NCBI GenBank assembly: GCA_030616775.1
Contig: JAUWWQ010000007.1
Span: 1-64,000 of the forward strand
DNA length: 64,000 bases
Reading direction: 5' to 3'
From: Planctomycetota bacterium
GTDB taxonomy: Bacteria > Planctomycetota > Phycisphaerae > UBA1845
The translations under genes and the position numbers were made by a program. Positions 1 to 64,000 of the stretch are shown here, piece after piece. Positions within the stretch are counted from its first letter, which is position 1; each line of letters opens with the position of its first letter. Under the pieces are notes generated by a model. The model did no database searches. It saw nothing but the letters and a program-made list of their open reading frames with translations, and was not told where the DNA came from.

Positions 1-1
1 C

Positions 2-385
2 CATCCGTGGCGCCGAGGGGAAGCGGCTTTTCTACTGCGAGCCGCCGTCGATGAGATGGTGGACAAACATCGCTCCCGCTTGATGACCGACGACCTCAAG
101 CCATACCGCACGATCGGTCGGGGATTCCGGGGTGGTTACCAATGGGTACAGCACAACATCGCCGAATACAGCCGTGGGGGTACCCACGTGAACACTTGCG
201 AGAGCTTCTTCGCCTTGCTGAAGCGCGGTGTGCATGGCACATTCCACCACGTGAGCAAGCATCACCTACAGCGGTACTATGATGAATTCGCTTTTCGCTG
301 GAATCATCGGAAGGCGACCGATGGCGAGCGCACGGAAGCAGCTCTTCGACTGGCGCCAGGTGGCAGATTACAATATCGGACTTAG
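2..385 (+). CDS. IS1595-family (ISXO2-like) transposase, C-terminal part
   Basis: The frame is open from the window edge to a stop at 385, so the N-terminus and zinc-ribbon region lie outside the window. The visible part holds the end of the DDE-type catalytic core: a MTDDLKPY segment carrying the second acidic residue, then HVNTCESFFALLKRGVHGTF, the N-x-x-E block typical of IS1595 transposases, followed by FRWNHRK near the C-terminus. The enzyme would cut and paste its own IS. No downstream inverted repeat could be identified within the window, so the IS boundary is unresolved. Whether the gene is intact cannot be judged here. Family assignment is from motif recognition. Confidence 0.85.
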   Translation, partial: HPWRRGEAAFLLRAAVDEMVDKHRSRLMTDDLKPYRTIGRGFRGGYQWVQHNIAEYSRGGTHVNTCESFFALLKRGVHGTFHHVSKHHLQRYYDEFAFRWNHRKATDGERTEAALRLAPGGRLQYRT

Positions 386-414
386 ATTATTTGATGCTTT
401 CTCGGGATGGCGCC

Positions 415-443
415 TTGACAGATTGATTTGAATGTTCGATACT
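415..443 (+). promoter_or_regulatory. Candidate sigma70-type promoter for the NYN gene
   Basis: A consensus -35 hexamer TTGACA (415-420) is followed after 17 bases by GATACT (438-443), a 4/6 match to the -10. It faces the NYN-domain gene and would give a leader of about 150 nt that contains a strong stem-loop. Prediction by eye only. Confidence 0.35.
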
Positions 444-532
444 CTTGATGTTACAGCCCGTGGCAGTTGCTTTTTGCTGATCACCGATTATAAGCCCTTA
501 ACGGGGCTATGCCCTGTTGAGTTTTACAACCC

Positions 533-555
533 TAGGGGGTCGTGATGACCCCCTA
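533..555 (+). terminator. Stem-loop with pyrimidine-rich 3' flank in the leader of the NYN gene
   Basis: A perfect 9-bp inverted repeat, TAGGGGGTC / GACCCCCTA with a 5-nt loop, is followed by a T/C-rich run ending at about 567. A second, smaller hairpin (AGCCC / GGGCT) lies just upstream at 493-508. The stem resembles a rho-independent terminator. It sits between a candidate promoter and the ATG at 603, so it could be the terminator of the upstream IS or an attenuator of the NYN gene. Confidence 0.4.
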
Positions 556-602
556 TTCTCTTTTCTCGGAGGCCCAATCGACCCTCCTCGAAGAACGTCG
601 AC

Positions 603-1232
603 ATGGCCCGAACGAAGATCTTTTTCGATTTTTGGAATTTTCAACTCGATTGGAATCGCGTAGTCGGCAAAGATCGAGACGGCAATCCGATTCCGATTCC
701 ATGGGACGACACGCTTTATCGCGTCCTGGTTGCCGCAGTTGCTCGAAAGAGTGGACAAGAGGCCCGATACTCTGGCACGCATGTCTATGCTTCTGTTGAT
801 CCAGGCGGCGACGCAGGCTTACGTAGATTCTTGCACGCAATGAATAGTTTCCCCGGCTATACCGCAGTCGTGAAGGAGCGAAAGGCTTCGCGGCGCGGTT
901 ACCGATGTTCCTCCTGTAAACATGAGATCAATCAATGCCCTAAGTGCAAGAGCCAATTAAGACAAACTACGGAGAAGGGCGTAGACACGAGCCTAGCAAT
1001 CGATATGATTCAGGCGGCTTTCGATAACGTGTATGACATTGCTGTGCTCGGGACAACGGATGCTGATCTCTGCCCTGCCGTTCGATTCATTTACGAGCGC
1101 ACCGGGAAGCCAGTGTATCACTTATGGTTCCCGAAAACGGGGCACGATCTCCGAAACGCATGCTATGACCACTTCCCGATGACTACCCTCGTTCCTGAAC
1201 TCACTGGCAACAAGACTGAAGAGACAGATTAG
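603..1232 (+). CDS. NYN/PIN-like nuclease domain protein with inserted zinc ribbon
   Basis: The 209-residue product starts with FFDFWNF, the first NYN strand with the acidic residue D9. Later it has EKGVDTSLAIDMIQAA (D128 region) and the block DIAVLGTTDADLCP with D153 and D155. These acidic positions form the metal site of NYN (LabA/DUF88-like) RNA-cleaving domains. Between the conserved strands is an inserted zinc ribbon with C102, C105, C112 and C115. No membrane segment or signal peptide is seen. The ATG at 603 is the first start that gives the complete first strand, although the Shine-Dalgarno is weak. It lies alone between IS debris and a tRNA. NYN proteins often act in RNA decay or defence, but no role can be assigned here. 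Confidence 0.75.
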   Translation: MARTKIFFDFWNFQLDWNRVVGKDRDGNPIPIPWDDTLYRVLVAAVARKSGQEARYSGTHVYASVDPGGDAGLRRFLHAMNSFPGYTAVVKERKASRRGYRCSSCKHEINQCPKCKSQLRQTTEKGVDTSLAIDMIQAAFDNVYDIAVLGTTDADLCPAVRFIYERTGKPVYHLWFPKTGHDLRNACYDHFPMTTLVPELTGNKTEETD

Positions 1233-1299
1233 CGCGCATCGTCTCCGAACATCTTGCCCTTGACGATGTAATCGTGTATACTAGGATGTGAGCGCAGAC

Positions 1300-1374
1300 T
1301 GCGGGCGCTCGGTCTCGAACCGAGAAACACCCGATTCCAAGTCGGGCGGCTTTGCCGAATTAGCCTACACCCGC
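1300..1374 (-). tRNA. tRNA with UGG (proline) anticodon, atypical identity elements
   Basis: Read on the minus strand, 75 nt fold into a full cloverleaf. There is a 7-bp acceptor stem (GCGGGTG/CGCCCGC), a 4-bp D stem with GG in the loop, a 5-bp anticodon stem CCCGA/TCGGG with loop CTTGGAA, a 5-nt variable loop, and a T stem CTCGG/CCGAG with loop TTCGAGA. The discriminator is A73 and CCA is not encoded. The anticodon by position is UGG (Pro). It departs from usual bacterial tRNA-Pro in having a G1-C72 pair instead of C1-G72 and A37 instead of G37. It may be an accessory or decayed tRNA gene. Confidence 0.75.
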
Positions 1375-1387
1375 GAGTCTGGGTGCA

Positions 1388-1431
1388 GGGGGCCGACGGC
1401 CTCCGATTGCTAGCAGTGGCCGTCGGTCCCC
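1388..1431. other. 14-bp inverted repeat beside the tRNA
   Basis: Arms at 1388-1401 and 1418-1431 (GGGGGCCGACGGCC and GGCCGTCGGTCCCC) pair with a single mismatch around a 16-nt loop. It lies between the stop of the minus-strand gene and the 5' end of the minus-strand tRNA. There is no T-run on either side, so it is not a typical terminator. It could be a processing or stabilising hairpin. Confidence 0.5.
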
Positions 1432-1472
1432 GCTTGCGTTTACGGGCCGCCCAGTCGGCCCTGTGACCCTCC

Positions 1473-1862
1473 TCATTCTTCATCACCCCCTTTCATGTAG
1501 CGCCATTGCTTTACTCTGCCTTTGTCCGGATGGTTTTGCTTCTCAAAACTATCTCTGTGGGCCTTGTAGAACGTGAAAGCCACGGCGCCACGCTTTACTC
1601 CAATGCTGTTGGCGACCTCGTCAACGGTGGCCCAGGCGTTTCCGTTTGCCTCAAAGTGTTGCACGATCCGGTCGTAGTGCGTCAGCTTGCCGCCTGGACG
1701 GCGTCGGATCGCCCCATTGTTGGCAGCCAGGGCCACTCGAAGCTCTTCCGCAAGCGTGGGATCACTCTTAATAAGTTCTTCGATGCCCTGGACAATCTCC
1801 AAACGGCGTTGCAACCGTTCGGCCATAGCTCGGAGGGCTTCTGCTGGACTCATCGCTGACAT
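1473..1862 (-). CDS. Hypothetical protein with winged-helix-like C-terminal half
   Basis: The 129-residue protein has a charged helical N-terminal half (about residues 1-50). The second half (about 58-120) reads like a small winged helix: HYDRIVQHFEANG, then TVDEVANSIGVKRGAVAFTFY as a plausible helix-turn-helix, then KQWRYMKG at the end. I do not recognise a named family. GGAAGGG lies 8-10 nt before the chosen ATG, and a good promoter lies about 50 nt upstream, so the gene is probably real and expressed alone. A DNA-binding or nucleoid-type role is inference. Confidence 0.6.
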   Translation of the reverse strand: MSAMSPAEALRAMAERLQRRLEIVQGIEELIKSDPTLAEELRVALAANNGAIRRRPGGKLTHYDRIVQHFEANGNAWATVDEVANSIGVKRGAVAFTFYKAHRDSFEKQNHPDKGRVKQWRYMKGGDEE

Positions 1863-1913
1863 TATGGTACCCTTCCAATGTAGGGGCCGATAATCGAAGT
1901 TCGGTCTGTTAAT

Positions 1914-1942
1914 ACTATACCACAGTTCTGGGCCATAATCAA
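1914..1942 (-). promoter_or_regulatory. Promoter for the 1473-1862 gene
   Basis: On the minus strand TTGATT (1942-1937) is followed by a 17-nt spacer ending in TG-G and by TATAGT (1919-1914). Both hexamers are close to sigma70 consensus. The start of transcription would be near 1906, about 44 nt before the ATG. Confidence 0.55.
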
Positions 1943-1996
1943 GCCCAATGTGGGATCATTCGGCCAACACAAGCTATGCTACTGGGGGTTGCTACG

Positions 1997-2161
1997 ATGA
2001 GCAAGCACAAAAAACTGAAAAATCGACTTGAGCCAACAAGTCTGGCGCCATTGACGGTAGAAGATGCACTCCGCGGCGCCATGCAGGTTCCGCCCCCGGA
2101 GCGCGCCAAGCCGAAGAAGCGGAAGAAGACCGGTAAGGCGAAGAAAAAGCGGAAGAAGTGA
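1997..2161 (+). CDS. Small very basic hypothetical protein
   Basis: This 54-residue protein begins MSKHKKLKNRLEPTSLAPL and ends in a lysine-rich tail of KKRKK and KKKRKK blocks after a short acidic/hydrophobic centre (TVEDALRGAM). The strong charge bias and the lack of a competing frame support it as a real small gene. The tail would bind nucleic acid non-specifically. An upstream in-frame ATG at 1976 exists, but the codons before 1997 look like non-coding sequence. No family is recognised. Confidence 0.45.
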   Translation: MSKHKKLKNRLEPTSLAPLTVEDALRGAMQVPPPERAKPKKRKKTGKAKKKRKK

Positions 2162-2268
2162 CGCTCATGAGGCGTTACCGGTCAACACCACATCTAGTGT
2201 GTGGTTTGTCAAGTGCCTAATTCCGGACAGGTACGCTAACCTTCGCGTTCGGCGTGATTTACGTCAAC

Positions 2269-2341
2269 TGGAGCCAGGGGGACTCGAACCCCCGACCTTC
2301 TGCATGCCATGCAGACGCGCTCCCAACTGCGCCATGGCCCC
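2269..2341 (-). tRNA. tRNA-Ala(GGC)
   Basis: The minus strand starts GGGGCCATGGCGCAG and ends CTGGCTCCA. It folds into a standard 73-nt cloverleaf with acceptor GGGGCCA/TGGCTCC including the G3-T70 wobble that marks alanine tRNAs. The anticodon arm CTGCATGGCATGCAG gives anticodon GGC. CCA is not encoded. Confidence 0.93.
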
Positions 2342-2804
2342 GGCAGCGGTGATTATGGCCCTACATCGGCATGGTTGCAACACCGCCTTTCCGATCGCCC
2401 CCTGGCAGGCCAGATTCCTATGATGGACGCGAAGGTCATGGTACCAGCCCGGTCAAAAACGCGGCGCTAACGCCGTGCAGGTGTGCGCCCGCTGGACCAG
2501 GTGGCCGGCCCGCCATCAGCGTGCCAGAGTAGTTGTAGTCGCTGTTACCTAGAGCGGCTGACGAGATGCGAGGTAAGGGACACCGCGGGCGTTAGCTCAT
2601 CCCTCACCAGCAAACGCCACCGTCCGATATCGTCGGTGCTTTCGTGCACGCGCGCATCCCATAACCCAACGACCGGGCTTTGCCCAAATCGGCTCCGGGC
2701 GTACAATGGGGTCTTAGGTGGGCGCGACCCGGAGTGTCGTTGTAGATTAGCAGTGCCACACGGCGTCACTGAGGCGGTGTGTTGCTCCTTTGGAGATCGT
2801 TAGA
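2342..2804. other. Intergenic stretch upstream of xerD
   Basis: No convincing gene is seen on either strand. Short open frames here lack start signals and family motifs. The only feature recognised is a candidate promoter facing xerD. Confidence 0.6.
2680..2707 (+). promoter_or_regulatory. Candidate xerD promoter
   Basis: TTGCCC (2680-2685) and TACAAT (2702-2707) are separated by 16 nt. The -10 is a 5/6 match and the -35 a 4/6 match. The leader to the xerD GTG would be about 90 nt. Confidence 0.35.
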
Positions 2805-3728
2805 GTGCTCGTTGCGCAAAAGCCGGCCCGAAAGGCTGAAGAACCCGCCCCTCTGGTGAAGCGTTTCTTGGACTACCTGTTCATTGAATGTGGGCTGGCG
2901 GGTTCGACGGTCACGGCCTATCAACGCGACCTGAGGGAATTCTGGAAGCATCTTGGCCAGCGGGAGGTGGACCCGGGTGACACTTCGATTGACGATGTAC
3001 AGCAGTATCTAATCTGCCTGCAGCGGCGCGGGCTGGGATTGGTGTCAATCGCCCGGCACCTGGCTACTATCAAGGTTTTCTTGCGATACCTGTTCGCGGA
3101 GCGTGTTCTCCGCCGAGATATCGCCTCGCTCATCGAGTCGCCCAAACGCTGGCGAACCATTCCCCGTGTGTTTCAATACCCCCAGATCGAAGCTCTTCTC
3201 GACGGCCCCGATCCCTGTGAAGAATTCTATTTGCGCGACCGGGCCCTGTTGGAGCTGCTCTATGCAACCGGAATGCGGGTCAGTGAAGCCGTCGATCTTC
3301 AACTCGATCAGATTAACCTGGATCTCGGATACGTCCGTTGTATCGGCAAGGGGCGCAAGGAACGGATCATCCCGGTGGGCCGACCGGCTATCGAGGCGGT
3401 CAGGGAATACGTGAGGATTCTTAGACCTCGACTTCTCGGTAACCGGCACGCCACGGCGTTGTTCCTTTCGCGGACCGGTCGGACGCTCGACCGCTCGAAC
3501 ATGTGGCGCCTGGTCCGCAAGTATGCCGCAGCAGCGGGGATCGAGAACCGCTTGTCGCCCCATACGCTGCGACATTGTTTCGCTACCCACCTGCTCGCGG
3601 GTGGGGCGGACCTGCGGATTGTCCAGGAACTGTTGGGCCACGCCAATGTGACCACCACGCAAGTTTACACGCACGTGGACGAGGTCCAACTCAAGCATGT
3701 CCATCGCAAATATCATCCAAGGCCCTAG
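2805..3728 (+). CDS. xerD: Site-specific tyrosine recombinase XerD
   Basis: This 307-residue recombinase would act with XerC at dif to resolve chromosome dimers. An N-terminal SAM-like core-binding domain (about 15-105) is followed by the catalytic domain. The six-residue active site is complete: R158 (ATGMRVSE), K182 (GKGRKER), H253 and R256 (SPHTLRHCFATHLL), H279 (LLGHANVTTT) and the nucleophile Y288 (QVYTHV). GTG at 2805 is preferred because GGAG lies 9 nt upstream. A TTG at 2790 would add five residues but lacks a ribosome binding site. The length and compact fit favour a housekeeping Xer over a phage integrase. Confidence 0.92.
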   Translation: MLVAQKPARKAEEPAPLVKRFLDYLFIECGLAGSTVTAYQRDLREFWKHLGQREVDPGDTSIDDVQQYLICLQRRGLGLVSIARHLATIKVFLRYLFAERVLRRDIASLIESPKRWRTIPRVFQYPQIEALLDGPDPCEEFYLRDRALLELLYATGMRVSEAVDLQLDQINLDLGYVRCIGKGRKERIIPVGRPAIEAVREYVRILRPRLLGNRHATALFLSRTGRTLDRSNMWRLVRKYAAAAGIENRLSPHTLRHCFATHLLAGGADLRIVQELLGHANVTTTQVYTHVDEVQLKHVHRKYHPRP

Positions 3729-3766
3729 AATAGCTACGGCGGCCTTCGAGCACCGGTCGCATCCTG

Positions 3767-4414
3767 ATGGATCGGGACGCCGGATCGATGCACGACGCCG
3801 CTTCAGTAGGTCGGCCTTTGTCGCGGATCGAGCTTCACAACTCGACGGACCTTTCCGACGCCCGGCTGCTGACCCTGTGTAAACAGGGATTAACCGGCTG
3901 GGCGGTGGGGACCATCACACTACGCGTTCGCTACAGCCGCGGTGCTGATTTCTCGGGTACATGCTTCTACGGAAGGAGGCGTGTTCATGTGAACCTTGGT
4001 CGGCATCTGGTTTATCCCTATGCCATGGAGACCAATCTGGCCCGGGCGAGAGGAATCGGTCGCAGGTGGTATAAACCCATTTACACGTTGGACCTGAAGG
4101 ACGGATATCAGGTCGTCCTGTTCGTCTTCATGCATGAGCTCTATCACTTGCTGGTCAAGCGGGCCGGGCGAAACACCCGCCAGAAGGAGTCCATGTGTGA
4201 TCGGTTCGCCGCCCGGTTTCTGGTGGATCGCTTTGGATTGGCTGTTCGCATGCCCGACGGGAGACGTGTTGGCCGCGACGAATGGGACTTTCAGGACCTC
4301 GAGGGGTTCGTCGCGGGGGCGCGCGATCGGCGGGCCGCTCGGCGGCCAACCGTGGGTTACGTCGGCGGATCGCCCAAAAACCTGCAGGAACAGTTATTGC
4401 TGTTTCCCCTTTGA
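3767..4414 (+). CDS. Putative zinc metallopeptidase-like protein (HExxH)
   Basis: The 215-residue protein has the motif HELYH at about residues 123-127, preceded by a hydrophobic strand (YQVVLFVFM). A CDRFAARF block 18 residues later could give the third zinc ligand (D145). The middle (50-110) is rich in beta-type sequence and basic residues. No signal peptide or membrane helix is seen, so it is probably cytoplasmic. The arrangement resembles small gluzincin-like proteins of the ImmA/SprT type, but no family is certain. The start could also be the ATG at 3788. It lies between xerD and queF with no shared operon signal. Confidence 0.6.
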   Translation: MDRDAGSMHDAASVGRPLSRIELHNSTDLSDARLLTLCKQGLTGWAVGTITLRVRYSRGADFSGTCFYGRRRVHVNLGRHLVYPYAMETNLARARGIGRRWYKPIYTLDLKDGYQVVLFVFMHELYHLLVKRAGRNTRQKESMCDRFAARFLVDRFGLAVRMPDGRRVGRDEWDFQDLEGFVAGARDRRAARRPTVGYVGGSPKNLQEQLLLFPL

Positions 4415-4664
4415 CACTTGGCTGGGGAGGTTACGTCCGATTCCTTTACGCGCTGACTTCCGTATCCCACGAAGGTGATACGGGTGATACGGATGAGGAC
4501 TGCGCTCTGGCCCGGTTGAGCGCGACGCCCAACGGCGCGATTCGCTTGCCAAGCGAACAGAAGTCGGATAGATCATCAAGTCAGACAGGCTACATCGAGC
4601 GGTCCCAACCAGCCGCCAGGGACATAAGGCGTATCGGTCTTAACGGGAGCATCGGAGCCAGGAC
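4415..4664. other. Intergenic stretch upstream of queF
   Basis: No gene or clear promoter was found. I looked for a preQ1 riboswitch because queF follows, but no recognisable preQ1 aptamer was seen. Confidence 0.4.
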
Positions 4665-5033
4665 ATGCCGGATCGCGCGATCCTCGAGACGTTTCCGAAC
4701 CCGCATGGGACACGCGACTATCTGATCGAGCATCACGTTCGCGAGTTCACCAGTCTGTGCCCGAAGACCAGTCAACCTGACTTCGCCAGGGTGAGAATCC
4801 GTTATGTCGCCGATGCGGCGTGTATCGAGCTGAGAAGCCTGAAACTCTACCTCCAGACGTTTCGAGACACGGGGATATTCTATGAAGACGTGACCAACGT
4901 CATTCTCAACGACCTAGTCTCTTGCTGTCAGCCGAAGTGGATGGTCGTTGAAACCACCTGGAGCGTGCGCGGTGGTATCCATACCGTGATAACCGCACAA
5001 CACGGTCAGCCGCTCCCAGGCATATCCCGCTGA
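4665..5033 (+). CDS. queF: NADPH-dependent preQ0 reductase QueF
   Basis: QueF reduces 7-cyano-7-deazaguanine to preQ1 on the way to queuosine in tRNA. The 122-residue length matches the short unimodular class. The signature EFTSLCPKTSQPDFA carries the catalytic C32 and D39. The QueF motif ELRSLKLYLQTFRD (from E55) marks the substrate and NADPH site. ETFPNP near the N-terminus is also conserved. The chosen ATG gives the expected length. The other que genes are not in this window. Confidence 0.93.
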   Translation: MPDRAILETFPNPHGTRDYLIEHHVREFTSLCPKTSQPDFARVRIRYVADAACIELRSLKLYLQTFRDTGIFYEDVTNVILNDLVSCCQPKWMVVETTWSVRGGIHTVITAQHGQPLPGISR

Positions 5034-5112
5034 TCCCAAAGGTATGTGCGGTGCGGTAGCCTTCATAGCCCTGGGCGATTCGCCGGGACCGCAGGGCCAC
5101 CTACCATCGTTG

Positions 5113-5556
5113 TCAGACCCCAAGCATTTCGAGCACGTGTTCGTTGGATGGCAGCGTCGGCCTCATAGCCCGAATCTCGGAGGGTGTCCACCAGCGGGCT
5201 TCGGCGATCTCGCTTTTGGCGACTCGAAGCTTACCCCCCACTTGCTCGACGCGCCAGACGGCAAGGACATACTGCGTGTCAACGCGGACCGAGCCCACGC
5301 GCTGTGTCGGCACGACATCGATGCCTAGCTCCTCCGCTAGCTCTCGCTTAATGGCTTGGCGCGGGGTTTCGCCGGGCTCCACGTGACCTCCGGGGAAGCA
5401 CCAGTAGCCGCCCAGCGGAATCCCAGGTGCTCGACGGATCACCAAATAAGTCGGAGCTCGGGCAAGTATGCCGATCACCCCACGGCGGACGCGTCGGTGC
5501 GCCAGTCGGTTGCCGGTACGTAGCATCGCTATCGCCCCTCCGGTCGGATCTAGCAC
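5113..5556 (-). CDS. Nudix hydrolase
   Basis: The 147-residue protein has a perfect Nudix box G-x5-E-x7-REUXEEXGU starting at G57 ([20 protein letters not shown], then ELGI), preceded by WCFPGG. It would hydrolyse a nucleoside diphosphate linked to another group. The substrate cannot be read from sequence, although the general form resembles dGTP/ADP-ribose-type enzymes. An internal ATG at residue 11 (5526) is an alternative start. The gene stands alone, downstream of the terminator of the prepilin-like gene. Confidence 0.85.
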
Positions 5557-5583
5557 CAGGTGGGCCGGATGTCATCCTGACCA

Positions 5584-5612
5584 TAAAAAGGCGGCGGGCA
5601 AATCCCGCCGCC
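5584..5612 (-). terminator. Rho-independent terminator of the prepilin-like gene
   Basis: On the minus strand a perfect 9-bp GC stem (GGCGGCGGG/CCCGCCGCC, loop 5 nt) is followed by TTTTTATGG. It lies 35 nt after the stop at 5647. Confidence 0.85.
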
Positions 5613-5646
5613 TCGAGGTACGTTCTCTATGCTACCGGCAACGGAC

Positions 5647-6600
5647 CTACGGATATATCAACGTGTCCGTGGAAGCGAACATAATCGCCCCGTCGCCGTA
5701 AACGTTCTGTCCCGGATAGGGGTATTGCTCCGGGGTTTCGTGCGGCGACTCACCGTGGATCCGGTTGTACCCCTGGGCCGTGCCCCACATCTCGGTCATC
5801 TTTGTATAGATGTTGTCGCTGTCGATTCCGCACGCCGGGGTCTTATTGAAAGACGCATGGCCGTCCGCATACAGACAGTTCTGTCCCTCGCGGGCGTGGT
5901 TGGGTGAGTTGAACGGACGCCAGGTTTTGGGAGAGTCCTCAGTGTCGATCAGTCCACGAATGCCGACGGCCCAGTCCGGAATGTACGTGTTGATGTAGTA
6001 TGGGCCTTTGTCGGCAGCCAGAATCTGGCGGTTGTCCATGCCCTCGTGTGGCTGGGTGTGCCGGGGGCCAAAGGGGACCTGATACCCGTAGCTGATGTTG
6101 TAGTAACTCTCGAAGTCGTAGTACAGGTCGAGGTTTTCGGTCTCGTCTTGCGAGTCGCCGCTGCTGGGGCAGATATACTGCTTGACTGTGATGTCACCTG
6201 ACCGCACCAGCATCCAGAAGGCCCGCGTGACCGAAACTGCCGTACTGCCCTCATTCGGGAAGGCCGGTGTCTCCGATGTGCTTTGGTACTCGCGGTCGAA
6301 ACCTACCTCGCCTTCGTCGGACGGTTGCATGCTAAAGGTAGTATCCTCCTTGAGGTAATCGATGCCATCTTCATTGATGGCGGCACTCTTGAAGGGAGGC
6401 ATCATCCACTTCTCGGCGTTATCGTTAGCGTAAATCTTGGCTGAGGTACCAATACCTTTCACGTTCGACGCGCAGACCAGACGTTTACTTAGCTCCCGAG
6501 CGCGCGACAGACTCGGAAGCAAGATGGAGATCAGGAGCGCAATGATGGCGATAACCACCAACAGCTCGATCAGCGTAAATGCTTTCAATTTTCGTCTCAC
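5647..6600 (-). CDS. Prepilin-like protein with N-terminal methylation motif
   Basis: The 317-residue product begins [20 protein letters not shown], a type IV pilin/pseudopilin N-terminus: a short basic leader, cleavage before F, E at position +5, and a long hydrophobic helix to about residue 30. Planctomycetes carry many such proteins, usually with a large globular C-terminal part as here. Near the C-terminus, LYADGHASF resembles the H-x-DG motif region of DUF1559-like pilins. GTG at 6600 is chosen because GAGGAG lies 8 nt upstream. A longer frame to 6684 has no ribosome site. The residue before the cleavage point is Ala rather than the usual Gly. Confidence 0.85.
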
Positions 6601-6993
6601 CGTTTTGACTCCTCTGCTGGTGAACTCACAACGGGCTTGCGGCGACTCCCGGTACCGTCCGGCCGACCAGCCGCCGGACCGCACCTTGGCGATTCACATG
6701 CTCAGCCGCTAACCAACTGTCCTTAACACTAGACCCACGCACATTGCCATTTCTGCGTCGCACCGGCGCAGCGCAGAACCACAACTCTTGCAGTGCAGAC
6801 GTCGACTTCCGTCCGGGAAGGCTCCCCAGAATCGCACACGGCAATCCCAGGCGAATGAATCCCGCCGTGCTGATCACCAGGATCAGCCTTCAGTCTGCCG
6901 CAACATGCGACAGACAAACCGATAGACGGAAACCTTTTGGTGTCGTGGTGGCGGTGAGAGGAGAATTACAAAAAAAGATGCCGTGACAATATT

Positions 6994-7021
6994 AAGATAA
7001 TAACAATTATTCAGGTATCAA
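6994..7021 (-). promoter_or_regulatory. Second candidate promoter for the prepilin-like gene
   Basis: On the minus strand TTGATA (7021-7016) and TATCTT (6999-6994) are spaced by 16 nt within an AT-rich tract. It is weaker than the upstream candidate. Confidence 0.3.
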
Positions 7022-7085
7022 ATACTACGCCACCGCCCAGCCGGAACACCAGCTCAACCGTCTCTCGTCCACTTCACTATTTATA

Positions 7086-7114
7086 AGTCTACTCGGACCT
7101 CCGCCCCTTGTCAA
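7086..7114 (-). promoter_or_regulatory. Candidate main promoter for the prepilin-like gene
   Basis: On the minus strand a consensus TTGACA (7114-7109) is followed by a 17-nt spacer and TAGACT (7091-7086). It points to the prepilin-like gene with a leader of about 480 nt. Confidence 0.45.
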
Positions 7115-7175
7115 TCAGTTTGCGAACAAAAAAAGTTCGTCTAGCCACGCGGAGCCAACATCCAGTCCACCGCCG

Positions 7176-8168
7176 TTACGACTCCAGCCGCACCAGATCG
7201 ATCCCATGCCACAGAGCTGTCCCAAGCCCACGGCGGTGGGCTGCCCCAAGATAGCCCAGATCTCCCCCTGAGAGGGCGATAGGGCTAAGTTCGTAGCCCT
7301 GCCGGATTTCGTTAAGTATGGCTAAACCTACCGTATCCGTCGCCACCGGGTCCAAAGAGGCGAGCAAGATGCCCTCATCGCTGATAGTTGCCGCAGTGGC
7401 CTCGGGTCCGCCATCGTAGACTACACGCAGGGCATCCACCAGACAGAGCCGGAGTCTCGAATGGATGGGGGCGGCTGCAACAATGTCCGCGATATACGGC
7501 GAACACCCGTTCCGGTGGTACCGGGCCGGATGCTTGATCAACCCGTGGGAGAGGTTCTTAAGTGTGCATGTCAATCCCGCAATGTTGTGCGTCTTGAGGA
7601 ACGGTATGTCGATGAGCACGGTGACCTGATCAAGCACGGAGGCGAATTGGTCGGCCCCGCTTCCGAAGTCGGTTGTCGTAGACGCATAGCCATGTCGTGC
7701 CGGGGTGGTTTGATTGCGAGCCTCGGTGCCTTCGGGTGCCTCGATGCAGATGATTTGCTCAGGCCGCCAGCCAGCCTCGACGATCGACCCGATGAGCACA
7801 TCTGACAGGACCCTGGTGGTTGCGATGATTTTCTGTCCCGAGCGGTTGAATTTGAGACCGATCACGTCCTTTGGCTTGAGGATCGACCGCCAGGCTTGGC
7901 CGATCGTAGTCGTAGCCGTAAGCGACATCAGTGCCTTTTGCAGCATTTCGCCCACGAGTTGACGATGGACTTCAGGTCCCTGCACTGCGCGCCGGCTTCG
8001 CACTTGGACGACGCGTGAACGGGGCATACCAGGCGGCATCCGCAGCCTGACTCCGCCTGCCGCACCTTGCCGAGGCCATAGCAGCGCTCCGCCGGTCACA
8101 GACGCAGCAGCGGACAGGAAACGCCGGCGCGAAAAGGTTGTCTCCGTTGGATGGTGTTTGCGGCCCAC
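7176..8168 (-). CDS. Tat-exported DUF362-domain protein
   Basis: The 330-residue protein has a twin-arginine signal (SRRRFLSAAASVTGGALLW), so it is probably exported folded, perhaps with a cofactor. The rest reads as a DUF362 domain: LKPKDVIGLKFNRSG, then VTVLIDIPFLKTHNIAGLTCTLKN, and LVDALRVVYDGGP near the C-terminus. DUF362 proteins are often annotated as iron-sulfur related, but no CxxC cluster is present here. The GTG at 8168 is preceded by AAGGAG at 9 nt. It appears monocistronic. Confidence 0.8.
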   Translation of the reverse strand: MGRKHHPTETTFSRRRFLSAAASVTGGALLWPRQGAAGGVRLRMPPGMPRSRVVQVRSRRAVQGPEVHRQLVGEMLQKALMSLTATTTIGQAWRSILKPKDVIGLKFNRSGQKIIATTRVLSDVLIGSIVEAGWRPEQIICIEAPEGTEARNQTTPARHGYASTTTDFGSGADQFASVLDQVTVLIDIPFLKTHNIAGLTCTLKNLSHGLIKHPARYHRNGCSPYIADIVAAAPIHSRLRLCLVDALRVVYDGGPEATAATISDEGILLASLDPVATDTVGLAILNEIRQGYELSPIALSGGDLGYLGAAHRRGLGTALWHGIDLVRLES

Positions 8169-8638
8169 GTCCAGCCACTCCTTACGCTTCTGTTAGGCTG
8201 TCACCCGGTGAGAGTTGTATCGGATTGTCAAGGCCGATAGCTGAGCGAATGATGAGGCGGTCCGAAGAGCCGGGGCTGAGCGGAGACTGGCAGAAATCCT
8301 GGTCCCAGAGGTGAAAAGGCCAACATCGGCACGACGGACCGGGCAAATGGGCAGGATTCACAGCGAAATACACCGTTTTTGCTAGAACCGAGCAGATTGT
8401 TTCGGTACGATGGTCGGCTGAGGTCTATAAATGAGAAATGTCCGATCAGAGGTGCTCGGGGTAGTGTTGCGGCTTACCATTAGCGGGTGCAGTCTTGCGC
8501 GGAGCGCGGTGTTAGCTTGTAGCAGCACGCTGCACGTCGCCGGGTGGCCGAGAACGAGAGAAGATGTCACTCGTATTGCATGACCTCCTGATCGTTCACA
8601 GGCTCGGGTTCTTGATTTAGGAGTTAGGAGTAAGGAAA
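8169..8638. other. Intergenic stretch between divergent genes
   Basis: No gene was recognised. It should hold the promoters of the DUF362 gene and of the 8639 gene, but no convincing hexamer pair could be chosen. Confidence 0.4.
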
Positions 8639-9295
8639 ATGTTGGTGGCCAAGCCCACCCGGTACGGGGCAGGAGCAACCATCTACGGCGATTACTACGA
8701 CCTTCGAGGGCTGCACGAGACGATCCACAGTCTGGTCCGCGATGCCCCGATCAAAGAAGTGACCAATGAGTTTGTTCTGGGCCTAGCCTACGACCTTCGT
8801 CACGCTTACCAGGGTGACAGAGAGACAGAGACTTTCGGAGTCGATGAACTCGACACCGTGAGGTACGCCGGCGTTCGTGTCCTGTGGCCGATTCTGATTC
8901 CCCAGGTGGCGTTGCTGCGCTGGTCGGCGTCATTCGCTCCGACGACGAAGGCCGAACAAGCGAATCTCTACAGGTTGGAATACTGCGCCGAGTCCTCGCT
9001 GAGCGAGTATGACCCCAAAACCGGCGCGCTCTGCGTCGAGTTGTTCAGCCTGTTTCATGGTTTGCCTGAAGACTACCTGTTCCAGTTCGTTACCGAGTGT
9101 GTGCGCCGGTACGTCGTGGAAGGTTCGGCCGGCAAATCGCGCTTCCGGCGCCTACCGACAATCCTTCGGATGCTCGCACCCATGTCGTCCGAGTATCGAG
9201 AGTTTCGTGACCGGATCACGCGGATTGCGTCGGAGAAAGGCTGCAACGCACACGAACTACAGGCCAGGGACGATTGGCCGGCGTTCAAATGGTAG
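8639..9295 (+). CDS. Conserved hypothetical cytoplasmic protein
   Basis: The 218-residue protein begins MLVAKPTRYGAGATIYGDYYD, then LRGLHETIHSL. It continues as a mostly helical protein with aromatic residues and no signal peptide, membrane helix or known catalytic motif. The start has a good AAGG ribosome site within a purine-rich run. The opening GDYYDLRGLHE pattern recalls small uncharacterised families such as DUF6904, but this is recollection and not a match I can confirm. Neighbours give no clue to function. Confidence 0.6.
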   Translation: MLVAKPTRYGAGATIYGDYYDLRGLHETIHSLVRDAPIKEVTNEFVLGLAYDLRHAYQGDRETETFGVDELDTVRYAGVRVLWPILIPQVALLRWSASFAPTTKAEQANLYRLEYCAESSLSEYDPKTGALCVELFSLFHGLPEDYLFQFVTECVRRYVVEGSAGKSRFRRLPTILRMLAPMSSEYREFRDRITRIASEKGCNAHELQARDDWPAFKW

Positions 9296-9636
9296 TATTC
9301 CGACCCATGCTGGTCCGCTCTGAAGGTCTCCGCCGGGTCTCGTCCTGCTCTCGATTGTGTCCCCGCAGAAGGTACGGTTCGACGATTACGCGCGACCGCG
9401 AGTGCAACATATCGTGCCTACCTGGACAGGTTCGTTGGTTTCAAAGTCACCAGGTAGTGTATTATCGGACTGGTAGCTCGCTCAAACGATAGCCTGCCCA
9501 TGGACATGAATCCTGACGCGTGGGCCGACTCCGTAACAGGGCGCTATCCTGGTGCTTGTTTGAGTCTATGAAGGGGTACTCAAAGCCGGACCGTAAGCGG
9601 AACAGCCGGCAGGAGGAATCCGAACCCGGCAATCGC
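9296..9636. other. Intergenic stretch between convergent genes
   Basis: Nothing recognisable was found. No T-tailed hairpin is obvious. Confidence 0.4.
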
Positions 9637-10041
9637 TCAGGCAGCGGTGCCGTCGGTCTGAGCCGCGATCAAGACGATGCCGACCAATACCAGCCCCACG
9701 CCAAGAGCTTGTCCCCATGTCAGTCTTTCGCTAAGCGCCGGGTGATAGCGGGCGACGAGGGCGATGAGCGCGTACCCGCCGCCGACCATGATGGGGTAGG
9801 CGATGCTGATCTTGAGGGCTTTGCTCTGAAGGGCATACATATAGAAAGCAGCGTTGAGCACAAAGCAAACCAGGCCAATTACAAGCGGGCTGCTGGTGGC
9901 GACGGTGGTGACGGCGGCGAAGGCTCCGTCCTTCAGAACACCGCCGGAGGCAGCCACGGATTTCATGCCCACCTTCATCAGCAGGTTGGCGGCCGCATTC
10001 AGCAGCAGTGCGACAACAAGTGCAAGCGCGTATTTCATCAT
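9637..10041 (-). CDS. Small EamA/DMT-type membrane transporter
   Basis: The protein of about 134 residues has four hydrophobic segments: ALALVVALLLNAAANLLMKVG, a central one around LVIGLVCFVLNAAFYMYAL, then ISIAYPIMVGGGYALIALVA, and finally ALGVGLVLVGIVLIAA. This is the layout of ArnE/ArnF-like half-transporters of the DMT superfamily. The conserved Glu of EmrE multidrug pumps is not seen in helix 1. AAGGAG precedes the tandem ATG pair at 10041/10038, so the longer frame to 10092 is not used. It follows a GT2 glycosyltransferase on the same strand, so a role in moving a lipid-linked sugar is plausible but inferred. Confidence 0.75.
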   Translation of the reverse strand: MMKYALALVVALLLNAAANLLMKVGMKSVAASGGVLKDGAFAAVTTVATSSPLVIGLVCFVLNAAFYMYALQSKALKISIAYPIMVGGGYALIALVARYHPALSERLTWGQALGVGLVLVGIVLIAAQTDGTAA

Positions 10042-10145
10042 GAACTCCTTGCCGATCTTTCTTCCGTTCAGGTGCTGGGCAACACATAACAAACCCGCCG
10101 GTTGGGGGCAAGTTTGGGGTCGGTTCCTCGGCGTCGTTGACCGGC

Positions 10146-11144
10146 CTACAAGCGTTGACGTGTAATCTCGTGTTTGCCGAGGCGGAGGCGTATCGCTTCG
10201 GTGACGTACCCCAACAGGCGCACGTGGTAGTAGGCCAACAACACGGGAAACGAACGAACGGTCTCACCGATGGTCTTTCCCTTGCGGAACAGGTCGTTGT
10301 AGACGATCGCTGCCAGCGCTGCGGCAAAGAAGACGGCCGGGAGGAGACCCAGCCAGGGATGCACCAACAGCAGTGGAAGTGTCAGATAAGTCAACATGAA
10401 CGGCAACAGATCCAAGCGAGGGTGAAGGTAATACTTGTAGACCAAGCGGGCGGTAGCGCCGCCGCCGGCAAGAGCCTGCCTGAAAAACGACCGGGCCGTA
10501 TAGTGATGCTCGTGCAGAACGACGGCATCGGGGGCCACCCTCTGCTCGTAGTCCGAAGCCCGAAGCCACAGGAAGACTCCTTCCTCATCGCAGCCCCATT
10601 CAAGGTCCTCGTCCAGGGGGCGCTCAAGCAGAAGACAGCGACGGATGCACATGTTCCCACCCACAAGGCGGCGGGCCTGGCCGGCGCCATGCAGGCGATG
10701 CGTACCCTTAAAGGCCAGCTCATAGATGTTCGACGGCGCAGGATCCTTCACCAGCCCGGTGACGGCTGCGACCTGCTCGGTGGTGAATCCACCCATGAGC
10801 TTCTCCAGCCAGTCGGGTTGGGCGATGCAATCGCTATCTTCGAAGGCCGCGAACTCGCCCCTCGCCGCCCGAACTCCACAATTCCGGCTACGATTGGCAC
10901 CTATAGGTGTGTCGTTCCTCAGGCACGTGAGCTGGAGACCGGGATGATCTGCGGTGAACTGCTGCAAAAACGCCTGCGTATCGTCCGATGAGCCGTCGTC
11001 GACGACGATGACTTCGTAGTCGGGATGCGACTGTCTCGCCAAAGCGTCGAGACACTTTTGGAGCGCCTCTCGGCGGTCCCGGGTGGGAATCACCACCGAG
11101 AGCATCGGTGGCTCGGCGCCTCTCTCGTGCGTCGTCTCAGTCAT
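10146..11144 (-). CDS. Family 2 glycosyltransferase with C-terminal membrane region
   Basis: The 332-residue protein begins MTETTHERGAEPPMLSVVIP and has the GT-A fold signs: VVIPTRDRREALQKCLDAL, EVIVVDDGSSDDT for nucleotide binding, and FEDSDCIAQPDWLE as the D-x-D-like metal site. The C-terminal 90 residues include hydrophobic segments (LLPFMLTYLTLPLLLV and LLPAVFFAAALAAIVY), so it is membrane-bound and probably acts on envelope glycans. The start at 11144 is preferred over the longer frame to 11243, which reads through non-coding-like sequence. The sugar donor and acceptor cannot be told. Confidence 0.85.
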   Translation of the reverse strand: MTETTHERGAEPPMLSVVIPTRDRREALQKCLDALARQSHPDYEVIVVDDGSSDDTQAFLQQFTADHPGLQLTCLRNDTPIGANRSRNCGVRAARGEFAAFEDSDCIAQPDWLEKLMGGFTTEQVAAVTGLVKDPAPSNIYELAFKGTHRLHGAGQARRLVGGNMCIRRCLLLERPLDEDLEWGCDEEGVFLWLRASDYEQRVAPDAVVLHEHHYTARSFFRQALAGGGATARLVYKYYLHPRLDLLPFMLTYLTLPLLLVHPWLGLLPAVFFAAALAAIVYNDLFRKGKTIGETVRSFPVLLAYYHVRLLGYVTEAIRLRLGKHEITRQRL

Positions 11145-11328
11145 GATGAATACGATTATAATCGGGACCGGGCGGGGCAGCCCATCCCCGGTTCGCATCG
11201 AGATACTCTTTGTTCCACATCGACCGAACCGTAATGGCAACAACAGGAGTTACTGATCGTACCTGGAACCGGGTCCGTCGCCTGCGTCGCTTTTCGCGAA
11301 GATTCCACTGAAGCCTCCACGACGCCCC

Positions 11329-11480
11329 AGTACCGTGTTTCATAAGTTCCGCGACTATCTGAGCCGCGGGCGGCTGACTTCCGACGGTGGGGCGCTACTT
11401 CTGCGAGAGGTCGACCGCCGTCTTGGACTGACCAAGGCTTTGGCGGAGTGCATCGCTGATCCCCTCACACCGGCGTCCCG
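11329..11480 (+). pseudogene. IS1380-family transposase relic (N-terminal end)
   Basis: Starting at an AGTACCGTGTTTCATAAG end sequence, the frame reads FHKFRDYLSRG and then LTSDGGALLLREVDRRLGLT followed by KALAECIADP. The SDGGxLLLRxxDRRLGLT block is the hallmark of the IS1380 (DDE_Tnp_1 type) transposase N-terminus. The homology stops near 11475 and the rest of the roughly 450-residue transposase is missing. This is a truncated relic. Confidence 0.75.
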
Positions 11481-11560
11481 GCGGCTCGCGGTTCCCAGCC
11501 TGAAAGGCTGGCCGACAATAGTCGTGGGCAAGTCCCGATGCCTCACGGTTCCCAGCGGGG

Positions 11561-11680
11561 AAAAAAGGTGTCAGGATGATTTTTTTTGAGACTACAAGAC
11601 GCGTTGCGGTGCCTGAGCGGACAACCGTGCCATTTAGATCTACAAAAGCAATGAAGAATAATCATCCTGACACCTTTTTT
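11561..11680. repeat. Inverted-repeat element with GGTGTCAGGA ends
   Basis: Two perfect 21-bp arms (11561-11581 and 11660-11680), each A6 followed by GGTGTCAGGATGATT on its own strand, face each other across 78 nt. Downstream, a TTTTTTCGTC unit is repeated three to four times up to 11708. The A-run plus GGTGTCAGGA motif resembles small non-autonomous repeats seen in many genomes. No transposase for it is present here. Confidence 0.65.
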
Positions 11681-11853
11681 CGTCCCTTTTTTCGTCTTTT
11701 TTCGTCCCGAACGAGCAACCAACACAGCAGGGAAGGTCCGGGGTTGTGATTAACCGCGCCCACGCACACACTATACGCGTCCGGCTCCGGGTTGAAAACC
11801 GGGAGTACATCCTGGGAGGCTGTGGGGGCTTGGACCGGAACGTGGATACGGAG

Positions 11854-12561
11854 ATGGCGCACCTGGACACATTATTAGAATGGATTGACGGTGCTGCGTA
11901 CTTCCGCGGTCTTCCCGTCGAGCGGCGGAGCGTTACCGTCGCGGGGCGGGCTATCAAAATAGTCGGGCTCAAAGACGCAGCCGACCTGCTCGAGCTGCCC
12001 GAGTTCGCCAAGCGGTTCCTGGAAGACGACCGGGCACCGTACGGCGTTGAGCTTTGGCCGGCTGCATTGATGCTCGCCGAACACATCCTTAATGGCGAAG
12101 ATGGTGCGGGAACGCGGGCGATCGAAATCGGATGCGGATTGGGTATCGTATCGATGGCTGCGGCCATAAAGGGCTGGCGGGTCGATGCAACGGATTGCGA
12201 TCCGACCGCGCTCCATTTCGCCGAGTACAACGCGGCAATCAACCGAGCTGATATTGAGGCATTCGAGTGCCTCGACTGGCACGATCCACCCGCCGGCGAG
12301 CGGTTCGATCGGGTTTTCGGCGCGGACGTGTTGTATGAGCTGAAGGACCACGTCCCAGTTATCAAGTGCGTCGATTGTCTGCTTACGACGGACGGTGTGG
12401 CACTGCTGGCTGATCCGAACCGCGGTGTGGCGGATCGGTTCGCGTCATTGGTCCGGGATCACGGCTTTGACGTGCAACTGGTCCCTGCATCCGAAACCAA
12501 CGTCCGAGACCGGCCCGTCAACGGGCGGATCTTCACACTGCGCCGTATTGCGAAAGCATAA
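11854..12561 (+). CDS. Class I SAM-dependent methyltransferase, METTL21-like
   Basis: The 235-residue protein starts MAHLDTLLEWIDGAAYF. PYGVELWPAALMLAEHIL comes before motif I AIEIGCGLGIVS, then VDATDCDPTAL (motif II) and RVFGADVLYELK. The E-L-W-P before motif I and the later DVLYE are typical of the lysine methyltransferase PF10294-like group, so the substrate may be a protein. An upstream in-frame ATG at 11746 would add 36 residues translated from repeat-flanking sequence and is not favoured. It lies between two mobile-element relics. Confidence 0.75.
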   Translation: MAHLDTLLEWIDGAAYFRGLPVERRSVTVAGRAIKIVGLKDAADLLELPEFAKRFLEDDRAPYGVELWPAALMLAEHILNGEDGAGTRAIEIGCGLGIVSMAAAIKGWRVDATDCDPTALHFAEYNAAINRADIEAFECLDWHDPPAGERFDRVFGADVLYELKDHVPVIKCVDCLLTTDGVALLADPNRGVADRFASLVRDHGFDVQLVPASETNVRDRPVNGRIFTLRRIAKA

Positions 12562-12591
12562 TCGGGAAAAACGCATGTGGGACAGGCATTC

Positions 12592-12721
12592 TCGTACCGT
12601 GCTTCACAAGTTTCGCGACTATCTGAGCCGCATGCTTCAGCTTGCGCGGACATCCGCGCGGGCTGAAGCCCGCGGCTCGGGGTAGGATCATCGTCGTACT
12701 ATCTATGAAACGCCGTACTAG
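12592..12721. repeat. MITE-like element with IS1380-type ends and an internal REP palindrome
   Basis: The left end reads GTACCGTGCTTCACAAG (from 12594). The right end, read on the other strand from 12721, begins CTAGTACGGCGTTTCATAG. Both match the end of the IS1380 relic at 11329. Between them is a 16-bp inverted repeat GCTTCAGCTTGCGCGG / CCGCGCGGGCTGAAGC (12634-12669) that extends into CCGCGGCTC. It has no coding capacity. Confidence 0.6.
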
Positions 12722-13026
12722 AATCCGGAACCGACAGGCTCGTCGCCGCCGTAGATGTCGTGATGGGGGCGATCGGACAGGATTTCCTCCTTCCCCCACT
12801 TGGCGACGTTCCTGAACGTCTCCGAGGCTACGAAGGCGTCGAAGGCCGCCTTCTTGCTCCATTGCGACATGATCAGGTAGTGCTGGGAATCGTTGACGTC
12901 GCGGAACATGTGGGACCTGGTGTGGCCGTCGATTCCTTGCATCGCCTGCACGACCTTGTTGAACGCACTTTCGAAGGTCTCTTCCTTGCCTTTGATGACT
13001 TTGTAGTTCATGCCGATAGTGACCAT
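12718..13026 (-). CDS. Antibiotic biosynthesis monooxygenase (ABM) domain protein
   Basis: The 102-residue single-domain protein has the ABM/dimeric alpha-beta barrel pattern. A first strand is followed by a helix with FESAFNKVVQAM, then the central HTRSHMFRDVNDSQHYLIMSQW strand pair, then KAAFDAFVASETFRNVAKW. Proteins of this fold include quinol oxygenases and heme-degrading enzymes. No diagnostic heme ligand could be chosen, so the substrate is unknown. GAGGAG lies about 8 nt before the ATG. Its 3' end overlaps the end of the neighbouring MITE-like repeat by a few bases. Confidence 0.8.
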   Translation of the reverse strand: MVTIGMNYKVIKGKEETFESAFNKVVQAMQGIDGHTRSHMFRDVNDSQHYLIMSQWSKKAAFDAFVASETFRNVAKWGKEEILSDRPHHDIYGGDEPVGSGF

Positions 13027-13212
13027 ACTGGGAACTCCTCTACTGCCTGCGAAACCGTGTTTCCAATGTGCTCAGCCTTCCCCAAGATGTCCATATTTAA
13101 TCAGAGATTCCGGTCAAATGGCAAGAGCATCCAGTCAGCACAGAGCGGTGCGCGGGATTTCCGGTCTCAAACGGAGATTCTCGCCTCCGCCGACCACGCC
13201 ACCGCTCCCCCT

Positions 13213-13243
13213 GGCTGACGGCTGATAGCTGATGGCTGACAGC
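13213..13243. repeat. GCTGAT micro-repeat at the start of the 13232 gene
   Basis: Imperfect tandem copies of GCTGAC/GCTGAT words run across the start codon of the methyltransferase gene. The first few codons therefore come from the repeat. Confidence 0.5.
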
Positions 13244-14080
13244 CGCACCTGCCTAAACCGGTTGCGTTTGATCCCGGAGTGGTGCACACTCCCGATCGTG
13301 GACCCTAACGATCCGATTGAAGGCGGCACGACCGATCTGTTCAGCCGGGCCGATTGGTACGATCGCTCGATTGACTGGTCCGCACGTCTGCGGCGGGAGA
13401 TCCCGGTGCTCGTGGAGGTCTTCGGGCCCCGGGGCGAGGGTGGTATTCTCGACGCCGGGTGCGGCACCGGCCACCAGGCATGCGCTCTGGCTGAGCGCGG
13501 CTATCGCGTCGTGGCCGCTGACGTGGGGGAGGAGATGCTGGAAGTGGCCCGGCGCACGGCACAAGCCGCCTCACAAGAGGTCAAGTTCGTGCTTGCGCCC
13601 TATGCCGCCCTGCACGAAGAGGTCGGAGACGGCTTCGACGGGCTCTACTGCCTGGGTAACGCTCTGGCCGCCGCCGGCACGCGGGAAGCTGCATCGGAGG
13701 CCATCGCTCAGTTCGCTCAGTGCCTGCGAGCGGGAGGTCGGTTGTTCATCCAGATCCTCAACTTCCCGCTAATGCGAGCACGGACTCCATGCGTGCTCGG
13801 GCCACGGGTTGCCATAGTAGACGGCGTGGAGTACGTCTCCGTCCGCGAACTGCACTTCGCAGGCGATTTGGTGAACGTTACGAACATCACGCTCTGGCAG
13901 GACTCGGGGTGGGAATACCGGGCACATACCGGGACCCTTTACCCTGTTGGGCCCGATCAACTCCAGGAGTGGTGTCGGTCATCGGGTCTTCGTGTTGACA
14001 ATACGTGGGGCAGCTACAACCGCAAGCCCTACGAGCCGGAACGATCAACCAACCTTCTGATCGTCGCCACCCGGGTCTGA
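13232..14080 (+). CDS. Class I SAM-dependent methyltransferase
   Basis: The 282-residue protein has LFSRADWYDRSIDWSARLRR in its lead segment. Motif I is ILDAGCGTGHQACALAERGY, motif II is VVAADVGEEMLEVARR, and a GLYCLGNALAAAGT motif follows. A C-terminal beta region follows, as in small-molecule methyltransferases of the UbiE/glycine N-methyltransferase-like superfamily. The substrate is unknown. The last 36 bp overlap the end of convergent nadB. The start codon sits inside a GCTGAT micro-repeat, so the true start could be somewhat downstream. Confidence 0.8.
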   Translation: MADSRTCLNRLRLIPEWCTLPIVDPNDPIEGGTTDLFSRADWYDRSIDWSARLRREIPVLVEVFGPRGEGGILDAGCGTGHQACALAERGYRVVAADVGEEMLEVARRTAQAASQEVKFVLAPYAALHEEVGDGFDGLYCLGNALAAAGTREAASEAIAQFAQCLRAGGRLFIQILNFPLMRARTPCVLGPRVAIVDGVEYVSVRELHFAGDLVNVTNITLWQDSGWEYRAHTGTLYPVGPDQLQEWCRSSGLRVDNTWGSYNRKPYEPERSTNLLIVATRV

Positions 14081-15739
14081 CGATGCTTCCGGTTTCATTT
14101 CGACTCGCTTGGGTCGAGTTCCGTTCTCGTCGCGTGTGACTGTCACATGATAGAGCGGCGTCTGCGCCTGTTCACCGGCCTCGACAGAATAATGGACGCC
14201 GATCGACTCGGTGCGCTCAAGAGCGGAGGCGGCGATCAGCCAGGCGACCGTCAGCGTGTTCTGGGTCTCCCAGCCGATGGCCTCGTCAAAGGTCTTGTCG
14301 AGTGTGTAATGTGCCCAGAAGTCGAGAATATCGCCGGTCTCGCGGAGATGCTCCCCGCGGCGTACGATTCCGACGTTCCGCCACATCACACTGCGCAGCG
14401 AGTTGCGGATATCAGGAAGGTCGAGCGCGGTTCGGGTGGATCGCGGGTTTATATTGGCCACGCGATGAACCGGCATGGTGTTGGGCGTGTCGGAGGCTTT
14501 TCGGCCTGCGGTCTCGCCGGCCAGCTTTCCGAACACAAGCCCCTCCAGCAGCGAGTTGCTGGCCATCCGATTGGCACCGTGAACGCCGGTGTCGGCGGCC
14601 TCGCCGCAGCAAAGCAGCCCCTCAATCGAGGTAGAGCCGTCAAGTTGAACCTCGACCCCGCCGATCATGTAGTGGGCGCTGGGGCGAACGGGTATCAAGT
14701 CACGGGTGACGTCGATCTCAAAGTCGGCGCACAACCGGGTGATGTAAGGGAAACGCTCCTGAAACTCCTTTATATGCCGCACGTTTAGGTAGATACAGGT
14801 CGATTGGGTTTCGAGCAGGTGACTGTGAATGGCACGGCTGACGATGTCGCGCGGAGCCAGTTCACCGTCTTGGTGATAGTCCGTCATGAAGCGGTTGCCG
14901 GCGCGGTCAACCAGATACGCGCCCTCACCGCGAACCGCCTCGGAGATCAAGGCCCGCACCGCTCCAGCCACATAGAGCGTGGTCGGATGAAACTGCATCA
15001 TCTCCATGTCACACAGGCTGGCCCCTGCCCGGAACGCAGCGGCTATGCCGTCGCCGGTTGCCACCGGGGGATTGGTTGTCTCCCGCCAGATTTGCCCGCA
15101 GCCGCCGGAGGCCAGGATGGTCTGCTTGGCCCAGATGAGCTGGTGGCCGTGCCGCTCGTGGAATGCCACGGCGCCGACACATTTGCCGTTGAGCGTGATG
15201 AAATCGATGAGGAAGCAGTGCCCGAAGACGCGAATGTTCCTGGTGTCGCGGACGCGCCCTTTGAGAGTTTTGACTAATTCCTCTCCGGTTTGGTCGCCGC
15301 GGGCGTGTACGATGCGGTTGACGGAGTGACCGCCCTCCCGGGCCAGGGCCAACGCCCCGTCCACACGATCCAGCGTAAAGCCCCATTGGATCAGCTCCTC
15401 GATGCATCCCGGGGCCTCGGCCACCATCAGCTTGACGGCGTCGGCCCGGTTGAGCCCGCAGCCGACACGCATGGTGTCCGCAAAGTGCAGGTCGGGGGAA
15501 TCGTCCGAGCCGGTGGCGACGGCGATGCCGCCCTGGGCGTAGATGGTGCAGGACTCCTCGAAGGTGGTCTTGGTAAGCAGCGTGACCAGCCCGTACCGGG
15601 CGGCCTCAATCGCCGCCCGGGCGCCGGCCACCCCGCTCCCGATCACCAAAGTATCGGTGAGGACGTGCCCGATCCGAGTCGAATCGAAGTCAGTCAAATA
15701 CCGCCGCGTGTCGAACAGCGAAGCCATGGCCCCAGCCAT
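14045..15739 (-). CDS. nadB: L-aspartate oxidase NadB
   Basis: NadB oxidises L-aspartate to iminoaspartate, the first step of NAD de novo synthesis. The 564-residue length is slightly above the usual 530-540. Visible features are the FAD-binding LVIGSGVAGARAAIEAARYG, the YAQGGIAVA loop and the substrate-site MMQFHPTTLY. Catalytic-region RGEGAYLVDRAGNRF and APRDIVSRAI follow, with HYMIGGVEVQLDG and GANRMASNSLLEGLVFG near the FAD-domain end. These are typical of NadB rather than of succinate dehydrogenase. The start may be the ATG at 15724 (MASLFDT). nadA and nadC are not in the window. Confidence 0.93.
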   Translation of the reverse strand: MAGAMASLFDTRRYLTDFDSTRIGHVLTDTLVIGSGVAGARAAIEAARYGLVTLLTKTTFEESCTIYAQGGIAVATGSDDSPDLHFADTMRVGCGLNRADAVKLMVAEAPGCIEELIQWGFTLDRVDGALALAREGGHSVNRIVHARGDQTGEELVKTLKGRVRDTRNIRVFGHCFLIDFITLNGKCVGAVAFHERHGHQLIWAKQTILASGGCGQIWRETTNPPVATGDGIAAAFRAGASLCDMEMMQFHPTTLYVAGAVRALISEAVRGEGAYLVDRAGNRFMTDYHQDGELAPRDIVSRAIHSHLLETQSTCIYLNVRHIKEFQERFPYITRLCADFEIDVTRDLIPVRPSAHYMIGGVEVQLDGSTSIEGLLCCGEAADTGVHGANRMASNSLLEGLVFGKLAGETAGRKASDTPNTMPVHRVANINPRSTRTALDLPDIRNSLRSVMWRNVGIVRRGEHLRETGDILDFWAHYTLDKTFDEAIGWETQNTLTVAWLIAASALERTESIGVHYSVEAGEQAQTPLYHVTVTRDENGTRPKRVEMKPEASSDPGGDDQKVG

Positions 15740-15810
15740 GCTAGGCCCTTATGCACCCCGCTGCAAACCTGCTCGACGCCACGGCCACCATCAGTGCGAG
15801 CGCACGGAGG

Positions 15811-15940
15811 GGCGACATCGCTGGACCGAGAATCCCTTCACGGTCCTCTGGCAGGTGCCGAGAAAGGATTCTCGGCACAGCGTAATTCTCGGAACAGCGT
15901 ATAAGCGTATAGTCGTATTACTTGTGAAACCCGGTACTAG
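15811..15940. repeat. MITE-like element with double CGAGAA hairpin, left end lost
   Basis: The interior matches the element at 58077: a hairpin around GGACCGAGAATCCC, then a second perfect hairpin GTGCCGAGAA / TTCTCGGCAC. The right end, read on the other strand from 15940, begins CTAGTACCGGGTTTCACAAG, the shared terminal sequence. Only GCGAC of the left end remains. Confidence 0.6.
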
Positions 15941-16136
15941 CCCAACGCCACGCCAACATCAGTGCAAGCGCACGCAGGAAGTAAGCATGAACTCGGCGCA
16001 TAAATCGCTTGGCCGCAAGGCGGACCGTGTAAATCCATCCTCAGTAGAGTGACCGGGGGGATGGTAGCACCCCGCCGGTTGATGTACGCAGAGGCTTGAC
16101 GCTCACCGTTCGGCGGCGGGGACACCTCCGCTCTTC

Positions 16137-16165
16137 TTGACCGCTCGGGATAGTGGTCATAAAAA
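16137..16165 (+). promoter_or_regulatory. Candidate native ffh promoter
   Basis: TTGACC (16137-16142) and TAAAAA (16160-16165) are spaced by 17 nt. The -10 overlaps an AAAAAGG ribosome-site-like run just before the ATG at 16176, so a transcript from here would have almost no leader. Confidence 0.3.
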
Positions 16166-16175
16166 GGTAATCGCC

Positions 16176-16441
16176 ATGTTTGACGCCTTGAGTGAACGTC
16201 TGAACAGCGTTTTCGGCGGCCTTCGGGGTCGGGGGAAGATCACCGAGGAGAACGTCTCCGAGGTGATGCGGGAGATCCGTACGGCCCTGCTGGAAGCTGA
16301 CGTCAACCTGGAGGTCGCCCGGGCCTTCTGCGACGAGGTTCAGCAAAAGGCCATCGGAGCGGAGGTCATAAAGACGCTCAGGCCGGCGGACATGATGGTC
16401 AAAATCGTCCACGACGAGCTGGTACGCCTGATGGGCCCGGT
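16176..16441 (+). repeat. Direct repeat copy 1 of ffh 5' end (copy 2 at 17757-18022)
   Basis: This 266-bp segment starts exactly at the ATG and recurs at 17757-18022. Differences cluster near the two ends, while a central stretch of about 190 bp has only one. It brackets the hicA-hicB-unknown cassette, as expected after single-crossover integration of a circle carrying this piece. Confidence 0.9.
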
Positions 16442-16478
16442 GGGTCAGCACGTTGATGAGGTTCGATGCAGCCAATAA
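16176..16478 (+). pseudogene. Duplicated, truncated ffh 5' end (SRP54 N domain only)
   Basis: The first 266 bp (16176-16441) are about 96% identical to the start of the intact ffh at 17757. The product keeps the four-helix N domain (residues 1-88: MFDALSERLN to DELVRLMGPV) and then runs into 12 unrelated residues before a stop, two bases ahead of hicA. Only one of about 11 differences changes an amino acid (G14 here, R14 in ffh). The G domain and the RNA-binding M domain are missing, so it cannot work as Ffh. It still has the native-looking upstream sequence and might be translated. Confidence 0.85.
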
Positions 16479-16479
16479 C

Positions 16480-16674
16480 ATGAAGGTGCGCGAGGTGATC
16501 AGAATGATTGAGGCGGACGGATGGTTTCTCGTCGCAACGCGTGGCGGTCACCGCCAGTACAAGCACCGGTCCAAGCCGGGGCGAGTGACTGTTGCCGGCA
16601 AGCTGGGCGATGATCTCGCTATGGGCACTTTGAATAGCGTTTTGAAACAGTCAGGATTGAAGGAGCAACGCTGA
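16480..16674 (+). CDS. hicA: HicA-family mRNA interferase toxin
   Basis: The 64-residue protein begins MKVREVIRMIEADGWFLVAT and has the dsRBD-like HicA signature with the catalytic histidine in RGGHRQYKH, then GRVTVAGK and the final helix LNSVLKQSG. HicA cleaves mRNA and is neutralised by HicB. Its stop overlaps the hicB start (TGATG), the usual coupled toxin-antitoxin layout. It starts 2 nt after the truncated ffh copy and is part of the cassette bracketed by the ffh repeats. A longer frame from 16453 would start within the ffh remnant and is unlikely. Confidence 0.9.
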   Translation: MKVREVIRMIEADGWFLVATRGGHRQYKHRSKPGRVTVAGKLGDDLAMGTLNSVLKQSGLKEQR

Positions 16675-16880
16675 TGCGATACGCGGTGGTGATTGAGAAA
16701 GCCGATGGGAACTATTCGGCCTACGTGCCGGATTTGCCCGGCTGCGTCGCGACCGGGCAGACACCGGAGGAGGTCAACACGAACATCCGCGACGCGATCC
16801 GTTTCCACCTCGACGGTCTCCGGGAGGACGGACTGCCCATCCCGCAGCCCGAAGCACTCTGCGATTACGTGGATGCTTAG
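16674..16880 (+). CDS. hicB: HicB-family antitoxin
   Basis: The 68-residue protein has the HicB fold signature: MRYAVVIEKADGNYSAYVPD, LPGCVATGQTPEEV, then the helix NIRDAIRFHLDGLREDG. It is a short HicB without a C-terminal DNA-binding domain, so autoregulation of the operon by this protein alone is doubtful. It is translationally coupled to hicA. Confidence 0.9.
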   Translation: MRYAVVIEKADGNYSAYVPDLPGCVATGQTPEEVNTNIRDAIRFHLDGLREDGLPIPQPEALCDYVDA

Positions 16881-16908
16881 CTTGCCGACAAAGGCAGAGG
16901 ACCACGTT

Positions 16909-17772
16909 ATGGAAAACGCCAAACAGTCCAGCAAACCGAACATGAGCTTGCCAAGCCCAGAAGAGCTTGGGACTGGACGCGTCTCGCACGCCGAGACCTG
17001 TCTGTTTTGGCGATGCGCCCGTCATGTTCTGAAAGGGGACCCTGCTTCGGATAACGTAGTCGTCTGCGTTCCGGGCCGGGACGGTGGGAAGTATCCACTG
17101 TTGATAATGACGCTGACGAAAGCCAAGCGACTCATTTGTTGGCCTGTTCTACCGAACCGGGTTTGCGCGCCTGAGGAGGAAGGCAAGCTCCATCTGACCG
17201 ACCACGTAACGCTGCAACTTGAAAGTAGGCGTAGTCATTCCACAGAATTCCGTCCACCTGGCGGAAAGCGGCACCCTCGGAGATGGAAGGTTTGCTCATT
17301 CGATGACAACGGCGTTTCACTTTGGTTTGGATTTGCCGTTCGCCTTTCTGCCATTGAGAACCAGGTCCTCGAGCGACACCAGTGGATACGTATGCCCAAG
17401 TCTAATAATAAGGAAACGAAACGGCGGTCTGATGAGTTCAAACAGTTCTTTGAGAAACTTAGGTTCGTTGATGCCAACGTTCCTGGTGACTATGAGCCGA
17501 CGCCCAATGCCGTCGTCGTTCTCGTTTACATCGTGGACGGCGCAGAAGTAAAGCTGTCGGAAGACCTCTTGCAGCCATTGAATCAGTGGCCGGATGAATT
17601 CTGGGAGCGGATTCCCGAACCCAGAGCATTCAACGTGATTTCAACTGGGCTTGCCGTCGGCGGCGTTCAGCTTGGGCTACTGTTGGGTTTTCCGCCGTAT
17701 AACCTGCGCGAAGACGGCCCCATTCTGGCCACACCGCGCCAACGAAGAACCGAAGCATGTTTGACGCCTTGA
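16909..17772 (+). CDS. Unknown cassette protein between hicB and ffh
   Basis: The 287-residue product starts MENAKQSSKPNMSLPSPEEL with AGAGG 9 nt upstream. It has a cysteine-containing N-terminal part (AETCLFWRCARHVL), basic central sequence (residues 110-190) and a hydrophobic segment near the C-terminus (VISTGLAVGGVQLGLLLG). I do not recognise a family. Its last five codons (Cys-Leu-Thr-Pro-stop) lie over the start of ffh in another frame, so the natural C-terminus may have been lost when the cassette joined ffh. The stop inside ffh makes translational coupling possible. The cassette position beside hicAB suggests accessory cargo, but no function can be given. Confidence 0.7.
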   Translation: MENAKQSSKPNMSLPSPEELGTGRVSHAETCLFWRCARHVLKGDPASDNVVVCVPGRDGGKYPLLIMTLTKAKRLICWPVLPNRVCAPEEEGKLHLTDHVTLQLESRRSHSTEFRPPGGKRHPRRWKVCSFDDNGVSLWFGFAVRLSAIENQVLERHQWIRMPKSNNKETKRRSDEFKQFFEKLRFVDANVPGDYEPTPNAVVVLVYIVDGAEVKLSEDLLQPLNQWPDEFWERIPEPRAFNVISTGLAVGGVQLGLLLGFPPYNLREDGPILATPRQRRTEACLTP

Positions 17773-19184
17773 GTGAACGTCTAAACAGCGTTTTCCGCGG
17801 TCTTCGCGGGCGGGGGAAGATCACCGAGGAGAACGTCTCCGAGGTGATGCGGGAGATCCGTACGGCCCTGCTGGAAGCTGACGTCAACCTGGAGGTCGCC
17901 CGGGCCTTCTGCGACGAGGTGCAGCAAAAGGCCATCGGAGCGGAGGTCATAAAGACGCTCAGGCCGGCGGACATGATGGTCAAGATCGTCCACGACGAGC
18001 TTGTCCGGCTAATGGGCCCGGTTGATCCGAAGATACCGTTCATCTCTCCCGGCCCGACGATCTTGCTGATGGCCGGTCTGCAAGGATCTGGTAAGACGAC
18101 GACCTGCGGAAAGATGGCCAAGCTGCTTTTGGCCCGGGCGAAGCGGCCTCTCATGGTCGCGGCGGACCTGAAACGGCCGGCGGCCATCGACCAGCTCGAG
18201 GTGATCGGGCAGCAGGTTGGCACTCCCGTGTACACCGAGCGGGATCAGCAAAACGCCGTCAAGGTGTGCCGCAACGGGATAGCCCAGGCAAGAAAGACCG
18301 ATCGTGACGTGGTGATTCTGGATACCGCCGGGCGGCTGGCGGTTGACGAGGAGATGATGGACGAGGTCGCCAGGATAGCGACGACCACCAACCCGCAGCA
18401 GATTTACCTTGTCCTCGATGCGATGACCGGCCAGGACGCGGTGAACACCGCGAGGGTATTCAACCAGCGGCTCGAATTGGACGGGATCATCCTCACCAAG
18501 TTCGACAGCGATACGCGCGGCGGGGCTGCCCTTTCCGTCAAACACGTCACCGGCAAGCCGATCAAGTTTGTCGGCATCGGCGAGAAGATGGAGGCCATCG
18601 AGGAGTTTTACCCGGATCGGATCGCCGGGCGAATCCTCGGTATGGGCGATATTCTGACCCTCGTCGAACAGGCTCAAAGACAGTATGACCAGGAGGAAGC
18701 GGCCAAGCTGGAAGCCAAGATGGCATCGGGGAAGTTCGCCCTCGACGACTTTTTGGTTCAGCTCCGCAAGATGAGACAGATGGGGTCGATGAAGGATCTC
18801 ATCAAGAAGATCCCCGGCATGGGTGACATGATGGGGGACATGGACCTCGACGAGGGTGAGATAGTTCGCATGGAGGCGGCCATTCAATCCATGACGCCCA
18901 AGGAAAAGGCCAATCCCAAGATCGTCGATGCGTCGCGTCGGCGCCGGATTGCTCGCGGTGCGGGTTGCGACCCATCGGATGTCAGCCAATTGGTCAAACA
19001 GTTCGAGCCCATGCGCAATATGATGAAGGCAATGAGCGGCCAATCGCTCCCCCAGCGGCTCAAAATGGGGATGCAATTCTCTAAAGCGATGGCCGGAGGT
19101 GGGCTTCCTAGACTCAAAGGATCCTCTACGGCCAGTCGGCGCAGCCTGAGCAAGAAGGACCGTCGGAAGAGACGGAAGCGATAG
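17757..19184 (+). CDS. ffh: Signal recognition particle GTPase Ffh
   Basis: The intact 475-residue Ffh binds 4.5S RNA and signal peptides and docks on FtsY for co-translational membrane targeting. It has the N domain (1-90), the G domain with GLQGSGKTTT (107-116), DTAGRL (189-194) and TKFD (247-250), and a Met-rich M domain (about 300-450) with GDMMGDMDL and RRRRIARGAG. A Lys/Arg tail ends the protein. The ribosome site is weak and its start overlaps the unknown cassette gene, so expression now probably depends on readthrough from the cassette or from the old promoter 1.6 kb upstream. Confidence 0.96.
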   Translation: MFDALSERLNSVFRGLRGRGKITEENVSEVMREIRTALLEADVNLEVARAFCDEVQQKAIGAEVIKTLRPADMMVKIVHDELVRLMGPVDPKIPFISPGPTILLMAGLQGSGKTTTCGKMAKLLLARAKRPLMVAADLKRPAAIDQLEVIGQQVGTPVYTERDQQNAVKVCRNGIAQARKTDRDVVILDTAGRLAVDEEMMDEVARIATTTNPQQIYLVLDAMTGQDAVNTARVFNQRLELDGIILTKFDSDTRGGAALSVKHVTGKPIKFVGIGEKMEAIEEFYPDRIAGRILGMGDILTLVEQAQRQYDQEEAAKLEAKMASGKFALDDFLVQLRKMRQMGSMKDLIKKIPGMGDMMGDMDLDEGEIVRMEAAIQSMTPKEKANPKIVDASRRRRIARGAGCDPSDVSQLVKQFEPMRNMMKAMSGQSLPQRLKMGMQFSKAMAGGGLPRLKGSSTASRRSLSKKDRRKRRKR

Positions 19185-19598
19185 CGAATCGACAACACGT
19201 CTCCGTCAACCAGCGAGCGTAGAGACGTTCAGTCGAAGAATGACGTTGCGCGGCTGTTACACGTGCGCGTGGCGAGCGGCATGTAGCGAGTTGTCCGTCG
19301 ATTCAGCCTGTCTGGAACGCTCCGACGCGGGCCGCTACCATACTCACAGGGCTACGCGATGCGTACACAGGTCGGGTATGCCGGTTGCCGGCAATCGTAG
19401 CCGATACTGTGATTGGCTTCGACGGTGTGTCAGGACATCGATACGCATCGGCCAAATGTTCTCAACCGCTCGGACTATCGTATGGTTAGTCGTATGACAG
19501 CGCGTATGTTCCTGCCGTGCTACAGGCTTCGCCCCGCTCGGAACTTTTTGGATGATATTTCGCGCTCGCTCTGGAAGTCGGGCCAGGCCAGTGCCGGG
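19185..19598. other. Intergenic stretch upstream of the 13-gene run
   Basis: An in-frame extension of the next gene runs back to a TTG at 19413, but it lacks a ribosome site and gives implausible sequence before the signal peptide. No convincing promoter hexamers or 4.5S RNA gene was seen. Confidence 0.4.
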
Positions 19599-22500
19599 AT
19601 GAAACATTCAGGATGTCAAGGGCGCAGCTTGCATGGGCGCTGCCGCACACGGCGCCGGCTTCATATCATAGTCATGTCGGCTGTGATTGCCGCCTGCGTC
19701 GTGTCGACAGCCAGCGCCCAACGACAACGCTCGCCACGTGATCGCCGCCGCTCCAGCCCTCGCTTGATCAGCGACTCTTCCCGCAACGACCATCTTTCGG
19801 TTGTGATTGAGCCTGCGGCGCCCATTGCAAACCTATTCTCGCGGAGTGAAGAAGGTGTCGCCCGAGCGGATTGGAAGTTTGCGATTGATTGTCTCCAGCG
19901 CATCGTTGACGAGCCTGGGGCTTCGTTGGTCCCGCAGCGAGACGGAGCACCCGCCAGAGGCATGCGTTACGAGTCGGTGCGGCGTCGAGCACTGCAACGC
20001 CTGAAGTCGCTGCCGCCCGAAGGACTCCGGGCGTACCGGTTGCTCTACGACGGTAGAGCCAAACGGCTCTTTGAACACGGGCGAGCAGCGCACGATCCGC
20101 GCCGGCTTAGAGTTGTCGTCGACCGGTACCTTCTGACCCGGTACGGGGATGATGCGGCGGATCTTCTGGCCTCGTGGGCATTGGACGAAGGCCGACCCGG
20201 CGAGGCCATCAGGCTTCTGGCCGACCTTGTGGACCTGGTGCCGGACTACGACGTCCCCAGGCTGTTAATCGCATCCAAGCTGGCAGCGGCGTATTCACTG
20301 TTGGGGCGTGAAGAGGAAGCGAAAGCCGTCCTGGATGCCTATCGCGCGGCTACCGACGCCCAGGCGCAGCACGATGAGTACGGGGTATTGGATTCGGTCC
20401 TGACCCTCCGCCCTCTTGGGCTTGACCGCGGTGGCGATCCAGTCTCCTGGCCGGTTGTGGGCGGTACACCGACCCGAGAAGGCTTGATGCCCGCAGTGGA
20501 ACCAACGCTGTTGGAGGCTGTTCCCTGGCGGTCTGATCTGCCCGGTGCCGTAAAAGACGCTTGGCGACGCGTGCTCCATAATGACGCAACCAGGCGACCG
20601 ATTCTCCCGGTCGGCCAGTTGGTGGCTGACAACCGGCGACTGTTTGCGCGAACCCGGTGGGGGTGCATAGCCCTGGACATGGAAGACCTGAAGCTGCTAT
20701 GGGACTCGGGGCGGGCCGACACGGGTGCTCCGGCTTCGCGATCCGCCGGGCAGCGGAGGAGCTCACGTCAATCTACAGGGTCTTTGAACGATAAGGGTTA
20801 TGCTTTCGGTGACTACGTGGTCGGCGGAATCTCGCTCGGTCATGGGCTGGCCATGATTATCTCGCGAGAGGGGAAGGGTCAATACACACTTGCGGAGCGC
20901 GACGCCGGTGGGCTGGATGTCAAGCGTTGGCTGCCGAGGCCTCTGTTCGTGACCAGGTTCGTGCAAGGCGCGCGGCTGGTGGCCTACGACGTGGAGACCG
21001 GGCGGGTTCGATGGCAGCGTGGCCGCACCGGTCATTCCGACGACCCGTTGGGTGACGTGAGTTTCCAGTCAGTCCCGATTGCGGTGGGTGAGGCGCTGTG
21101 GGTTCCGTTTCTGCGCCAGGGTGATCTGAACGTTGCGGTACTGGATCCTGAGGACGGAGCGTTGCTCCGCACGGTCCTGCTGTGTTCCCTGGGAAGATCG
21201 GCTGTTCCGGCACGATATGCTCTTCAGCCGGCGCTGGCCGACGGCATGCTGTATGTTCCCTCGGGCCAGGGTCTGCTCTTTGCGGTTGACACCGGGGATT
21301 ACACCATCCGGTGGGCGACTCAATTGGGTCCTGTTTCGGACAAGCAACGGGCCTTAAGCTCCGACGAGCGGGGCGGTTGGCTTTCGTCGCCGCCGGTGGT
21401 CAGTGGTGGACTGGTTCTTGTAGCCCCCAGGGAGCGTGACGAGCTGACGGCATTTGCGGCAGCTACCGGCGAGTTCAAGTGGTCGGCCGGCCGCGGTGAC
21501 GCGCTCTATATCATCGCAGCCGATCAACGGCGCGTCTGGCTGGGGGGGCGTAGTGTCTATTGCCTGTCACTTTCCAACGGCGAAATGATCTGGAGCGCCG
21601 ACATCGAGGCGGCACCGACGGGGCGGGGCGTGCTGTCGGATGAACTTGTCTATGTGCCGACGGCGGACGGACTGCTGTCCGTGCGTGCGGCGACCGGAAA
21701 GGTGCTGGGGTATGCTCCGGCGCCGGCGTCGCACGGTCCGCTGGGTAATCTGCTGTGTCTTGATGACGCGATGTTCAGCATCAATCCGTCGTGTGTTTGG
21801 AAGTATCCGGACATCGAGCGGACATATCCTCTAACGCTTAAGGAGCACGAGGCGGACCCGTCTGATCTGGTTTTCTCTGTTCGGCTTGCGTGGCTGGAGA
21901 TGTTGCGCGGCCAACCGCAACGGGCCTATGATGTGCTCGAGGCCATTCCCCCGGCTGCGTTGGAAGGCGACGCAGAGCGTGCAAAGGACGCAGCTCACGT
22001 ACGCGTCGAAGCTTTATTGAAGATGACTGTTGAGTCAGGTGCCTCGAGGTATGCGGACGCGGAATTGCTGACACTACTCGAGCAAGCCAACCGGACGGCA
22101 CCCAACGCCATGGACAGGCTGCGTTGTACACTGGCTATTGGAGATCTGCTCAGTACGATGGGCCGGTCGGTAGAAGCCTATCGCCGTTTGTGGCAATTAG
22201 GGATCAGCTCGGACAGCGACCAGGTGGTTCCTTCAGGAGATCACGTTGGGGAAATGGCGAGATTCAGCGTGGCGCGACGGTTGCGAGAGGTCGCCCACGA
22301 CCTGACCGATGAGCAGCAGTCGCAGTTGGGTGAGTATACCCTGGCGCAAACCGCCGCGATTGCCAAACAGCTCGGGAGCGGTGCACGGTGTTTTCGGGAA
22401 CGAGCCCAACTGCGGGCCATCGCCGACCTGCAGGCTCCGGGGTCGACTGGGCAGCAGGCACTTATCGAGCTCGCTTCGTATCACGCCGGCGGCGCCCGCT

Positions 22501-24185
22501 ATGAGCAGGCCGAGCAGCTATTCCGGGAGAGCATACGGCTGGCTTCACAACCGGCGTTGACGGTGGCCTCGCTAGTGAGGCTTTGCCGACTCTACGCCGA
22601 GGGCGCCTCCGCCGGTCTCGGCTTTGGCAGCGCTCTAATGTCTGGTCTCGAGGAGCTGGAGTCGCGATTCGGTACGGAGAAGATGCCGGAGGCTGCCTCG
22701 GAGATGGAGGGACTGAGCGAGCAGGTCTGCTTCAACGGGCTTGTCGCCAACTGGGTCCGACAGGTTCAATCGGACTTCTCCCCTACTGAACTGGGTGACT
22801 ATCGATCGGGGGCGACCGATGTTCCAGTTCAATTGACCGGTGAGCTTGCCTGGTCGCTCGAACCCAGAGAGAGTCCCGGTGTTCTGCGTCGAGGTACGGC
22901 TCGCGCCGACGTGAAACGCGTCATCGGCTTCGGCGAGCAACCCCCTGTGGTATTGACGGACCGCATCGTAGTGTATGGTCCGGATGATGTTCTCTCTTGC
23001 CACCGTGCCGATGATGGTGAAGTCCTGTGGAAGGCCGCACTACGACTGCCGGAAACGTTTACGGACGAGGCAGGCATAACATGGTTGGAAGGGGAGGATG
23101 TCCCGCGCCGGGCCGTAGCGGAGGGGCAGACCGCCGTGTTCAACGGTCGCGAGGGACTTTTCGCGGTCGGGCTGGCCACCGGCCGCCGTATCTGGGTCCG
23201 GCCCTACGAGAACGAGCGTGATCCGCGCGATCCTCTGAGCCATGACACGACCATGACAGCAGGCGGTGGGTTGTTGGCCGCGATGCCGAAAGCGGGGCAG
23301 TTGACGTTGATGCGCATGCTTGACGGCTCGACGGTCTGGGAGCGCGATTTGCTCGGCGAACGGGTCGAATACATCTGGATGCTGGGGGACCGGGTGGTTA
23401 CAGTCGACGCGCCGTTTCAGAGAGTACACTTATTCGATCGTACCGACGGTCGATTGGTCAAGCGCGTCTTGTTCGAGCAGCCCGATCCGGAAAACCTGCT
23501 GGTCAGTCTTGTCAATACCGCCGATACCCTCTGTGGTCCCACTATGATCGACAACTCTGAGGGTGTTGTGGGAGTGGATCTGGCCAGCGGTGAGATTGTA
23601 TGGCGGCTACAACTGGAGAAGCCACTCGTTCAGTTGTTCAGGCCGCAGGATGGGTATCTGGGCCTCAGCTTGCTCGGCGGCGACGTACGCATAGTGGACG
23701 GTGCGACAGGTGAGCTTGTCGTGGAGCGGCGGGTGTCGGGTGCTCACGGGGTGATCCGCGGAACGCTGGTCAACGGGACCCTCCTGGTGCAATACTACAC
23801 CCTTCACACCGGGATACGATCCTTCGAAGTGGCTGCGTTAGACGTTGCTACAGACACCGAATTATGGCGCCGCGGCGACCTTCTTCCGTTGTGGCGAATA
23901 GGCAGGCCGTTACGCGTGAACGGTGGGCGGATGCCCGCGTTGATTCAGACCGACGAGCTTGGAACCGACAACGGCAGGACTGTACATCTGGCGATGATCG
24001 ACGTGAGGTCGGGACTCAGTGTCGGCGCCGAGTTGAGACTGCAGTCTGTCGATGAACTCGGTCAATTTAACGGCGATTTCGAGTTGTACGCGATTCCTGG
24101 AATAGCCGTCGTGGGGACCGACACAGGCATTCATGCTCTGCGCATGGGGTCTGCAACCGAGCACACCGAGGGGGTTTCTGAATGA
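19599..24185 (+). CDS. Exported PQQ-type beta-propeller protein with central helical repeats
   Basis: The product is about 1528 residues and begins MKHSGCQGRSLHGR, followed by RRRLHIIVMSAVIAACVVST with ASAQ as a signal-peptide end. Residues of about 60-240 are helical, TPR-like. Two propeller regions follow (roughly 280-700 and 1090-1500). Each has repeated PQQ-blade strings such as DGEVLWKAALRLPE, LATGRRIWVRP and GEIVWRLQLEKP. Between them is a second helical stretch with AYDVLEAIPP and EQAEQLFRESIRLA. Such proteins in planctomycetes are usually periplasmic scaffolds that need not bind PQQ. It heads the long operon and overlaps the next gene by ATGA. Confidence 0.85.
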   Translation: MKHSGCQGRSLHGRCRTRRRLHIIVMSAVIAACVVSTASAQRQRSPRDRRRSSPRLISDSSRNDHLSVVIEPAAPIANLFSRSEEGVARADWKFAIDCLQRIVDEPGASLVPQRDGAPARGMRYESVRRRALQRLKSLPPEGLRAYRLLYDGRAKRLFEHGRAAHDPRRLRVVVDRYLLTRYGDDAADLLASWALDEGRPGEAIRLLADLVDLVPDYDVPRLLIASKLAAAYSLLGREEEAKAVLDAYRAATDAQAQHDEYGVLDSVLTLRPLGLDRGGDPVSWPVVGGTPTREGLMPAVEPTLLEAVPWRSDLPGAVKDAWRRVLHNDATRRPILPVGQLVADNRRLFARTRWGCIALDMEDLKLLWDSGRADTGAPASRSAGQRRSSRQSTGSLNDKGYAFGDYVVGGISLGHGLAMIISREGKGQYTLAERDAGGLDVKRWLPRPLFVTRFVQGARLVAYDVETGRVRWQRGRTGHSDDPLGDVSFQSVPIAVGEALWVPFLRQGDLNVAVLDPEDGALLRTVLLCSLGRSAVPARYALQPALADGMLYVPSGQGLLFAVDTGDYTIRWATQLGPVSDKQRALSSDERGGWLSSPPVVSGGLVLVAPRERDELTAFAAATGEFKWSAGRGDALYIIAADQRRVWLGGRSVYCLSLSNGEMIWSADIEAAPTGRGVLSDELVYVPTADGLLSVRAATGKVLGYAPAPASHGPLGNLLCLDDAMFSINPSCVWKYPDIERTYPLTLKEHEADPSDLVFSVRLAWLEMLRGQPQRAYDVLEAIPPAALEGDAERAKDAAHVRVEALLKMTVESGASRYADAELLTLLEQANRTAPNAMDRLRCTLAIGDLLSTMGRSVEAYRRLWQLGISSDSDQVVPSGDHVGEMARFSVARRLREVAHDLTDEQQSQLGEYTLAQTAAIAKQLGSGARCFRERAQLRAIADLQAPGSTGQQALIELASYHAGGARYEQAEQLFRESIRLASQPALTVASLVRLCRLYAEGASAGLGFGSALMSGLEELESRFGTEKMPEAASEMEGLSEQVCFNGLVANWVRQVQSDFSPTELGDYRSGATDVPVQLTGELAWSLEPRESPGVLRRGTARADVKRVIGFGEQPPVVLTDRIVVYGPDDVLSCHRADDGEVLWKAALRLPETFTDEAGITWLEGEDVPRRAVAEGQTAVFNGREGLFAVGLATGRRIWVRPYENERDPRDPLSHDTTMTAGGGLLAAMPKAGQLTLMRMLDGSTVWERDLLGERVEYIWMLGDRVVTVDAPFQRVHLFDRTDGRLVKRVLFEQPDPENLLVSLVNTADTLCGPTMIDNSEGVVGVDLASGEIVWRLQLEKPLVQLFRPQDGYLGLSLLGGDVRIVDGATGELVVERRVSGAHGVIRGTLVNGTLLVQYYTLHTGIRSFEVAALDVATDTELWRRGDLLPLWRIGRPLRVNGGRMPALIQTDELGTDNGRTVHLAMIDVRSGLSVGAELRLQSVDELGQFNGDFELYAIPGIAVVGTDTGIHALRMGSATEHTEGVSE

Positions 24186-25336
24186 ACCGGACAACGGTCG
24201 CATCGAATGGCGAATGTCGAATAGCAAATAGCGAAACCGGCGCTGACTGGCAGTCGTTATTCGCCATTTCAAAGTACTCTTCAAAGTGGGTTCGGCGGTT
24301 GGCAACGTCGGCCGTTGCCGCTGTCGTACTTTGTGCCGGCTCGGTGGCATGGGCGCAGGAACAGATACCGGAGCGGCTGCCCCAGCAGATTACGCCGGCG
24401 ACCAAATCAGCGATCGAACGAGGCCTTGCCTATCTCACCCGGACCCAGGATCGACAGGGATCGTGGTCCAATCAAGGGCGGTACGGCAAGTATCCGGTCG
24501 CGATGACGGGCCTGGCGGGGTTGGCGTTGCTTATGGACGGCAACACTACGACCCAGGGTCGGTACGCGCCGCAGGTGGATAGGGCAACCAGGTACTTGCT
24601 CCGCTCGGCCACCCAAAACGGTCTGATCGCAAGACCGGAGCACGAAGGGCGACCCATGTTTGGGCACGGGTTTTCAATGTTGTTTCTCAGCCAATTGTAT
24701 GGCATGACCGAGGATCCGACCCGGGCCCAGGAGATCCATGACGTGCTTTCCCGAGCCGTGCGTCTTACCGCCCGAGCCCAGAGTCATCCCGGGGGCTGGT
24801 ACTATACGCCCAATGCCCGCAGCGACGAGGGCTCCGTGACGATCACGCAGGTGCAAGCGCTACGCTCGTGTCGCAACGTGGGCGTAGCCGTACCGAAGGC
24901 CGTGATCAAATCCGCGATGAGGTACTTGGCCGATTCGCAAAACAGCGACGGAGGGATCCGCTACACTGTCCGCCAGCGGATGGGCAACTCCCGACCGGCG
25001 ATCACGGCTGCGGCGGTTTGTTGCTGGTTCAACGCAGGGCAATACGACAGTCCTCGCGCCAAGCGGGCGCTGGAGTTTTGCAAGCCGCTGATCAGGCCGA
25101 ACGGTACGCAAAGCGGACATGACTACTACGCCCATCTGTATCTCGCACAGGCCTTGTATATATCGGACGATCCGTATTGGGACGAGTACTTTCCCAAGCG
25201 GCGACAGTACCTGCTCGGCCGACAGCGGGCTGACGGGTCATGGATGGGAGACGGTGTGGGCGATATTTACGGGACCGCGTTAGCTCTGATCATTCTCCAA
25301 CTCCCGTATAATCAGTTACCGATCATGCAGCAGTGA
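24182..25336 (+). CDS. Exported alpha/alpha-toroid (prenyltransferase/squalene cyclase-repeat) protein
   Basis: The 384-residue protein has a hydrophobic export signal (LATSAVAAVVLCAGSVAWAQ) after an unusual 37-residue leader made largely from an ATTCGCC-type micro-repeat. The mature part carries repeats of the terpene cyclase toroid kind: IERGLAYLTRTQDRQGSWSN, MRYLADSQNSDGGIRY, YLLGRQRADGSWMGDG. The DxDD active-site motif of cyclases is not seen, so it is more likely a structural or binding toroid than an enzyme. The start overlaps the preceding stop (ATGA), which supports translation from 24182. A TTG near 24300 would omit the repeat-derived leader. Confidence 0.82.
   Translation: MNRTTVASNGECRIANSETGADWQSLFAISKYSSKWVRRLATSAVAAVVLCAGSVAWAQEQIPERLPQQITPATKSAIERGLAYLTRTQDRQGSWSNQGRYGKYPVAMTGLAGLALLMDGNTTTQGRYAPQVDRATRYLLRSATQNGLIARPEHEGRPMFGHGFSMLFLSQLYGMTEDPTRAQEIHDVLSRAVRLTARAQSHPGGWYYTPNARSDEGSVTITQVQALRSCRNVGVAVPKAVIKSAMRYLADSQNSDGGIRYTVRQRMGNSRPAITAAAVCCWFNAGQYDSPRAKRALEFCKPLIRPNGTQSGHDYYAHLYLAQALYISDDPYWDEYFPKRRQYLLGRQRADGSWMGDGVGDIYGTALALIILQLPYNQLPIMQQ
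24204..24235. repeat. ATTCGCC-type micro-repeat in the leader of the toroid gene
   Basis: Tandem GAATGGCGAATGTCGAATAG words, followed by CAAATAGCGAA, are translated as part of the N-terminal extension. Related tracts lie at 27423-27489, 39131-39151, 43121-43175, 44355-44402 and 54439-54491. Confidence 0.6.
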
Positions 25337-25391
25337 GGGGTGATAATCATTACAAGCCGCAGGCTTTCCCGGGACGCCGGGATACGGACGT

Positions 25392-25416
25392 CCGCGCGGG
25401 CTGAAGCCCGCGGCTC
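25392..25416. repeat. REP-like palindrome between toroid gene and moxR
   Basis: CCGCGCGGGCTGAAGCCCGC followed by GGCTC forms a strong palindrome in the 109-nt gap. The same unit occurs at 12654, 28303, 54316 (variant) and 56729. Confidence 0.75.
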
Positions 25417-25445
25417 AGTTGTGAGAATACTACTTGGAGTAGACG

Positions 25446-26525
<1,080 letters not shown>

Positions 26526-27509
26526 GGTCCTCAGCAAGATCTCACGACTGGAGCTGCGGGCCCGCCACATTGTCGAGGGGTTTGTCAGCGGTATGCACAA
26601 GAGCCCTTACAAGGGTTTCAGCGTGGAGTTCGCCAGTCATCGTTCCTATGTGCCGGGCGATGACATCCGGCATATTGACTGGCGGGTCTACGGCAAGGCC
26701 GATCGATTCTTCGTCAAGGAGTATGAAGAGGAAACGAATCTGCGCACACACCTGCTGCTGGATTGTTCAGGTTCGATGGCCTACCCGGAGCACCCCGGTA
26801 CGGGGCGCATGAGCAAGTGGGACTATGCGGCCACGCTGGCGGCTTCTCTGGCCCACTTGCTGATATATCAGCAGGATGGCGTCGGGCTGACACTGTTTGA
26901 CAGTGAGGTCCGCCAACAGCTCCCGGTCTCGACAAGCCGGGCGTCGTTGTACACGCTCGCGGCGATGATTGAATCAAACGCTCCGAAGGACAAGACCGAC
27001 CTGAAGGCGCTGTTCCAGCGTCTGTCCAGCAGTATTCCGCGCCGGGGAATGGTCGTCATCCTTTCCGATTTGTTGACTGACGCCGACGATATTATTCGTG
27101 GCCTGCAACGGTTTCGATACGATCAGCACGATGTGCTGGTGTTGCACGTGCTCGATCATGACGAGCTGGAGTTCCCGTTTGCCGACCGCACGCTGTTTGA
27201 AGGGCTCGAAGATGTAGACCTCGAGGTTCTGACCGACCCGCAATCACTGCGCAGCAGCTACCTCGAAGCGCTGCAAACGTTTGTCCGCAAGATGCGCGGC
27301 GTATGTCTGGATCACAAGATCGACTACGCCCTAATCAGCACGGCCGACAGCGTCGATGTCGCCCTGACAACGTTCCTGGCGACTCGGATGCGTCGGCAAC
27401 GAGCCAGGACCTAGGAGAATCGGGAATGGGCGGTAGCGAAATGTGAACGCGAAGAATCTCACTATTCGCCATTCGCTATTTGACATTCAGCATTGTTGAG
27501 TCGTCCCCT

Positions 27510-29957
27510 ATGCCACCAATGCCACCACTGCTTGCTGCCTTTGTCTCACCCGGCCTCTTCTTTGGCGGGGCGGCGGCCGTGGCTGCACCGATTCTAATCC
27601 ACTTGCTGGCCCGGAGGCGGTTCAGGCGGATCCGCTGGGCGGCAATGGACTTTCTGATTCATGCGGAGCGTCGCAACCGGCGGCGGCTGCGGATGGAGGA
27701 GTGGATTCTCCTGGCCCTGCGATGCATGGCCGTTGCTTTTATAGCCGCGATGGTTGCCCGGCCCTTTTTCAAGCCCGCGGGTCTGGCCATGTTGTGGGGC
27801 GGGTCGCAACACACGGAGCGGGTTTTCGTGCTGGATGATTCGTTCAGCATGGCCTACGAGTCGGCGGACGGTACGGTGTTTGACCGGGCCAAGCTAGCGG
27901 TGCGGCGCCTTGTTGAAGGTGTCCGAAGAGAGACACCGGATGACACGGTAACGATTCTACGGGCGTCGGCACCCTCATCGCCCGTGGAATCGGGTACGTA
28001 CCTCAGCGACGTGCAAACGGAGGAGCTGCTGGCACGACTCGATGCCCTGGCACCGTCACAGCGCTCGATTGATCCGGCAACCGTCGTCGAGGGCGTGGTC
28101 GAGATGCTGGAAAACAACCCGGACATCACGAATACGGCTGTCTACATTATCAGCGATTTTCAACGGCATGACTGGGTCCGGGTGGGTGGCCCGGGTCTTC
28201 AGACCTGGGGATCCGACTCGAGACCACGGGGAGAGTCCCCCACCTCTGAAGAGGTGGGCCACCCGTACGATGAGACTCGTCGGTCTGGTACCGTGCGGGA
28301 TTCCGCGCGGGCTAAAGCCCGCGGCTCAGGTACGCAAGCCCGCGGGCCGAGTATTTTGGCGCCGCTGGCGGCGTGGGCGGGAGATGATCGTGGGCTGCAA
28401 ACCGTGCTGATCAACGTCGGGATCGACGACGCGCGCAATCTGGCCGTTGCCGAGCTTAGCCTGGAAGGTGGCCAGCTCGTTGCGGGGGCGACTGGCACCA
28501 TCCGGGCGAAAGTGGGGAACTACGCCAACCGGTCGGTCGAGGACCTGGAGTTAGAGCTTACGGTTGGCAATCTTACCCAGCCGTCTAAGACGCTTCGCGA
28601 GCTGGGCCCGCAACAAACCGCATCTGTCGATTTGGAGGCGGAATTCGTCAGGGCGGGCTTCGAGGCCGTGCGCGTGGAACTTCCTCCTGATGCACTTCCA
28701 ATCGACAACGTCCGGTATGCCGCGGCTCAGGTAGTCAGCGCGATCCGCATCCTGATCGTCAACGGTGAACCGTCGGCGGACAGCTTCGACGATGAAGTGA
28801 CCTTCCTGACCACCGCGATGCGGCCGGAGGGAGAGGTGTTTAGCGGCAACGAGGTCGTTGTAGTTGACGAAACGGGATTCGAAGACGCCAATCTCGCGGG
28901 TTTCCACGTCGTCGTTCTGGCGAACGTGTATCGCCTCAGCGACCCGGCCATCGAGTTGCTGGAGCAGTTCGTGCGGCAGGGTGGCGGGTTGCTCTTTTTC
29001 CTGGGCGATCAGGTGGACGCCGACCTGTACAACGCCGCTTTCTACCGAGACGGCGAGGGAGTGTTGCCCGCCGAGTTGACCGAGGTCATCCGTGGCACCG
29101 GCGTATCGCATCTGATCGTAGCAGACAGGTTGCACTCTGTCATGCGCGGCCTCAGCAGCGAAGGTGATCCCCTGGGGATCTCTCAGATCGCATTTTTCGA
29201 GTACTTCGGATGCGTGCCATTCGATGTCACCGCGGATGATCCCATTGATGACTCGGGGGGGGGATCGTCCGTGAGCAGCGATAATGTTGAGGCACGGCGC
29301 AGCCGTCCCGGGCGTGTCATCGCCAGGTTTGACGACCCCGACGAGCACCCTGCCATGGTCGAGCGTCGGTTCGGGCGTGGAAGAGTGGTGCTCATCACCA
29401 CGGCCGCTGACAAGGAGTGGCACCAATGGCCGGATCACCCCACGTTCCTTCCGATCATGATGGAGCTGGTGCGTCATGTGGCTCATCAGGGCCGCACCGG
29501 TACGCAGCACTGGGTGGGCGACACGATCGAGCTTCCGCTCGACCCGGCCGTATTCGGGCCGGACAGCGTAGTGCGCACCCCCGCCTACCCGAACGAGCGC
29601 GAGGTGGGGCTGACCGCCGCCCCGGCGAGCGATGGACGAGGACTGAGGTTGAGCTGGGAGCACACGGACACGGCCGGAATGTACCAGTTTGTGCTTCCAC
29701 GGCACGAGGGCGGCGAAACCGTGAGGTTGGTGGCGGTCAACGTGGACCCGCAGGAGAGTGATCTGGCCGTGGCCGCGGAAGATGAGCTTCGCCAGGCCAT
29801 AAGCGATGTACCGTTCGACTACGTCAACGGTGTCGACAAGCTCACCGGGGCCGCCGGTGGAGCTCGAACGGAGCTGTGGCGACTTTTCCTGTTGGCGGCG
29901 GCTGCGGTGCTTCTGACGGAACAGAGTCTGGCCTGGTGGTGGGGCCGGAGGCGCTAA
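27510..29957 (+). CDS. BatA-like membrane protein with vWA and GATase-like domains, carrying an in-frame repeat insertion
   Basis: The 815-residue protein starts MPPMPPLLAAFVSPGLFFGG with the BatA N-terminal double membrane segment (HLLARRRFRRIRWAAMDFL, then LRMEEWILLALRCMAVAFIA). A vWA domain with MIDAS FVLDDSFSMAY follows, then CARDB-like beta sequence. A class I glutamine amidotransferase-like fold (ILIVNGEPSADSF to GGGLLFFLGD) has no catalytic Cys seen. A C-terminal membrane helix ends the protein. Residues of about 222-285 come from several GC palindromes inserted in the vWA region (28179-28350) without breaking the frame. The ATG at 27510 is chosen over a TTG at 27480 that lies in a micro-repeat. 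Confidence 0.85.
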   Translation: MPPMPPLLAAFVSPGLFFGGAAAVAAPILIHLLARRRFRRIRWAAMDFLIHAERRNRRRLRMEEWILLALRCMAVAFIAAMVARPFFKPAGLAMLWGGSQHTERVFVLDDSFSMAYESADGTVFDRAKLAVRRLVEGVRRETPDDTVTILRASAPSSPVESGTYLSDVQTEELLARLDALAPSQRSIDPATVVEGVVEMLENNPDITNTAVYIISDFQRHDWVRVGGPGLQTWGSDSRPRGESPTSEEVGHPYDETRRSGTVRDSARAKARGSGTQARGPSILAPLAAWAGDDRGLQTVLINVGIDDARNLAVAELSLEGGQLVAGATGTIRAKVGNYANRSVEDLELELTVGNLTQPSKTLRELGPQQTASVDLEAEFVRAGFEAVRVELPPDALPIDNVRYAAAQVVSAIRILIVNGEPSADSFDDEVTFLTTAMRPEGEVFSGNEVVVVDETGFEDANLAGFHVVVLANVYRLSDPAIELLEQFVRQGGGLLFFLGDQVDADLYNAAFYRDGEGVLPAELTEVIRGTGVSHLIVADRLHSVMRGLSSEGDPLGISQIAFFEYFGCVPFDVTADDPIDDSGGGSSVSSDNVEARRSRPGRVIARFDDPDEHPAMVERRFGRGRVVLITTAADKEWHQWPDHPTFLPIMMELVRHVAHQGRTGTQHWVGDTIELPLDPAVFGPDSVVRTPAYPNEREVGLTAAPASDGRGLRLSWEHTDTAGMYQFVLPRHEGGETVRLVAVNVDPQESDLAVAAEDELRQAISDVPFDYVNGVDKLTGAAGGARTELWRLFLLAAAAVLLTEQSLAWWWGRRR
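28179..28350. repeat. Composite palindromic repeat inside the BatA-like gene
   Basis: Three hairpins follow one another: CCCGGGTCTTCAGACCTGGG, CCCACCTCTGAAGAGGTGGG, and the REP-like CCGCGCGGGCTAAAGCCCGC-GGCTC at 28303-28327. GGGTGGCCC and GGGCCACCC arms bracket the first two. The reading frame stays open and encodes a Gly/Arg/Ser-rich linker. Confidence 0.75.
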
Positions 29958-29964
29958 ATCCACA

Positions 29965-32454
29965 ATGTTGTATCTACCGTTGACAATCTTGCCCCTGCTC
30001 GCCGGCCCGGTCACGCGCGACCAGCAGGAGTTCGTGACCGAGCTTCGCCACATGCCCGAGGGTTGGCCGGCGGTTGCGGGTTTCGCCCTGGTTGCCGGCA
30101 TTTGCTGGGCGGTCGTGTGGATGTACCGCCGTGAAGGGCGTATCGGAGCGTCCTTGTGGGTGCGGATGACTCTGGCGGTCGTGCGCTGTGCCGTATTTGT
30201 GACATTGGCTGTCATTCTGCTGGAGCCGGTGCGCGTGCGAATCCTTCGCCGTTGGGTCGACTCGTACACGGTTGTTCTGACCGACGACTCATCGAGCATG
30301 GGTCTGGCGGACGCATACCGCGACGAATCGGCCGCCCAACGCGTCGCACAAGTGTTCGGCACGTCGGACTTGTCGCCCATTCGCCGCACAAGTGTGGTCG
30401 AACAGGTTTTCAATCAAAGCGATAAGAAGTTTCTGCGAGACCTTGCGGCCAACAACCGGCTAAAGCTCTACACTTTCAGCGATGAACCGCGGCTACTGGC
30501 GACCATCCGGGCGACCCGCGAGAGCAGAGTCGGGCGTGCCGACACCGGCGACAATACTCAAACACTGCTAGGTGTCGACGAGGTTCCGACCGAAATGGCC
30601 GGGACGGGACCCGCCACCAACATTGAACGTGCCGTGCATCGTGCCGTCGAGTCGCTGGGCAGCGCGCCGGTGGCGGCGGTGGTCGTTTTCAGCGACGGCG
30701 GGTTTAACCAGGGGGCTACGGCCGAGGAGACCGGGCGCTACGCGCGCGATCGCCGGCTTCCGGTCCATGTGATCGGGGTGGGCGATCCCTCAAGCCCGCA
30801 GAACGTACGCGTCGCGGAGATTCTTGCGCCCCCCAACGCGTTTCAGCAGGACCCCTTTCCTGTTTCCGTCCGCCTTTCGGCCGAGGGTCTCGAAGGGCGA
30901 ACCGTTCACGTCCGGCTTCGCGAGCGGAACGACACCGAGGGGGGACCGGGAGGTATTGTGGACCAGCGAAACGTGCGCGTCGGCCCCGGCGGGGCGATCG
31001 AGCCGGTGACATTCGAGCGCCGCCAGAACAGTGTCGGCCGTTTCGTCTACACCGTTGAGGTGCCGGTTCTCGAAGGAGAGTCGGTCGCCGACGACAACAG
31101 CAAACAAACGACGGTAAACGTGATCGACTCGCGCACGCGGGTTCTTGTGGTCGCCGGCGGCCCGAGCTGGGACTATCGTTTTGTTTCCCGGCTATTGGAG
31201 CGTGACGAGACGTTCGACGTAAGCTGTTGGCTGCAGTCGGCGGATTTGAGCGCCGTGCGCGACGGCAACACCATCGTCGATCACCTTCCCGCGACGGCCG
31301 AGGAGTTGTTCGAATATGACGTGATCGTGCTGATGGATCCCGACAAAGAGGAGTTCAATGAGTCATGGTGTCGGCTTGTTGACACTCTGGTGACGGAATA
31401 CGGCGGTGGGCTCTTGCTCACCGCGGCCCGCCCCCAGACGCCTTCCTTCATGCGTGACCGGTCGCTGAAACCTTTGCACGACCTGCTCCCGGTTACGCTC
31501 GATCCGGAGGCCGATCTGCTCTTGAACGAGATCGGGCACTATCAGCTTTCCGGCTCAGCGATGGCCATCCCGTCGACGTCCTACGGGCATCCGGTAATGA
31601 AGCAGGCTGATAACCCGGTTTCGACAAAGCTGGCCTGGCAGGGAATCGGTGACATCCATTGGCACTATCCGGTTCTGCGTGAGAAGCCCGTGGCTACGGT
31701 GCTGATGCGCCACGGCAACCCGCGCATGCGGAACTCGTTCGGCGAGCATGTCCTGGCGGCGGTACAGTTCGTGGGCGCGGGACGCACCGGGTTTCTGGGT
31801 TTCGATGGGACCTGGCGGTGGCGGCGCCATGGAGTGGAACTGTTCGATCGGTTCTGGGTCCAACTGATCCGCTATCTGGCGGAAGGCAAGCTGCTGGGCG
31901 GCACGAAACGGGGCATGCTTCTGACCGAGAGCGATCAGTACTCTATCGGCGACGCCGTTACGGTGACCGCCCGCCTCTTCGACAGGCAATACAAGCCGCT
32001 CAAGGACGATCAGGTCATCGCTCAGCATCGCGTCGACGGGGACAAGGGGGATTTCGTGATGACCGCACTGCGAGACCGGCCCGGGTGGTTTGAGGGGCGG
32101 TTCGTCCCCGACCGCACGGGCAGCTATCGCCTCAGCCTGAAGATGGCCGACCCGGACTCGAGCGACCTGATGGAGATTGTGCGGGAGATCAGGGTCACCC
32201 GGCCCAATATCGAGATTCTCCGCCCGCAGATGGATCGTGACAAGCTGATGGCCCTTGCCGAGCAGTCCCACGGTGGGCGTTACTTCGAGGTGGACGAGGC
32301 CGCCAGCGTACCGGCCTTGATTCCCGATCTTCATGAGGAGATACCGATCCGATCGCGTCCCACGGCGCTGTGGGACAACTGGAAGACGCTCACACTGCTG
32401 CTCGTCCTTCTGTCGGTTGAGTGGGGTGTGCGCAAATGGAATCGTTTGTTGTGA
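29965..32454 (+). CDS. Membrane protein with vWA and GATase-like domains (BatB/C-like)
   Basis: The 829-residue protein has three N-terminal and one C-terminal hydrophobic segments (AVAGFALVAGICWAVVWMY, VVRCAVFVTLAVILLEPV, LTLLLVLLSVEWGV). Its vWA domain has a MIDAS-type VVLTDDSSSMGLA and later AAVVVFSDGGFNQG. A beta-sandwich segment is followed by a GATase-like domain beginning VLVVAGGPSWDYRFVSRLLE with DVIVLMDPDKEEF. It lies 7 nt after the BatA-like gene and has the same domain order, so the two probably arose by duplication and work together at the membrane with MoxR. Confidence 0.85.
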   Translation: MLYLPLTILPLLAGPVTRDQQEFVTELRHMPEGWPAVAGFALVAGICWAVVWMYRREGRIGASLWVRMTLAVVRCAVFVTLAVILLEPVRVRILRRWVDSYTVVLTDDSSSMGLADAYRDESAAQRVAQVFGTSDLSPIRRTSVVEQVFNQSDKKFLRDLAANNRLKLYTFSDEPRLLATIRATRESRVGRADTGDNTQTLLGVDEVPTEMAGTGPATNIERAVHRAVESLGSAPVAAVVVFSDGGFNQGATAEETGRYARDRRLPVHVIGVGDPSSPQNVRVAEILAPPNAFQQDPFPVSVRLSAEGLEGRTVHVRLRERNDTEGGPGGIVDQRNVRVGPGGAIEPVTFERRQNSVGRFVYTVEVPVLEGESVADDNSKQTTVNVIDSRTRVLVVAGGPSWDYRFVSRLLERDETFDVSCWLQSADLSAVRDGNTIVDHLPATAEELFEYDVIVLMDPDKEEFNESWCRLVDTLVTEYGGGLLLTAARPQTPSFMRDRSLKPLHDLLPVTLDPEADLLLNEIGHYQLSGSAMAIPSTSYGHPVMKQADNPVSTKLAWQGIGDIHWHYPVLREKPVATVLMRHGNPRMRNSFGEHVLAAVQFVGAGRTGFLGFDGTWRWRRHGVELFDRFWVQLIRYLAEGKLLGGTKRGMLLTESDQYSIGDAVTVTARLFDRQYKPLKDDQVIAQHRVDGDKGDFVMTALRDRPGWFEGRFVPDRTGSYRLSLKMADPDSSDLMEIVREIRVTRPNIEILRPQMDRDKLMALAEQSHGGRYFEVDEAASVPALIPDLHEEIPIRSRPTALWDNWKTLTLLLVLLSVEWGVRKWNRLL

Positions 32455-32480
32455 ACCTGCGCGGTTGAGTGAGGCAAGCC

Positions 32481-34616
32481 ATGCGGCGCGGCGTAGCCGA
32501 AAACGCTGAACGGACAGCTTCGACGTTGGATGCGTCGGTGGTTGGGCGTTTGCGCGCCGTGGCGGTTCGACTTCGCCGGTACGTGCTGATCGAGGGAATC
32601 GCCTGGGTGGTGGTGTTCTTGATGCTTGCGGCCGCGGTTCAGCTATCGGTTGATTACGGCACGCGAGGACTGCAGTGGAGTATGCGCGCCACGATGCTGG
32701 GACTGATCGTCCTGGGTGCGTTGTGGCTCTTGTGGCGTCGCGTGGTAGCACCGCTGCGGCGTCGGTTCGGGCTCGCCGAGGTCGCCAACCTGGTCGAGCG
32801 GCGGTATCCCGAGCTATGCTCGTTGTTGATCTCAGCAGTCAGATTCTCCACTGGAGAGATGGGCCCGCCGGAGGCTAATTCCCGGGATCTTGTAGCCACC
32901 GTGATAGCCCAGGCCGGATCAAAGGTAGGCGCGCTTGGATTCAGCGGGGTACTCGATCCGCGTCGGGCCCGCTGGTCCGGCGTGGCGCTGGCCGCGGCAT
33001 TTCTCGCTTGCGCCGTCGCCACGGCATCTGCGCCGGAGCTGGCGGGGCTCTGGTTTGCCCGCAACGTCCTCTTGCAGAACGTAGAGTGGCCGAAACGCAC
33101 CCATCTGATCGTGGAGCTGGAGGGCGACGAACTGATCGGTGCGCGCGGTGATGACCTCGTGGTGCAGGCTCGTGCCAGCGGGGTGCAGCCGCGTGCGGTG
33201 GAGATTGTCTATGAGACGGAGTCGGGGCGTCGCGGGCGCGAGACGATGGTGACCGTGGGCAGCCGCGGCTCATTCCACTATCGCTATACCTTCAAGAATG
33301 CTCAGGAGGATTTTGTCTTCCACCTTGAAGGTGGTGATGACCGGACCAAAGACTTTCGGGCCCGCCTGCTGGAAAGACCGCGAGTTACGCGTACCGACAT
33401 GCACCTGGTGCCGCCGGCTTATACTCGCCTGGAATCATCGACACTCGGCGATGGCCGGCGGGCGGCGCAGATCCTGCCCGGAAGCCGTGTGACCATCAAC
33501 ATCGAGACAAACAAACCTGTCACAACGGCGACACTCATGGCAGGTCGCGAGGCCGTGGCGGAGGCGCTGCCTGACGGCGATGGTCTGGCGGCTATCATCT
33601 TACCGCAGGAAACGCATACCTATCACTTTGCGCTGGTGGACGAAGTCGGGCTGGAGAACCGCCGGCCGGTTCGGTTCTCGCTGCGGGTGATTCGCGATGA
33701 ACCCCCACGGGTGCGCATGAAGCTGCCCGGTGTCGGCGAGATGATAACTTCCCAGGCCGCGGTGCCGATCGAGCTGGAGTGCTCCGATACCTACGGTCTG
33801 GCTACGGCCGAGCTAGTCTATACGGTGTCGCGTGAGGGCGTGATTGAGGGATTGATTCCGCTGCCGACATTCAGGCCGAACATGACCACATTCGCGACCA
33901 GTCTTAGCTGGCCGGTTGCCACTGAAGGGTTGGAGTCCGGAGAGACCTTGACGCTGTTTGTCCGCGCGACGGATTTCGACGACGTCTTCGGTCCCAACCA
34001 TGCCCAAACACCGGAGACAATGCTCCGAGTCGTCACGAAGGAAGAGCTTCTGGCGGAGTTGGCCAGACGCGAGCAGGAATATCGGGCCGACTTCGAGCAT
34101 CTGGTCGATTCGCAGGAACGGCTGCGCAGCGGGCTGCTGACGGTATTGGGGCGATTTCAGGATGCGGAGCCTGTGGAGACCCTGGCAGCGGATCTCACCC
34201 CGCTCGAACGGCGACAGCGGAACATTGCCGGTTCGGTCAACGTGATCCGCCAGCAGTTCGAGCAGATTCTGACAGAGCTAAGCGTCAATCAGCTTGATAC
34301 CCTGGATGCACGGGAACGGCTGGGCGAGCTTATCGTGGGTCCGCTGACCCAGCTCACCAAACGGGACCTGATCGCGGCTGCCGACACCATCCGACAATGG
34401 TCCCGTGAGGGGTCGGCTGAGAAGGCCTCCCGCATCGACCCGCAGCAGGTTGCGATTTTGTCACAGATGCGGGCTGTGCTGGCGAATATGATACAATGGG
34501 AGGGGTATCAGGAGGTGGTGAAGATGTTTCGCGACATCATCCGTCTCCAACAGGAAATCCATGGGGAAACAAAGGACGCCTTGGAGGATCAGGCACGTGA
34601 CGTGTTCGAGGAGTAG
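32481..34616 (+). CDS. Membrane-anchored DUF4175-like protein
   Basis: The 711-residue protein has two hydrophobic segments near the N-terminus (YVLIEGIAWVVVFLMLAAAV and MRATMLGLIVLGALWLLW) and a third at about 175-195. A long beta-rich periplasmic region (200-520) and a helical C-terminal part with charged coiled-coil stretches follow. This layout resembles DUF4175/TIGR02302 proteins, but I cannot confirm the match. ATG at 32481 is chosen over an upstream GTG. It is followed by a coiled-coil gene, a pairing consistent with a transmembrane scaffold. Confidence 0.7.
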   Translation: MRRGVAENAERTASTLDASVVGRLRAVAVRLRRYVLIEGIAWVVVFLMLAAAVQLSVDYGTRGLQWSMRATMLGLIVLGALWLLWRRVVAPLRRRFGLAEVANLVERRYPELCSLLISAVRFSTGEMGPPEANSRDLVATVIAQAGSKVGALGFSGVLDPRRARWSGVALAAAFLACAVATASAPELAGLWFARNVLLQNVEWPKRTHLIVELEGDELIGARGDDLVVQARASGVQPRAVEIVYETESGRRGRETMVTVGSRGSFHYRYTFKNAQEDFVFHLEGGDDRTKDFRARLLERPRVTRTDMHLVPPAYTRLESSTLGDGRRAAQILPGSRVTINIETNKPVTTATLMAGREAVAEALPDGDGLAAIILPQETHTYHFALVDEVGLENRRPVRFSLRVIRDEPPRVRMKLPGVGEMITSQAAVPIELECSDTYGLATAELVYTVSREGVIEGLIPLPTFRPNMTTFATSLSWPVATEGLESGETLTLFVRATDFDDVFGPNHAQTPETMLRVVTKEELLAELARREQEYRADFEHLVDSQERLRSGLLTVLGRFQDAEPVETLAADLTPLERRQRNIAGSVNVIRQQFEQILTELSVNQLDTLDARERLGELIVGPLTQLTKRDLIAAADTIRQWSREGSAEKASRIDPQQVAILSQMRAVLANMIQWEGYQEVVKMFRDIIRLQQEIHGETKDALEDQARDVFEE

Positions 34617-34665
34617 ACTCGTGTGCAGCGAAGTGCGGTGCGGATCAAAACTCGGAGCGGCGGCG

Positions 34666-36624
34666 ATGAACTCCGACACCCGATGCTTGCGCCTTCGAAC
34701 TGGTAGCATGTACCCCCACGTGACACGGCGTTCGCGCATATCGACCACGATTACGGCAGCACTGCTGGCGTCGGCATATCTGCTGATTCCGGTGCGTTTC
34801 GCCGTGGCCCAGGAATCCGGCGATGCGGAGGTGGCCAAGGTCCATCCCCTGGCGTCAAAGGAAGAGATGATTCGCGATCGATTCCAGCGGTTTGAAGATC
34901 GCGTCTACCGCCTGCGCGAGTTGCTCGGCGACGGAGAGCCGGACAACGCTTTGCGCCTCGGCCGGGTGCTCCAGCGGGCCGGCGAGTTGGGACTTGCCGA
35001 TCGGTTGGAGGAGATGATCGAGCTGCTTCATGACCCTTCGTTGTTGAACGATGCCACGGACACGCAAGCGAGATGGCTCGCCGACGCCGATCGTGTACTG
35101 GCTATCTTGCTCGAACGGGACAGCGAAAACGTAGAACGCAAACAGGCACTCGAGCGTCTGCAAGAGTACTACCAGAGGGTGGACAAGATCTTGGAGCAGC
35201 AGCGAGATCTGCGTCACGGCGCCGGTCAGGCGAGCACCACCGGACGGATGACGGAACAGCTAGACCAGGCGATTGAGCGCATCAATGCCCTGCTCGATCG
35301 CCAGGCGGACATCTCTGAAGACACCGAGCGCGGGCTGGACGCAATCGCTCAAACGCCAAAGCAACTTGCGGAACAGCAGGGCGATCTGTCACGTGACACC
35401 GGGCAAATGGCCGGGGACCTTCAGCGGCTCGGGGCGATGCTGCCGCAGCCTGCAGCCGACGCACCGACGCAGCAGTCGCCGCAAGGCAACCTGGATGCCG
35501 CAGCCGACTCCGTCCAGAACGCCGAGGGTGCAATGCAGAGCGCGAGCAGCAGTCTTCAGCAAGGTGACGCACCTTCGGCCCGTCAACAACAGGAAGAGGC
35601 TAGCGATGCCCTGCGCCAGGCTAGAGAGGAGCTCGAAGAGGCCAAAGGACGACTTGAAGAGCAGCAAGACGCCCGGGAGCTGGCCCCGGAGCAGCAGAAG
35701 CTCGCCGACGAGACAGGCGGCCTCTCCGAACAGATGCAAAGGGATGCACAGGCCGGCGGTGCCAAGGGCCAGCCAGGTGCCCCAGGCGCTCAGGGGGAAT
35801 CCTCGCCGCCGGGTCAGCAAAGCCTCGATCAAGCCCAGCAGGAAATGGGGGAAGCCGCAGAGGCCCTGGGACAATCGAATCCACAAGAGGCAATGCCCAG
35901 CCAGGACCAAGCCATCCAGCAACTCGAGCAGGCCCGGAAGGAGTTGGAGGAAGCGCTGAATCAGCTTCGTCAGGAAGAGCGGGAGGAAACACTGCGAGAC
36001 CTCGAAGGTCGTTTTCGGGAGATGCTCTTGAAGCAAAGGGCTATCAACGAGTCCACCGCCCGCTACGACCAGTTGGGCCGGGATAACTTCACGCGGGCGG
36101 AGCATTTGCAGCTCGCCGATTTGTCGACCCAGGAGCGAACCTTGTCAGAGGATGCAGCCTCCTGCCTGCACATTCTCGACGAGGACGGCACTACCATCGT
36201 CTTTCCGAATGTGGTGGGGCATCTCTCGGAAGATATGGGCGCGGTGGCCGACAGACTGGCAGCCTATCAGGTCGGGGCGCTGACCCAGGCGATCGAGCAA
36301 GAAATCGTGGAGACGCTCGAACAACTGCTGGGAGCGGTGCAGCGCATGCGGCAGGACAACGAACAACAGGGCATGTCCGGCCTCAGCAGTGACGCCGGGC
36401 AGTCTCCGCTGCTGCCTCAGTCGGCCGAGCTGAAGCTGCTGCGCGCCAGCCAGCTCCGCGTCAACACGCGGACGGCGGCAATCGAAGAGGACGTCAAGAC
36501 TATAGAGAATCGAAACGTCCAAACGGATAGCGATCTTCTTGAAGTGTTTCGGGCAGTGGCAGCGCGTCAGGTTGAATGTGCCGGAATCGCCAAGGAGATG
36601 CGCGATCGCCGGTATCAGCCGTAG
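34666..36624 (+). CDS. Exported Gln/Glu-rich coiled-coil protein
   Basis: The 652-residue protein has a signal segment TTITAALLASAYLLIPVRFA ending VAQ. It is then almost wholly helical, with long Q/E/A-rich heptad-like stretches (RQQEEASDALRQAREELEEA, QLEQARKELEEALNQLRQEE) and a short Gly/Pro linker around GQPGAPGAQGESSPPG. It probably forms an extended periplasmic rod. ATG at 34666 has GGAG 9 nt upstream, while a longer frame overlaps the preceding gene. No enzymatic motif is seen. Confidence 0.75.
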   Translation: MNSDTRCLRLRTGSMYPHVTRRSRISTTITAALLASAYLLIPVRFAVAQESGDAEVAKVHPLASKEEMIRDRFQRFEDRVYRLRELLGDGEPDNALRLGRVLQRAGELGLADRLEEMIELLHDPSLLNDATDTQARWLADADRVLAILLERDSENVERKQALERLQEYYQRVDKILEQQRDLRHGAGQASTTGRMTEQLDQAIERINALLDRQADISEDTERGLDAIAQTPKQLAEQQGDLSRDTGQMAGDLQRLGAMLPQPAADAPTQQSPQGNLDAAADSVQNAEGAMQSASSSLQQGDAPSARQQQEEASDALRQAREELEEAKGRLEEQQDARELAPEQQKLADETGGLSEQMQRDAQAGGAKGQPGAPGAQGESSPPGQQSLDQAQQEMGEAAEALGQSNPQEAMPSQDQAIQQLEQARKELEEALNQLRQEEREETLRDLEGRFREMLLKQRAINESTARYDQLGRDNFTRAEHLQLADLSTQERTLSEDAASCLHILDEDGTTIVFPNVVGHLSEDMGAVADRLAAYQVGALTQAIEQEIVETLEQLLGAVQRMRQDNEQQGMSGLSSDAGQSPLLPQSAELKLLRASQLRVNTRTAAIEEDVKTIENRNVQTDSDLLEVFRAVAARQVECAGIAKEMRDRRYQP

Positions 36625-36645
36625 GGGCCGAGCGTGGTCACCAGG

Positions 36646-37713
36646 ATGTTGAAAATACAGATGCGCCGTGGCACGACTTATTGGTTCAGAGTGTCGAGCT
36701 TCGTCGCCGTCATTATGGTCGGAGTGTGCGTGGGCACAGTCGCAGGCCAGAGTCCGGTTGACCGCTTCATTGCCGGCCTGGACGCCGACCCGGCCATACC
36801 CGCCGATGCAGTCAAACTTATCCGGGAAACATGGGCGAAGTGTCAGGACTGTGACGGTGATGAATTCCTTACTCAGGGATTGGCGTTGTTGTCACCGAAG
36901 TTCCGCGACGGCCTTGATGCCTATGATGCGGGCCGAAATGAACAGTGCGCGGACACGATGGGGGCACTGCGTCAGGACCCGAACGCTTTTGTGGGCATGC
37001 ACGCGGCGGCTTACGAAATCAAGGCGCTAGTGGCCATCGACCGGCTTCTCGAAGCCGGCGAGCGGATCGAGCAGCTTCTTGGCGACAAACCTGAGGGTCC
37101 AAAGCGTGTGGGCAAGTATTCGTACCTTGCCCCCGAGATCGCATTTTTGCAGGGGTACTGCCTGCTTGCGGACTTGCAGTACGACGCGGCCGCCGAGGCC
37201 CTGTACCGATTCCTGGACACATATCCCGGCGCTTCGCAGCGGCTGGTTATCTCGGCCCGGCAAATGCTGGCGGAGCTGGAGAATCGGCAGCCGGGTCGGA
37301 TCGGGGAGGTCGCCGACCTGATGGACTATGCCGGTCGGCGACTCACGCACCGGGACTCGGGCGCCAAGGTCCGAGAGAGGCAGCAGCGCATCATCGATAT
37401 TATTGATAGGCTGATCGAAGATGCGGAAGATCTGGAGAGCAACAGCAGCAGTAGCAGTAGCAGCAACGGTGGCGACAGCAGCCGGCGCGGCGGACAAGAG
37501 CCCAACAATCCCATGCCGGACTCCATGCTGCCCGGCGGCCGTCCGCAAGAGGGTCCGCTGCAATCCGGGCGGCGGGCTAATCCTGGTGAGGTCTGGGGTT
37601 CAATGCCGCCCGCGGAGCGCGAGCGCATCCTGCAAGCGCTGCGCGACAACTTTCCGAGCCGCTACCGCCGACTCGTTGAACAGTATTACGAGCAACTCGC
37701 CAAGAAACCCTAG
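36646..37713 (+). CDS. Exported TPR-like protein with serine-rich linker
   Basis: The 355-residue protein has a hydrophobic export segment (SFVAVIMVGVCVGTVAGQ). A helical repeat region (about 40-235) follows with YDAAAEALYRFLDTYPGASQ, a typical TPR-like unit. A run of serines and glycines (SNSSSSSSSNGG) precedes a C-terminal tail that ends RILQALRDNFPSRYRRLVEQ. The tail pattern, LPP-like then ERILQALRDNFP, recurs in planctomycete vWA-cluster proteins. ATG 36646 is preferred to the GTG at 36634. Confidence 0.72.
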   Translation: MLKIQMRRGTTYWFRVSSFVAVIMVGVCVGTVAGQSPVDRFIAGLDADPAIPADAVKLIRETWAKCQDCDGDEFLTQGLALLSPKFRDGLDAYDAGRNEQCADTMGALRQDPNAFVGMHAAAYEIKALVAIDRLLEAGERIEQLLGDKPEGPKRVGKYSYLAPEIAFLQGYCLLADLQYDAAAEALYRFLDTYPGASQRLVISARQMLAELENRQPGRIGEVADLMDYAGRRLTHRDSGAKVRERQQRIIDIIDRLIEDAEDLESNSSSSSSSNGGDSSRRGGQEPNNPMPDSMLPGGRPQEGPLQSGRRANPGEVWGSMPPAERERILQALRDNFPSRYRRLVEQYYEQLAKKP

Positions 37714-39101
37714 TGGATGTGCGGCTGGTGAAACGACGACCATCTCGACATGCGGCGACTTCAGCTAGTTTGCGGCCGGGGCTCGTTTCTGTTGCCCTTG
37801 GCGCCGTGGCATCGTTGGGTGTCGCAGCGGTGGCCGGGGCTCCAGAGGTCGAAGCCGTTCGCATTGATGGGACAAAAGTGGCCGGTGCTTGGGTCGGCTC
37901 TCGTGACGGCCGCACCGTCGAGCTTCAGACTACAGACGGCCGGGAGGTGATTGCGGTCGATGATCTGTCCAGCCTCATGTTTCGCCGTTGGGTAGGTCGA
38001 GAAGCACCACGGTCGCAGGAACCTGACGTCAAGCCGCCGGGACATGGCTCCGACGAGACAAGGGAAAGACCCGCGGACAATGCATCATCAACGTCGGTGA
38101 CCGCCGTGTTCTATCTTGCAGACGGAGGACACCTGCACGGTGAGCTGTGCAGTGCGTCCCGGCAAACGGACGCCGTTGTGACTCACACCGCTCTTGGCGA
38201 AGCTATCTCGCTCGCCTTCGACCGACTTGCGGGCATTCAGCTCGCAAGCTGCGAAGAGTTCCCCAAGGCCGATGGGCTTTTTCGCGACGCCCTCTCCTCC
38301 CGGCTGCCGGGGCAGGACGTGCTTATCACCCGGAACGTCGAGGATGTCAAAACGCTGCGTGGTCGTTTGGAGGGGCTGGATGCTCAGGGTGGATCGTTCG
38401 TCTTCGGCGAGCCGGCGCGAGACTTCAAGACGGAGAAGATATTCGGCGTTGTCTTCGCTGCCGGCGCGGGCCGCGAGCGTCCTCAACACCACCAGGTGAC
38501 CGTGACACTGACCGACGGTTCGGTGTTCTTGGGCCGGATCGAGCGCGCCGACGCCTATTCGATTCGCATCGAGACGTCGCTGGGTGTTACCGCGGACGTA
38601 CCTCTCGCCGCCGTGGCGAGCGTCGACGTTCACAGCGATCGCGTCGTCTACGTCAGTGATCTGTCGGTGGCCGGTCAGCGCGTCGAGGGTTTGATGCATC
38701 GCTCCTGGCCTGTGCGTTTTGATCAGTCGGTATCGGGTGGGTCCCTCTCTATCGGCGGGCGCGTGTTCGAGAAGGGGCTGGGCGTGCACAGTCTCACGGA
38801 GCTGACCTTCGAGATCGCAGGCGATTTCGAGACATTCGTTGCCACGATCGGCATCGACGATTCGGTTCAGCCTCGCGGCAGTGTCGTGTTCCGCATTCTG
38901 GGTGACACGAAAGTCCTGTTCGACAGCGGGGTGATGACTGGAGCTGACCCGCCGAGAGATATCATTGTCGATGTTTCGGGTGTCAATTCTCTGACACTAA
39001 TAGTCGACTACGGTGATGAGCTGGATCTTTGCGACCATGCGGACTGGGGAGATGCCAGGCTGCTGAAAGCGCCCAAGCCGACGCCTGGGGAAACCTCGTA
39101 A
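37713..39101 (+). CDS. Exported protein with C-terminal NPCBM domain
   Basis: The 462-residue protein has a hydrophobic N-terminal segment (LVSVALGAVASLGVAAVAGA) and a repeated beta-strand motif (DGTKVAGAWVGSRDGRTVEL, DGGHLHGELCSAS, DGSVFLGRIERADAYSIRIE). The C-terminal 150 residues form an NPCBM/NEW2-type carbohydrate-binding domain (SIGGRVFEKGLGVHSLTELT, FVATIGIDDSVQPRGSVVF, SLTLIVDYGDELDLCDHADW). The gene begins at a GTG that shares a base with the previous stop. A role in binding glycans of the envelope is inferred. Confidence 0.8.
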   Translation: MDVRLVKRRPSRHAATSASLRPGLVSVALGAVASLGVAAVAGAPEVEAVRIDGTKVAGAWVGSRDGRTVELQTTDGREVIAVDDLSSLMFRRWVGREAPRSQEPDVKPPGHGSDETRERPADNASSTSVTAVFYLADGGHLHGELCSASRQTDAVVTHTALGEAISLAFDRLAGIQLASCEEFPKADGLFRDALSSRLPGQDVLITRNVEDVKTLRGRLEGLDAQGGSFVFGEPARDFKTEKIFGVVFAAGAGRERPQHHQVTVTLTDGSVFLGRIERADAYSIRIETSLGVTADVPLAAVASVDVHSDRVVYVSDLSVAGQRVEGLMHRSWPVRFDQSVSGGSLSIGGRVFEKGLGVHSLTELTFEIAGDFETFVATIGIDDSVQPRGSVVFRILGDTKVLFDSGVMTGADPPRDIIVDVSGVNSLTLIVDYGDELDLCDHADWGDARLLKAPKPTPGETS

Positions 39102-40888
39102 TGGGACTGGGTACCGTTTCTCGTTATTGGCCATTCGCCATTCGCCATTCCAACAGTCTGGCGAGGCGCGCGCTTACGTGGCTGGTTCTCGTGCCCGGCG
39201 CAGCCGCAGCCGGTGTGCCGTCGGATATCGTCCTCCAGGCGGAGGCCCGGCGCGTCGAGATGATCGAGCGTGCCGCCCCGAGTGTGGTCTGTGTCTTCGA
39301 TTCGCTGCAACGCGCCGGCGGCTCCGGAGTCTTGATCGATCCGCAAGGCTACGGACTTACCAACTACCACGTCGTCGCCGGACTCCTGGGCAGCCGGAAG
39401 GGCCTGGGGGGACTCGCCGACGGCGTGTTGTATGAACTAGAGGTGCTCGGGATCGACGTGACCGGGGACGTGGCGATGTTCCGCTTGATCACGCCTAAGC
39501 CGGGGTTCGTTTTTCCCCACGCCAAACTCGGCGATTCCGATGCGGTGCACGTGGGTGACACCGCAATTGCCATGGGAAATCCTTTCTCACTCAGTCAGGA
39601 TTATAGCCCGACCGTATCTCTCGGGATTGTCACCGGCGTTCATCGATATCAGCAGGGTGTCCGCGGCAACCTGGTGTACACTGACTGCATTCAGGTCGAC
39701 GCACCGATCAACCCCGGCAATTCCGGCGGCCCGTTGTTCAACGAGGCCGGTGAGGTCATCGGGATCAACGGGCGAATCTCCGTCAACACTCGCGGACGCT
39801 TTAACGTCGGGTTCGCATACGCGATATCCTCGAACCAGATCAAACGCTTCATACCCGCGCTGCGAGCCGGATTGCTGGCACGGCACGGCACCTGGCAGGC
39901 CATAGTCGAGAACCTGGACGGTGTCGGTGTGGTGTTCTCCCGTGTTGGAAAGTCAGGGCCGGCATATCGGGCCGGCGTGCGTGTAGGTGACAGATTGTTG
40001 TCGCTTGACGGCGTGGGGATTACATCGGCCAATCAGGTGATGAGCATGCTCGGCACCTATCCAGCCGACTGGCCTACGCTTCTTCAGATCCGGCGTGAGG
40101 CTGCGCCGCGAGAGGTGATTGTGCGGCTGGACGCCGTAAAGCCGAAGATGCGCAATCCCTTTACAGTTAATGAGGATGTCAACCTGCGGCAGGTAAGACG
40201 CGTGCTCGGCGCATTTCGGCGGGCTGTTCTGGGTGGCGACGCTGGCAAGCGATCCGGCAGTTGGAGGTGGACCGTGGCGCGCCACTACCATGCAGGTGCG
40301 GACGGTAGTGCCAGATCGCCGGAACGTTTCGAGGCATCACAAACCGGCGACGGGCCGATACGCATGCAGCAGCGCTACGCAGACGGTTCGCTGGGCCGGC
40401 GCATAGAGTACGACGATCGCGTGGCCACGGAACGCGTTACGGGGGATGAGGAACCGTACAAGCTGCCTGCCGATGTCAGTGTGATCCTGGCCGCTCTGTA
40501 TACGGTGCAGTACAGGTTGCTTGAACCGGATCCCGACGTCGAGCTGACGGACGTTACCCATGTCGGTGCTGATGCGCTCGTGGAACGGTCGGCAAATCCG
40601 CTACCTGTAGGAGTACAACTCGACCCGAGGGACAAGGCTGAGCCGCAATTGCTGGAGGTCATTAGTTGGCCTTTGACAAACGGGGCCGTGGCCAGGTTCG
40701 CGTTCGACAGCGAATCGTTCGCCGTCGTTCGCATCCGTGTCCATGAACCTGTCTCGGGCGCCAAGGCCACCATCGAACTGAGTGACCATAAGGACATCGG
40801 CGGCCTGGTCTGGCCCTGCACTATCAAGGTCAAGGGTGACGGCTATGCTTACTGTGACACGTTGTCGGATTGGGAGCTGTCCCCGTGA
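39101..40888 (+). CDS. HtrA/DegP-type serine protease with PDZ domain (active triad)
   Basis: The 595-residue protein keeps the full trypsin-like triad: H90 (GLTNYHVVAG), D123 (VTGDVAMFRL) and S218 (NPGNSGGPLF). A PDZ domain follows (about 300-375: GPAYRAGVRVGDRLLSLDGV) and then a C-terminal domain of about 200 residues without known motifs. A hydrophobic segment (LTWLVLVPGAAAAG) near residue 25-38 acts as export signal. The first 20 residues derive from an ATTCGCC micro-repeat. The ATG shares a base with the preceding stop. It is the only catalytically complete member of three consecutive HtrA-like proteins. Confidence 0.9.
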   Translation: MGLGTVSRYWPFAIRHSNSLARRALTWLVLVPGAAAAGVPSDIVLQAEARRVEMIERAAPSVVCVFDSLQRAGGSGVLIDPQGYGLTNYHVVAGLLGSRKGLGGLADGVLYELEVLGIDVTGDVAMFRLITPKPGFVFPHAKLGDSDAVHVGDTAIAMGNPFSLSQDYSPTVSLGIVTGVHRYQQGVRGNLVYTDCIQVDAPINPGNSGGPLFNEAGEVIGINGRISVNTRGRFNVGFAYAISSNQIKRFIPALRAGLLARHGTWQAIVENLDGVGVVFSRVGKSGPAYRAGVRVGDRLLSLDGVGITSANQVMSMLGTYPADWPTLLQIRREAAPREVIVRLDAVKPKMRNPFTVNEDVNLRQVRRVLGAFRRAVLGGDAGKRSGSWRWTVARHYHAGADGSARSPERFEASQTGDGPIRMQQRYADGSLGRRIEYDDRVATERVTGDEEPYKLPADVSVILAALYTVQYRLLEPDPDVELTDVTHVGADALVERSANPLPVGVQLDPRDKAEPQLLEVISWPLTNGAVARFAFDSESFAVVRIRVHEPVSGAKATIELSDHKDIGGLVWPCTIKVKGDGYAYCDTLSDWELSP

Positions 40889-41964
40889 AGTGCCTCGATG
40901 TCACAGTCCTGACGGCTCTATCAGCGCTTCTGATCAGCCCAGTTTCGACGATAGGGAGCGGATTCGACCGAGCGATTGCCGCCGCAATGCCGCGTGTTGT
41001 AAAGCTCTACGGGCTCGGAGCGGGGCTGCAGGCAGGGTACGGAACGGGGGTGATTGTCTCGGAAGACGGCCTGGTGTTGACGGTCTATTCACTCTTGATC
41101 GACGCCCGCCGTATCAGGGTGGTTACCTCAGACGGAACAGTGTTCGAGGCTGACGTGGTAAACCGCGACCCGCAACGGCAACTGGCGCTGCTTCAACTGA
41201 AGCCTGTCACAACCGATGAGGCTTCCGTGCTGAAGAAGACCGTGGGTCCGTTTCCGTTCTTCGATCCTGCCCGCGAAGCAACGTTGAGGCCGGGTGACTG
41301 GGTGTTGGCTGCCGGGAACTCCTTCAAGGTTGCCCATGGGGCCGAGCCGCTTTCGCTGGCTCACGGCGTCTTTTCCGCGCGGACGCGGCTGGATGCTCGA
41401 CGCCGCTTAAGGGATTTTCCCTACCGCGGCGACGTTCTGGTCATTGACGCCATAACCAGCAACCCCGGGGCTCCGGGCAGTGCACTTGTCAACCTCGACG
41501 GCGATTTGGTGGGCATGATCGGTCGCCAGGTCGTCTCAAACCTGACGCATACCCACTTCAACCACGCCGTGCCGCGTGACGTGCTCTACGAGTATTTTGT
41601 CGAAATCACCAGCACGGACTCAGACGATATCTCGCGCCAAAGCGAGAGGGAAAGGCTGGCAGCAGTACCACAGGCTGAACCGCCATTCGATCCCGGGATC
41701 AGGTTGAGCCGAACCGGTTATCAGCGGGTTCTTCCGTTTGTCGAACACGTGCGTTCAGGTTCACCGGCCGATCAGGCCGGAGTCCGCAAGGATGACCTCA
41801 TACTCTCGGTCAACGGGCGAAACGTGCCCGACACAGCCGCGTATGAGGCCCGCGTCAATATGCTGGCACCGGACGAACCCATGGATCTTGTGATCCGTCG
41901 AGGTCGGGGGATTTTGAGCATCCGCGTCGAAACGTCGAAACAGGAGGGTTCAGAACAGCGGTGA
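40885..41964 (+). CDS. HtrA-like pseudoprotease with PDZ domain
   Basis: The 359-residue protein has the fold of the preceding protease but has lost every catalytic residue. The His position is S69 (LTVYSLL), the Asp position is Q99 (DPQRQLALLQL) and the Ser position is P177 (NPGAPGSAL). The PDZ domain is retained (SGSPADQAGVRKDDLILSVN). An N-terminal hydrophobic signal (VTVLTALSALLISPVST) is present. GTG at 40885 overlaps the previous stop (GTGA). It probably serves as a binding or regulatory partner. Confidence 0.85.
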   Translation: MKCLDVTVLTALSALLISPVSTIGSGFDRAIAAAMPRVVKLYGLGAGLQAGYGTGVIVSEDGLVLTVYSLLIDARRIRVVTSDGTVFEADVVNRDPQRQLALLQLKPVTTDEASVLKKTVGPFPFFDPAREATLRPGDWVLAAGNSFKVAHGAEPLSLAHGVFSARTRLDARRRLRDFPYRGDVLVIDAITSNPGAPGSALVNLDGDLVGMIGRQVVSNLTHTHFNHAVPRDVLYEYFVEITSTDSDDISRQSERERLAAVPQAEPPFDPGIRLSRTGYQRVLPFVEHVRSGSPADQAGVRKDDLILSVNGRNVPDTAAYEARVNMLAPDEPMDLVIRRGRGILSIRVETSKQEGSEQR

Positions 41965-43124
41965 CGGGTGTACGAATCCTTACCATCGGAATTGGCCTCG
42001 GTCCGTTGTGCTTCACAGGAGCGGTTGGCGAGGCGGACTCGACCGGGAACGCAGCTTACGAAGTGCTTCGCGCGACGCAGAAGACCTTTCGTAACGTAGC
42101 GGCGGACATGCGGCCCTATCTCGTTCGCGTCGAGACGGTTGGTGGTTCGCAGCCGCGCGGCCTGGTTCGCATCGACGAAGAGGAAGGCCGACCCGCGCCG
42201 CGGCGGCGGCCGCAAGGCCCGTTTAGGGACACCACCGGGTCTGGATTTGTCATCGCGGACGGTCCAACCACGGGGATTGTCTATTCCGCTGACGGCTACA
42301 TCGTCACAAGCAGCGTCAACTTCGTACGGGAACCCGTGTTGATCTCGGTGACCTTGGCCGATGGCCGTCGCCTTGCCGCAGAGCTGGTGGCTCGCGACCG
42401 GGTGCGCAAAATCGCCCTTCTGAAGGTGGATGCTGTGGGGCTACCCGTGCCCACGTGGTGTGAGATGGCCGACATCCGTGTCGGGCAGTGGGCGGTCGCG
42501 CTAGGTTTGGGGTTTGGCGGCGAGGCGCCCTCCGTGACCGTCGGGATTGTAAGTGCGCTCGATCGGATGCAGGGAAATGCCGTCCAGGCTGATGCGAAGC
42601 TGAATCCGGCCAACTACGGTGGACCGCTTTGCGACATACACGGTCGCGTGATCGGCATCTGCGTCCCAATGGCCCAGCGGCCCGGAGAGCTGGCCGGCAT
42701 GGAGCTGTATGACTCCGGGGTTGGATTCGCCCTTCCGAAACGCCGCCTCGACGAGATTGTCGCCGTCTTGAAGACCGGCCGGTCGTTGTATCGGGGTTGG
42801 CTGGGGATCTCCATCGACCCGAGCGCCACCGATGCCCTGGTCATACGGAATGTCGCTGTTCCGTCACCGATGCATGAGGCCGGCGTGGGGCCGGGTGACA
42901 AAATCCTCGCCGTGGACGGCAAGTCGGTTCGGCATTTCGGCGACCTCGTGCACGCCCTGTACATGATCCCGGCCGGCGAGCAGGTCCATCTGGAAATGGA
43001 ACGCGACGATTCGGCGTACGGACTTCTGGTTACGCTCGCCCGCAGCACCGAGCTGGGTCCGCTTCCAGAGCTTGAGGAACCCCTGGACCCGTCAAGCCCC
43101 TTGCCGGACCCTGGTGACGAATAG
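41961..43124 (+). CDS. Second HtrA-like pseudoprotease with PDZ domain
   Basis: The 387-residue protein also has an HtrA core without a triad. The His position is V119 (DGYIVTSSVNF), the Asp position is K140 (DRVRKIALLKVD) and the Ser position is Y219 (NPANYGGPL). It has an N-terminal signal segment (ILTIGIGLGPLCFTGAVG), a proline/arginine-rich insert (RPAPRRRPQGP) and a PDZ domain (MHEAGVGPGDKILAVDGKSV). It ends in an acidic/proline-rich tail. GTG at 41961 overlaps the previous stop (GTGA). It closes the long operon. Confidence 0.85.
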   Translation: MTGVRILTIGIGLGPLCFTGAVGEADSTGNAAYEVLRATQKTFRNVAADMRPYLVRVETVGGSQPRGLVRIDEEEGRPAPRRRPQGPFRDTTGSGFVIADGPTTGIVYSADGYIVTSSVNFVREPVLISVTLADGRRLAAELVARDRVRKIALLKVDAVGLPVPTWCEMADIRVGQWAVALGLGFGGEAPSVTVGIVSALDRMQGNAVQADAKLNPANYGGPLCDIHGRVIGICVPMAQRPGELAGMELYDSGVGFALPKRRLDEIVAVLKTGRSLYRGWLGISIDPSATDALVIRNVAVPSPMHEAGVGPGDKILAVDGKSVRHFGDLVHALYMIPAGEQVHLEMERDDSAYGLLVTLARSTELGPLPELEEPLDPSSPLPDPGDE

Positions 43125-43137
43125 CGGATGGAACATA

Positions 43138-43175
43138 GCGAACTGCGAATTCACTATTTGCCCTTCGCCGTTCGC
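43138..43175. terminator. Hairpin between convergent operon end and lgt
   Basis: Arms GCGAACTGCGAA (43138-43149) and TTCGCCGTTCGC (43164-43175) pair with one mismatch. The hairpin overlaps the lgt stop at 43154 and lies 14 nt after the HtrA-like gene. It is built from the ATTCGCC micro-repeat and has no T-run, so termination is only possible, not shown. Confidence 0.35.
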
Positions 43176-44344
43176 TCCAATACGGGTGAGCGCTCCGGGA
43201 GCCATTTGTACAAGACTACGAGGTAGACAATCCCGGCGATCAATAGGCCAAGGCCTACGAACTGCGAAGCGGTGAGCCCGCCGACATCATGCGGGTTGTC
43301 CGCGCGAATCAACTCCAACATAGTCCGTGGGATCGGGTAGAGCACAAGGAGCACTCCCATCACCATGCCGTGCCGCTTACGGAGGTAGAATAGGGTTGAA
43401 AGTAATCCCGATATCAGCATGGCGTTAATCGCCGAGTAGAGCTGCGTAGGATGCACCGGGAGTGATCGGCATTGCCCGGCCAAGTCCTCCAACTCCGAAA
43501 CCGAAGTGCGACGTGTCGGCGCATTCCGGGATGGGTATTGCTGAGCCAGCTTTAATACAGCAAGCTTATCATCGTGGGTCTTCTTCTTCTTGAGGGCAGC
43601 CGCCACGGCCTTTTTGAGGCGGGCGGTCTCGTCGGCCTCCGGCGCCTCAGCCATGGCCCGCTCATACTGTTTGCTCAAGTCCTCATGCCGTCTAGCCGGT
43701 CGCTCGCGCTTCTCGACTGACATCGATAATAGCGGAGCCGGCAGCAACCAGGGCTCGGATTTGCCTTTGATAGCGTTGATCAACTCTGCGGGTACGGTTA
43801 CCTGACGGTCCTCCCACTGCCGCCAGTGAGCCGGACTTGCAAAGGGAAACTGAACCGCCCACGGATAGGCGGGTTGGACGGTTGCCGGCACGACGCACAC
43901 AGCGCCGAAACAGCAGCCGTTGAAAAAACAACCCACCCGCCCGAACGCCAGACCCCACATGGCGCTGGGGGCGAGGGTGTCCAGGTACAACCGGATCGAT
44001 ACCTTCTTCAAAATCGCATAGATCACGATAGCGAGCATTGCCGCTACAAACCCGCCGAGAAACTCGAGCCCGCCCTGGGTGATGTTGACTACGGCCCAAA
44101 ACTTGTTCGGCACGTTGGCGAACTGCGATTGCCAATAGTGGACAACGTAGAACACTCGGGCACCGCCCACTCCAAAAACGAGAGCGAGAAAGGACATGTC
44201 CAGCACGACGTCGGGGTTGGCCTTGACGCGCTGCCCCCGGCGCATGGCCAACCAGACGGCGCTCAAGAAGCCGACCATCAGGAAGAAACCGTAGGTCTTG
44301 ATGCTGATGCCCAGGATTGGAAGCGTAAAGAGTTCCGGATGCAT
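43154..44344 (-). CDS. lgt: Prolipoprotein diacylglyceryl transferase Lgt with charged insertion
   Basis: Lgt adds diacylglycerol to the lipobox cysteine of prolipoproteins at the inner membrane. Conserved elements are IKTYGFFLMVGFLSAVWLA, GGARVFYVVHYW, GGLEFLGGFVAA, LAFGRVGCFFNGCCFGAVC and, near the end, HPTQLYSAIN. It has 396 residues, over 100 more than usual. The extra length is a charged, Lys/Ala-rich segment (about 195-290, with RLKKAVAAALKKKKTHDDK) between GCCFG and HPTQLYS, in the periplasmic-loop region. A lipoprotein substrate is present in the window (56817-58046). Confidence 0.92.
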   Translation of the reverse strand: MHPELFTLPILGISIKTYGFFLMVGFLSAVWLAMRRGQRVKANPDVVLDMSFLALVFGVGGARVFYVVHYWQSQFANVPNKFWAVVNITQGGLEFLGGFVAAMLAIVIYAILKKVSIRLYLDTLAPSAMWGLAFGRVGCFFNGCCFGAVCVVPATVQPAYPWAVQFPFASPAHWRQWEDRQVTVPAELINAIKGKSEPWLLPAPLLSMSVEKRERPARRHEDLSKQYERAMAEAPEADETARLKKAVAAALKKKKTHDDKLAVLKLAQQYPSRNAPTRRTSVSELEDLAGQCRSLPVHPTQLYSAINAMLISGLLSTLFYLRKRHGMVMGVLLVLYPIPRTMLELIRADNPHDVGGLTASQFVGLGLLIAGIVYLVVLYKWLPERSPVLERTAKGK

Positions 44345-44397
44345 AATCAGGATCCGAATTCAGAATGTCGAACAGCGAATTCAGAATTCGCCATTTG

Positions 44398-45249
44398 CTA
44401 TTCTCCAGCACCCGCCGCAACGTTGTCGATCAAGCGGCAGGGACCGATTCGCACGGCCAGACAGATTCGCCCCGGCCGATCCACTGCCTTCAATACGTCG
44501 AGCGTGTCGGCGTCCACGATGTCAACGTATTCTATGTCCGCCGGTCCGGCCGCCAGAATCTCTTTGCGTATGGCACCGGCAATCTTAGCGGCGTCACGTT
44601 GGCCTGCCTGAATACTCTTCGCTGCTGCGAACAAAGCTCGGCTCAGGCTGGCGGCCTGCTTTCGTTCCTCGGCCGAAAGGTAGGCGTTTCGGCTGGACAT
44701 GGCCAGCCCGTCCGCCTCGCGCACCGTAGGACAGGGGACGATTTCGGTGGGGATGTTCAGATCGCGCGCCATTCGGCGGATCATCACCATCTGCTGGTAA
44801 TCTTTCTCGCCGAAAAATGCCAGGTCGGCGGGCAGTATGTTGAAAAGCTTGGCCACCACCGTCGCGACGCCGTCGAAGTGTCCGGGTCTCCATGCTCCGC
44901 AGAGACCTTCGGTGACTCCGCTTACGTGGACCTTGGCCTGAGAACCGGCCGGGTACATCGTCTTCAAGCTGGGGGTGAAGACCAGATCGACACCGGTGGC
45001 TTCGCACGCCGCCAGATCGGTCTCCAACGTCCGTGGGTACTTGTCGAAGTCCTCATTGGGGCCGAACTGGGTCGGATTCACGAAGATCGTAACGGCAACG
45101 TAGCTGCACCGCTGGCGAGCCGTGCGAATCAGCGACAGGTGGGCCTCGTGCAACGCCCCCATGGTGGGAACGAGGCCGACTGTACCTCCCCGCCGCTGGG
45201 CCTCACGAACGGCTTGCCGACACGGCTCGACGTCTTCCAGTACGACCAT
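44398..45249 (-). CDS. panC: Pantothenate synthetase PanC
   Basis: PanC joins pantoate and beta-alanine with ATP to give pantothenate. The 283-residue length is typical. Motifs visible are VGLVPTMGALHEAHLSLI (nucleotide-binding with H), TIFVNPTQFGPNEDFDKYPR, VTEGLCGAWRPGHFDGV, FFGEKDYQQM and LAMSSRNAYLSAEER. It is 53 nt upstream of lgt on the same strand, with an ATTCGCC micro-repeat between them. Confidence 0.95.
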   Translation of the reverse strand: MVVLEDVEPCRQAVREAQRRGGTVGLVPTMGALHEAHLSLIRTARQRCSYVAVTIFVNPTQFGPNEDFDKYPRTLETDLAACEATGVDLVFTPSLKTMYPAGSQAKVHVSGVTEGLCGAWRPGHFDGVATVVAKLFNILPADLAFFGEKDYQQMVMIRRMARDLNIPTEIVPCPTVREADGLAMSSRNAYLSAEERKQAASLSRALFAAAKSIQAGQRDAAKIAGAIRKEILAAGPADIEYVDIVDADTLDVLKAVDRPGRICLAVRIGPCRLIDNVAAGAGE

Positions 45250-45496
45250 CTGAACCTCCGGTAAGCGGCACGGGCCGATTCACTTCCCGGGGTGCCGCTG
45301 CGTAACACAAAGCGGGAGCTCCGCCCGATCTTGCCGGTTACTGTACGCATCGCGCTGGATAATGCAAAATACTCCACTGGTGGCGGATTTTGCGCCGATC
45401 CCCCCTTCGACCGGGCGGTCCAATAACGTCCGTCCGGGGGAATCGGTCCGAAGACGAACGGTCGCACCGGCACCGCGCAGTCAGGGATGTCGGCAA

Positions 45497-46147
45497 ATGC
45501 CTAACGGTTCCGGCCCGGTCGTGTCTAAAACCACGGAATCCAGCGACTTGGATACGAGAGCTACAGCGACGGAGTCGGCCGAGGTTGCCCAGGTCCGGCG
45601 TGCCCAACGGGGGGATACCGAGGCGTTCGCCGAGCTGGTCAGGAAATACCAGCGGCGCGTGATCTCGGTGGCCTATCGGCTCCTGGGCAACATCGAGGAT
45701 GCCGGAGACGTCAGTCAGGACGCCTTCATGCGGGCCTACCGGCACCTGTCGCAGCTCGAGGACGCCTCCCGCTTCGGTCCGTGGCTGATCCGGGTGGTCA
45801 GCAACCTGTCGCTCAACTATCGCCGGTCGCGGCGGGCCTGGTCGACAGCGCCACTGGACGACGCCTTGGCAGTGTCGGCGGAGGTCCGGAACCCGGCAAG
45901 CGGGAGGCGGTTGACGGTCGGGCTGGAGGAGGACAGCGGTCCTTTGCCGGAGGAGCTTCAAACCGCCGTCAACGAGGCGATGGAGCGTCTTCCGGATAAG
46001 CAGCGGCTGGCACTGATCCTGTTCAGTGTCGAAGGTATGCCACAAAAGGAAGTAGCTGAGATTCTCGAGTGTAGCGTGGAGCTGGTGAAGTGGAACGTTT
46101 TCCAGGCTCGCCGGAAGCTCAAGGAGATGCTGAAAGCGTATTTGTGA
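45497..46147 (+). CDS. ECF-type RNA polymerase sigma factor
   Basis: The 216-residue sigma factor has region 2 (AFAELVRKYQRRVISVAYRL, then EDAGDVSQDAFMRAYRHL) and region 4 (LPDKQRLALILFSVEGMPQK, then EVAEILECSVELVKWNVFQA). The start at 45497 is preferred, since the open frame further upstream lacks conserved sequence. The next gene looks like its membrane anti-sigma factor, and an STN-like exported protein follows, a grouping suggestive of an envelope-signal response. Confidence 0.88.
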   Translation: MPNGSGPVVSKTTESSDLDTRATATESAEVAQVRRAQRGDTEAFAELVRKYQRRVISVAYRLLGNIEDAGDVSQDAFMRAYRHLSQLEDASRFGPWLIRVVSNLSLNYRRSRRAWSTAPLDDALAVSAEVRNPASGRRLTVGLEEDSGPLPEELQTAVNEAMERLPDKQRLALILFSVEGMPQKEVAEILECSVELVKWNVFQARRKLKEMLKAYL

Positions 46148-46236
46148 GATTCTCCGATGCGGCCCGGCGGTATAGCGACGAGGTGCCTTAGTGTGGCGCC
46201 GCTGTTCGCCCGCGTGTGTTCTAAGTATCTGACGCA

Positions 46237-46914
46237 ATGAGCGAAGCACCCTACAACCCGAACGATCCGGCGTTTTTGCTCAGCCGCAGTCTGGACGAAG
46301 AGCTGTCAGATGAGGAGCAGCAGCGGTTGGACAAGGCGCTGGCATCTTCGGAGTCATTGAGGTCCGAAGCTACGCAGCTCAGCGCGGTCGATCGACTTGT
46401 CACGCGCTGGGGTGCCCAACCGGCCAGGTTGGACTTCGAGCACCATGCTGCTTTGGTCGTGGCCCAGGCCGTCGACGGGGAAGATATCAAAGCGCTGCGA
46501 AAAGTCGATCAACTGATCAAACGCTGGGGAAGTCGAGGCGTCTTGCACGATGAGGAGCGATTTACGGCGGCGGTTGTGGACAAGGTGGCGCGCGAATCCA
46601 GGCGGACAACGCGGCGGGGTTTGGTTCTCCGTTTGGGCGCGCCGCTTGCCGCCGCAGCCGCAATCGTCTTCGCGGTAACGAGTGGTGTTTGGTGGCCGTC
46701 GTATCCCGAGGCGGTGTGCCGCGTCGAATTCGGGTCAAGTGTGACCGCGCTGGCGCTGCATACTGAGGTTGGCGGTGGACCCGGCGCGATCGTGTCGTTC
46801 GGCCGGGCACCGATCGATGAGGTCGCCAGTTCGCCAGTACAGGGAGGTATCTCCTTCGGCACGGTCGGATCAACGCCGGCGGCCACACTGCCTGGGGAAA
46901 GTCCGCCGTTGTGA
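46237..46914 (+). CDS. Putative membrane anti-sigma factor
   Basis: The 225-residue protein begins with an acidic helical region (SRSLDEELSDEEQQRLDKAL) like those of anti-sigma domains that grip ECF factors. It has one hydrophobic segment (LGAPLAAAAAIVFAVTSGVW, about 135-155) and a short extracytoplasmic tail. There is no HxxxCxxC zinc motif. Assignment rests on position after the ECF sigma gene and on topology. Confidence 0.6.
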   Translation: MSEAPYNPNDPAFLLSRSLDEELSDEEQQRLDKALASSESLRSEATQLSAVDRLVTRWGAQPARLDFEHHAALVVAQAVDGEDIKALRKVDQLIKRWGSRGVLHDEERFTAAVVDKVARESRRTTRRGLVLRLGAPLAAAAAIVFAVTSGVWWPSYPEAVCRVEFGSSVTALALHTEVGGGPGAIVSFGRAPIDEVASSPVQGGISFGTVGSTPAATLPGESPPL

Positions 46915-46959
46915 TTGTCGTCAGCCGAGGGTGGCTGATCGCTTTTGGGGGGAGCGAGG

Positions 46960-48093
46960 ATGCTGTGGAGTAGGATGTGCATGATGACCACGTTGTTACA
47001 TGTGTGCGTACTTATGGGTGTCGCGAATCCGTCAACACTGCTGGATACGCGGGCGCTCATTGAGCAGGCTCTTGACGAATCGACGGCGATCACGCTGGAC
47101 AACGTCAAGCTCGGCGACGCCATTCAGATCATCACCGAGCAGAGCGGCGTGAAGATCGTGATGTCTCCCGAGGTGATGGGCCTTGTGCCGCATGGGCCTG
47201 AGACGCTCATTCAACGCGTCCAGATTGCCAATATGCCGCTCCGCCAGGGCCTGACCGAGCTGTTCTCGCCTCTGGGGATGACGTTCGCTGTTGGCGATTC
47301 CTATGTGGAGATCGTTCCGAAAGAAGCACTCCTGTGTCTGGGACGAGCGCCCACCTGGACGGAGCTCGATGTGCTGGCGGAGCTTTCCGCCATAAAGCCA
47401 GGCATCGACAACGACGCCCTGGCGGCCTTGCGCCCTCGAATTCAGTTCCAAATGGCTGTGCCGGCTGCCTGGACATTGCTGTCGGAGGCGATCCGCAGCG
47501 TTGGAGCCGGTCCGGGCGACGAGGTCCTCACCATTGCCTGTGCCAACCTCGGGTGGGCGTGGTGTCTATCGGACCAGCGTATAGTCATCGTGCCAATGGA
47601 ACAGCAGATCCAACGACAATTGCAGCAGCCTGTTTCGCTGCGCATCAACGGCCGTCCGCTCATCGACGTGCTGCAAGCGCTGGCAGAGCGAGTCAACGTG
47701 GATATACGCTCCGAACCCGGCGCCCTGGCGTCACTGCCCATCTACATGCAGCGAGGCTTCTCCGTAAACGTGCACCAGCTATCGGCCGAAGAAGTGCTCG
47801 ATAAGATCGCGGCCCACACCGGTCTCGGATACCTCATCGAACCGGATGGCGTGCTGTTTTACAAAGTGGGAAACGGCGGCGGTCGGAATCTGGCGGGCGA
47901 TGCTCAGCCGGCCAGCGTGTCACTATCCGATCCATACGTAGCCAAGGTAATGGTGCCACTCGGCGGCGGGAAGTCTATCGAGTGGCTGATTCGGCAGTCG
48001 GAACTCCCCGAAGATCTGCAACGGATGCGTCAGCGCGATCTTGCTGAAATCTTCGAGGCGGTCCGGCGCCACACGACCGAGGCCCGACCGTAA
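46960..48093 (+). CDS. Exported STN/secretin-N-like protein
   Basis: The 377-residue protein has an N-terminal hydrophobic signal (MCMMTTLLHVCVLMGVANP). It has two copies of an STN/secretin N0-like unit: LDNVKLGDAIQIITEQSGVK with MPLRQGLTELFSPLGMTFAV, and INGRPLIDVLQALAERVNVD with LSAEEVLDKIAAHTGLGYLI. The GGGAG at 46950-46954 supports ATG 46960. No secretin pore domain is present. It probably belongs to the ECF sigma/anti-sigma operon. Confidence 0.7.
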   Translation: MLWSRMCMMTTLLHVCVLMGVANPSTLLDTRALIEQALDESTAITLDNVKLGDAIQIITEQSGVKIVMSPEVMGLVPHGPETLIQRVQIANMPLRQGLTELFSPLGMTFAVGDSYVEIVPKEALLCLGRAPTWTELDVLAELSAIKPGIDNDALAALRPRIQFQMAVPAAWTLLSEAIRSVGAGPGDEVLTIACANLGWAWCLSDQRIVIVPMEQQIQRQLQQPVSLRINGRPLIDVLQALAERVNVDIRSEPGALASLPIYMQRGFSVNVHQLSAEEVLDKIAAHTGLGYLIEPDGVLFYKVGNGGGRNLAGDAQPASVSLSDPYVAKVMVPLGGGKSIEWLIRQSELPEDLQRMRQRDLAEIFEAVRRHTTEARP

Positions 48094-48300
48094 GGGGAGA
48101 GTCCGGGGATCGTTTCCCAAGCATCGACCGATCGGCACCGCAGGCTTCGTATTTACTTAGTGGCCGTCCCCGTGGCGGCCGTAGCCGGTTGCCGCGTTTC
48201 CGTGATACTACGCCCGGTAGGGGTGCCAGCCTACAACTCGATGTGCGGCCGTCTGCGGGGTCGATACACAACAACCGAGAACGCTGTAGCCAGCCGCTGT

Positions 48301-48438
48301 CTCGTCATGTCGTATCGATCGGAAATCTGAAAGCCTAAGCATCCAAAGGGGGGTGGGGGGATCTGCGTCCCTACTGCACAACTACGCCTCATCCCATCCA
48401 TGCCGACGAAACTCACACGCTCCCATGAATTATGTGGG

Positions 48439-48441
<3 letters not shown>
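48301..48441. repeat. 141-bp repeat at the cysE stop codon, copy 1
   Basis: On the minus strand the repeat starts TAGCCCACATAATTCATGGG, where TAG is the cysE stop. It includes GAGTTTCGTCGGCATGGATG, a C-rich run and finally TTTCAGATTTCCGATC. The copy at 51081-51221 has the same layout. Confidence 0.8.
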
Positions 48442-49396
<955 letters not shown>

Positions 49397-49404
<8 letters not shown>

Positions 49405-50332
49405 CGTTTCCCTCGAACAGCCAGGTGCTCAGATACCGTTCTCCGGTGTCGGGAAGCACGACCACGATCATTTTCCCGGCACTATCCGCTCTGGCCGCCA
49501 CTTCAAGGGCGGCCCAAACAGCGGCGCCGGCTGAGACGCCGACGAGGATGCCTTCCTCGCGGGCGAGGCGCCGGGTCATGGTCCCGGCGTCTTCGTTACT
49601 GACCTGGATAACCTCGTCCACGAGATCCATCCGAAGCACCTCTGGAACGAAGCCGGCGCCAATACCCTGAATCTTGTGTGGACCGGGCTTCCCTCCGGAA
49701 AGCACCGGCGACTCGGTTGGCTCGACCGCGATCGCCTTGAACGACTGCTTGCGTTCCTTGATCACCTCGGCCACACCGGTAATCGTACCGCCCGTTCCGA
49801 CACCCGACACAAGGATGTCCACACGGCCATCCGTGTCCTCCCAGATTTCCTCGGCGGTTGTCTTCCGGTGAATCTCCGGGTTGGCTGGGTTGGTGAATTG
49901 CTGAGGAATAAAGTAGCGAGAATTCGAAGCGGCCAGCTCTTCGGCCTTGCGCACGGCTCCGGGCATTCCCTCCGTACCAGGAGTCAGGAGAAGCTCGGCA
50001 CCAAGGATCTTCAACAACTTTCGTCGCTCGACGCTCATCGTCTCCGGCATCGTGAGAATGAGCTTGTAGCCTCGGGCGGCACAGACGAAGGCCAGAGAGA
50101 TACCCGTGTTGCCGCTCGTCGGCTCGACGATGATGGTGTCTTTCTTGATGCGCCCGTCGCGCTCAGCGGCCTCGATCATGCTCAGGCCGATGCGGTCCTT
50201 GATGCTGGCACAGGGATTGAATGACTCGAGCTTGGCGACGAGTTCAGCCCCAAGGCCCGCGCCAATCTTGCTCAGCCGAACGAGCGGTGTTTTTCCGACG
50301 AGCTTCGTTATGTCTTCAGCGATCCTGATCAT
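49397..50332 (-). CDS. cysK: Cysteine synthase A CysK
   Basis: CysK makes cysteine from O-acetylserine and sulfide. The 311-residue PLP enzyme has the lysine motif [16 protein letters not shown], the substrate loop [12 protein letters not shown], the phosphate-binding [11 protein letters not shown] and [11 protein letters not shown]. It shares one base with the Rrf2-gene stop (TAATG) and overlaps cysE, so the three genes form one operon and CysK/CysE can form the cysteine synthase complex. Confidence 0.95.
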
Positions 50333-50856
50333 TATTTGCCTGCCTTTGTTCGAGGTCTGCGGGAGGCGGTGCCTGAGCGTTTGCCAGTCAGGCCACTGTG
50401 CCTCCGAGATCTGTGTTCCTTCTTCTTTCCTGCGGGTTCAGAGCACGCCTTGGTCTCCGGGGCCACAAGATCCTGTAGAGTGACGCCATCGAGGACGTCC
50501 TTGATCGCACCACTGAGCTTCTGCCACACGCCGCGGGCGGGGCATCGGTTCGCTCGGTCACAGGCTCGCCTGTCGGCCACGCAATGGACTAGCGAAAGCG
50601 GGCCTTCCAGCGCGTGCAGGACGTCGCTGAGCCTGATCTGACCGGGGGGGCGAGTCAGGACGAAGCCGCCACCGGGGCCCCGGACACTGCGCACCAATCC
50701 GGCCGACTTCAGGGACGTCAGGAGGACGTGGAGGTGCTTCCGAGAGAGATCCTGCCTTTCGGCTATGGCCCTCATCAGCAGCGGCCCATCTCCGAAGCCC
50801 CGGGCCAGCTCAAACATGGCCCGCAGGCCGTATCGTCCTCGTGTAGAAATCCTCAT
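50332..50856 (-). CDS. Rrf2-family transcriptional regulator with cysteine triad
   Basis: The 174-residue protein begins [20 protein letters not shown]. It has the Rrf2 winged helix ([33 protein letters not shown]) and a C-x6-C-x5-C group ([14 protein letters not shown]). Such triads hold an iron-sulfur cluster in IscR/NsrR-type members, while CymR-type members sense O-acetylserine through CysK. A basic tail (about 145-174) is unusual. It is the first gene of the cys operon, and a perfect palindrome overlaps its promoter, so autoregulation is likely. Whether it reads sulfur state or redox state is open. Confidence 0.9.
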
Positions 50857-50871
50857 TGCCTTCGCCCAGAG

Positions 50872-50894
50872 GTCTACTAGAATAGTAGACTATT
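50872..50894. promoter_or_regulatory. Palindromic operator for the Rrf2 regulator
   Basis: GTCTACTA (50872-50879) and TAGTAGAC (50883-50890) form a perfect 8-3-8 inverted repeat. A second, interleaved palindrome AATAGT-AG-ACTATT covers 50881-50894. The site lies 16-38 nt before the start codon and overlaps the -10. Confidence 0.75.
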
Positions 50895-50915
50895 AGAGCC
50901 GTGTGGGCAAGTCAA
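50887..50915 (-). promoter_or_regulatory. Promoter of the Rrf2-cysK-cysE operon
   Basis: On the minus strand TTGACT (50915-50910) and TAGTCT (50892-50887) are spaced by 17 nt. The -10 lies within the palindromic operator, the layout for repression by steric block. Confidence 0.6.
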
Positions 50916-51080
50916 CCCGCCATTTCGGGACCATTAGCTGGTGCCGATTTATCGGGACAACAACGCGACGAGGCCCCGGGTGGTCGTTCAATTGGCTGCC
51001 CATTGGCCCTTCTGGGCTCATTATCAAGCCGTTAGCCTGCGTGCATCCTTCATGCCCGCCAGGCCCCAGCCTGCCGCCGT

Positions 51081-51221
51081 CCCGTCGTGTCGCGTAGATC
51101 GGAAATCTGAAAACCAAAGCACCCCGCGGGGGGTAAGGGGGCCTGCGTCCCTGCTGAACAAATACGTCCCATACTATCCATGCCGACGAAACTCACATGC
51201 TCTCAAGAATAATGTGGGCTA
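51081..51221. repeat. 141-bp repeat at the accC stop codon, copy 2
   Basis: It matches 48301-48441 in order and orientation. On the minus strand it begins TAGCCCACATTATTCTTGAG with TAG as the accC stop. It shares GTGAGTTTCGTCGGCATGGA and TTTCAGATTTCCGATC with the other copy. It diverges most in the central G/C-run. Confidence 0.8.
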
Positions 51222-52556
51222 GAAGGTCCGCTCGACGAAGCCGGTGTCCACGGTACCCGCCACGAAGTTGGGGTGTGATATGACCTTGTGCAGGAAGGGC
51301 AACGTCGTTTTGATCGGTTCAATGGTAAACTCGTGCAGGCAGCGCTGCATGCAACGGATGGCTTCGGGGCGCGTGGGCTGATGGACGATGACCTTGGCGA
51401 GCAGTGAATCGTAGCGGGGTGAGACGCGGCAGCCCTCATGCCCGTATGTCTCCACCCGCACGCCGAAGCCGCCCGGCGGATGGAACTGTTCGATACGACC
51501 AGCGCACGGGCGGAACTTCGCCTCCGGATCTTCGGCGTTGACCCGGCATTCAATGGCGTGGCCACGCGGCCTTATGGACCGCTGATTGATATCCAGTGAT
51601 TCACCGGCGGCGATCCTGATTTGCATCTTGATCAGGTCGATTCCCGTGGTCATCTCCGTGACCGGATGCTCCACCTGTATTCTGGTGTTCACCTCCATAA
51701 AATAGAACTTACCCTTGCTGTTGACCAGGAACTCGACGGTCCCCGCGCTAGTGTACTTCGCCGCTCTGGCCAGCTTGACTGCGGCGGCGCAGAGATCCTT
51801 TCGCGTCCGGCCGTCGATGGCCGGTGACGGGGATTCCTCGACGAGCTTTTGATAGCGGCGCTGGAGGGTGCAATCGCGTTCACCCAGATGCACGACGGTG
51901 CCATCGTGGTCGGCCATGATCTGTACCTCGACGTGGCGGGGCCTCTCGAGGTATTTCTCGATGTACAGGTCGGTGCTCTTGAATGCCCCCTGGGCTTCCT
52001 GTTGAGCCTGCTTGATGGCCGTCAGCAGGTCGGTCTTGTCATGCACGATACGCATCCCGCGACCTCCACCACCGGCGGTGGCCTTTATCATCAAGGGAAA
52101 GCCGGTGCGTTCGGCGATGCGTAGCGCCTCGCTATCGTTTTCGAAGACGCCGTCGCTACCGGGGACCGTGGGGATTTTCGTTTTTTTGGCCAGAGCTCGT
52201 GCGGAGGCTTTGTCGCCGAGAAGCCGCATGGCGTCGGCCCCGGGACCGATGAATTCGATCTTGCACGCCCGGCACTTCTCGGCAAAGGCCGCGTTCTCCG
52301 CCAAAAAACCGTATCCGGGGTGGATGGCGTCGGCGCCTGTGACCTCAGCAGCGGCGATGATCCGATCGCTTTTCAGGTAGCTGTCGCGCGGGAACGGTCC
52401 GCCGATGCAGATCGTCCGGTCCGCCAGATTCAAATAGACGGCTCCGCGGTCTTCCTCGGAAAAGACGCACACGGTCTCTATCTGGAGCTCATGGCAAGCG
52501 CGCAGGATCCGCAGGGCGATTTCACCTCGATTGGCGATCAGAATCCGTCGAAACAT
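51219..52556 (-). CDS. accC: Biotin carboxylase subunit of acetyl-CoA carboxylase, AccC
   Basis: AccC carboxylates the biotin on AccB with ATP and bicarbonate, the first half of the acetyl-CoA carboxylase reaction. The 445-residue length is usual. Motifs are FRRILIANRGEIALRI, VTGADAIHPGYGFLAENAAF, the glycine-rich ATP loop KATAGGGGRGMRIV, RDCTLQRRYQKLVEESP and FYFMEVNTRIQVEHPVTEMT. It follows accB on the same strand with an 86-nt gap. Its stop codon is part of the 141-bp repeat shared with cysE. Confidence 0.96.
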   Translation of the reverse strand: MFRRILIANRGEIALRILRACHELQIETVCVFSEEDRGAVYLNLADRTICIGGPFPRDSYLKSDRIIAAAEVTGADAIHPGYGFLAENAAFAEKCRACKIEFIGPGADAMRLLGDKASARALAKKTKIPTVPGSDGVFENDSEALRIAERTGFPLMIKATAGGGGRGMRIVHDKTDLLTAIKQAQQEAQGAFKSTDLYIEKYLERPRHVEVQIMADHDGTVVHLGERDCTLQRRYQKLVEESPSPAIDGRTRKDLCAAAVKLARAAKYTSAGTVEFLVNSKGKFYFMEVNTRIQVEHPVTEMTTGIDLIKMQIRIAAGESLDINQRSIRPRGHAIECRVNAEDPEAKFRPCAGRIEQFHPPGGFGVRVETYGHEGCRVSPRYDSLLAKVIVHQPTRPEAIRCMQRCLHEFTIEPIKTTLPFLHKVISHPNFVAGTVDTGFVERTF

Positions 52557-52642
52557 GGGCTTAAAGCTTCACGATGCGAAATCGCTCCGGTATAGACGGC
52601 ACGATCGCACCACGGTCGGCCAAAACAAGTCGGAGGCGTCAA

Positions 52643-53107
52643 TCATTCAGGACGCACCAGGAATAAGGGCTGGCCATACTCGATCGGTTGCTCGTTCTTG
52701 ACAAGAATCTTCTGGACCGTCCCGGAGAGTTCGGCCTTGATCTCGTTGAAGACCTTCATGGCCTCGACGATGCACACCACCGTGTTGGGATTCACACTGC
52801 TGCCCACTTGCACAAATTGCGGCGAATCGGGATCCGGAGATGCGTAAAACGTCCCAACCATCGGCGACTTGATCTCCACGTGGTCCACTTCCTGTTCGTC
52901 AGCGGCGGGTGCCTCAGCAGACGACGCTACTGCCCCAGCCTCTCCCGTGGGATTAGGCGATGCGGGTCGGGCGGTAACAGCCTCACCTGCGGTTGCCGTG
53001 GGTCGACGCAAGTTCACCTCAACGTCGCCGTCGCGCAATGAGATCTCTACAAGATCATTGGCGACCATCATGTCAACCAGCTCCCGGATTCTGTCTATGT
53101 CAAGCAA
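52643..53107 (-). CDS. accB: Biotin carboxyl carrier protein AccB
   Basis: The 154-residue protein has the accB N-terminal helix ([20 protein letters not shown]), a Pro/Ala-rich linker (about 45-75) and the biotinyl domain ([20 protein letters not shown], then [20 protein letters not shown]) with the biotinylated Lys in EAMK. It accepts carboxyl from AccC. Confidence 0.95.
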
Positions 53108-53163
53108 TGCTAAGGCTCCAACCTACCGGCGTGCATCCACGTGTGACGGCGTAGCGGCATCAG

Positions 53164-54273
53164 TCAGATCACCGCATCATCGAGCTTGGCACTGAGCCGG
53201 CTCAGGACTCGCCGGCCGGTCGCCGTCACAAACACGTCATCTTCGATGCGGACCCCGCCAACTCCGGGCAGATAGATGCCCGGCTCAACGGTTACAACCA
53301 TCCCTGCCTCGATCTTTTCCTTGGATCGCCAACTCAACGACGGCGCTTCGTGGATGTCCAGGCCGAGTCCGTGCCCCAGGCCGTGGTTGAACGCCTCGCC
53401 ATAACCCGCATCGGTAATGAACTTGCGGGCTATGGCATCGACATCGCACATCCGCCTGTCAGGGCGGATATCGGCAGTGGCGCACCGCTGTGCCTCCAGG
53501 ACGATCCCGTATACCTCCCTGAGTTTGCGCGGAATGCTACCGACGAAGATCATGCGGGTCAAATCACTGCAATACCCACCGACCCGAGCACCCCAATCGA
53601 GCAGAATGGCACTGCCCTTTTTGACCTTGCTGCTTCCGGGAACGGCGTGTGGCAGGGCTGCGTTGGCACCGACCGCACATATCGTCGGAAATGAAGGCCC
53701 CGAGGCCCCACGCTTCTTCATCTCGTATTCCAACCGAGCAGCCATCTCACGCTCGGTCTGGCCGACACGGATCGTTCGGCGCATCGCCATGAAGGCTTCC
53801 TCGGCCACACGCAGGGCCTTGCCGATCGCCGCCAGTTCGCTCGCCGATTTCGTACGGCGCATGGTGGTGACGATCGGGGGTGCCTTGGTCAAGCGCGTCC
53901 TTTTGTTGAGCTTGGCCAGTGCCGCGTGGTCGCCCAGGGTCATGTGATCCGGCTGGACCGCTAGCGATCGAAGCTTCAGCTCCGTACACGCCTTGGCGAT
54001 CTCGTCGTTGAGCAGAAGCTTACGCATCCACTTCCGCGCCCAGGGGCATTCCTTCTTGCTGGACTCATCGAATCGACCATCGGTGATCAGGTGCACCTGG
54101 CGCGGTGCGATGAGCACGGCTGAATCCTCTCCGGTGAACCCGGTCAAATAGAAGTAATCGGCAGGATTCGTGACCAGGTAGGCGCCGACACGACGCTTTT
54201 TCATCTGCCGCCGACATCGGGTTAGCCGATCCGCAATCACCGGCGACGGGCCACGTGTCTTCTTTTTTCCCAT
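53164..54273 (-). CDS. M24-family Xaa-Pro aminopeptidase
   Basis: The 369-residue cytoplasmic peptidase removes N-terminal residues before proline. It has an N-terminal creatinase-like domain (NPADYFYLTGFTGEDSAVL) and the pita-bread catalytic domain. The metal ligands are visible in order: LLDWGARVGGYCSDLTRMIF (two Asp), HGLGHGLGLDIHEAPSL (His), VVTVEPGIYLPG (Glu) and VRIEDDVFVT (Glu). It lies directly upstream of accB, a common bacterial order in which efp is usually between them. efp is absent here. Confidence 0.92.
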   Translation of the reverse strand: MGKKKTRGPSPVIADRLTRCRRQMKKRRVGAYLVTNPADYFYLTGFTGEDSAVLIAPRQVHLITDGRFDESSKKECPWARKWMRKLLLNDEIAKACTELKLRSLAVQPDHMTLGDHAALAKLNKRTRLTKAPPIVTTMRRTKSASELAAIGKALRVAEEAFMAMRRTIRVGQTEREMAARLEYEMKKRGASGPSFPTICAVGANAALPHAVPGSSKVKKGSAILLDWGARVGGYCSDLTRMIFVGSIPRKLREVYGIVLEAQRCATADIRPDRRMCDVDAIARKFITDAGYGEAFNHGLGHGLGLDIHEAPSLSWRSKEKIEAGMVVTVEPGIYLPGVGGVRIEDDVFVTATGRRVLSRLSAKLDDAVI

Positions 54274-54543
54274 GATCTCTCCTACGTTGAATATCCGCCG
54301 TTAGGTACCGAGCAAGCCGCGGGCTTAAGCCCGTGCGGAATCCGCGCAGGAATTAACCTGCGACCGGTTGCTACCTGTCCGTCCAGCACGGTTGCTGAGG
54401 CACACATGATCGTATGATCGCGGCGGTGTGTCAAAGGCCAAATGGCTGGCGGCGAATGGCGATTTGCGGTCTACAAATAGCGGTTGCGAATCGGAACGGC
54501 TTGGCTATCCTGGATCTCCCGCTGGTAAGGCAGGAGACGTTTC
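54274..54543. other. Divergent intergenic region with palindromes
   Basis: It contains a REP-like palindrome GCCGCGGGCTTAAGCCCGTG-CGG (54316-54338), a second hairpin CGCAGG/ACCTGCG (54345-54362) and an ATTCGCC-type micro-repeat (54439-54491). No gene is seen. Confidence 0.6.
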
Positions 54544-55368
54544 ATGAGATGTGACAGGGCCCGGATCGGACCGGTGGTCGTTGGCGGTGGGGCTCCGCTC
54601 GCCTTGATCGCCGGGCCTTGTGTGATCGAATCCGAAGACCACACGCTCCGTGTGGCGTCGGCCCTGAAGCGTATTTGTGAGGGGCTGCACCTGCCCCTGG
54701 TGTTCAAGGCCAGCTTCGACAAGGCCAATCGGTCGAATATCAAGAGCTATCGGGGGCCGGGCCTCGATGAGGGGCTCAGGATTCTTGGCAGGGTCCGCAA
54801 GGAGCTCGACGTTCCGATCCTGTCCGACATCCACCTGCCCGATCAGGCGCTCGCCGCCGGCGAAGTGCTGGACTGCGTGCAGGTGCCGGCGTTCTTGTGT
54901 CGTCAGACCGATCTTCTGGTCGCGGCAGCTCGCACTGGTCGGTGTGTGAACGTCAAGAAGGGTCAGTTCATGTCACCCGAGGAGATGGCCAACGTGGCCG
55001 GCAAGCTCACCGAAGCGGGCGGCAGGAATTACATGTTTACCGAACGCGGCACGTTTTTCGGCTATAACCGGCTGGTCAATGACATGACCGCGATTCCAAG
55101 GATGCAAGTTTACGCCCCGGTCGTTTTCGACGCCACGCATAGCTGCCAACTGCCCGGCGGAGCGGGCACGCAAAGCGGCGGTCAGCGTCAATACACCGGC
55201 ACTCTAGCAGCCGCAGCCATCGCTGCCGGCGCCGACGCGATGTTCTTGGAAGTACACGACGACCCGGACCACGCCAAAAGCGACCCGGCCACCGTCTATC
55301 CACTAGATCAACTCCACGCCCTCCTCGAACGACTCCTGCGCATCGCGCAAGCGATAAGAAACTTTTAG
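54544..55368 (+). CDS. kdsA: 3-deoxy-8-phosphooctulonate synthase KdsA
   Basis: KdsA condenses arabinose 5-phosphate and phosphoenolpyruvate to Kdo 8-phosphate for lipopolysaccharide. The 274-residue protein shows LIAGPCVIESEDHTLRVA, VFKASFDKANRSNIKSYRGP, DIHLPDQ, QVPAFLCRQTDLLVAAA, NVKKGQFMSPEEM and DATHSCQLPGG. The final cysteine-containing HSCQ and the NIK pattern fit class I or II; the class was not determined. AGGAGA precedes the ATG by 7 nt. It signals an LPS-type outer membrane. Confidence 0.96.
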   Translation: MRCDRARIGPVVVGGGAPLALIAGPCVIESEDHTLRVASALKRICEGLHLPLVFKASFDKANRSNIKSYRGPGLDEGLRILGRVRKELDVPILSDIHLPDQALAAGEVLDCVQVPAFLCRQTDLLVAAARTGRCVNVKKGQFMSPEEMANVAGKLTEAGGRNYMFTERGTFFGYNRLVNDMTAIPRMQVYAPVVFDATHSCQLPGGAGTQSGGQRQYTGTLAAAAIAAGADAMFLEVHDDPDHAKSDPATVYPLDQLHALLERLLRIAQAIRNF

Positions 55369-55391
55369 GTGTCTCGTCGTGTCCTCGTCCC

Positions 55392-55694
55392 TCACCTTCG
55401 ACAACAACTTTCGATCGCGTCGGCCATGGCTCGAAGCGTCGCCGCCGGCTCAAGGTAACAAATCGAGCAGTAGACTTCCTTGCCCGGTTTTTCAGCCTCC
55501 AGGATGCCCGCGTCGCGCAGGGTGGCCAGGTGCCGCGACGCCACCGACAGGTCAGTGGGGCAACACTCAGCCACCTCGCTGACCGTCTGAGGCCCACCCG
55601 CCCGATTGGACGAACAGGCACTGAGTCTCGTAACGGCTGGTACATAAAACCGGGGCAGGTCATCTCTGCTTGGTCGTTGATCAAACGCACTCAC
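55392..55694 (-). CDS. ArsR-family transcriptional regulator
   Basis: The 100-residue protein has the ArsR winged-helix pattern: VSEVAECCPTDLSVASRHLA, TLRDAGILEAEKPGKEVYCS, then a final helix ATLRAMADAIESCC. Several cysteines (the ECC in helix 3, CSIC and the terminal CC) might bind metal, but the classic ELCVCDL site is not present. It overlaps the ROK gene by 4 nt (ATGA) on the same strand, so the two are coupled and the regulator may respond to a sugar or metal signal. The start context is unremarkable. Confidence 0.8.
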   Translation of the reverse strand: MSAFDQRPSRDDLPRFYVPAVTRLSACSSNRAGGPQTVSEVAECCPTDLSVASRHLATLRDAGILEAEKPGKEVYCSICYLEPAATLRAMADAIESCCRR

Positions 55695-56620
55695 TGTGGG
55701 TCGATGGCCAGCATTGCAGCACCGATGACACCGGCATCGTCGCCAAGACGGGCGGGCTGCACGGACATCGGCGCCTCGCCGTTTTCGTCTCGGACGGCCT
55801 GCAACCGGGCCATCGTCTGGTCCAGCAGGCAGGGAAGAGCAGTCACGACACCACCGCCGAGACAGATGACGCTTGGCTCGAAAAGCGTTGCCAGGTTGTT
55901 GACTGCTGCCGTTAGCGCGTTAGTTACCTTTTGGATCAGGTCTACCGCCGTCTCGTCACCACGCTCCCAGGCCTGCTGCAAGCTGGCAATGCCGTTCGTG
56001 TAGCCCACCTCACGTGCACGTTCCTCCAATGCGCGACCCGACGCGATTGTCTCCAGGCAGCCGCGTCGTCCGCAAGGACACGGCCGGGCACCTGGAGTGC
56101 TGTCGACAACCAGGGCATCAAGGTGCTGACCGCGGTCGGCATCCAGCCTTTGGAGCCGACCGTCGACCACAACACCGCACGCTATACCGGTGCCCAGGCG
56201 AAGATGGACAAACCGCCCTGCCCGCGATGCGCATGATACGTATTCACTCCAGGTGGCCGCCTCGGCATCGGTGAACAGAACGGCCGTGTGTCCCGCTCTC
56301 CGCGACAGCTCATCAATGAGCGGGTAGCCTTCGAGAAACGGGAGATTGACCGACCGGACAACCAACCGCCGTCGTTGATCAAGCGTCCCCGGCAGCGCCA
56401 CGCCGAGGCGCATGTGGGCGCTGGAACCGACGCCGACCTCATCGAGTATATTCTCAACGGCGCTGGTAAGTCGGGCGATGAGTCGGTCGGCGCCATCAGC
56501 TTCGTCTGTACGATGGCAACACCGTGCAAGAATCTGTCCCATTCGATCGACGGCGGCCACCCGCGTTTGCGTGCCGCCTACGTCAATCCCAATTACGATT
56601 AATCTCGATGAGTCCTGCAT
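55691..56620 (-). CDS. ROK-family sugar kinase (glucokinase-like)
   Basis: The 309-residue kinase phosphorylates a hexose, probably glucose. It has the ATP-binding IVIGIDVGGTQTRVAAVD, GVALPGT, the active-site Asp in FTDAEAATW, and GTGIACGVVVDG. The ROK zinc signature is CPCGRRGCLETIASG. LFEPSVICLGGGV follows near the C-terminus. Its stop overlaps the ArsR start. Substrate cannot be set between glucose, N-acetylglucosamine and others. Confidence 0.9.
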   Translation of the reverse strand: MQDSSRLIVIGIDVGGTQTRVAAVDRMGQILARCCHRTDEADGADRLIARLTSAVENILDEVGVGSSAHMRLGVALPGTLDQRRRLVVRSVNLPFLEGYPLIDELSRRAGHTAVLFTDAEAATWSEYVSCASRAGRFVHLRLGTGIACGVVVDGRLQRLDADRGQHLDALVVDSTPGARPCPCGRRGCLETIASGRALEERAREVGYTNGIASLQQAWERGDETAVDLIQKVTNALTAAVNNLATLFEPSVICLGGGVVTALPCLLDQTMARLQAVRDENGEAPMSVQPARLGDDAGVIGAAMLAIDPQ

Positions 56621-56663
56621 GACGTCGCGAAGAGTAACTCATACTGACCGATTTCTCACTCCC

Positions 56664-56753
56664 GAGCCGCAGACTTCAGTCTGCGCGGACTGCCGATAGC
56701 CATTGACACTGACTCGGGGAAAGTGAATCCGCGCGGGCTAAAGCCCGCGGCTC
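56664..56753. repeat. Paired REP-like palindromes (BIME-like)
   Basis: GAGCCGCAGACTTCAGTCTG-CGCGG (56664-56688) and CCGCGCGGGCTAAAGCCCGC-GGCTC (56729-56753) are hairpins in inverted orientation with outer arms GAGCCGC/GCGGCTC. They lie in the gap between two minus-strand genes. Confidence 0.75.
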
Positions 56754-56816
56754 TGGGATTTACGGTCATTCGCAACGAACGAACCGGTCAGTTTGAGGAG
56801 CAAGACAACGTTCATG

Positions 56817-58046
56817 TCACACCTGCGGCACAGCGAGTTGGCGCAGATACGGAATGACGCGTTTCCGCAAGGCCGTTCGGGACGAGTTTTGCCCATCCCT
56901 GATCGGCCGGCCGGTGCGATCATACCGTTCGAACAGAGAGTTATAGGCAAAGGCGGAAAAGTGCGGGGTACTCTGGCGGGCACGACGCATCTGCCCGATC
57001 ACCGTGGAAGCGTCCCGTTTGTCGAACATCACGCCCACAACCACCGGGATCGGCAAGCGCATCGACGACCAATCTCTCAGCCGCTGTGTGAAGGTGCGCA
57101 TACTCGCCGCGTAGTTCATCGGGTATATCGCATCTAGCAAACCTTCCTTTACCCAACGGGGCGAGTCCTGGAAGTGCTTGCGCCTTGCCACGTCCGGGGA
57201 TGCCCCGACGGCGGCACTGAGGCGCATGCGCGGATTCACCTTTCGCATCATGGTCCGGATGTCACGAACGAGCTGGCTGACCTGCTCAGTCCGCCAGGCA
57301 TCCCACAGCCGCGGGGCCGTTTCCGGGGTGCGGCCGGTCGCGCGTTTGAATAGGCCCAGCGTACGCGGGTCGCGCGGATAGTCGGGCACCCGGGCGCTTG
57401 GCCCATAGGAGTGGTTCCACTCGTTGGGAAAGCGGATGTAGTCCAGGTGCAGGCCGTCGACTGGATAGCGCTCCACGATCTCCCGGCAGACCCGCACCAG
57501 GTACTTGCGAACCTCTGGATAGCAAGGGTTGAGGCTGCTGTACCACCCCAGCGGTTGACGCCGACCGGCCGCGTCACGCCAGAACCACTCCGGATGGGCC
57601 AGGTAGAGCTGCCGTGGGTTTGTCGGCGACTTGTCGCCGCGCCAGCCAGGCACAACATTGATCCAGGCGTGCAAACTCAGGCCGCGACGATGTGCTTCCC
57701 TGGACGCGACCGCCAACGGGTCAAAGCCGGGATCGCGGCCACCCAATTCGTCCGCCCACGGCTCGATCTTCGAGCGGTAGAACACCGTGCCGTTGCCTCT
57801 TACCTGAAAAAGCACCGTGTTGAACCCGGCCGCTTTGCAGTTATCCATCACTCTTGCGATGTCGGTGGGCGATTTGTAGTCCCACCGGGTTACCCAGATG
57901 GCACGGATCGCCTTTGCTCGACCGGGGGCCAGCCTCTCGCGCCGAGTTCCAGGTTGACACCCGCTCAAGAAAGCTGTTGTGATCAGCCCGAGGGCGAGCA
58001 GTTTCACGTTTTGACCAAGGTGACCGTGACTCCGTCCGTGGTCCAT
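56817..58046 (-). CDS. Lipoprotein of the GH10-like/DUF187 glycoside hydrolase family
   Basis: The product of about 409 residues starts MDHGRSHGHLGQNVKLLALG and has a lipobox at LITTAFLSGC, so it would be lipidated by Lgt. The TIM-barrel domain shows AIRAIWVTRWDYKSPTDIAR, TVLFQVRGNGTVFYRSKIEP, HAWINVVPGW, VDGLHLDYIRFPNEW and LLDAIYPMNYAAS, typical of family-10-like hydrolases of bacterial surfaces. ATG at 58046 is preferred, since the longer frame to 58076 is encoded by a direct repeat flanking the MITE-like element. The substrate is probably a cell-wall or other glycan. Confidence 0.85.
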   Translation of the reverse strand: MDHGRSHGHLGQNVKLLALGLITTAFLSGCQPGTRRERLAPGRAKAIRAIWVTRWDYKSPTDIARVMDNCKAAGFNTVLFQVRGNGTVFYRSKIEPWADELGGRDPGFDPLAVASREAHRRGLSLHAWINVVPGWRGDKSPTNPRQLYLAHPEWFWRDAAGRRQPLGWYSSLNPCYPEVRKYLVRVCREIVERYPVDGLHLDYIRFPNEWNHSYGPSARVPDYPRDPRTLGLFKRATGRTPETAPRLWDAWRTEQVSQLVRDIRTMMRKVNPRMRLSAAVGASPDVARRKHFQDSPRWVKEGLLDAIYPMNYAASMRTFTQRLRDWSSMRLPIPVVVGVMFDKRDASTVIGQMRRARQSTPHFSAFAYNSLFERYDRTGRPIRDGQNSSRTALRKRVIPYLRQLAVPQV

Positions 58047-58050
58047 CTCT

Positions 58051-58196
58051 AGCATCCCCGGCATTGGCGCATCCAACTAGTGCCTTGTTTCATAAAAAAC
58101 GCGACTATCATCGCTGGACCGGGAATCCCTTCTCGGTCCTCTGGCAAGTGCCGAGAAAGGATTCTCGGCACAGCGTAGCATCCCCGGCGTTGGCGC
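58051..58196. repeat. MITE-like element flanked by 20-bp direct repeats
   Basis: The element (58077-58176) starts CTAGTGCCTTGTTTCATAAA and contains hairpins at 58116-58139 (GGACCGGGAA/TTCTCGGTCC) and 58148-58171 (GTGCCGAGAA/TTCTCGGCAC). A 20-bp imperfect direct repeat AGCATCCCCGGCATTGGCGC flanks it, at 58051-58070 and 58177-58196. The left copy lies in the start region of the GH10-like gene. Confidence 0.65.
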
Positions 58197-58230
58197 GCTC
58201 AGACTGTTATCGTCTCTAGAAAGACTCCCC

Positions 58231-59151
58231 TCAACGCTCAATCACCTGACCCACATGGCCGCCGACCTTGGCCAATAGGATCTCCGCTGTCGCACGATCT
58301 ACCATCCGGACATGCATGACGATTGCCGTTTTGACGTGCCCGCCGGCGGTTTCGAGCAACACACCGGAGGCCTCACGCGTAAGGCCGGTTATGGCTTGAA
58401 TGATCCGCGTGCCGCGGTCAAGGAGTTTGGCGTTGGCGGCCGTGTTCACATCGACCATCAGATTCTCATATATCTTTCCGGTCCGGACCATCGCGATGGT
58501 GGTCACCATGTTCAGCACCATTTTGGTGGCCGTCCCGGCTTTCATTCGGGTACTGCCCGTCACCACCTCCGGACCGGTGACCACACGGATGGACACATCG
58601 GCCTCATCCGTCACCTGCTCTTTCGGCACGCAGGCCAGGAATACCGTTTTGGCCCCACGCTGCCGCGCCCGACGCAAGGCCCCGTGGACAAAGGGCGTTG
58701 TGCCGCCGGTGGCAATGGCGAAGACCACGTCGGCCGGACCTACGCCACGTTCGTCCATAGCGGCTTCGCCATCTTCGGGATGATCCTCCGCACCTTCAAC
58801 GCTGCGGGTCAGGGCCTCCATACCACCGGCGATGACGCCTTGAACCATCGACGGATCGGAGAGAAAAGTCGGCGGACACTCCGTGGCATCGAGCACGCCC
58901 AGTCGGCCGCTGGTTCCCGCGCCAACATAGATCAAGCGGCCGCCCGCGCAAAAGGCCGTTGCGACCAGCTCGATCGCACGACGGATATCGCTGCCCGCTG
59001 CGGCCACCGCAGCCGCCACGGTCGCGTCCTCCCGGTTGATCAGCTCGAACACTTCGTCAACGGAGAGATGATCGAGGCGCATCGAATGTGGATTGCGATC
59101 TTCGGTGGTCAAATGGCCGCGATCGTCCATGATCGAATCGTCGTCCCGCAT
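58231..59151 (-). CDS. murQ: N-acetylmuramic acid 6-phosphate etherase MurQ
   Basis: MurQ splits lactate from MurNAc-6-phosphate in peptidoglycan recycling. The 306-residue SIS-domain protein has RLIYVGAGTSGRLGVLDATE, PPTFLSDPSMVQGVIAGG, VVFAIATGGTTPFVHGALRR, VVTGSTRMKAGTATKMVLNM and KIYENLMVDVNTAANAKL. The start may also be the ATG at residue 8. A ROK kinase lies 1.6 kb away on the same strand, though it does not look like an anhydro-MurNAc kinase. Confidence 0.95.
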   Translation of the reverse strand: MRDDDSIMDDRGHLTTEDRNPHSMRLDHLSVDEVFELINREDATVAAAVAAAGSDIRRAIELVATAFCAGGRLIYVGAGTSGRLGVLDATECPPTFLSDPSMVQGVIAGGMEALTRSVEGAEDHPEDGEAAMDERGVGPADVVFAIATGGTTPFVHGALRRARQRGAKTVFLACVPKEQVTDEADVSIRVVTGPEVVTGSTRMKAGTATKMVLNMVTTIAMVRTGKIYENLMVDVNTAANAKLLDRGTRIIQAITGLTREASGVLLETAGGHVKTAIVMHVRMVDRATAEILLAKVGGHVGQVIER

Positions 59152-59718
59152 CGTCGTTCAAGTTGTCTGTCTAGCCGCCGTAGTACTCGCTGGTGCGAGA
59201 ATCCCTTCTCGCACGTCCATCCGCGGGAATCCCCTCCCGCGTCTTCGGCTTTCGCCGGGTGCCACGGGTCCCGATGTACATCGGAACCCGCCAGTGCCCG
59301 GAACCATTGTGCACGCAGACACACTGACAGGCGAGCTGCCAGTGGCACCCCGCGTGGGGACGAGATGGGAATCTCGTCCCAGCACGGTTCCCGTTAGGTT
59401 GCTGATCCTAACGCGATCTAACCGGCGATGCCATGTCTAGGGTCAGCGTCACCGGCCACCACGCAACGGATATGGCGGAAGCGTGGTCAGTCGTGGATCT
59501 TCCACCGAGGTGCCAACGGTGAAGTACTAAACTCAAACTGACCGGCTCCTTCGTTGCGATTGACTATAAATCCCTGAGCCGTTGGCGGAACTTGTCTCGA
59601 CAGAGTCGGGGCCGCTGCTCGTAAAGCCCGGCGGGCGTCCACAGGGTCGTATGGCTTGCCCGGCGAGTCGATTGCCCCTAGGCTACGTCTTTCAGCTTGG
59701 CGCAGTCTGGAGAAGAAC
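59152..59718. other. Intergenic region with a cluster of perfect hairpins
   Basis: No gene is supported. Hairpins lie at 59193-59214 (GTGCGAGAA/TTCTCGCAC), 59222-59241 (CGCGGG/CCCGCG), 59271-59284 (CCGATGTACATCGG) and 59357-59380 (GGGACGAGAT/ATCTCGTCCC). They belong to the GAGAATCCCTTCTC repeat family. The stretch 59400-59718 shows nothing recognisable except the ribosome site of the next gene. Confidence 0.6.
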
Positions 59719-60705
59719 GTGGCCCACCGGTTTGTGAAAGAACTTCGCCCCGGGGAGCGGATCGAGGATGAGGTCTTCCTGATCCGGTCCAAGGATCTTC
59801 GTACGACCACCCAGGGCAGCCTCTACATTCACGCGATTTTAGTGGACCGCAGCGGGCAGCTAGTCGCCCGCCAGTGGCAGGCCACCGAAGCCATGTTCGA
59901 GCAAATGCCCGAAGGCGGCTTCCTGCACTTCAAGGGGCGGGTGGAGAACTATAAAGGCAATCTGCAATTCATTATCGACGGCATGCAGCCCGCCCAGCCG
60001 GGCTCATTCGATATTGTCGACTTCCTGCCCACTACCAAGCAAGACATCGACAAAATGTGGAAGCGGGTCGTGGATATCCTTGGCGGGATCAAGAATCCTG
60101 ATCTGGCTGCGCTGGTCAAAGAGTTTCTCACAGACGAAGAGCTGATGGCCCGGTTTCGCCGGGCGCCGGCGGCCGTAGCCATGCACCACGCCTACATCGG
60201 CGGGTTGCTCGAGCATACCGCAAAACTCCTGGAGGTGGGCCTGACGGCCATACCACTGTATCCCGAGCTCAGCCTGGACCTGGTGCTGGCCGGGCTGTTC
60301 CTACACGACATTGGCAAGGCCGCGGAGCTTACCTACGACACGATGATCGGTTACTCCGATGAAGGTCAGCTCTTGGGTCACATCACCCAGGCGGCTCTGT
60401 GGATCGAAACCAAAGCCGAGGCGGTCTCCAAGCGGACCGGCAAGGTGTTTCCCCGGGAGCTTCTGTGGGTACTGCAGCACATCGTGTTGAGTCACCACGG
60501 AGAATACCAGTTCGGCAGCCCGAAGCTGCCCGCGATTCCCGAAGCGGCTGCGATCCACTTCCTGGATAACCTCGATGCGAAGGTCAACATGCACCTGGCC
60601 GAGATCGAAAACGATCCTGATCCGGCAAGCCATTGGACCAAGTATAACAGGGCCTTGGAGACGAAGATCTACAAACCCGACGTCATGGGCACGCGCGGCG
60701 GCTAG
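59719..60705 (+). CDS. YhaM-like 3'-5' exoribonuclease (OB-fold plus HD domain)
   Basis: The 328-residue protein has an N-terminal OB-fold (residues of about 1-110, with FVKELRPGERIEDEVFLIRS and HFKGRVENYKGNLQFIIDGM) and a C-terminal HD domain. The HD metal ligands appear in MHHAYIGGLLEHT, LFLHDIGKAAEL and VLSHHGEYQFGSPK. This order is that of YhaM/Cbf1-type RNA exonucleases. GTG at 59719 is chosen because GGAG precedes it by 6 nt; an ATG at 59656 lacks one. It is 38 nt upstream of gcvPA, probably co-transcribed. Confidence 0.88.
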   Translation: MAHRFVKELRPGERIEDEVFLIRSKDLRTTTQGSLYIHAILVDRSGQLVARQWQATEAMFEQMPEGGFLHFKGRVENYKGNLQFIIDGMQPAQPGSFDIVDFLPTTKQDIDKMWKRVVDILGGIKNPDLAALVKEFLTDEELMARFRRAPAAVAMHHAYIGGLLEHTAKLLEVGLTAIPLYPELSLDLVLAGLFLHDIGKAAELTYDTMIGYSDEGQLLGHITQAALWIETKAEAVSKRTGKVFPRELLWVLQHIVLSHHGEYQFGSPKLPAIPEAAAIHFLDNLDAKVNMHLAEIENDPDPASHWTKYNRALETKIYKPDVMGTRGG

Positions 60706-60743
60706 CTTGACGGCGCTACGGTCGAGATCGCCGGACAACATCC

Positions 60744-62081
60744 ATGAAGTTCACTCAATTCACCGACAGCCAAGTCAAACAGGCTCTTAGTGTGATCGGC
60801 GTCGATTCGGTGGAGACGCTTTTTGCTCCGATCCCGCCTGCATTGCGCCTGAAAGGCGAACTGAACATTCCGTCCGGGCTAAGCGAACCGGGCTTGCTCA
60901 GCGATACTGAGCACCTGGCCTCGCGGAATCGGCATTGCGATCAGCTCGTGTGCTTCCTTGGCGGCGGCGCCTACGATCATTTTATTCCCACGGTGGTCGA
61001 CGCGCTATCGATGCAGACAGAGTTTCTCACAGCCTATACGCCGTATCAGGCCGAGGCGTCGCAGGGCATCCTGCAACTGTTTTACGAATTCCAGACCATG
61101 ATCTGTCTGCTGACCGGTATGGAGGTGGCCAACGCGTCGCTTTACGAGGTCGCCAGCGCCGCGGCTGAGGCGGTTTTGATGGCAACGACAATCACCAAGC
61201 GGCACCGAGTGCTCGTTGCCGAATCAGTTCACCCGGACACGCGACAGGTACTTGACACCTACGCGCAGTCACAGGACATCGACATAATAACCGTTCCGGC
61301 ACCTGAGGGAGTCGTCGATCAACAGGCCCTAGTCGCTGCTCTAGGTGAATCGACCGCTGCCGTCGTCGTGCAATCGCCGAATTTCTTCGGTTGCATTGAG
61401 CGACTCGATCATATCGCACCGGCGGCGCAGGACCACGGTGCTCTGGCCGTTGTCTCCACCGATCCGATTGCCGGCGGTGTGTTGAAGCCGCCGGGTGCGT
61501 TCGGTGCCGACATTGTGGTGGCTGAGGGGCAGGCGTTGGGTGTTCCCTTGCAGTACGGAGGGCCTTATCTGGGTGTGCTGGCCTGTCGCAAAGAGCATCT
61601 TCGCAAGATGCCCGGTCGCGTGGTCGGTGCAACCAAGGACGTGGACGGTCGGCGCGGCTTCTGCCTGGCACTGCAGACCCGCGAACAGCACATAAAAAGA
61701 GAGCGGGCGACCAGCAACATCTGCACGAACCAGGGACTGCTGGCGGCCCGGGCGGCCGTTTACATGGCGGCGATGGGCAAGCGCGGCCTCGCCGAGGTAG
61801 CGTCCCAGTGTTTCGACAAGGCCCACTATGCCGCCGGCGAGATTGCCAAACTGGACGGGTATGAGCTCCGCTTTGCGGCTCCATTTTTCAAGGAGTTCGT
61901 CGTGCAAACGTCGCGCGGTGTCAAGGGGGCGCTTACCGCGTGCCGACGGCGCGACATTCTCGGTGGCGTACCGCTTGTCCGGTTCGACGAACGGCTTGAC
62001 GACTGTTTCCTTGTGGCGGTGACGGAGAGACGCACCAAAGCTCAGATCGATGACTTGGTGGCCGCGCTTGGGAGTGTCTAG
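60744..62081 (+). CDS. gcvPA: Glycine dehydrogenase (decarboxylating) subunit 1, GcvPA
   Basis: GcvPA pairs with GcvPB to form the P protein of the glycine cleavage system, which decarboxylates glycine and passes the aminomethyl group to lipoyl-GcvH. The 445-residue chain has the typical start (QVKQALSVIGVDSVETLFAP), CFLGGGAYDHFIPTVVDAL, TPYQAEASQGILQLFYEFQT, and NICTNQGLLAARAAVYMAAM. It lacks the PLP-binding lysine, which is in GcvPB. GcvT and GcvH are not within the window. Confidence 0.95.
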   Translation: MKFTQFTDSQVKQALSVIGVDSVETLFAPIPPALRLKGELNIPSGLSEPGLLSDTEHLASRNRHCDQLVCFLGGGAYDHFIPTVVDALSMQTEFLTAYTPYQAEASQGILQLFYEFQTMICLLTGMEVANASLYEVASAAAEAVLMATTITKRHRVLVAESVHPDTRQVLDTYAQSQDIDIITVPAPEGVVDQQALVAALGESTAAVVVQSPNFFGCIERLDHIAPAAQDHGALAVVSTDPIAGGVLKPPGAFGADIVVAEGQALGVPLQYGGPYLGVLACRKEHLRKMPGRVVGATKDVDGRRGFCLALQTREQHIKRERATSNICTNQGLLAARAAVYMAAMGKRGLAEVASQCFDKAHYAAGEIAKLDGYELRFAAPFFKEFVVQTSRGVKGALTACRRRDILGGVPLVRFDERLDDCFLVAVTERRTKAQIDDLVAALGSV

Positions 62082-62089
62082 ACGGCGTG

Positions 62090-63598
62090 ATGAAGACAGT
62101 ACCGACGATGCAGCAAGAGGATCATCCCCTGCTATTTGAGATCGGCGCGCCGGGGTTGTGCGCGGTATCGCTGCCTCCCTCTGACGTACCGCCGGTCAAG
62201 CGATCGGAGGCCGTTCCGGGGGAACTGCTCGCCGATGATCCGCCGGCGCTGCCCGAAGTCGGTGAACTGGACCTGGTCCGCCACTACAAACGACTTGCCC
62301 ACCGCTGCTTCAACATCGACGCGAACTTCTACCCGCTGGGTAGCTGCACCATGAAGTACAACCCGCGCATCAATGAGCGGGTGGCCGCCATGCCGGGCTT
62401 TATCAACCTGCACCCCTATCAGGATGAAGCGGACGTGCAGGGCATCCTGGAACTGCTTTATCGCCTTCGCTGTGATCTGGCGGAGATCGCCGGGCTGGCA
62501 GAGACCACTCTGCAGCCCGCTGCCGGCGCCCACGGTGAGATGACCGGCTTGATGATTATCAACGCATATCACAGCAGTCGTGGCGAACATCGCTCAAAGG
62601 TGCTTACGCCGGACAGCGCCCACGGAACCAACCCCGCCAGTTGCACGATCTGCGGGCGGCGGTCGATACCGGTCCAGTCCAGAAAAGACGGTCGCGTCGA
62701 CCTCGACGATCTTCGCGCCAAGGTTGATGAAGACACCGCGGCGTTTATGATCACCAACCCCAACACCGTCGGCGTGTTTGATGAACAGGTCGCCGACATC
62801 GCCCAGATCATCCACGCGAAAGGAGCGCAGCTCTACCTCGACGGTGCGAACATGAACGCCATCCTGGGTATCACCAGGCCGGGTGACTTCGGCGTGGATT
62901 GCATGCACTTCAATACGCATAAGACATTCAGCACACCGCATGGCGGCGGCGGACCCGGCGCCGGCCCGGTGGCCGTCGCGGAGCATCTGCGCGAATTCCT
63001 ACCCGTACCACAGGTGATCAGACGCCATGACGGCACGTTCGGTTGGTCGTCCGACCGTCCCAAGAGCATCGGGAAGGTCCGATCGTTTTACGGTCAGGTT
63101 GGCGTCCTGGTGCGAGCCTACACTTACATCCGTGCCATAGGCCGGGAGGGTCTGCGCGACGTGGCCGAGAAGGCGGTGCTGGCTGCCAACTACGTAGCCG
63201 CGAGGTTGAAGGATCGCTACCCGATGCCCTTCCCACCGCCATACGCCCACGAGTTTGTTACCGTGCCCGACTTTCCAGGAAGCGGCGTAAGCGACATAGA
63301 CATCGCCAAACGTCTGATCGATTACGGCATCCATCCACCGACCATGAGCTTTCCGGTTCATCACTGTCTGATGATTGAACCGACTGAGACGGAATCGCCG
63401 GCCACGCTGGACCATTTTGTCGAAGCGATGCTGGCCATCGCGGACGAGATCGAGAACGATCCTAAGGTTGTGCGCACAGCTCCGCACACCACGCCGGTTC
63501 GGCGTCTGGACGAAGTGACCGCAAGCCGCAAACCCAACGTACGCTGGAGACGTTGCGACGGTACCGCGACCGCCAGGGAGCGGTCGCATTCGACATGA
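62090..63598 (+). CDS. gcvPB: Glycine dehydrogenase (decarboxylating) subunit 2, GcvPB
   Basis: The 502-residue partner carries PLP on the lysine of FNTHKTFSTPHGGGGPGAGP. Other typical blocks are FYPLGSCTMKYNPRINE, QPAAGAHGEMTGLMIINAYH, DSAHGTNPASCTICG and SGVSDIDIAKRLIDYGIHPP. ATG at 62090 starts 8 nt after gcvPA; GTG at 62087 is possible. The C-terminal tail (RRCDGTATARERSHST) is not typical. It overlaps the lipoate ligase start (ATGA). Confidence 0.96.
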   Translation: MKTVPTMQQEDHPLLFEIGAPGLCAVSLPPSDVPPVKRSEAVPGELLADDPPALPEVGELDLVRHYKRLAHRCFNIDANFYPLGSCTMKYNPRINERVAAMPGFINLHPYQDEADVQGILELLYRLRCDLAEIAGLAETTLQPAAGAHGEMTGLMIINAYHSSRGEHRSKVLTPDSAHGTNPASCTICGRRSIPVQSRKDGRVDLDDLRAKVDEDTAAFMITNPNTVGVFDEQVADIAQIIHAKGAQLYLDGANMNAILGITRPGDFGVDCMHFNTHKTFSTPHGGGGPGAGPVAVAEHLREFLPVPQVIRRHDGTFGWSSDRPKSIGKVRSFYGQVGVLVRAYTYIRAIGREGLRDVAEKAVLAANYVAARLKDRYPMPFPPPYAHEFVTVPDFPGSGVSDIDIAKRLIDYGIHPPTMSFPVHHCLMIEPTETESPATLDHFVEAMLAIADEIENDPKVVRTAPHTTPVRRLDEVTASRKPNVRWRRCDGTATARERSHST

Positions 63599-64000
63599 TT
63601 CGTGTTCTACAGGACGGCCCGCTTGACGGCCCGTCAAACATGGCCCGTGACGAGGCCTTGATGGTGGGCGTCGGCCGGTCGGAATCACCGCCGACGCTGC
63701 GACTCTACCAGTGGCACCCGCCCACAATCTCGCTGGGCTACTTCCAGCGCTACGCCGATTATGAATCGCTGGCTCCACCGGCGGGTCAACTGGCCGTAGT
63801 AAGAAGACTGACCGGCGGCGGAGCGATTCTCCATGATCTGGAGTTGACCTATTCACTTACCCTACCGGTTGAGCACCATCTGTTGTTGAAGGGGCCCAAC
63901 CGACTGTATGAACTGGCACATGACGCTGTGATGGCATACCTTGACTCACTCGGCCTGACTGCCACCCGCTGTGAAACGACCGACGACTCGAGCCCCACCC
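63595..64000 (+). CDS. Lipoate-protein ligase A-like protein, 5' part
   Basis: The frame runs off the window after 135 codons. It begins MIRVLQDGPLDGPSNMARDE, then TLRLYQWHPPTISLGYFQRY and the lipoyl/biotinyl ligase signature VVRRLTGGGAILHDLELTYS. These are conserved in LplA/LipB-type proteins that attach or transfer lipoate to carriers such as GcvH. ATGA overlap with gcvPB links it to the glycine cleavage operon. Whether it is a ligase or an octanoyltransferase cannot be told from the visible part. Confidence 0.88.
   Translation, partial: MIRVLQDGPLDGPSNMARDEALMVGVGRSESPPTLRLYQWHPPTISLGYFQRYADYESLAPPAGQLAVVRRLTGGGAILHDLELTYSLTLPVEHHLLLKGPNRLYELAHDAVMAYLDSLGLTATRCETTDDSSPT

Follow-up and report, generated by a model that had tools for sequence, protein, structure and literature searches.

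The BatA-like gene of this planctomycete DNA raises the question of whether dispersed palindromic repeats have entered a conserved protein gene, are translated there, and have taken on a function. We analysed the window (the whole stretch of 64,000 nt), for which the original prediction had described three consecutive hairpins inside the gene, with the frame kept through them, encoding a Gly/Ser/Arg linker of about 60 residues.

Two palindromic elements lie within the BatA-like gene

The gene stands in a cluster with the order MoxR - DUF58 - BatA - vWA, and its protein had matches in 56 of the 60 genomes searched (own genome included; some matches are not orthologues). The following features were located in it.

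27510..29957, plus strand: BatA-like / vWA protein gene, 815 aa; Pfam BatA (PF07584) 1.5e-15 and VWA_2 (PF13519) 2.9e-6; frame open across the inserts
28164..28360, plus strand: expanded linker, predicted disordered, between a vWA strand (residues 208-215) and a helix (residues 284-290), from AlphaFold and length comparison
28184..28264, plus strand: element A, an imperfect inverted repeat of 81 nt made up of two hairpins (GGGTGGCC...GGCCACCC); residues 225-252
28303..28329, plus strand: element B in its short-tip form B1, a 27-nt hairpin CCGCGCGGGCTAAAGCCCGCGGCTCAG; residues 265-274, reading ARAKARGS
28336..28345, plus strand: additional, incomplete copy of the B stem (AAGCCCGCGG); repeat family D7

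The palindromes were present as described, but their number and arrangement had to be revised: element A, whose arms are 27 nt each and 81% complementary, itself holds two small hairpins, and B follows it. The linker does lie in the vWA region, but positions 28184-28345 touch 55 residues (225-279), and Gly, Ser or Arg account for 26 of the 56 residues in the stretch starting GGPGLQ.

Element B belongs to a dispersed REP-like family

We searched for both elements in the own genome (G000, 4.45 Mb) and in relatives, which include two members of the same genus, G001 and G002, the latter being the nearest relative. The results showed 91 copies of the 18-nt heart of B in G000 (at most 1 mismatch) and 0 with the reversed-pattern control, which rules out chance hairpins; simple slippage is ruled out by the match to a dispersed repeat family. 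The consensus of 89 copies gave a conserved 27-nt core, CCGCGCGGGCTnAAGCCCGCGGCTCRG, and with this core B falls among REP-like palindromes, which are about 20-40 nt long and mostly intergenic. Of 100 genomes searched, 45 carried exact copies of B, G000 among them, with a maximum of 194 per genome. Element A is rarer: its right half had 5 matches in G000 and occurred in 35 of the 100 genomes, own included (both at up to 2 mismatches, control 0), with exact matches also in other genomes (control 0). The linker is GC-rich and rich in Gly, Ser and Arg, and the G001 loop is likewise long without a recognised repeat, as would be expected of a generic low-complexity linker grown by slippage or local duplication, with its repeat likeness reflecting base composition. 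However, given the 91-copy family matched by B and the exact A half-units in other genomes, each against a control of 0, we consider such an origin very unlikely.

Four further places in the window had been said to carry the same REP-like unit between genes, and all four were recovered in gaps between long ORFs.

12647..12678, plus strand: B copy between long ORFs (match at 12658); a mechanical 109-aa ORF overlaps it
25385..25416, plus strand: B copy in the intergenic space directly before the MoxR gene (match at 25396); common to G002
54317..54334, minus strand: B copy between long ORFs, 1 mismatch
56722..56753, plus strand: B copy between long ORFs (match at 56733), matching the B family

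A codon-score classifier could be applied to 87 of the 89 placed B copies. Thirteen lay inside same-strand, same-phase open coding sequence, 2 on the same strand in another phase and 3 between opposite strands, while 18 had coding sequence on one side only and 51 on neither. As the same classifier assigned 872 of 2000 random window positions to the same-strand, same-phase class, B is depleted in genes, and the copies within genes mostly keep the frame. The copy of B in BatA, where the left flank is repeat-derived, was missed by this classifier.

The linker is longer than in relatives outside the genus

Loop lengths were compared in a MAFFT alignment of 30 proteins, taken from those 30 of the 60 searched genomes (own included) whose matches were returned as loci. 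The loop stretch comprised 99 residues in G000, 86 in G002 and 80 in G001, compared with 50-63 residues in every one of the 27 relatives from outside the genus, in support of an insertion. A second count, from SDFQ to the next strand, covered those 29 of 70 loci that matched the search expression, in genomes largely those of the MAFFT alignment, and gave 31-44 residues in 27 relatives outside the genus, 61 in G001 and 67 in G002. The G000 linker measures 80 residues on this scale, via the 13-residue difference between G000 and G002, and without the 27 residues of A and the 9 of B it would measure 44, as much as the longest linker among these relatives. Judged by these lengths, A and B are insertions in BatA, with neither an empty site nor a target-site duplication seen within the genus. 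Because the 61-residue loop of G001 contains no recognisable repeat, the loop is variable anyway, and some of the extra length may be older than A and B.

The linker is predicted to loop out of the vWA fold

The AlphaFold model of BatA had a mean pLDDT of 81.9, with values below 50 at residues 226-277 and above 90 over most of the vWA core. The inserted linker is therefore predicted to be disordered and to loop out of the vWA fold, the point for which structure prediction had been suggested as a check. Since a comparably long loop occurs in only 2 of 39 aligned relatives (G001 and G002), the disorder is a prediction from little data, and the low pLDDT may partly reflect the scarcity of long-loop relatives. 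A PDB fold search with the model returned GH42-type hydrolases, CARDB domains and partial others, with TM-scores (query length) of at most 0.22 among the matches listed, and was uninformative.

The insert is kept in frame and evolves near-neutrally in the sister species

We then compared the locus with G002, in which the DNA is 92% identical here and the BatA protein 95% identical. G002 carries A and B at the orthologous place in BatA, but the inner 36 nt of A are absent there, and B has the 48-nt long-tip form B2 in place of the short-tip B1 of G000. Over about 6.8 kb (~24,232 to 31,057), the only gaps between the two species were of 36, 24 and 21 nt, all within the BatA linker (the 24 nt aligned as 8 + 16 and the 21 nt as 6 + 15); just beyond this otherwise gap-free span, gaps of 21 and 1 nt lie near the start of the ORF at 24182-25336. 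The presence of A and B at the same place in a separate assembly also bears on a possible assembly error: the window comes from a metagenome-assembled genome in 108 contigs, but with the sister species in agreement we regard this explanation as negligible.

The dN/dS ratio against G002 was 0.071 upstream of the linker (217 codons), 0.627 in the linker (38 codons) and 0.142 downstream (535 codons). Against G001, it was 0.13 and 0.173 outside the linker, where dS is nearly saturated, and no value was obtained within it. Because dN/dS is low on both sides and the linker indels are multiples of 3, BatA seems to be read through the insert and is probably translated through the palindromes as a protein loop. 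The open ORF, the purifying selection on both sides and the indel lengths uphold the claim that the frame is kept.

The same comparison bears on whether the hairpins act in mRNA or DNA, as a terminator-like or stabilising structure, in supercoiling or as a protein-binding site, with the coding frame incidental. The RNA fold of 28179-28350 is very stable (-95.6 kcal/mol, z = -3.69, with 0 of 200 shuffles as good), and an action on RNA has been suggested for REPs elsewhere (PMC3733652). However, the G002 copy of A is missing its inner 36 nt, the B tip there is a different one, and every indel keeps the protein frame, which makes a role of this kind improbable.

The insert might also have been recruited as a charged Gly/Ser/Arg linker with a selected function, such as a tether, an interaction or regulation of the vWA domain. 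It has been kept in two species at 95% protein identity, and its dN/dS is below 1. On the other side, the linker ratio of 0.63 on 38 codons contrasts with 0.07-0.14 around it, the linker has 80 residues in one sister species and 67 in the other, the inner 36 nt of A were lost in G002 or gained in G000, and the loop is predicted to be disordered. Recruitment accordingly seems unlikely to us, though slightly less so than a nucleic-acid signal. The original prediction had spoken of a repeat adopted as coding sequence; the in-frame insertion is supported, but the near-neutral evolution of the linker and its shifting length make the word "adopted" too strong.

We consider it highly probable that the REP-like elements A and B entered a loop at the surface of the vWA domain with the frame kept, are translated as a disordered linker and are tolerated. 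The insertion would have taken place in the common ancestor of G000 and G002. Only frame-keeping, stop-free insertions would survive, and for this reason the element would be translated as a disordered linker. We infer from sequence that the protein is made and that the insert is neutral for its function. The best reading of A and B is as tolerated selfish palindromes, with no sign of an adopted function.

The hairpin tip differs between orthologous sites

The long form of B is also dispersed; it is 48 nt in length and differs from B in the tip. We found 16 long-tip matches in G000 and 31 in G002 (E <= 0.01, the query's own place included; the last few are weak or partial) and none in G001 at E <= 0.01. 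Among units with distinct flanks, nearly all from G000 and G002 DNA, the tip was 4 nt in 95, 25 nt in 32 and of other length in 3. Distinct units from other genera comprised 30 short-tip units in G030 loci, all chosen for holding them, 3 short-tip units elsewhere and 0 long-tip units. The CysRS residues derived from a long-tip unit gave three weak tblastn matches in other genera (G047, G019 and G013; E 6.5e-4 to 9.8e-4), and because of these the long-tip unit may exist outside the genus.

Of the 30 long-tip loci of G002, 14 matched G000 DNA over at least 150 bases, and 12 of these were aligned as orthologous pairs; L346 and L349, which match on one side of the unit only, were left out. In 6 of the 12 pairs, the G000 unit was short-tipped and its G002 counterpart long-tipped, the two differing by exactly 21 nt, as follows.

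Tip-switched pairs (G002/G000), each with the 21-nt difference: L335/L126, L338/L071, L341/L074, L351/L111, L352/L147, L358/L070

Four further pairs had a long tip in both species (one alignable on one side only), and two (L332/L063 and L344/L123) were rearranged or doubled and were counted neither as switched nor as conserved. With BatA included, the tip was switched at 7 of 13 orthologous sites, which is not a rate: G002 loci were chosen for a long tip and most G000 loci for holding a unit, so the count establishes that tips differ in place and gives neither frequency nor direction. In the L351/L111 pair, the same altered stem (GCAGGC/GCCTGC) is found in both species with different tips, indicating inheritance of the stem and a change confined to the tip.

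At least three of the switched sites are in genes, among them BatA, GatB (a short-tip unit in G000 and a long-tip unit in G002 at the same place) and a YfbK-type vWA protein. An M56-peptidase-type gene is probably another switched site in coding sequence, with less certainty that the unit itself is coding, and three switched sites are surrounded by short ORFs only. In ThiD2-ThiE, two short-tip units in one species face one long-tip unit in the other. The frames of the BatA, GatB, YfbK-type, M56-type and ThiD2-ThiE genes are open in both species.

On balance, we lean towards hairpin-tip switching in place, in which an orthologous stem exchanges a 4-nt tip (TNAA) and a 25-nt tip with its own palindrome (TCCCGATAGATCGGGATTCCATTCC and relatives), always by exactly 21 nt, or 7 codons. 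Micro-conversion from another copy might bring the exchange about, or a small palindrome might insert itself in the loop.

Element B lies in frame in other conserved genes

We performed a Pfam scan of 18 ORFs that span a B copy, besides BatA, and 2 of them had no Pfam family. The others include CysRS, GatB, AlaRS, ThiD2-ThiE, a molybdenum hydroxylase subunit, the YfbK-type vWA protein, a UvrD-type helicase, a glycosyltransferase and a TlyA/FtsJ-type methyltransferase. In several, the unit lies near the N-terminus or outside the matched domain, which leaves coding uncertain there.

The GatB insert corresponded to 14 gap positions against PDB 3al0, and the stretch was exactly 50 aa, free of any insert, in 24 of 28 relatives outside the genus, compared with 64 in G000; the exceptions were three relatives with 53-54 residues and G038 with 79. 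CysRS of G000 carries two short-tip B copies and one long-tip copy, and its stretch had 115 residues against 91-103 in 26 of 29 relatives; the comparison with G002 is limited, as the match ends at residue 274 and the G002 stretch includes 100 N. Two other genomes also have additions in the CysRS loop, G011 a B-coded peptide of its own (L169) and G015 another insert (L172), and the loop may perhaps be an insertion hotspot. Compared with the human enzyme (4xem), AlaRS (L019 and L121 on G000 contig C56) showed three large inserts, one of them with B, and by arithmetic L019 and L121 are parts of one AlaRS frame with two B copies. The insert in the TlyA/FtsJ-type methyltransferase matched a 12-residue gap against a solved structure, and in the YfbK-type protein B falls within the YfbK_C match. 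For the molybdenum hydroxylase subunit, the B-coded peptide gave no clean gap against PDB 1rm6.

In G030, the genome of another genus with 194 exact B copies, 30 copies were examined and ten ORFs scanned. Judged from the Pfam matches, B sits in frame inside a match or between two of them in ThiC, UvrD-type helicase, IleRS-like and galactokinase-like genes. BatA is one of several genes with an in-frame B and not a lone example. Separately, an open frame at L016:1110-2600 holds five tandem B-like units (RAAGFSLRGES or variants) before a TPR-like protein, where coding is uncertain.

A Y1_Tnp gene flanked by related palindromes is a possible mover

A and B would have moved by transposition, perhaps with a tyrosine HuH transposase acting in trans. 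One Y1_Tnp (RAYT-like) gene of G000 (L104, minus strand of contig C88, 1396-1917) has on its flanks, at 1175, 1931 and 2061, palindromes CCGAGCCGCGGGCGCCAGCCCGCGGAC, which are related and not identical to B, with CCGAGCCGCGGGC (13 nt) in common. This arrangement resembles RAYT / TnpA-REP systems, but such units flank the gene at only L104 among 8 Y1_Tnp loci scanned (<=5 mismatches), and they differ from B by 5 mismatches; B itself flanked the Y1_Tnp gene at none of these 8 loci. At L102, a 2-mismatch B lies about 1.4 kb from the Y1_Tnp gene. The L104 gene is a possible mover of the B family.

Other repeats were observed in the window. A 69-nt dispersed repeat of another family, with GAGAATCC/GGATTCTC arms, occurs at 15816-15884 and 58109-58177 (96% identical), and a 272-nt direct duplication at 16175-16446 and 17756-18027 (95% identical, 1581 nt apart). 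At 12594-12719 and 15808-15885 the window ceases to be collinear with G002; dispersed repeats lie at these breaks and match places scattered over G002, as if the repeats mediated rearrangement; the order in G002 may be unreliable because it contains runs of N.

Relation to known palindromic elements

Palindromic elements in reading frames were described in Rickettsia (Ogata et al. 2000 and later). Delihas 2007 (PMC2229807) gives them in 19 reading frames and reports that guanylate kinase carrying such an element (RPE) is produced as an active protein with an altered affinity for its substrate. Like the RPEs described there, B is dispersed and found both between genes and in frame in conserved protein genes. 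By their published description, the RPEs are 105-146 bp long and Rickettsia-specific, whereas the present units are 27, 48 and 81 nt, occur in Phycisphaerae and show tip exchange. Titles cited in PMC2229807 also point to palindromes with coding potential in Wolbachia and Methanocaldococcus.

REPs inside ORFs of many species were reported by Di Nocera et al. 2013 (PMC3733652), a study that names tRNA synthetases, UvrA and UvrD/REP helicase among the hosts. Its GTAG/CGTC super-families are short high-copy palindromes, mostly intergenic with some in frame; intragenic GTAG repeats are most numerous in Opitutus terrae, a member of the PVC superphylum, Rickettsia RPEs are mentioned, and REP families are placed in Planctomycetes. 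B is likewise short, high in copy number and mostly intergenic, with some copies in tRNA synthetase genes. Unlike in these super-families, neither GTAG nor CGTC is a constant tag at an end of the B core (87 copies). GTAG occurred within 12 nt of 13 of the 87 copies (4.5 expected), CGTC of 4 (10.3 expected) and its complement GACG of 16 (10.3 expected). In a subset of copies, GTAG stands just downstream at positions 23-26, and these are possibly a tagged subfamily.

The main text of RepRanger 2025 (PMC12306157) contains none of the words 'planctomycet', 'intragenic', 'within genes' or 'coding sequence' in a word search, and within the open-licence literature, in the portions available, there was no report beyond PMC3733652 of in-frame palindromes in planctomycetes or Phycisphaera or of tip exchange in REPs. 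B combines a dispersed high-copy palindrome (91 copies against 0) with in-frame insertion in conserved genes (BatA, GatB, CysRS). Such in-frame palindromes are already known from Rickettsia and REP-rich genomes, and what is new here is the family, the host group and the 21-nt tip exchange.

These findings place palindromes in presumably essential translation genes of Phycisphaerae (CysRS, AlaRS and GatB, with an IleRS-like gene in a relative). The orthologous filled, empty and tip-switched sites form a natural series on element movement and protein tolerance. If true, tip switching would amount to a cassette exchange on a hairpin that lengthens several proteins without breaking the frame, and a switch of 7 codons would be a concrete, testable mechanism for changing protein length.

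Follow-up and report, generated by a model that had tools for sequence, protein, structure and literature searches.

Three tandem same-strand open reading frames at positions 39101-43124 of the 64,000-nucleotide stretch of planctomycete DNA analyzed here (the window) encode HtrA-like proteins, designated P1, P2 and P3, of which only P1 has an intact catalytic triad. The analysis shows triad absence in P2 and P3, conservation, co-inheritance, gene fusion and predicted fold, and the long joint retention suggests that P2 and P3 function as partners of the live enzyme. We consider it somewhat better than an even bet (roughly 0.6) that P1, P2 and P3 make up one exported unit, most likely a mixed HtrA oligomer in which P1 would be catalytic and P2 and P3 non-catalytic.

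The array and its active sites

Each of the three proteins matched PF13365 (Trypsin_2) and at least one PDZ model above the Pfam cut-offs, and their N-termini were hydrophobic and, as judged by eye, compatible with export signals. The genes overlap one another and the gene before them: the NPCBM stop and the P1 start share TAATG at 39099-39103, and the P1/P2 and P2/P3 junctions are both GTGA (40885-40888 and 41961-41964). These results bear out the initial annotation of this DNA, which had described one complete protease followed by two triad-less copies, all with PDZ domains and export signals and with starts overlapping the preceding stops. No Pfam family matched the C-terminal part of P1 (about residues 350-595, window 40150-40888), which is found in many orthologues and is missing from the short P1+P2 fusions. 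The source genome, a planctomycete MAG, contains 10 PF13365 matches altogether, which makes the trio a distinct group alongside ordinary HtrAs.

The triad of P1 is intact, H90-D123-S208, within the motifs TNYH90, GD123VAMF and NPGNS208GGP. The corresponding motifs of P2, numbered from the GTG start at 40885, are TVYS69, RQ99LALL and NPGAP197GSA, and those of P3 are TSSV119NF, RK150IALL and NPANY219GGP; in both, the triad is lost (Table 1). The initial annotation had named all nine residues correctly and six of the nine numbers stand, the other three becoming S208 for S218, P197 for P177 and K150 for K140. Alignment to DegP structures, which it had proposed as a check, confirmed that P2 and P3 lack triad residues: pairwise alignment of P2 with DegP 3otp paired the same sites as the motifs did, and alignment of P3 with a DegP-like chain placed a 1-residue gap beside the His, making the His equivalent either V119 or N120, neither of which is His. 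Apart from this one-residue ambiguity, a search of alignments to DegP-like chains for catalytic residues at shifted positions in P2 and P3, the outcome that the annotation had said would count against it, found none.

Table 1. Positions in the window of the array, its active-site codons and the upstream genes.
Feature	Position	Strand	Basis or remark
PQQ beta-propeller/TPR protein, operon head in most of the order	19413..24185	+	domains, synteny
Squalene-hopene-cyclase-like protein	24182..25336	+	domains, synteny
MoxR-type AAA ATPase (AAA_3)	25446..26525	+	domains, synteny
DUF58 protein	26494..27414	+	Pfam, synteny
BatA-like protein with VWA domain	27480..29957	+	Pfam, synteny
VWA-domain protein (VWA2)	29965..32454	+	Pfam, synteny
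U715, uncharacterized	32469..34616	+	synteny
U687, DUF4175-like	34561..36624	+	Pfam, synteny
U359, uncharacterized	36634..37713	+	synteny
NPCBM-domain protein, stop overlaps P1 start	37713..39101	+	Pfam, synteny
P1, HtrA-type protease with triad and PDZ	39101..40888	+	ORF, Pfam, triad, orthologues
P1 catalytic His90 codon	39368..39370	+	motif
P1 catalytic Asp123 codon	39467..39469	+	motif
P1 catalytic Ser208 codon	39722..39724	+	motif; initially S218
P2, pseudoprotease (trypsin-like and PDZ)	40885..41964	+	GTG start overlaps P1 stop
P2 Ser69, His site	41089..41091	+	motif and DegP alignment
P2 Gln99, Asp site	41179..41181	+	motif and DegP alignment
P2 Pro197, Ser site	41473..41475	+	motif and DegP alignment; initially P177
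P3, pseudoprotease (trypsin-like and PDZ)	41961..43124	+	GTG start overlaps P2 stop
P3 Val119, His site (most orthologues Phe)	42315..42317	+	motif, orthologues
P3 Lys150, Asp site	42408..42410	+	motif, orthologues; initially K140
P3 Tyr219, Ser site (Tyr/Phe in 92/92)	42615..42617	+	motif, orthologues

Across most of the order the gene order is PQQ-propeller, SQHop-like, MoxR, DUF58, BatA, VWA, U715, U687, U359, NPCBM, P1, P2, P3, and in family f52 the cluster begins at MoxR. The succession of AAA_3, DUF58, BatA and VWA genes is that of a MoxR/VWA (Bat/MRP-type) operon. Upstream of the trio in one genome (G047, locus L186) the operon genes were absent, and the U359 gene of that genome lies elsewhere in it. 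In another part of the window (45362-48093), genes for an ECF sigma factor, a putative anti-sigma protein and an STN-domain protein stand in a row just past the converging lgt and panC-like genes.

Conservation and joint inheritance in Planctomycetota

A protein scan returned a single relative, a Phycisphaerales bacterium whose P3 was 96% identical to that of the window, so further relatives were sought by whole-genome profile searches and their loci were fetched and annotated with the window proteins and profiles. In the first 60 loci, P1 retained H, D and S wherever these were readable, and P2 and P3 lacked the matching triad residue at every site. In the wider planctomycete set the His-Asp-Ser signature of an HtrA/Deg enzyme was present in 97 of 97 readable P1 copies (three incomplete rows were left out) and in no P2 or P3 orthologue read. 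The 95 P2 copies mostly had S/Q/P or S/Q/A and never more than one triad residue, and the 92 P3 copies mostly had F/K/Y or F/R/Y, with H, D and S absent at all sites and the Ser site occupied by Tyr in 87 and Phe in 5. Because the same substitutions were seen in about 90 other planctomycete loci, chance or sequencing error is excluded, and since the replacement residues are themselves conserved, they are unlike the outcome of drift.

Two side observations concern divergent copies. Locus L181 (genome G417, family f34) has an array of P1 with two diverged copies that lack the triad (R-G-F and N-N-T) and whose placement in the tree is unsure. In families f52 and f93 and their relatives, eight P3 ORFs (L150, L151, L154, L155, L158, L161, L162 and L166) carry a second PDZ domain and, on weak matches to PHA/PHB depolymerases, a C-terminal alpha/beta-hydrolase-like domain, whose G-x-S-x-G elbow, read by eye, lacked the Ser in 8/8. 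If these domain matches hold, P3 of this type would bear a second dead enzyme domain on one protein.

Conserved replacements also bear on the idea that P2 or P3 catalyzes by another mechanism with shifted residues. The His site of P2 usually holds a Ser and the Asp site of P3 a Lys or Arg, which might be put to such use, but neither has an intact triad or dyad, P3 lacks Ser, His and Asp at all three sites, its oxyanion Gly is replaced (PANYGG), and in the orthologue alignments His was absent from the invariant and near-invariant columns of both proteins. We therefore regard a relocated active site as very improbable.

Selection was estimated as NG86 dN/dS among neighboring genomes, and the ratios were 0.06-0.23 for P1, 0.07-0.25 for P2 and 0.04-0.20 for P3; many of these pairs were near silent-site saturation, and the unsaturated pairs were consistent with them (0.145, 0.139 and 0.165 for L079/L080, and about 0.09 for P3 of the window versus G048). 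By these ratios, purifying selection is as strong on P2 and P3 as on P1. That two adjacent copies both lack the whole triad could have marked P2 and P3 as decaying duplicates, that is, pseudogenes. This has practically no chance of being correct: values of 0.04-0.25, far below the dN/dS near 1 that the initial annotation had named as evidence against itself, together with open frames and conserved residues throughout the phylum, rule out such decay.

The co-occurrence of the three genes was scored over 114 genomes belonging to the order. P1 was present in 84, in single copy each, and P2 in 82; P2 was absent from all 30 genomes without P1. The only mismatches were G048 and G060, in both of which P1 and P3 are present and the assembly is interrupted at P2, so that the apparent P2 losses are unreal. 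P3 was found in 73 of 73 sampled P2-positive genomes, including those with P3 on another contig (G054-57, G021 and G109). The operon of f2 and that of G034/G045 stop right after NPCBM, with P1, P2 and P3 jointly absent. Within the order, then, the trio is all-or-none, barring the two assembly breaks. A further apparent loss of P2, in CP070827.1 (L011), was also rejected, the gene being interrupted by a 100-N scaffold gap (L011:7756-7855); the sequence upstream of this gap is unrelated, so that this publicly deposited MAG chromosome contains a misjoin.

P1 and P2 formed a single ORF in 17 of 93 loci, and the fusion corresponds to 5-8 state changes on the P1 tree; a first fusion alignment (A5) was excluded because it had aligned P1 C-terminal regions onto the P2 half. 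Co-occurrence, joint loss and P1+P2 fusion together show that P2 and P3 are retained alongside the active P1. Since P3 lies apart from P1/P2 in g5, G021 and G109, a fixed 1:1:1 stoichiometry is not required.

Across much of the phylum, the array closes the same MoxR/DUF58/BatA/VWA operon. P3 was detected by profile search in further orders of the class and in many additional families of the phylum, the family counts being lower bounds because only a few candidates per genome were scored, and beyond the order P1, P2 and P3 were mostly adjacent with the same genes upstream. In a tree of 111 domains, P1, P2 and P3 formed separate groups with matching internal splits, which indicates that the trio is old and co-inherited; the tree was a quick one in which a few divergent rows fell outside their groups and deep branches are provisional. 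Early branches of the P3 group include copies with triad remnants (L170 with F-D-S, L171 and L173 with F-D-V, L172 with F-D-A, L116 with V-D-Y and L117 with T-D-Y). A plausible order of loss would be His, then Ser, then Asp. Loci L170-L174 (families f33 and f100) have arrays ordered P2-like, P3-like, P1 with triads partly kept, and are possible intermediates of triad loss. The array is thus ancient rather than a product of local decay, and the dead copies have been retained with P1 since.

Predicted folds and a proposed mixed oligomer

The predicted structure of P3 (pLDDT 88.8, pTM 0.86) matched Deg1, DegQ, DegS and AlgW with Z of 24-27 across protease and PDZ domains (26.7 to Deg1 and about 25 to DegQ/DegS). 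A natural P1+P2 fusion (L074) was predicted with pLDDT 84.1 and a pTM of 0.75, at which the packing of its halves is not fixed; its P1 half gave Z 32 to PepD, and its P2 half scored about 26 against the protease domain of DegS. P2 and P3 are therefore predicted to retain an intact HtrA fold. Profile comparison with solved DegP-like chains gave E of about 1e-62 to 1e-65 for P3 and 2e-39 for P2, and PF13365 followed by PDZ, together with the tertiary fold of the models, places the proteins in the HtrA/Deg (S1C) fold family. Their scores against TIGR02037 (DegP/DegQ) were 181 (P1), 112 (P2) and 167 bits (P3), below its curated cut-off of 416. The Gly of the PDZ carboxylate loop was retained in 94/94 readable P2 and 90/90 readable P3 copies, whereas P1 mostly has GTLxATV there, which fits a division between sensing and cutting.

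The initial annotation had proposed selection for a non-catalytic role, and this is strongly supported for P2 and P3 by dN/dS, conserved replacements, co-occurrence, fusions and intact predicted folds. Among the roles it named, hetero-oligomer subunit is tentatively favored over adaptor or chaperone. In the mechanism we propose, catalysis would be left to P1, and P2 and P3, old paralogues in which the protease fold of HtrA and the PDZ domain persist, would be non-catalytic subunits with a regulatory or structural part. The three would assemble into a mixed oligomer, a heterotrimer replacing the usual homotrimer, in which the P2/P3 PDZ domains may detect peptide ligands and the adjoining loops may tune the single live site of P1. 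In known HtrAs such as DegS and DegP, activation is transmitted through loops between neighboring subunits, which makes dead but loop-competent neighbors plausible as regulators. Physical assembly, stoichiometry, allosteric role and client are what we infer here.

The trio would act downstream of the MoxR/DUF58/BatA/VWA machinery of the same operon. MoxR/VWA pairs are considered chaperone-like, and our working guess is accordingly a role for the cluster in envelope quality control or assembly. A stronger version is an obligate, asymmetric heterotrimer with a single catalytic subunit beside two dead ones, which would be ancestral to planctomycetes, divide peptide sensing (PDZ domains of P2 and P3) and catalysis (P1) between separate chains and be tied to an envelope MoxR/VWA chaperone system. 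It is tentative, and we think it rather more apt to be wrong than right.

Co-inheritance is also compatible with partners that make no contact, as in MamE/MamO. P2 and P3 could serve the P1 pathway from outside its oligomer, as adaptors or scaffolds for clients or for the VWA/BatA proteins, or as indirect activators like MamO, a triad-less HtrA pseudoprotease that supports MamE proteolysis without catalysis of its own and for which physical interaction with MamE was not detected (PMC4794232). The operon shared with MoxR/VWA proteins, the occasional location of P3 on another contig and the second PDZ and hydrolase-like domain gained by P3 in f52/f93 suit this arrangement, but repeated P1+P2 fusion and all-or-none loss fit direct partnership better, and we judge it unlikely, at perhaps one chance in four. 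Less probable again is an inhibitory role, with P2 and P3 as subunits or pseudosubstrate-like clamps by which P1 would be kept latent pending their removal on a signal. Tight co-occurrence with P1 and the bulky Phe/Tyr at the active-site positions of almost every P3 orthologue could be read this way; the sequences give no pointer to inhibition over activation, however, and permanent covalent P1-P2 fusion speaks against a removable inhibitor. The mixed oligomer remains our preferred reading.

Relation to known systems

HtrA proteases are textbook homo-oligomers in which PDZ binding and loop contacts of neighboring subunits provide the regulation. If the proposal is true, a natural HtrA system with one cutting and two dead members would allow this subunit cross-talk to be dissected. 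The trio likewise clearly exemplifies double pseudoenzyme evolution, with early branches in which part of the triad (one or two residues) survives. In addition, it offers a handle on a large uncharacterized envelope operon of the Planctomycetota, whose cell envelopes are unusual.

DegP, DegQ, DegS, AlgW and HhoA (MEROPS S1C), homo-oligomers of active subunits, have the protease and PDZ fold in common with P2 and P3, which lack their triad. Arabidopsis Deg5 and Deg8 are two different HtrA paralogues that reportedly cooperate in one compartment, but both have catalytic residues and, unlike the trio, include no dead subunit. A structural study of the two is available (PMC3640471). In the mixed ClpP/ClpR rings of cyanobacteria, active and dead paralogues are thought to share one proteolytic oligomer; its fold is unrelated to HtrA, and it is cytosolic and ATP-dependent. 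Bat/MRP-type MoxR-DUF58-BatA/VWA operons have the same gene order as that upstream of the trio, and we know of no Bat operon with an HtrA trio.

No description of a planctomycete HtrA pseudoprotease was found in the open-access literature library that our search covered. Single HtrA pseudoproteases are already known, as MamO illustrates; new relative to that literature is a pair of pseudoproteases that occurs phylum-wide and in obligate association with an active paralogue and a MoxR/VWA operon. The closest precedent is MamE/MamO of magnetotactic bacteria, likewise an active and a triad-less HtrA in one gene cluster (PMC4794232), although there is one pseudoprotease there versus two here and the operon differs. 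MamO has a His-bound metal and a TauE transporter domain, whereas P2 and P3 have PDZ domains and no conserved His; a MamO-like metal site was rejected for them, the conserved His pair being absent from the alignments. Scores against the NCBIfam MamO model were 43 (P1), 34 (P2) and 21 bits (P3), far from its cut-off of 800. The trio and MamE/MamO probably represent a similar idea of independent origin.
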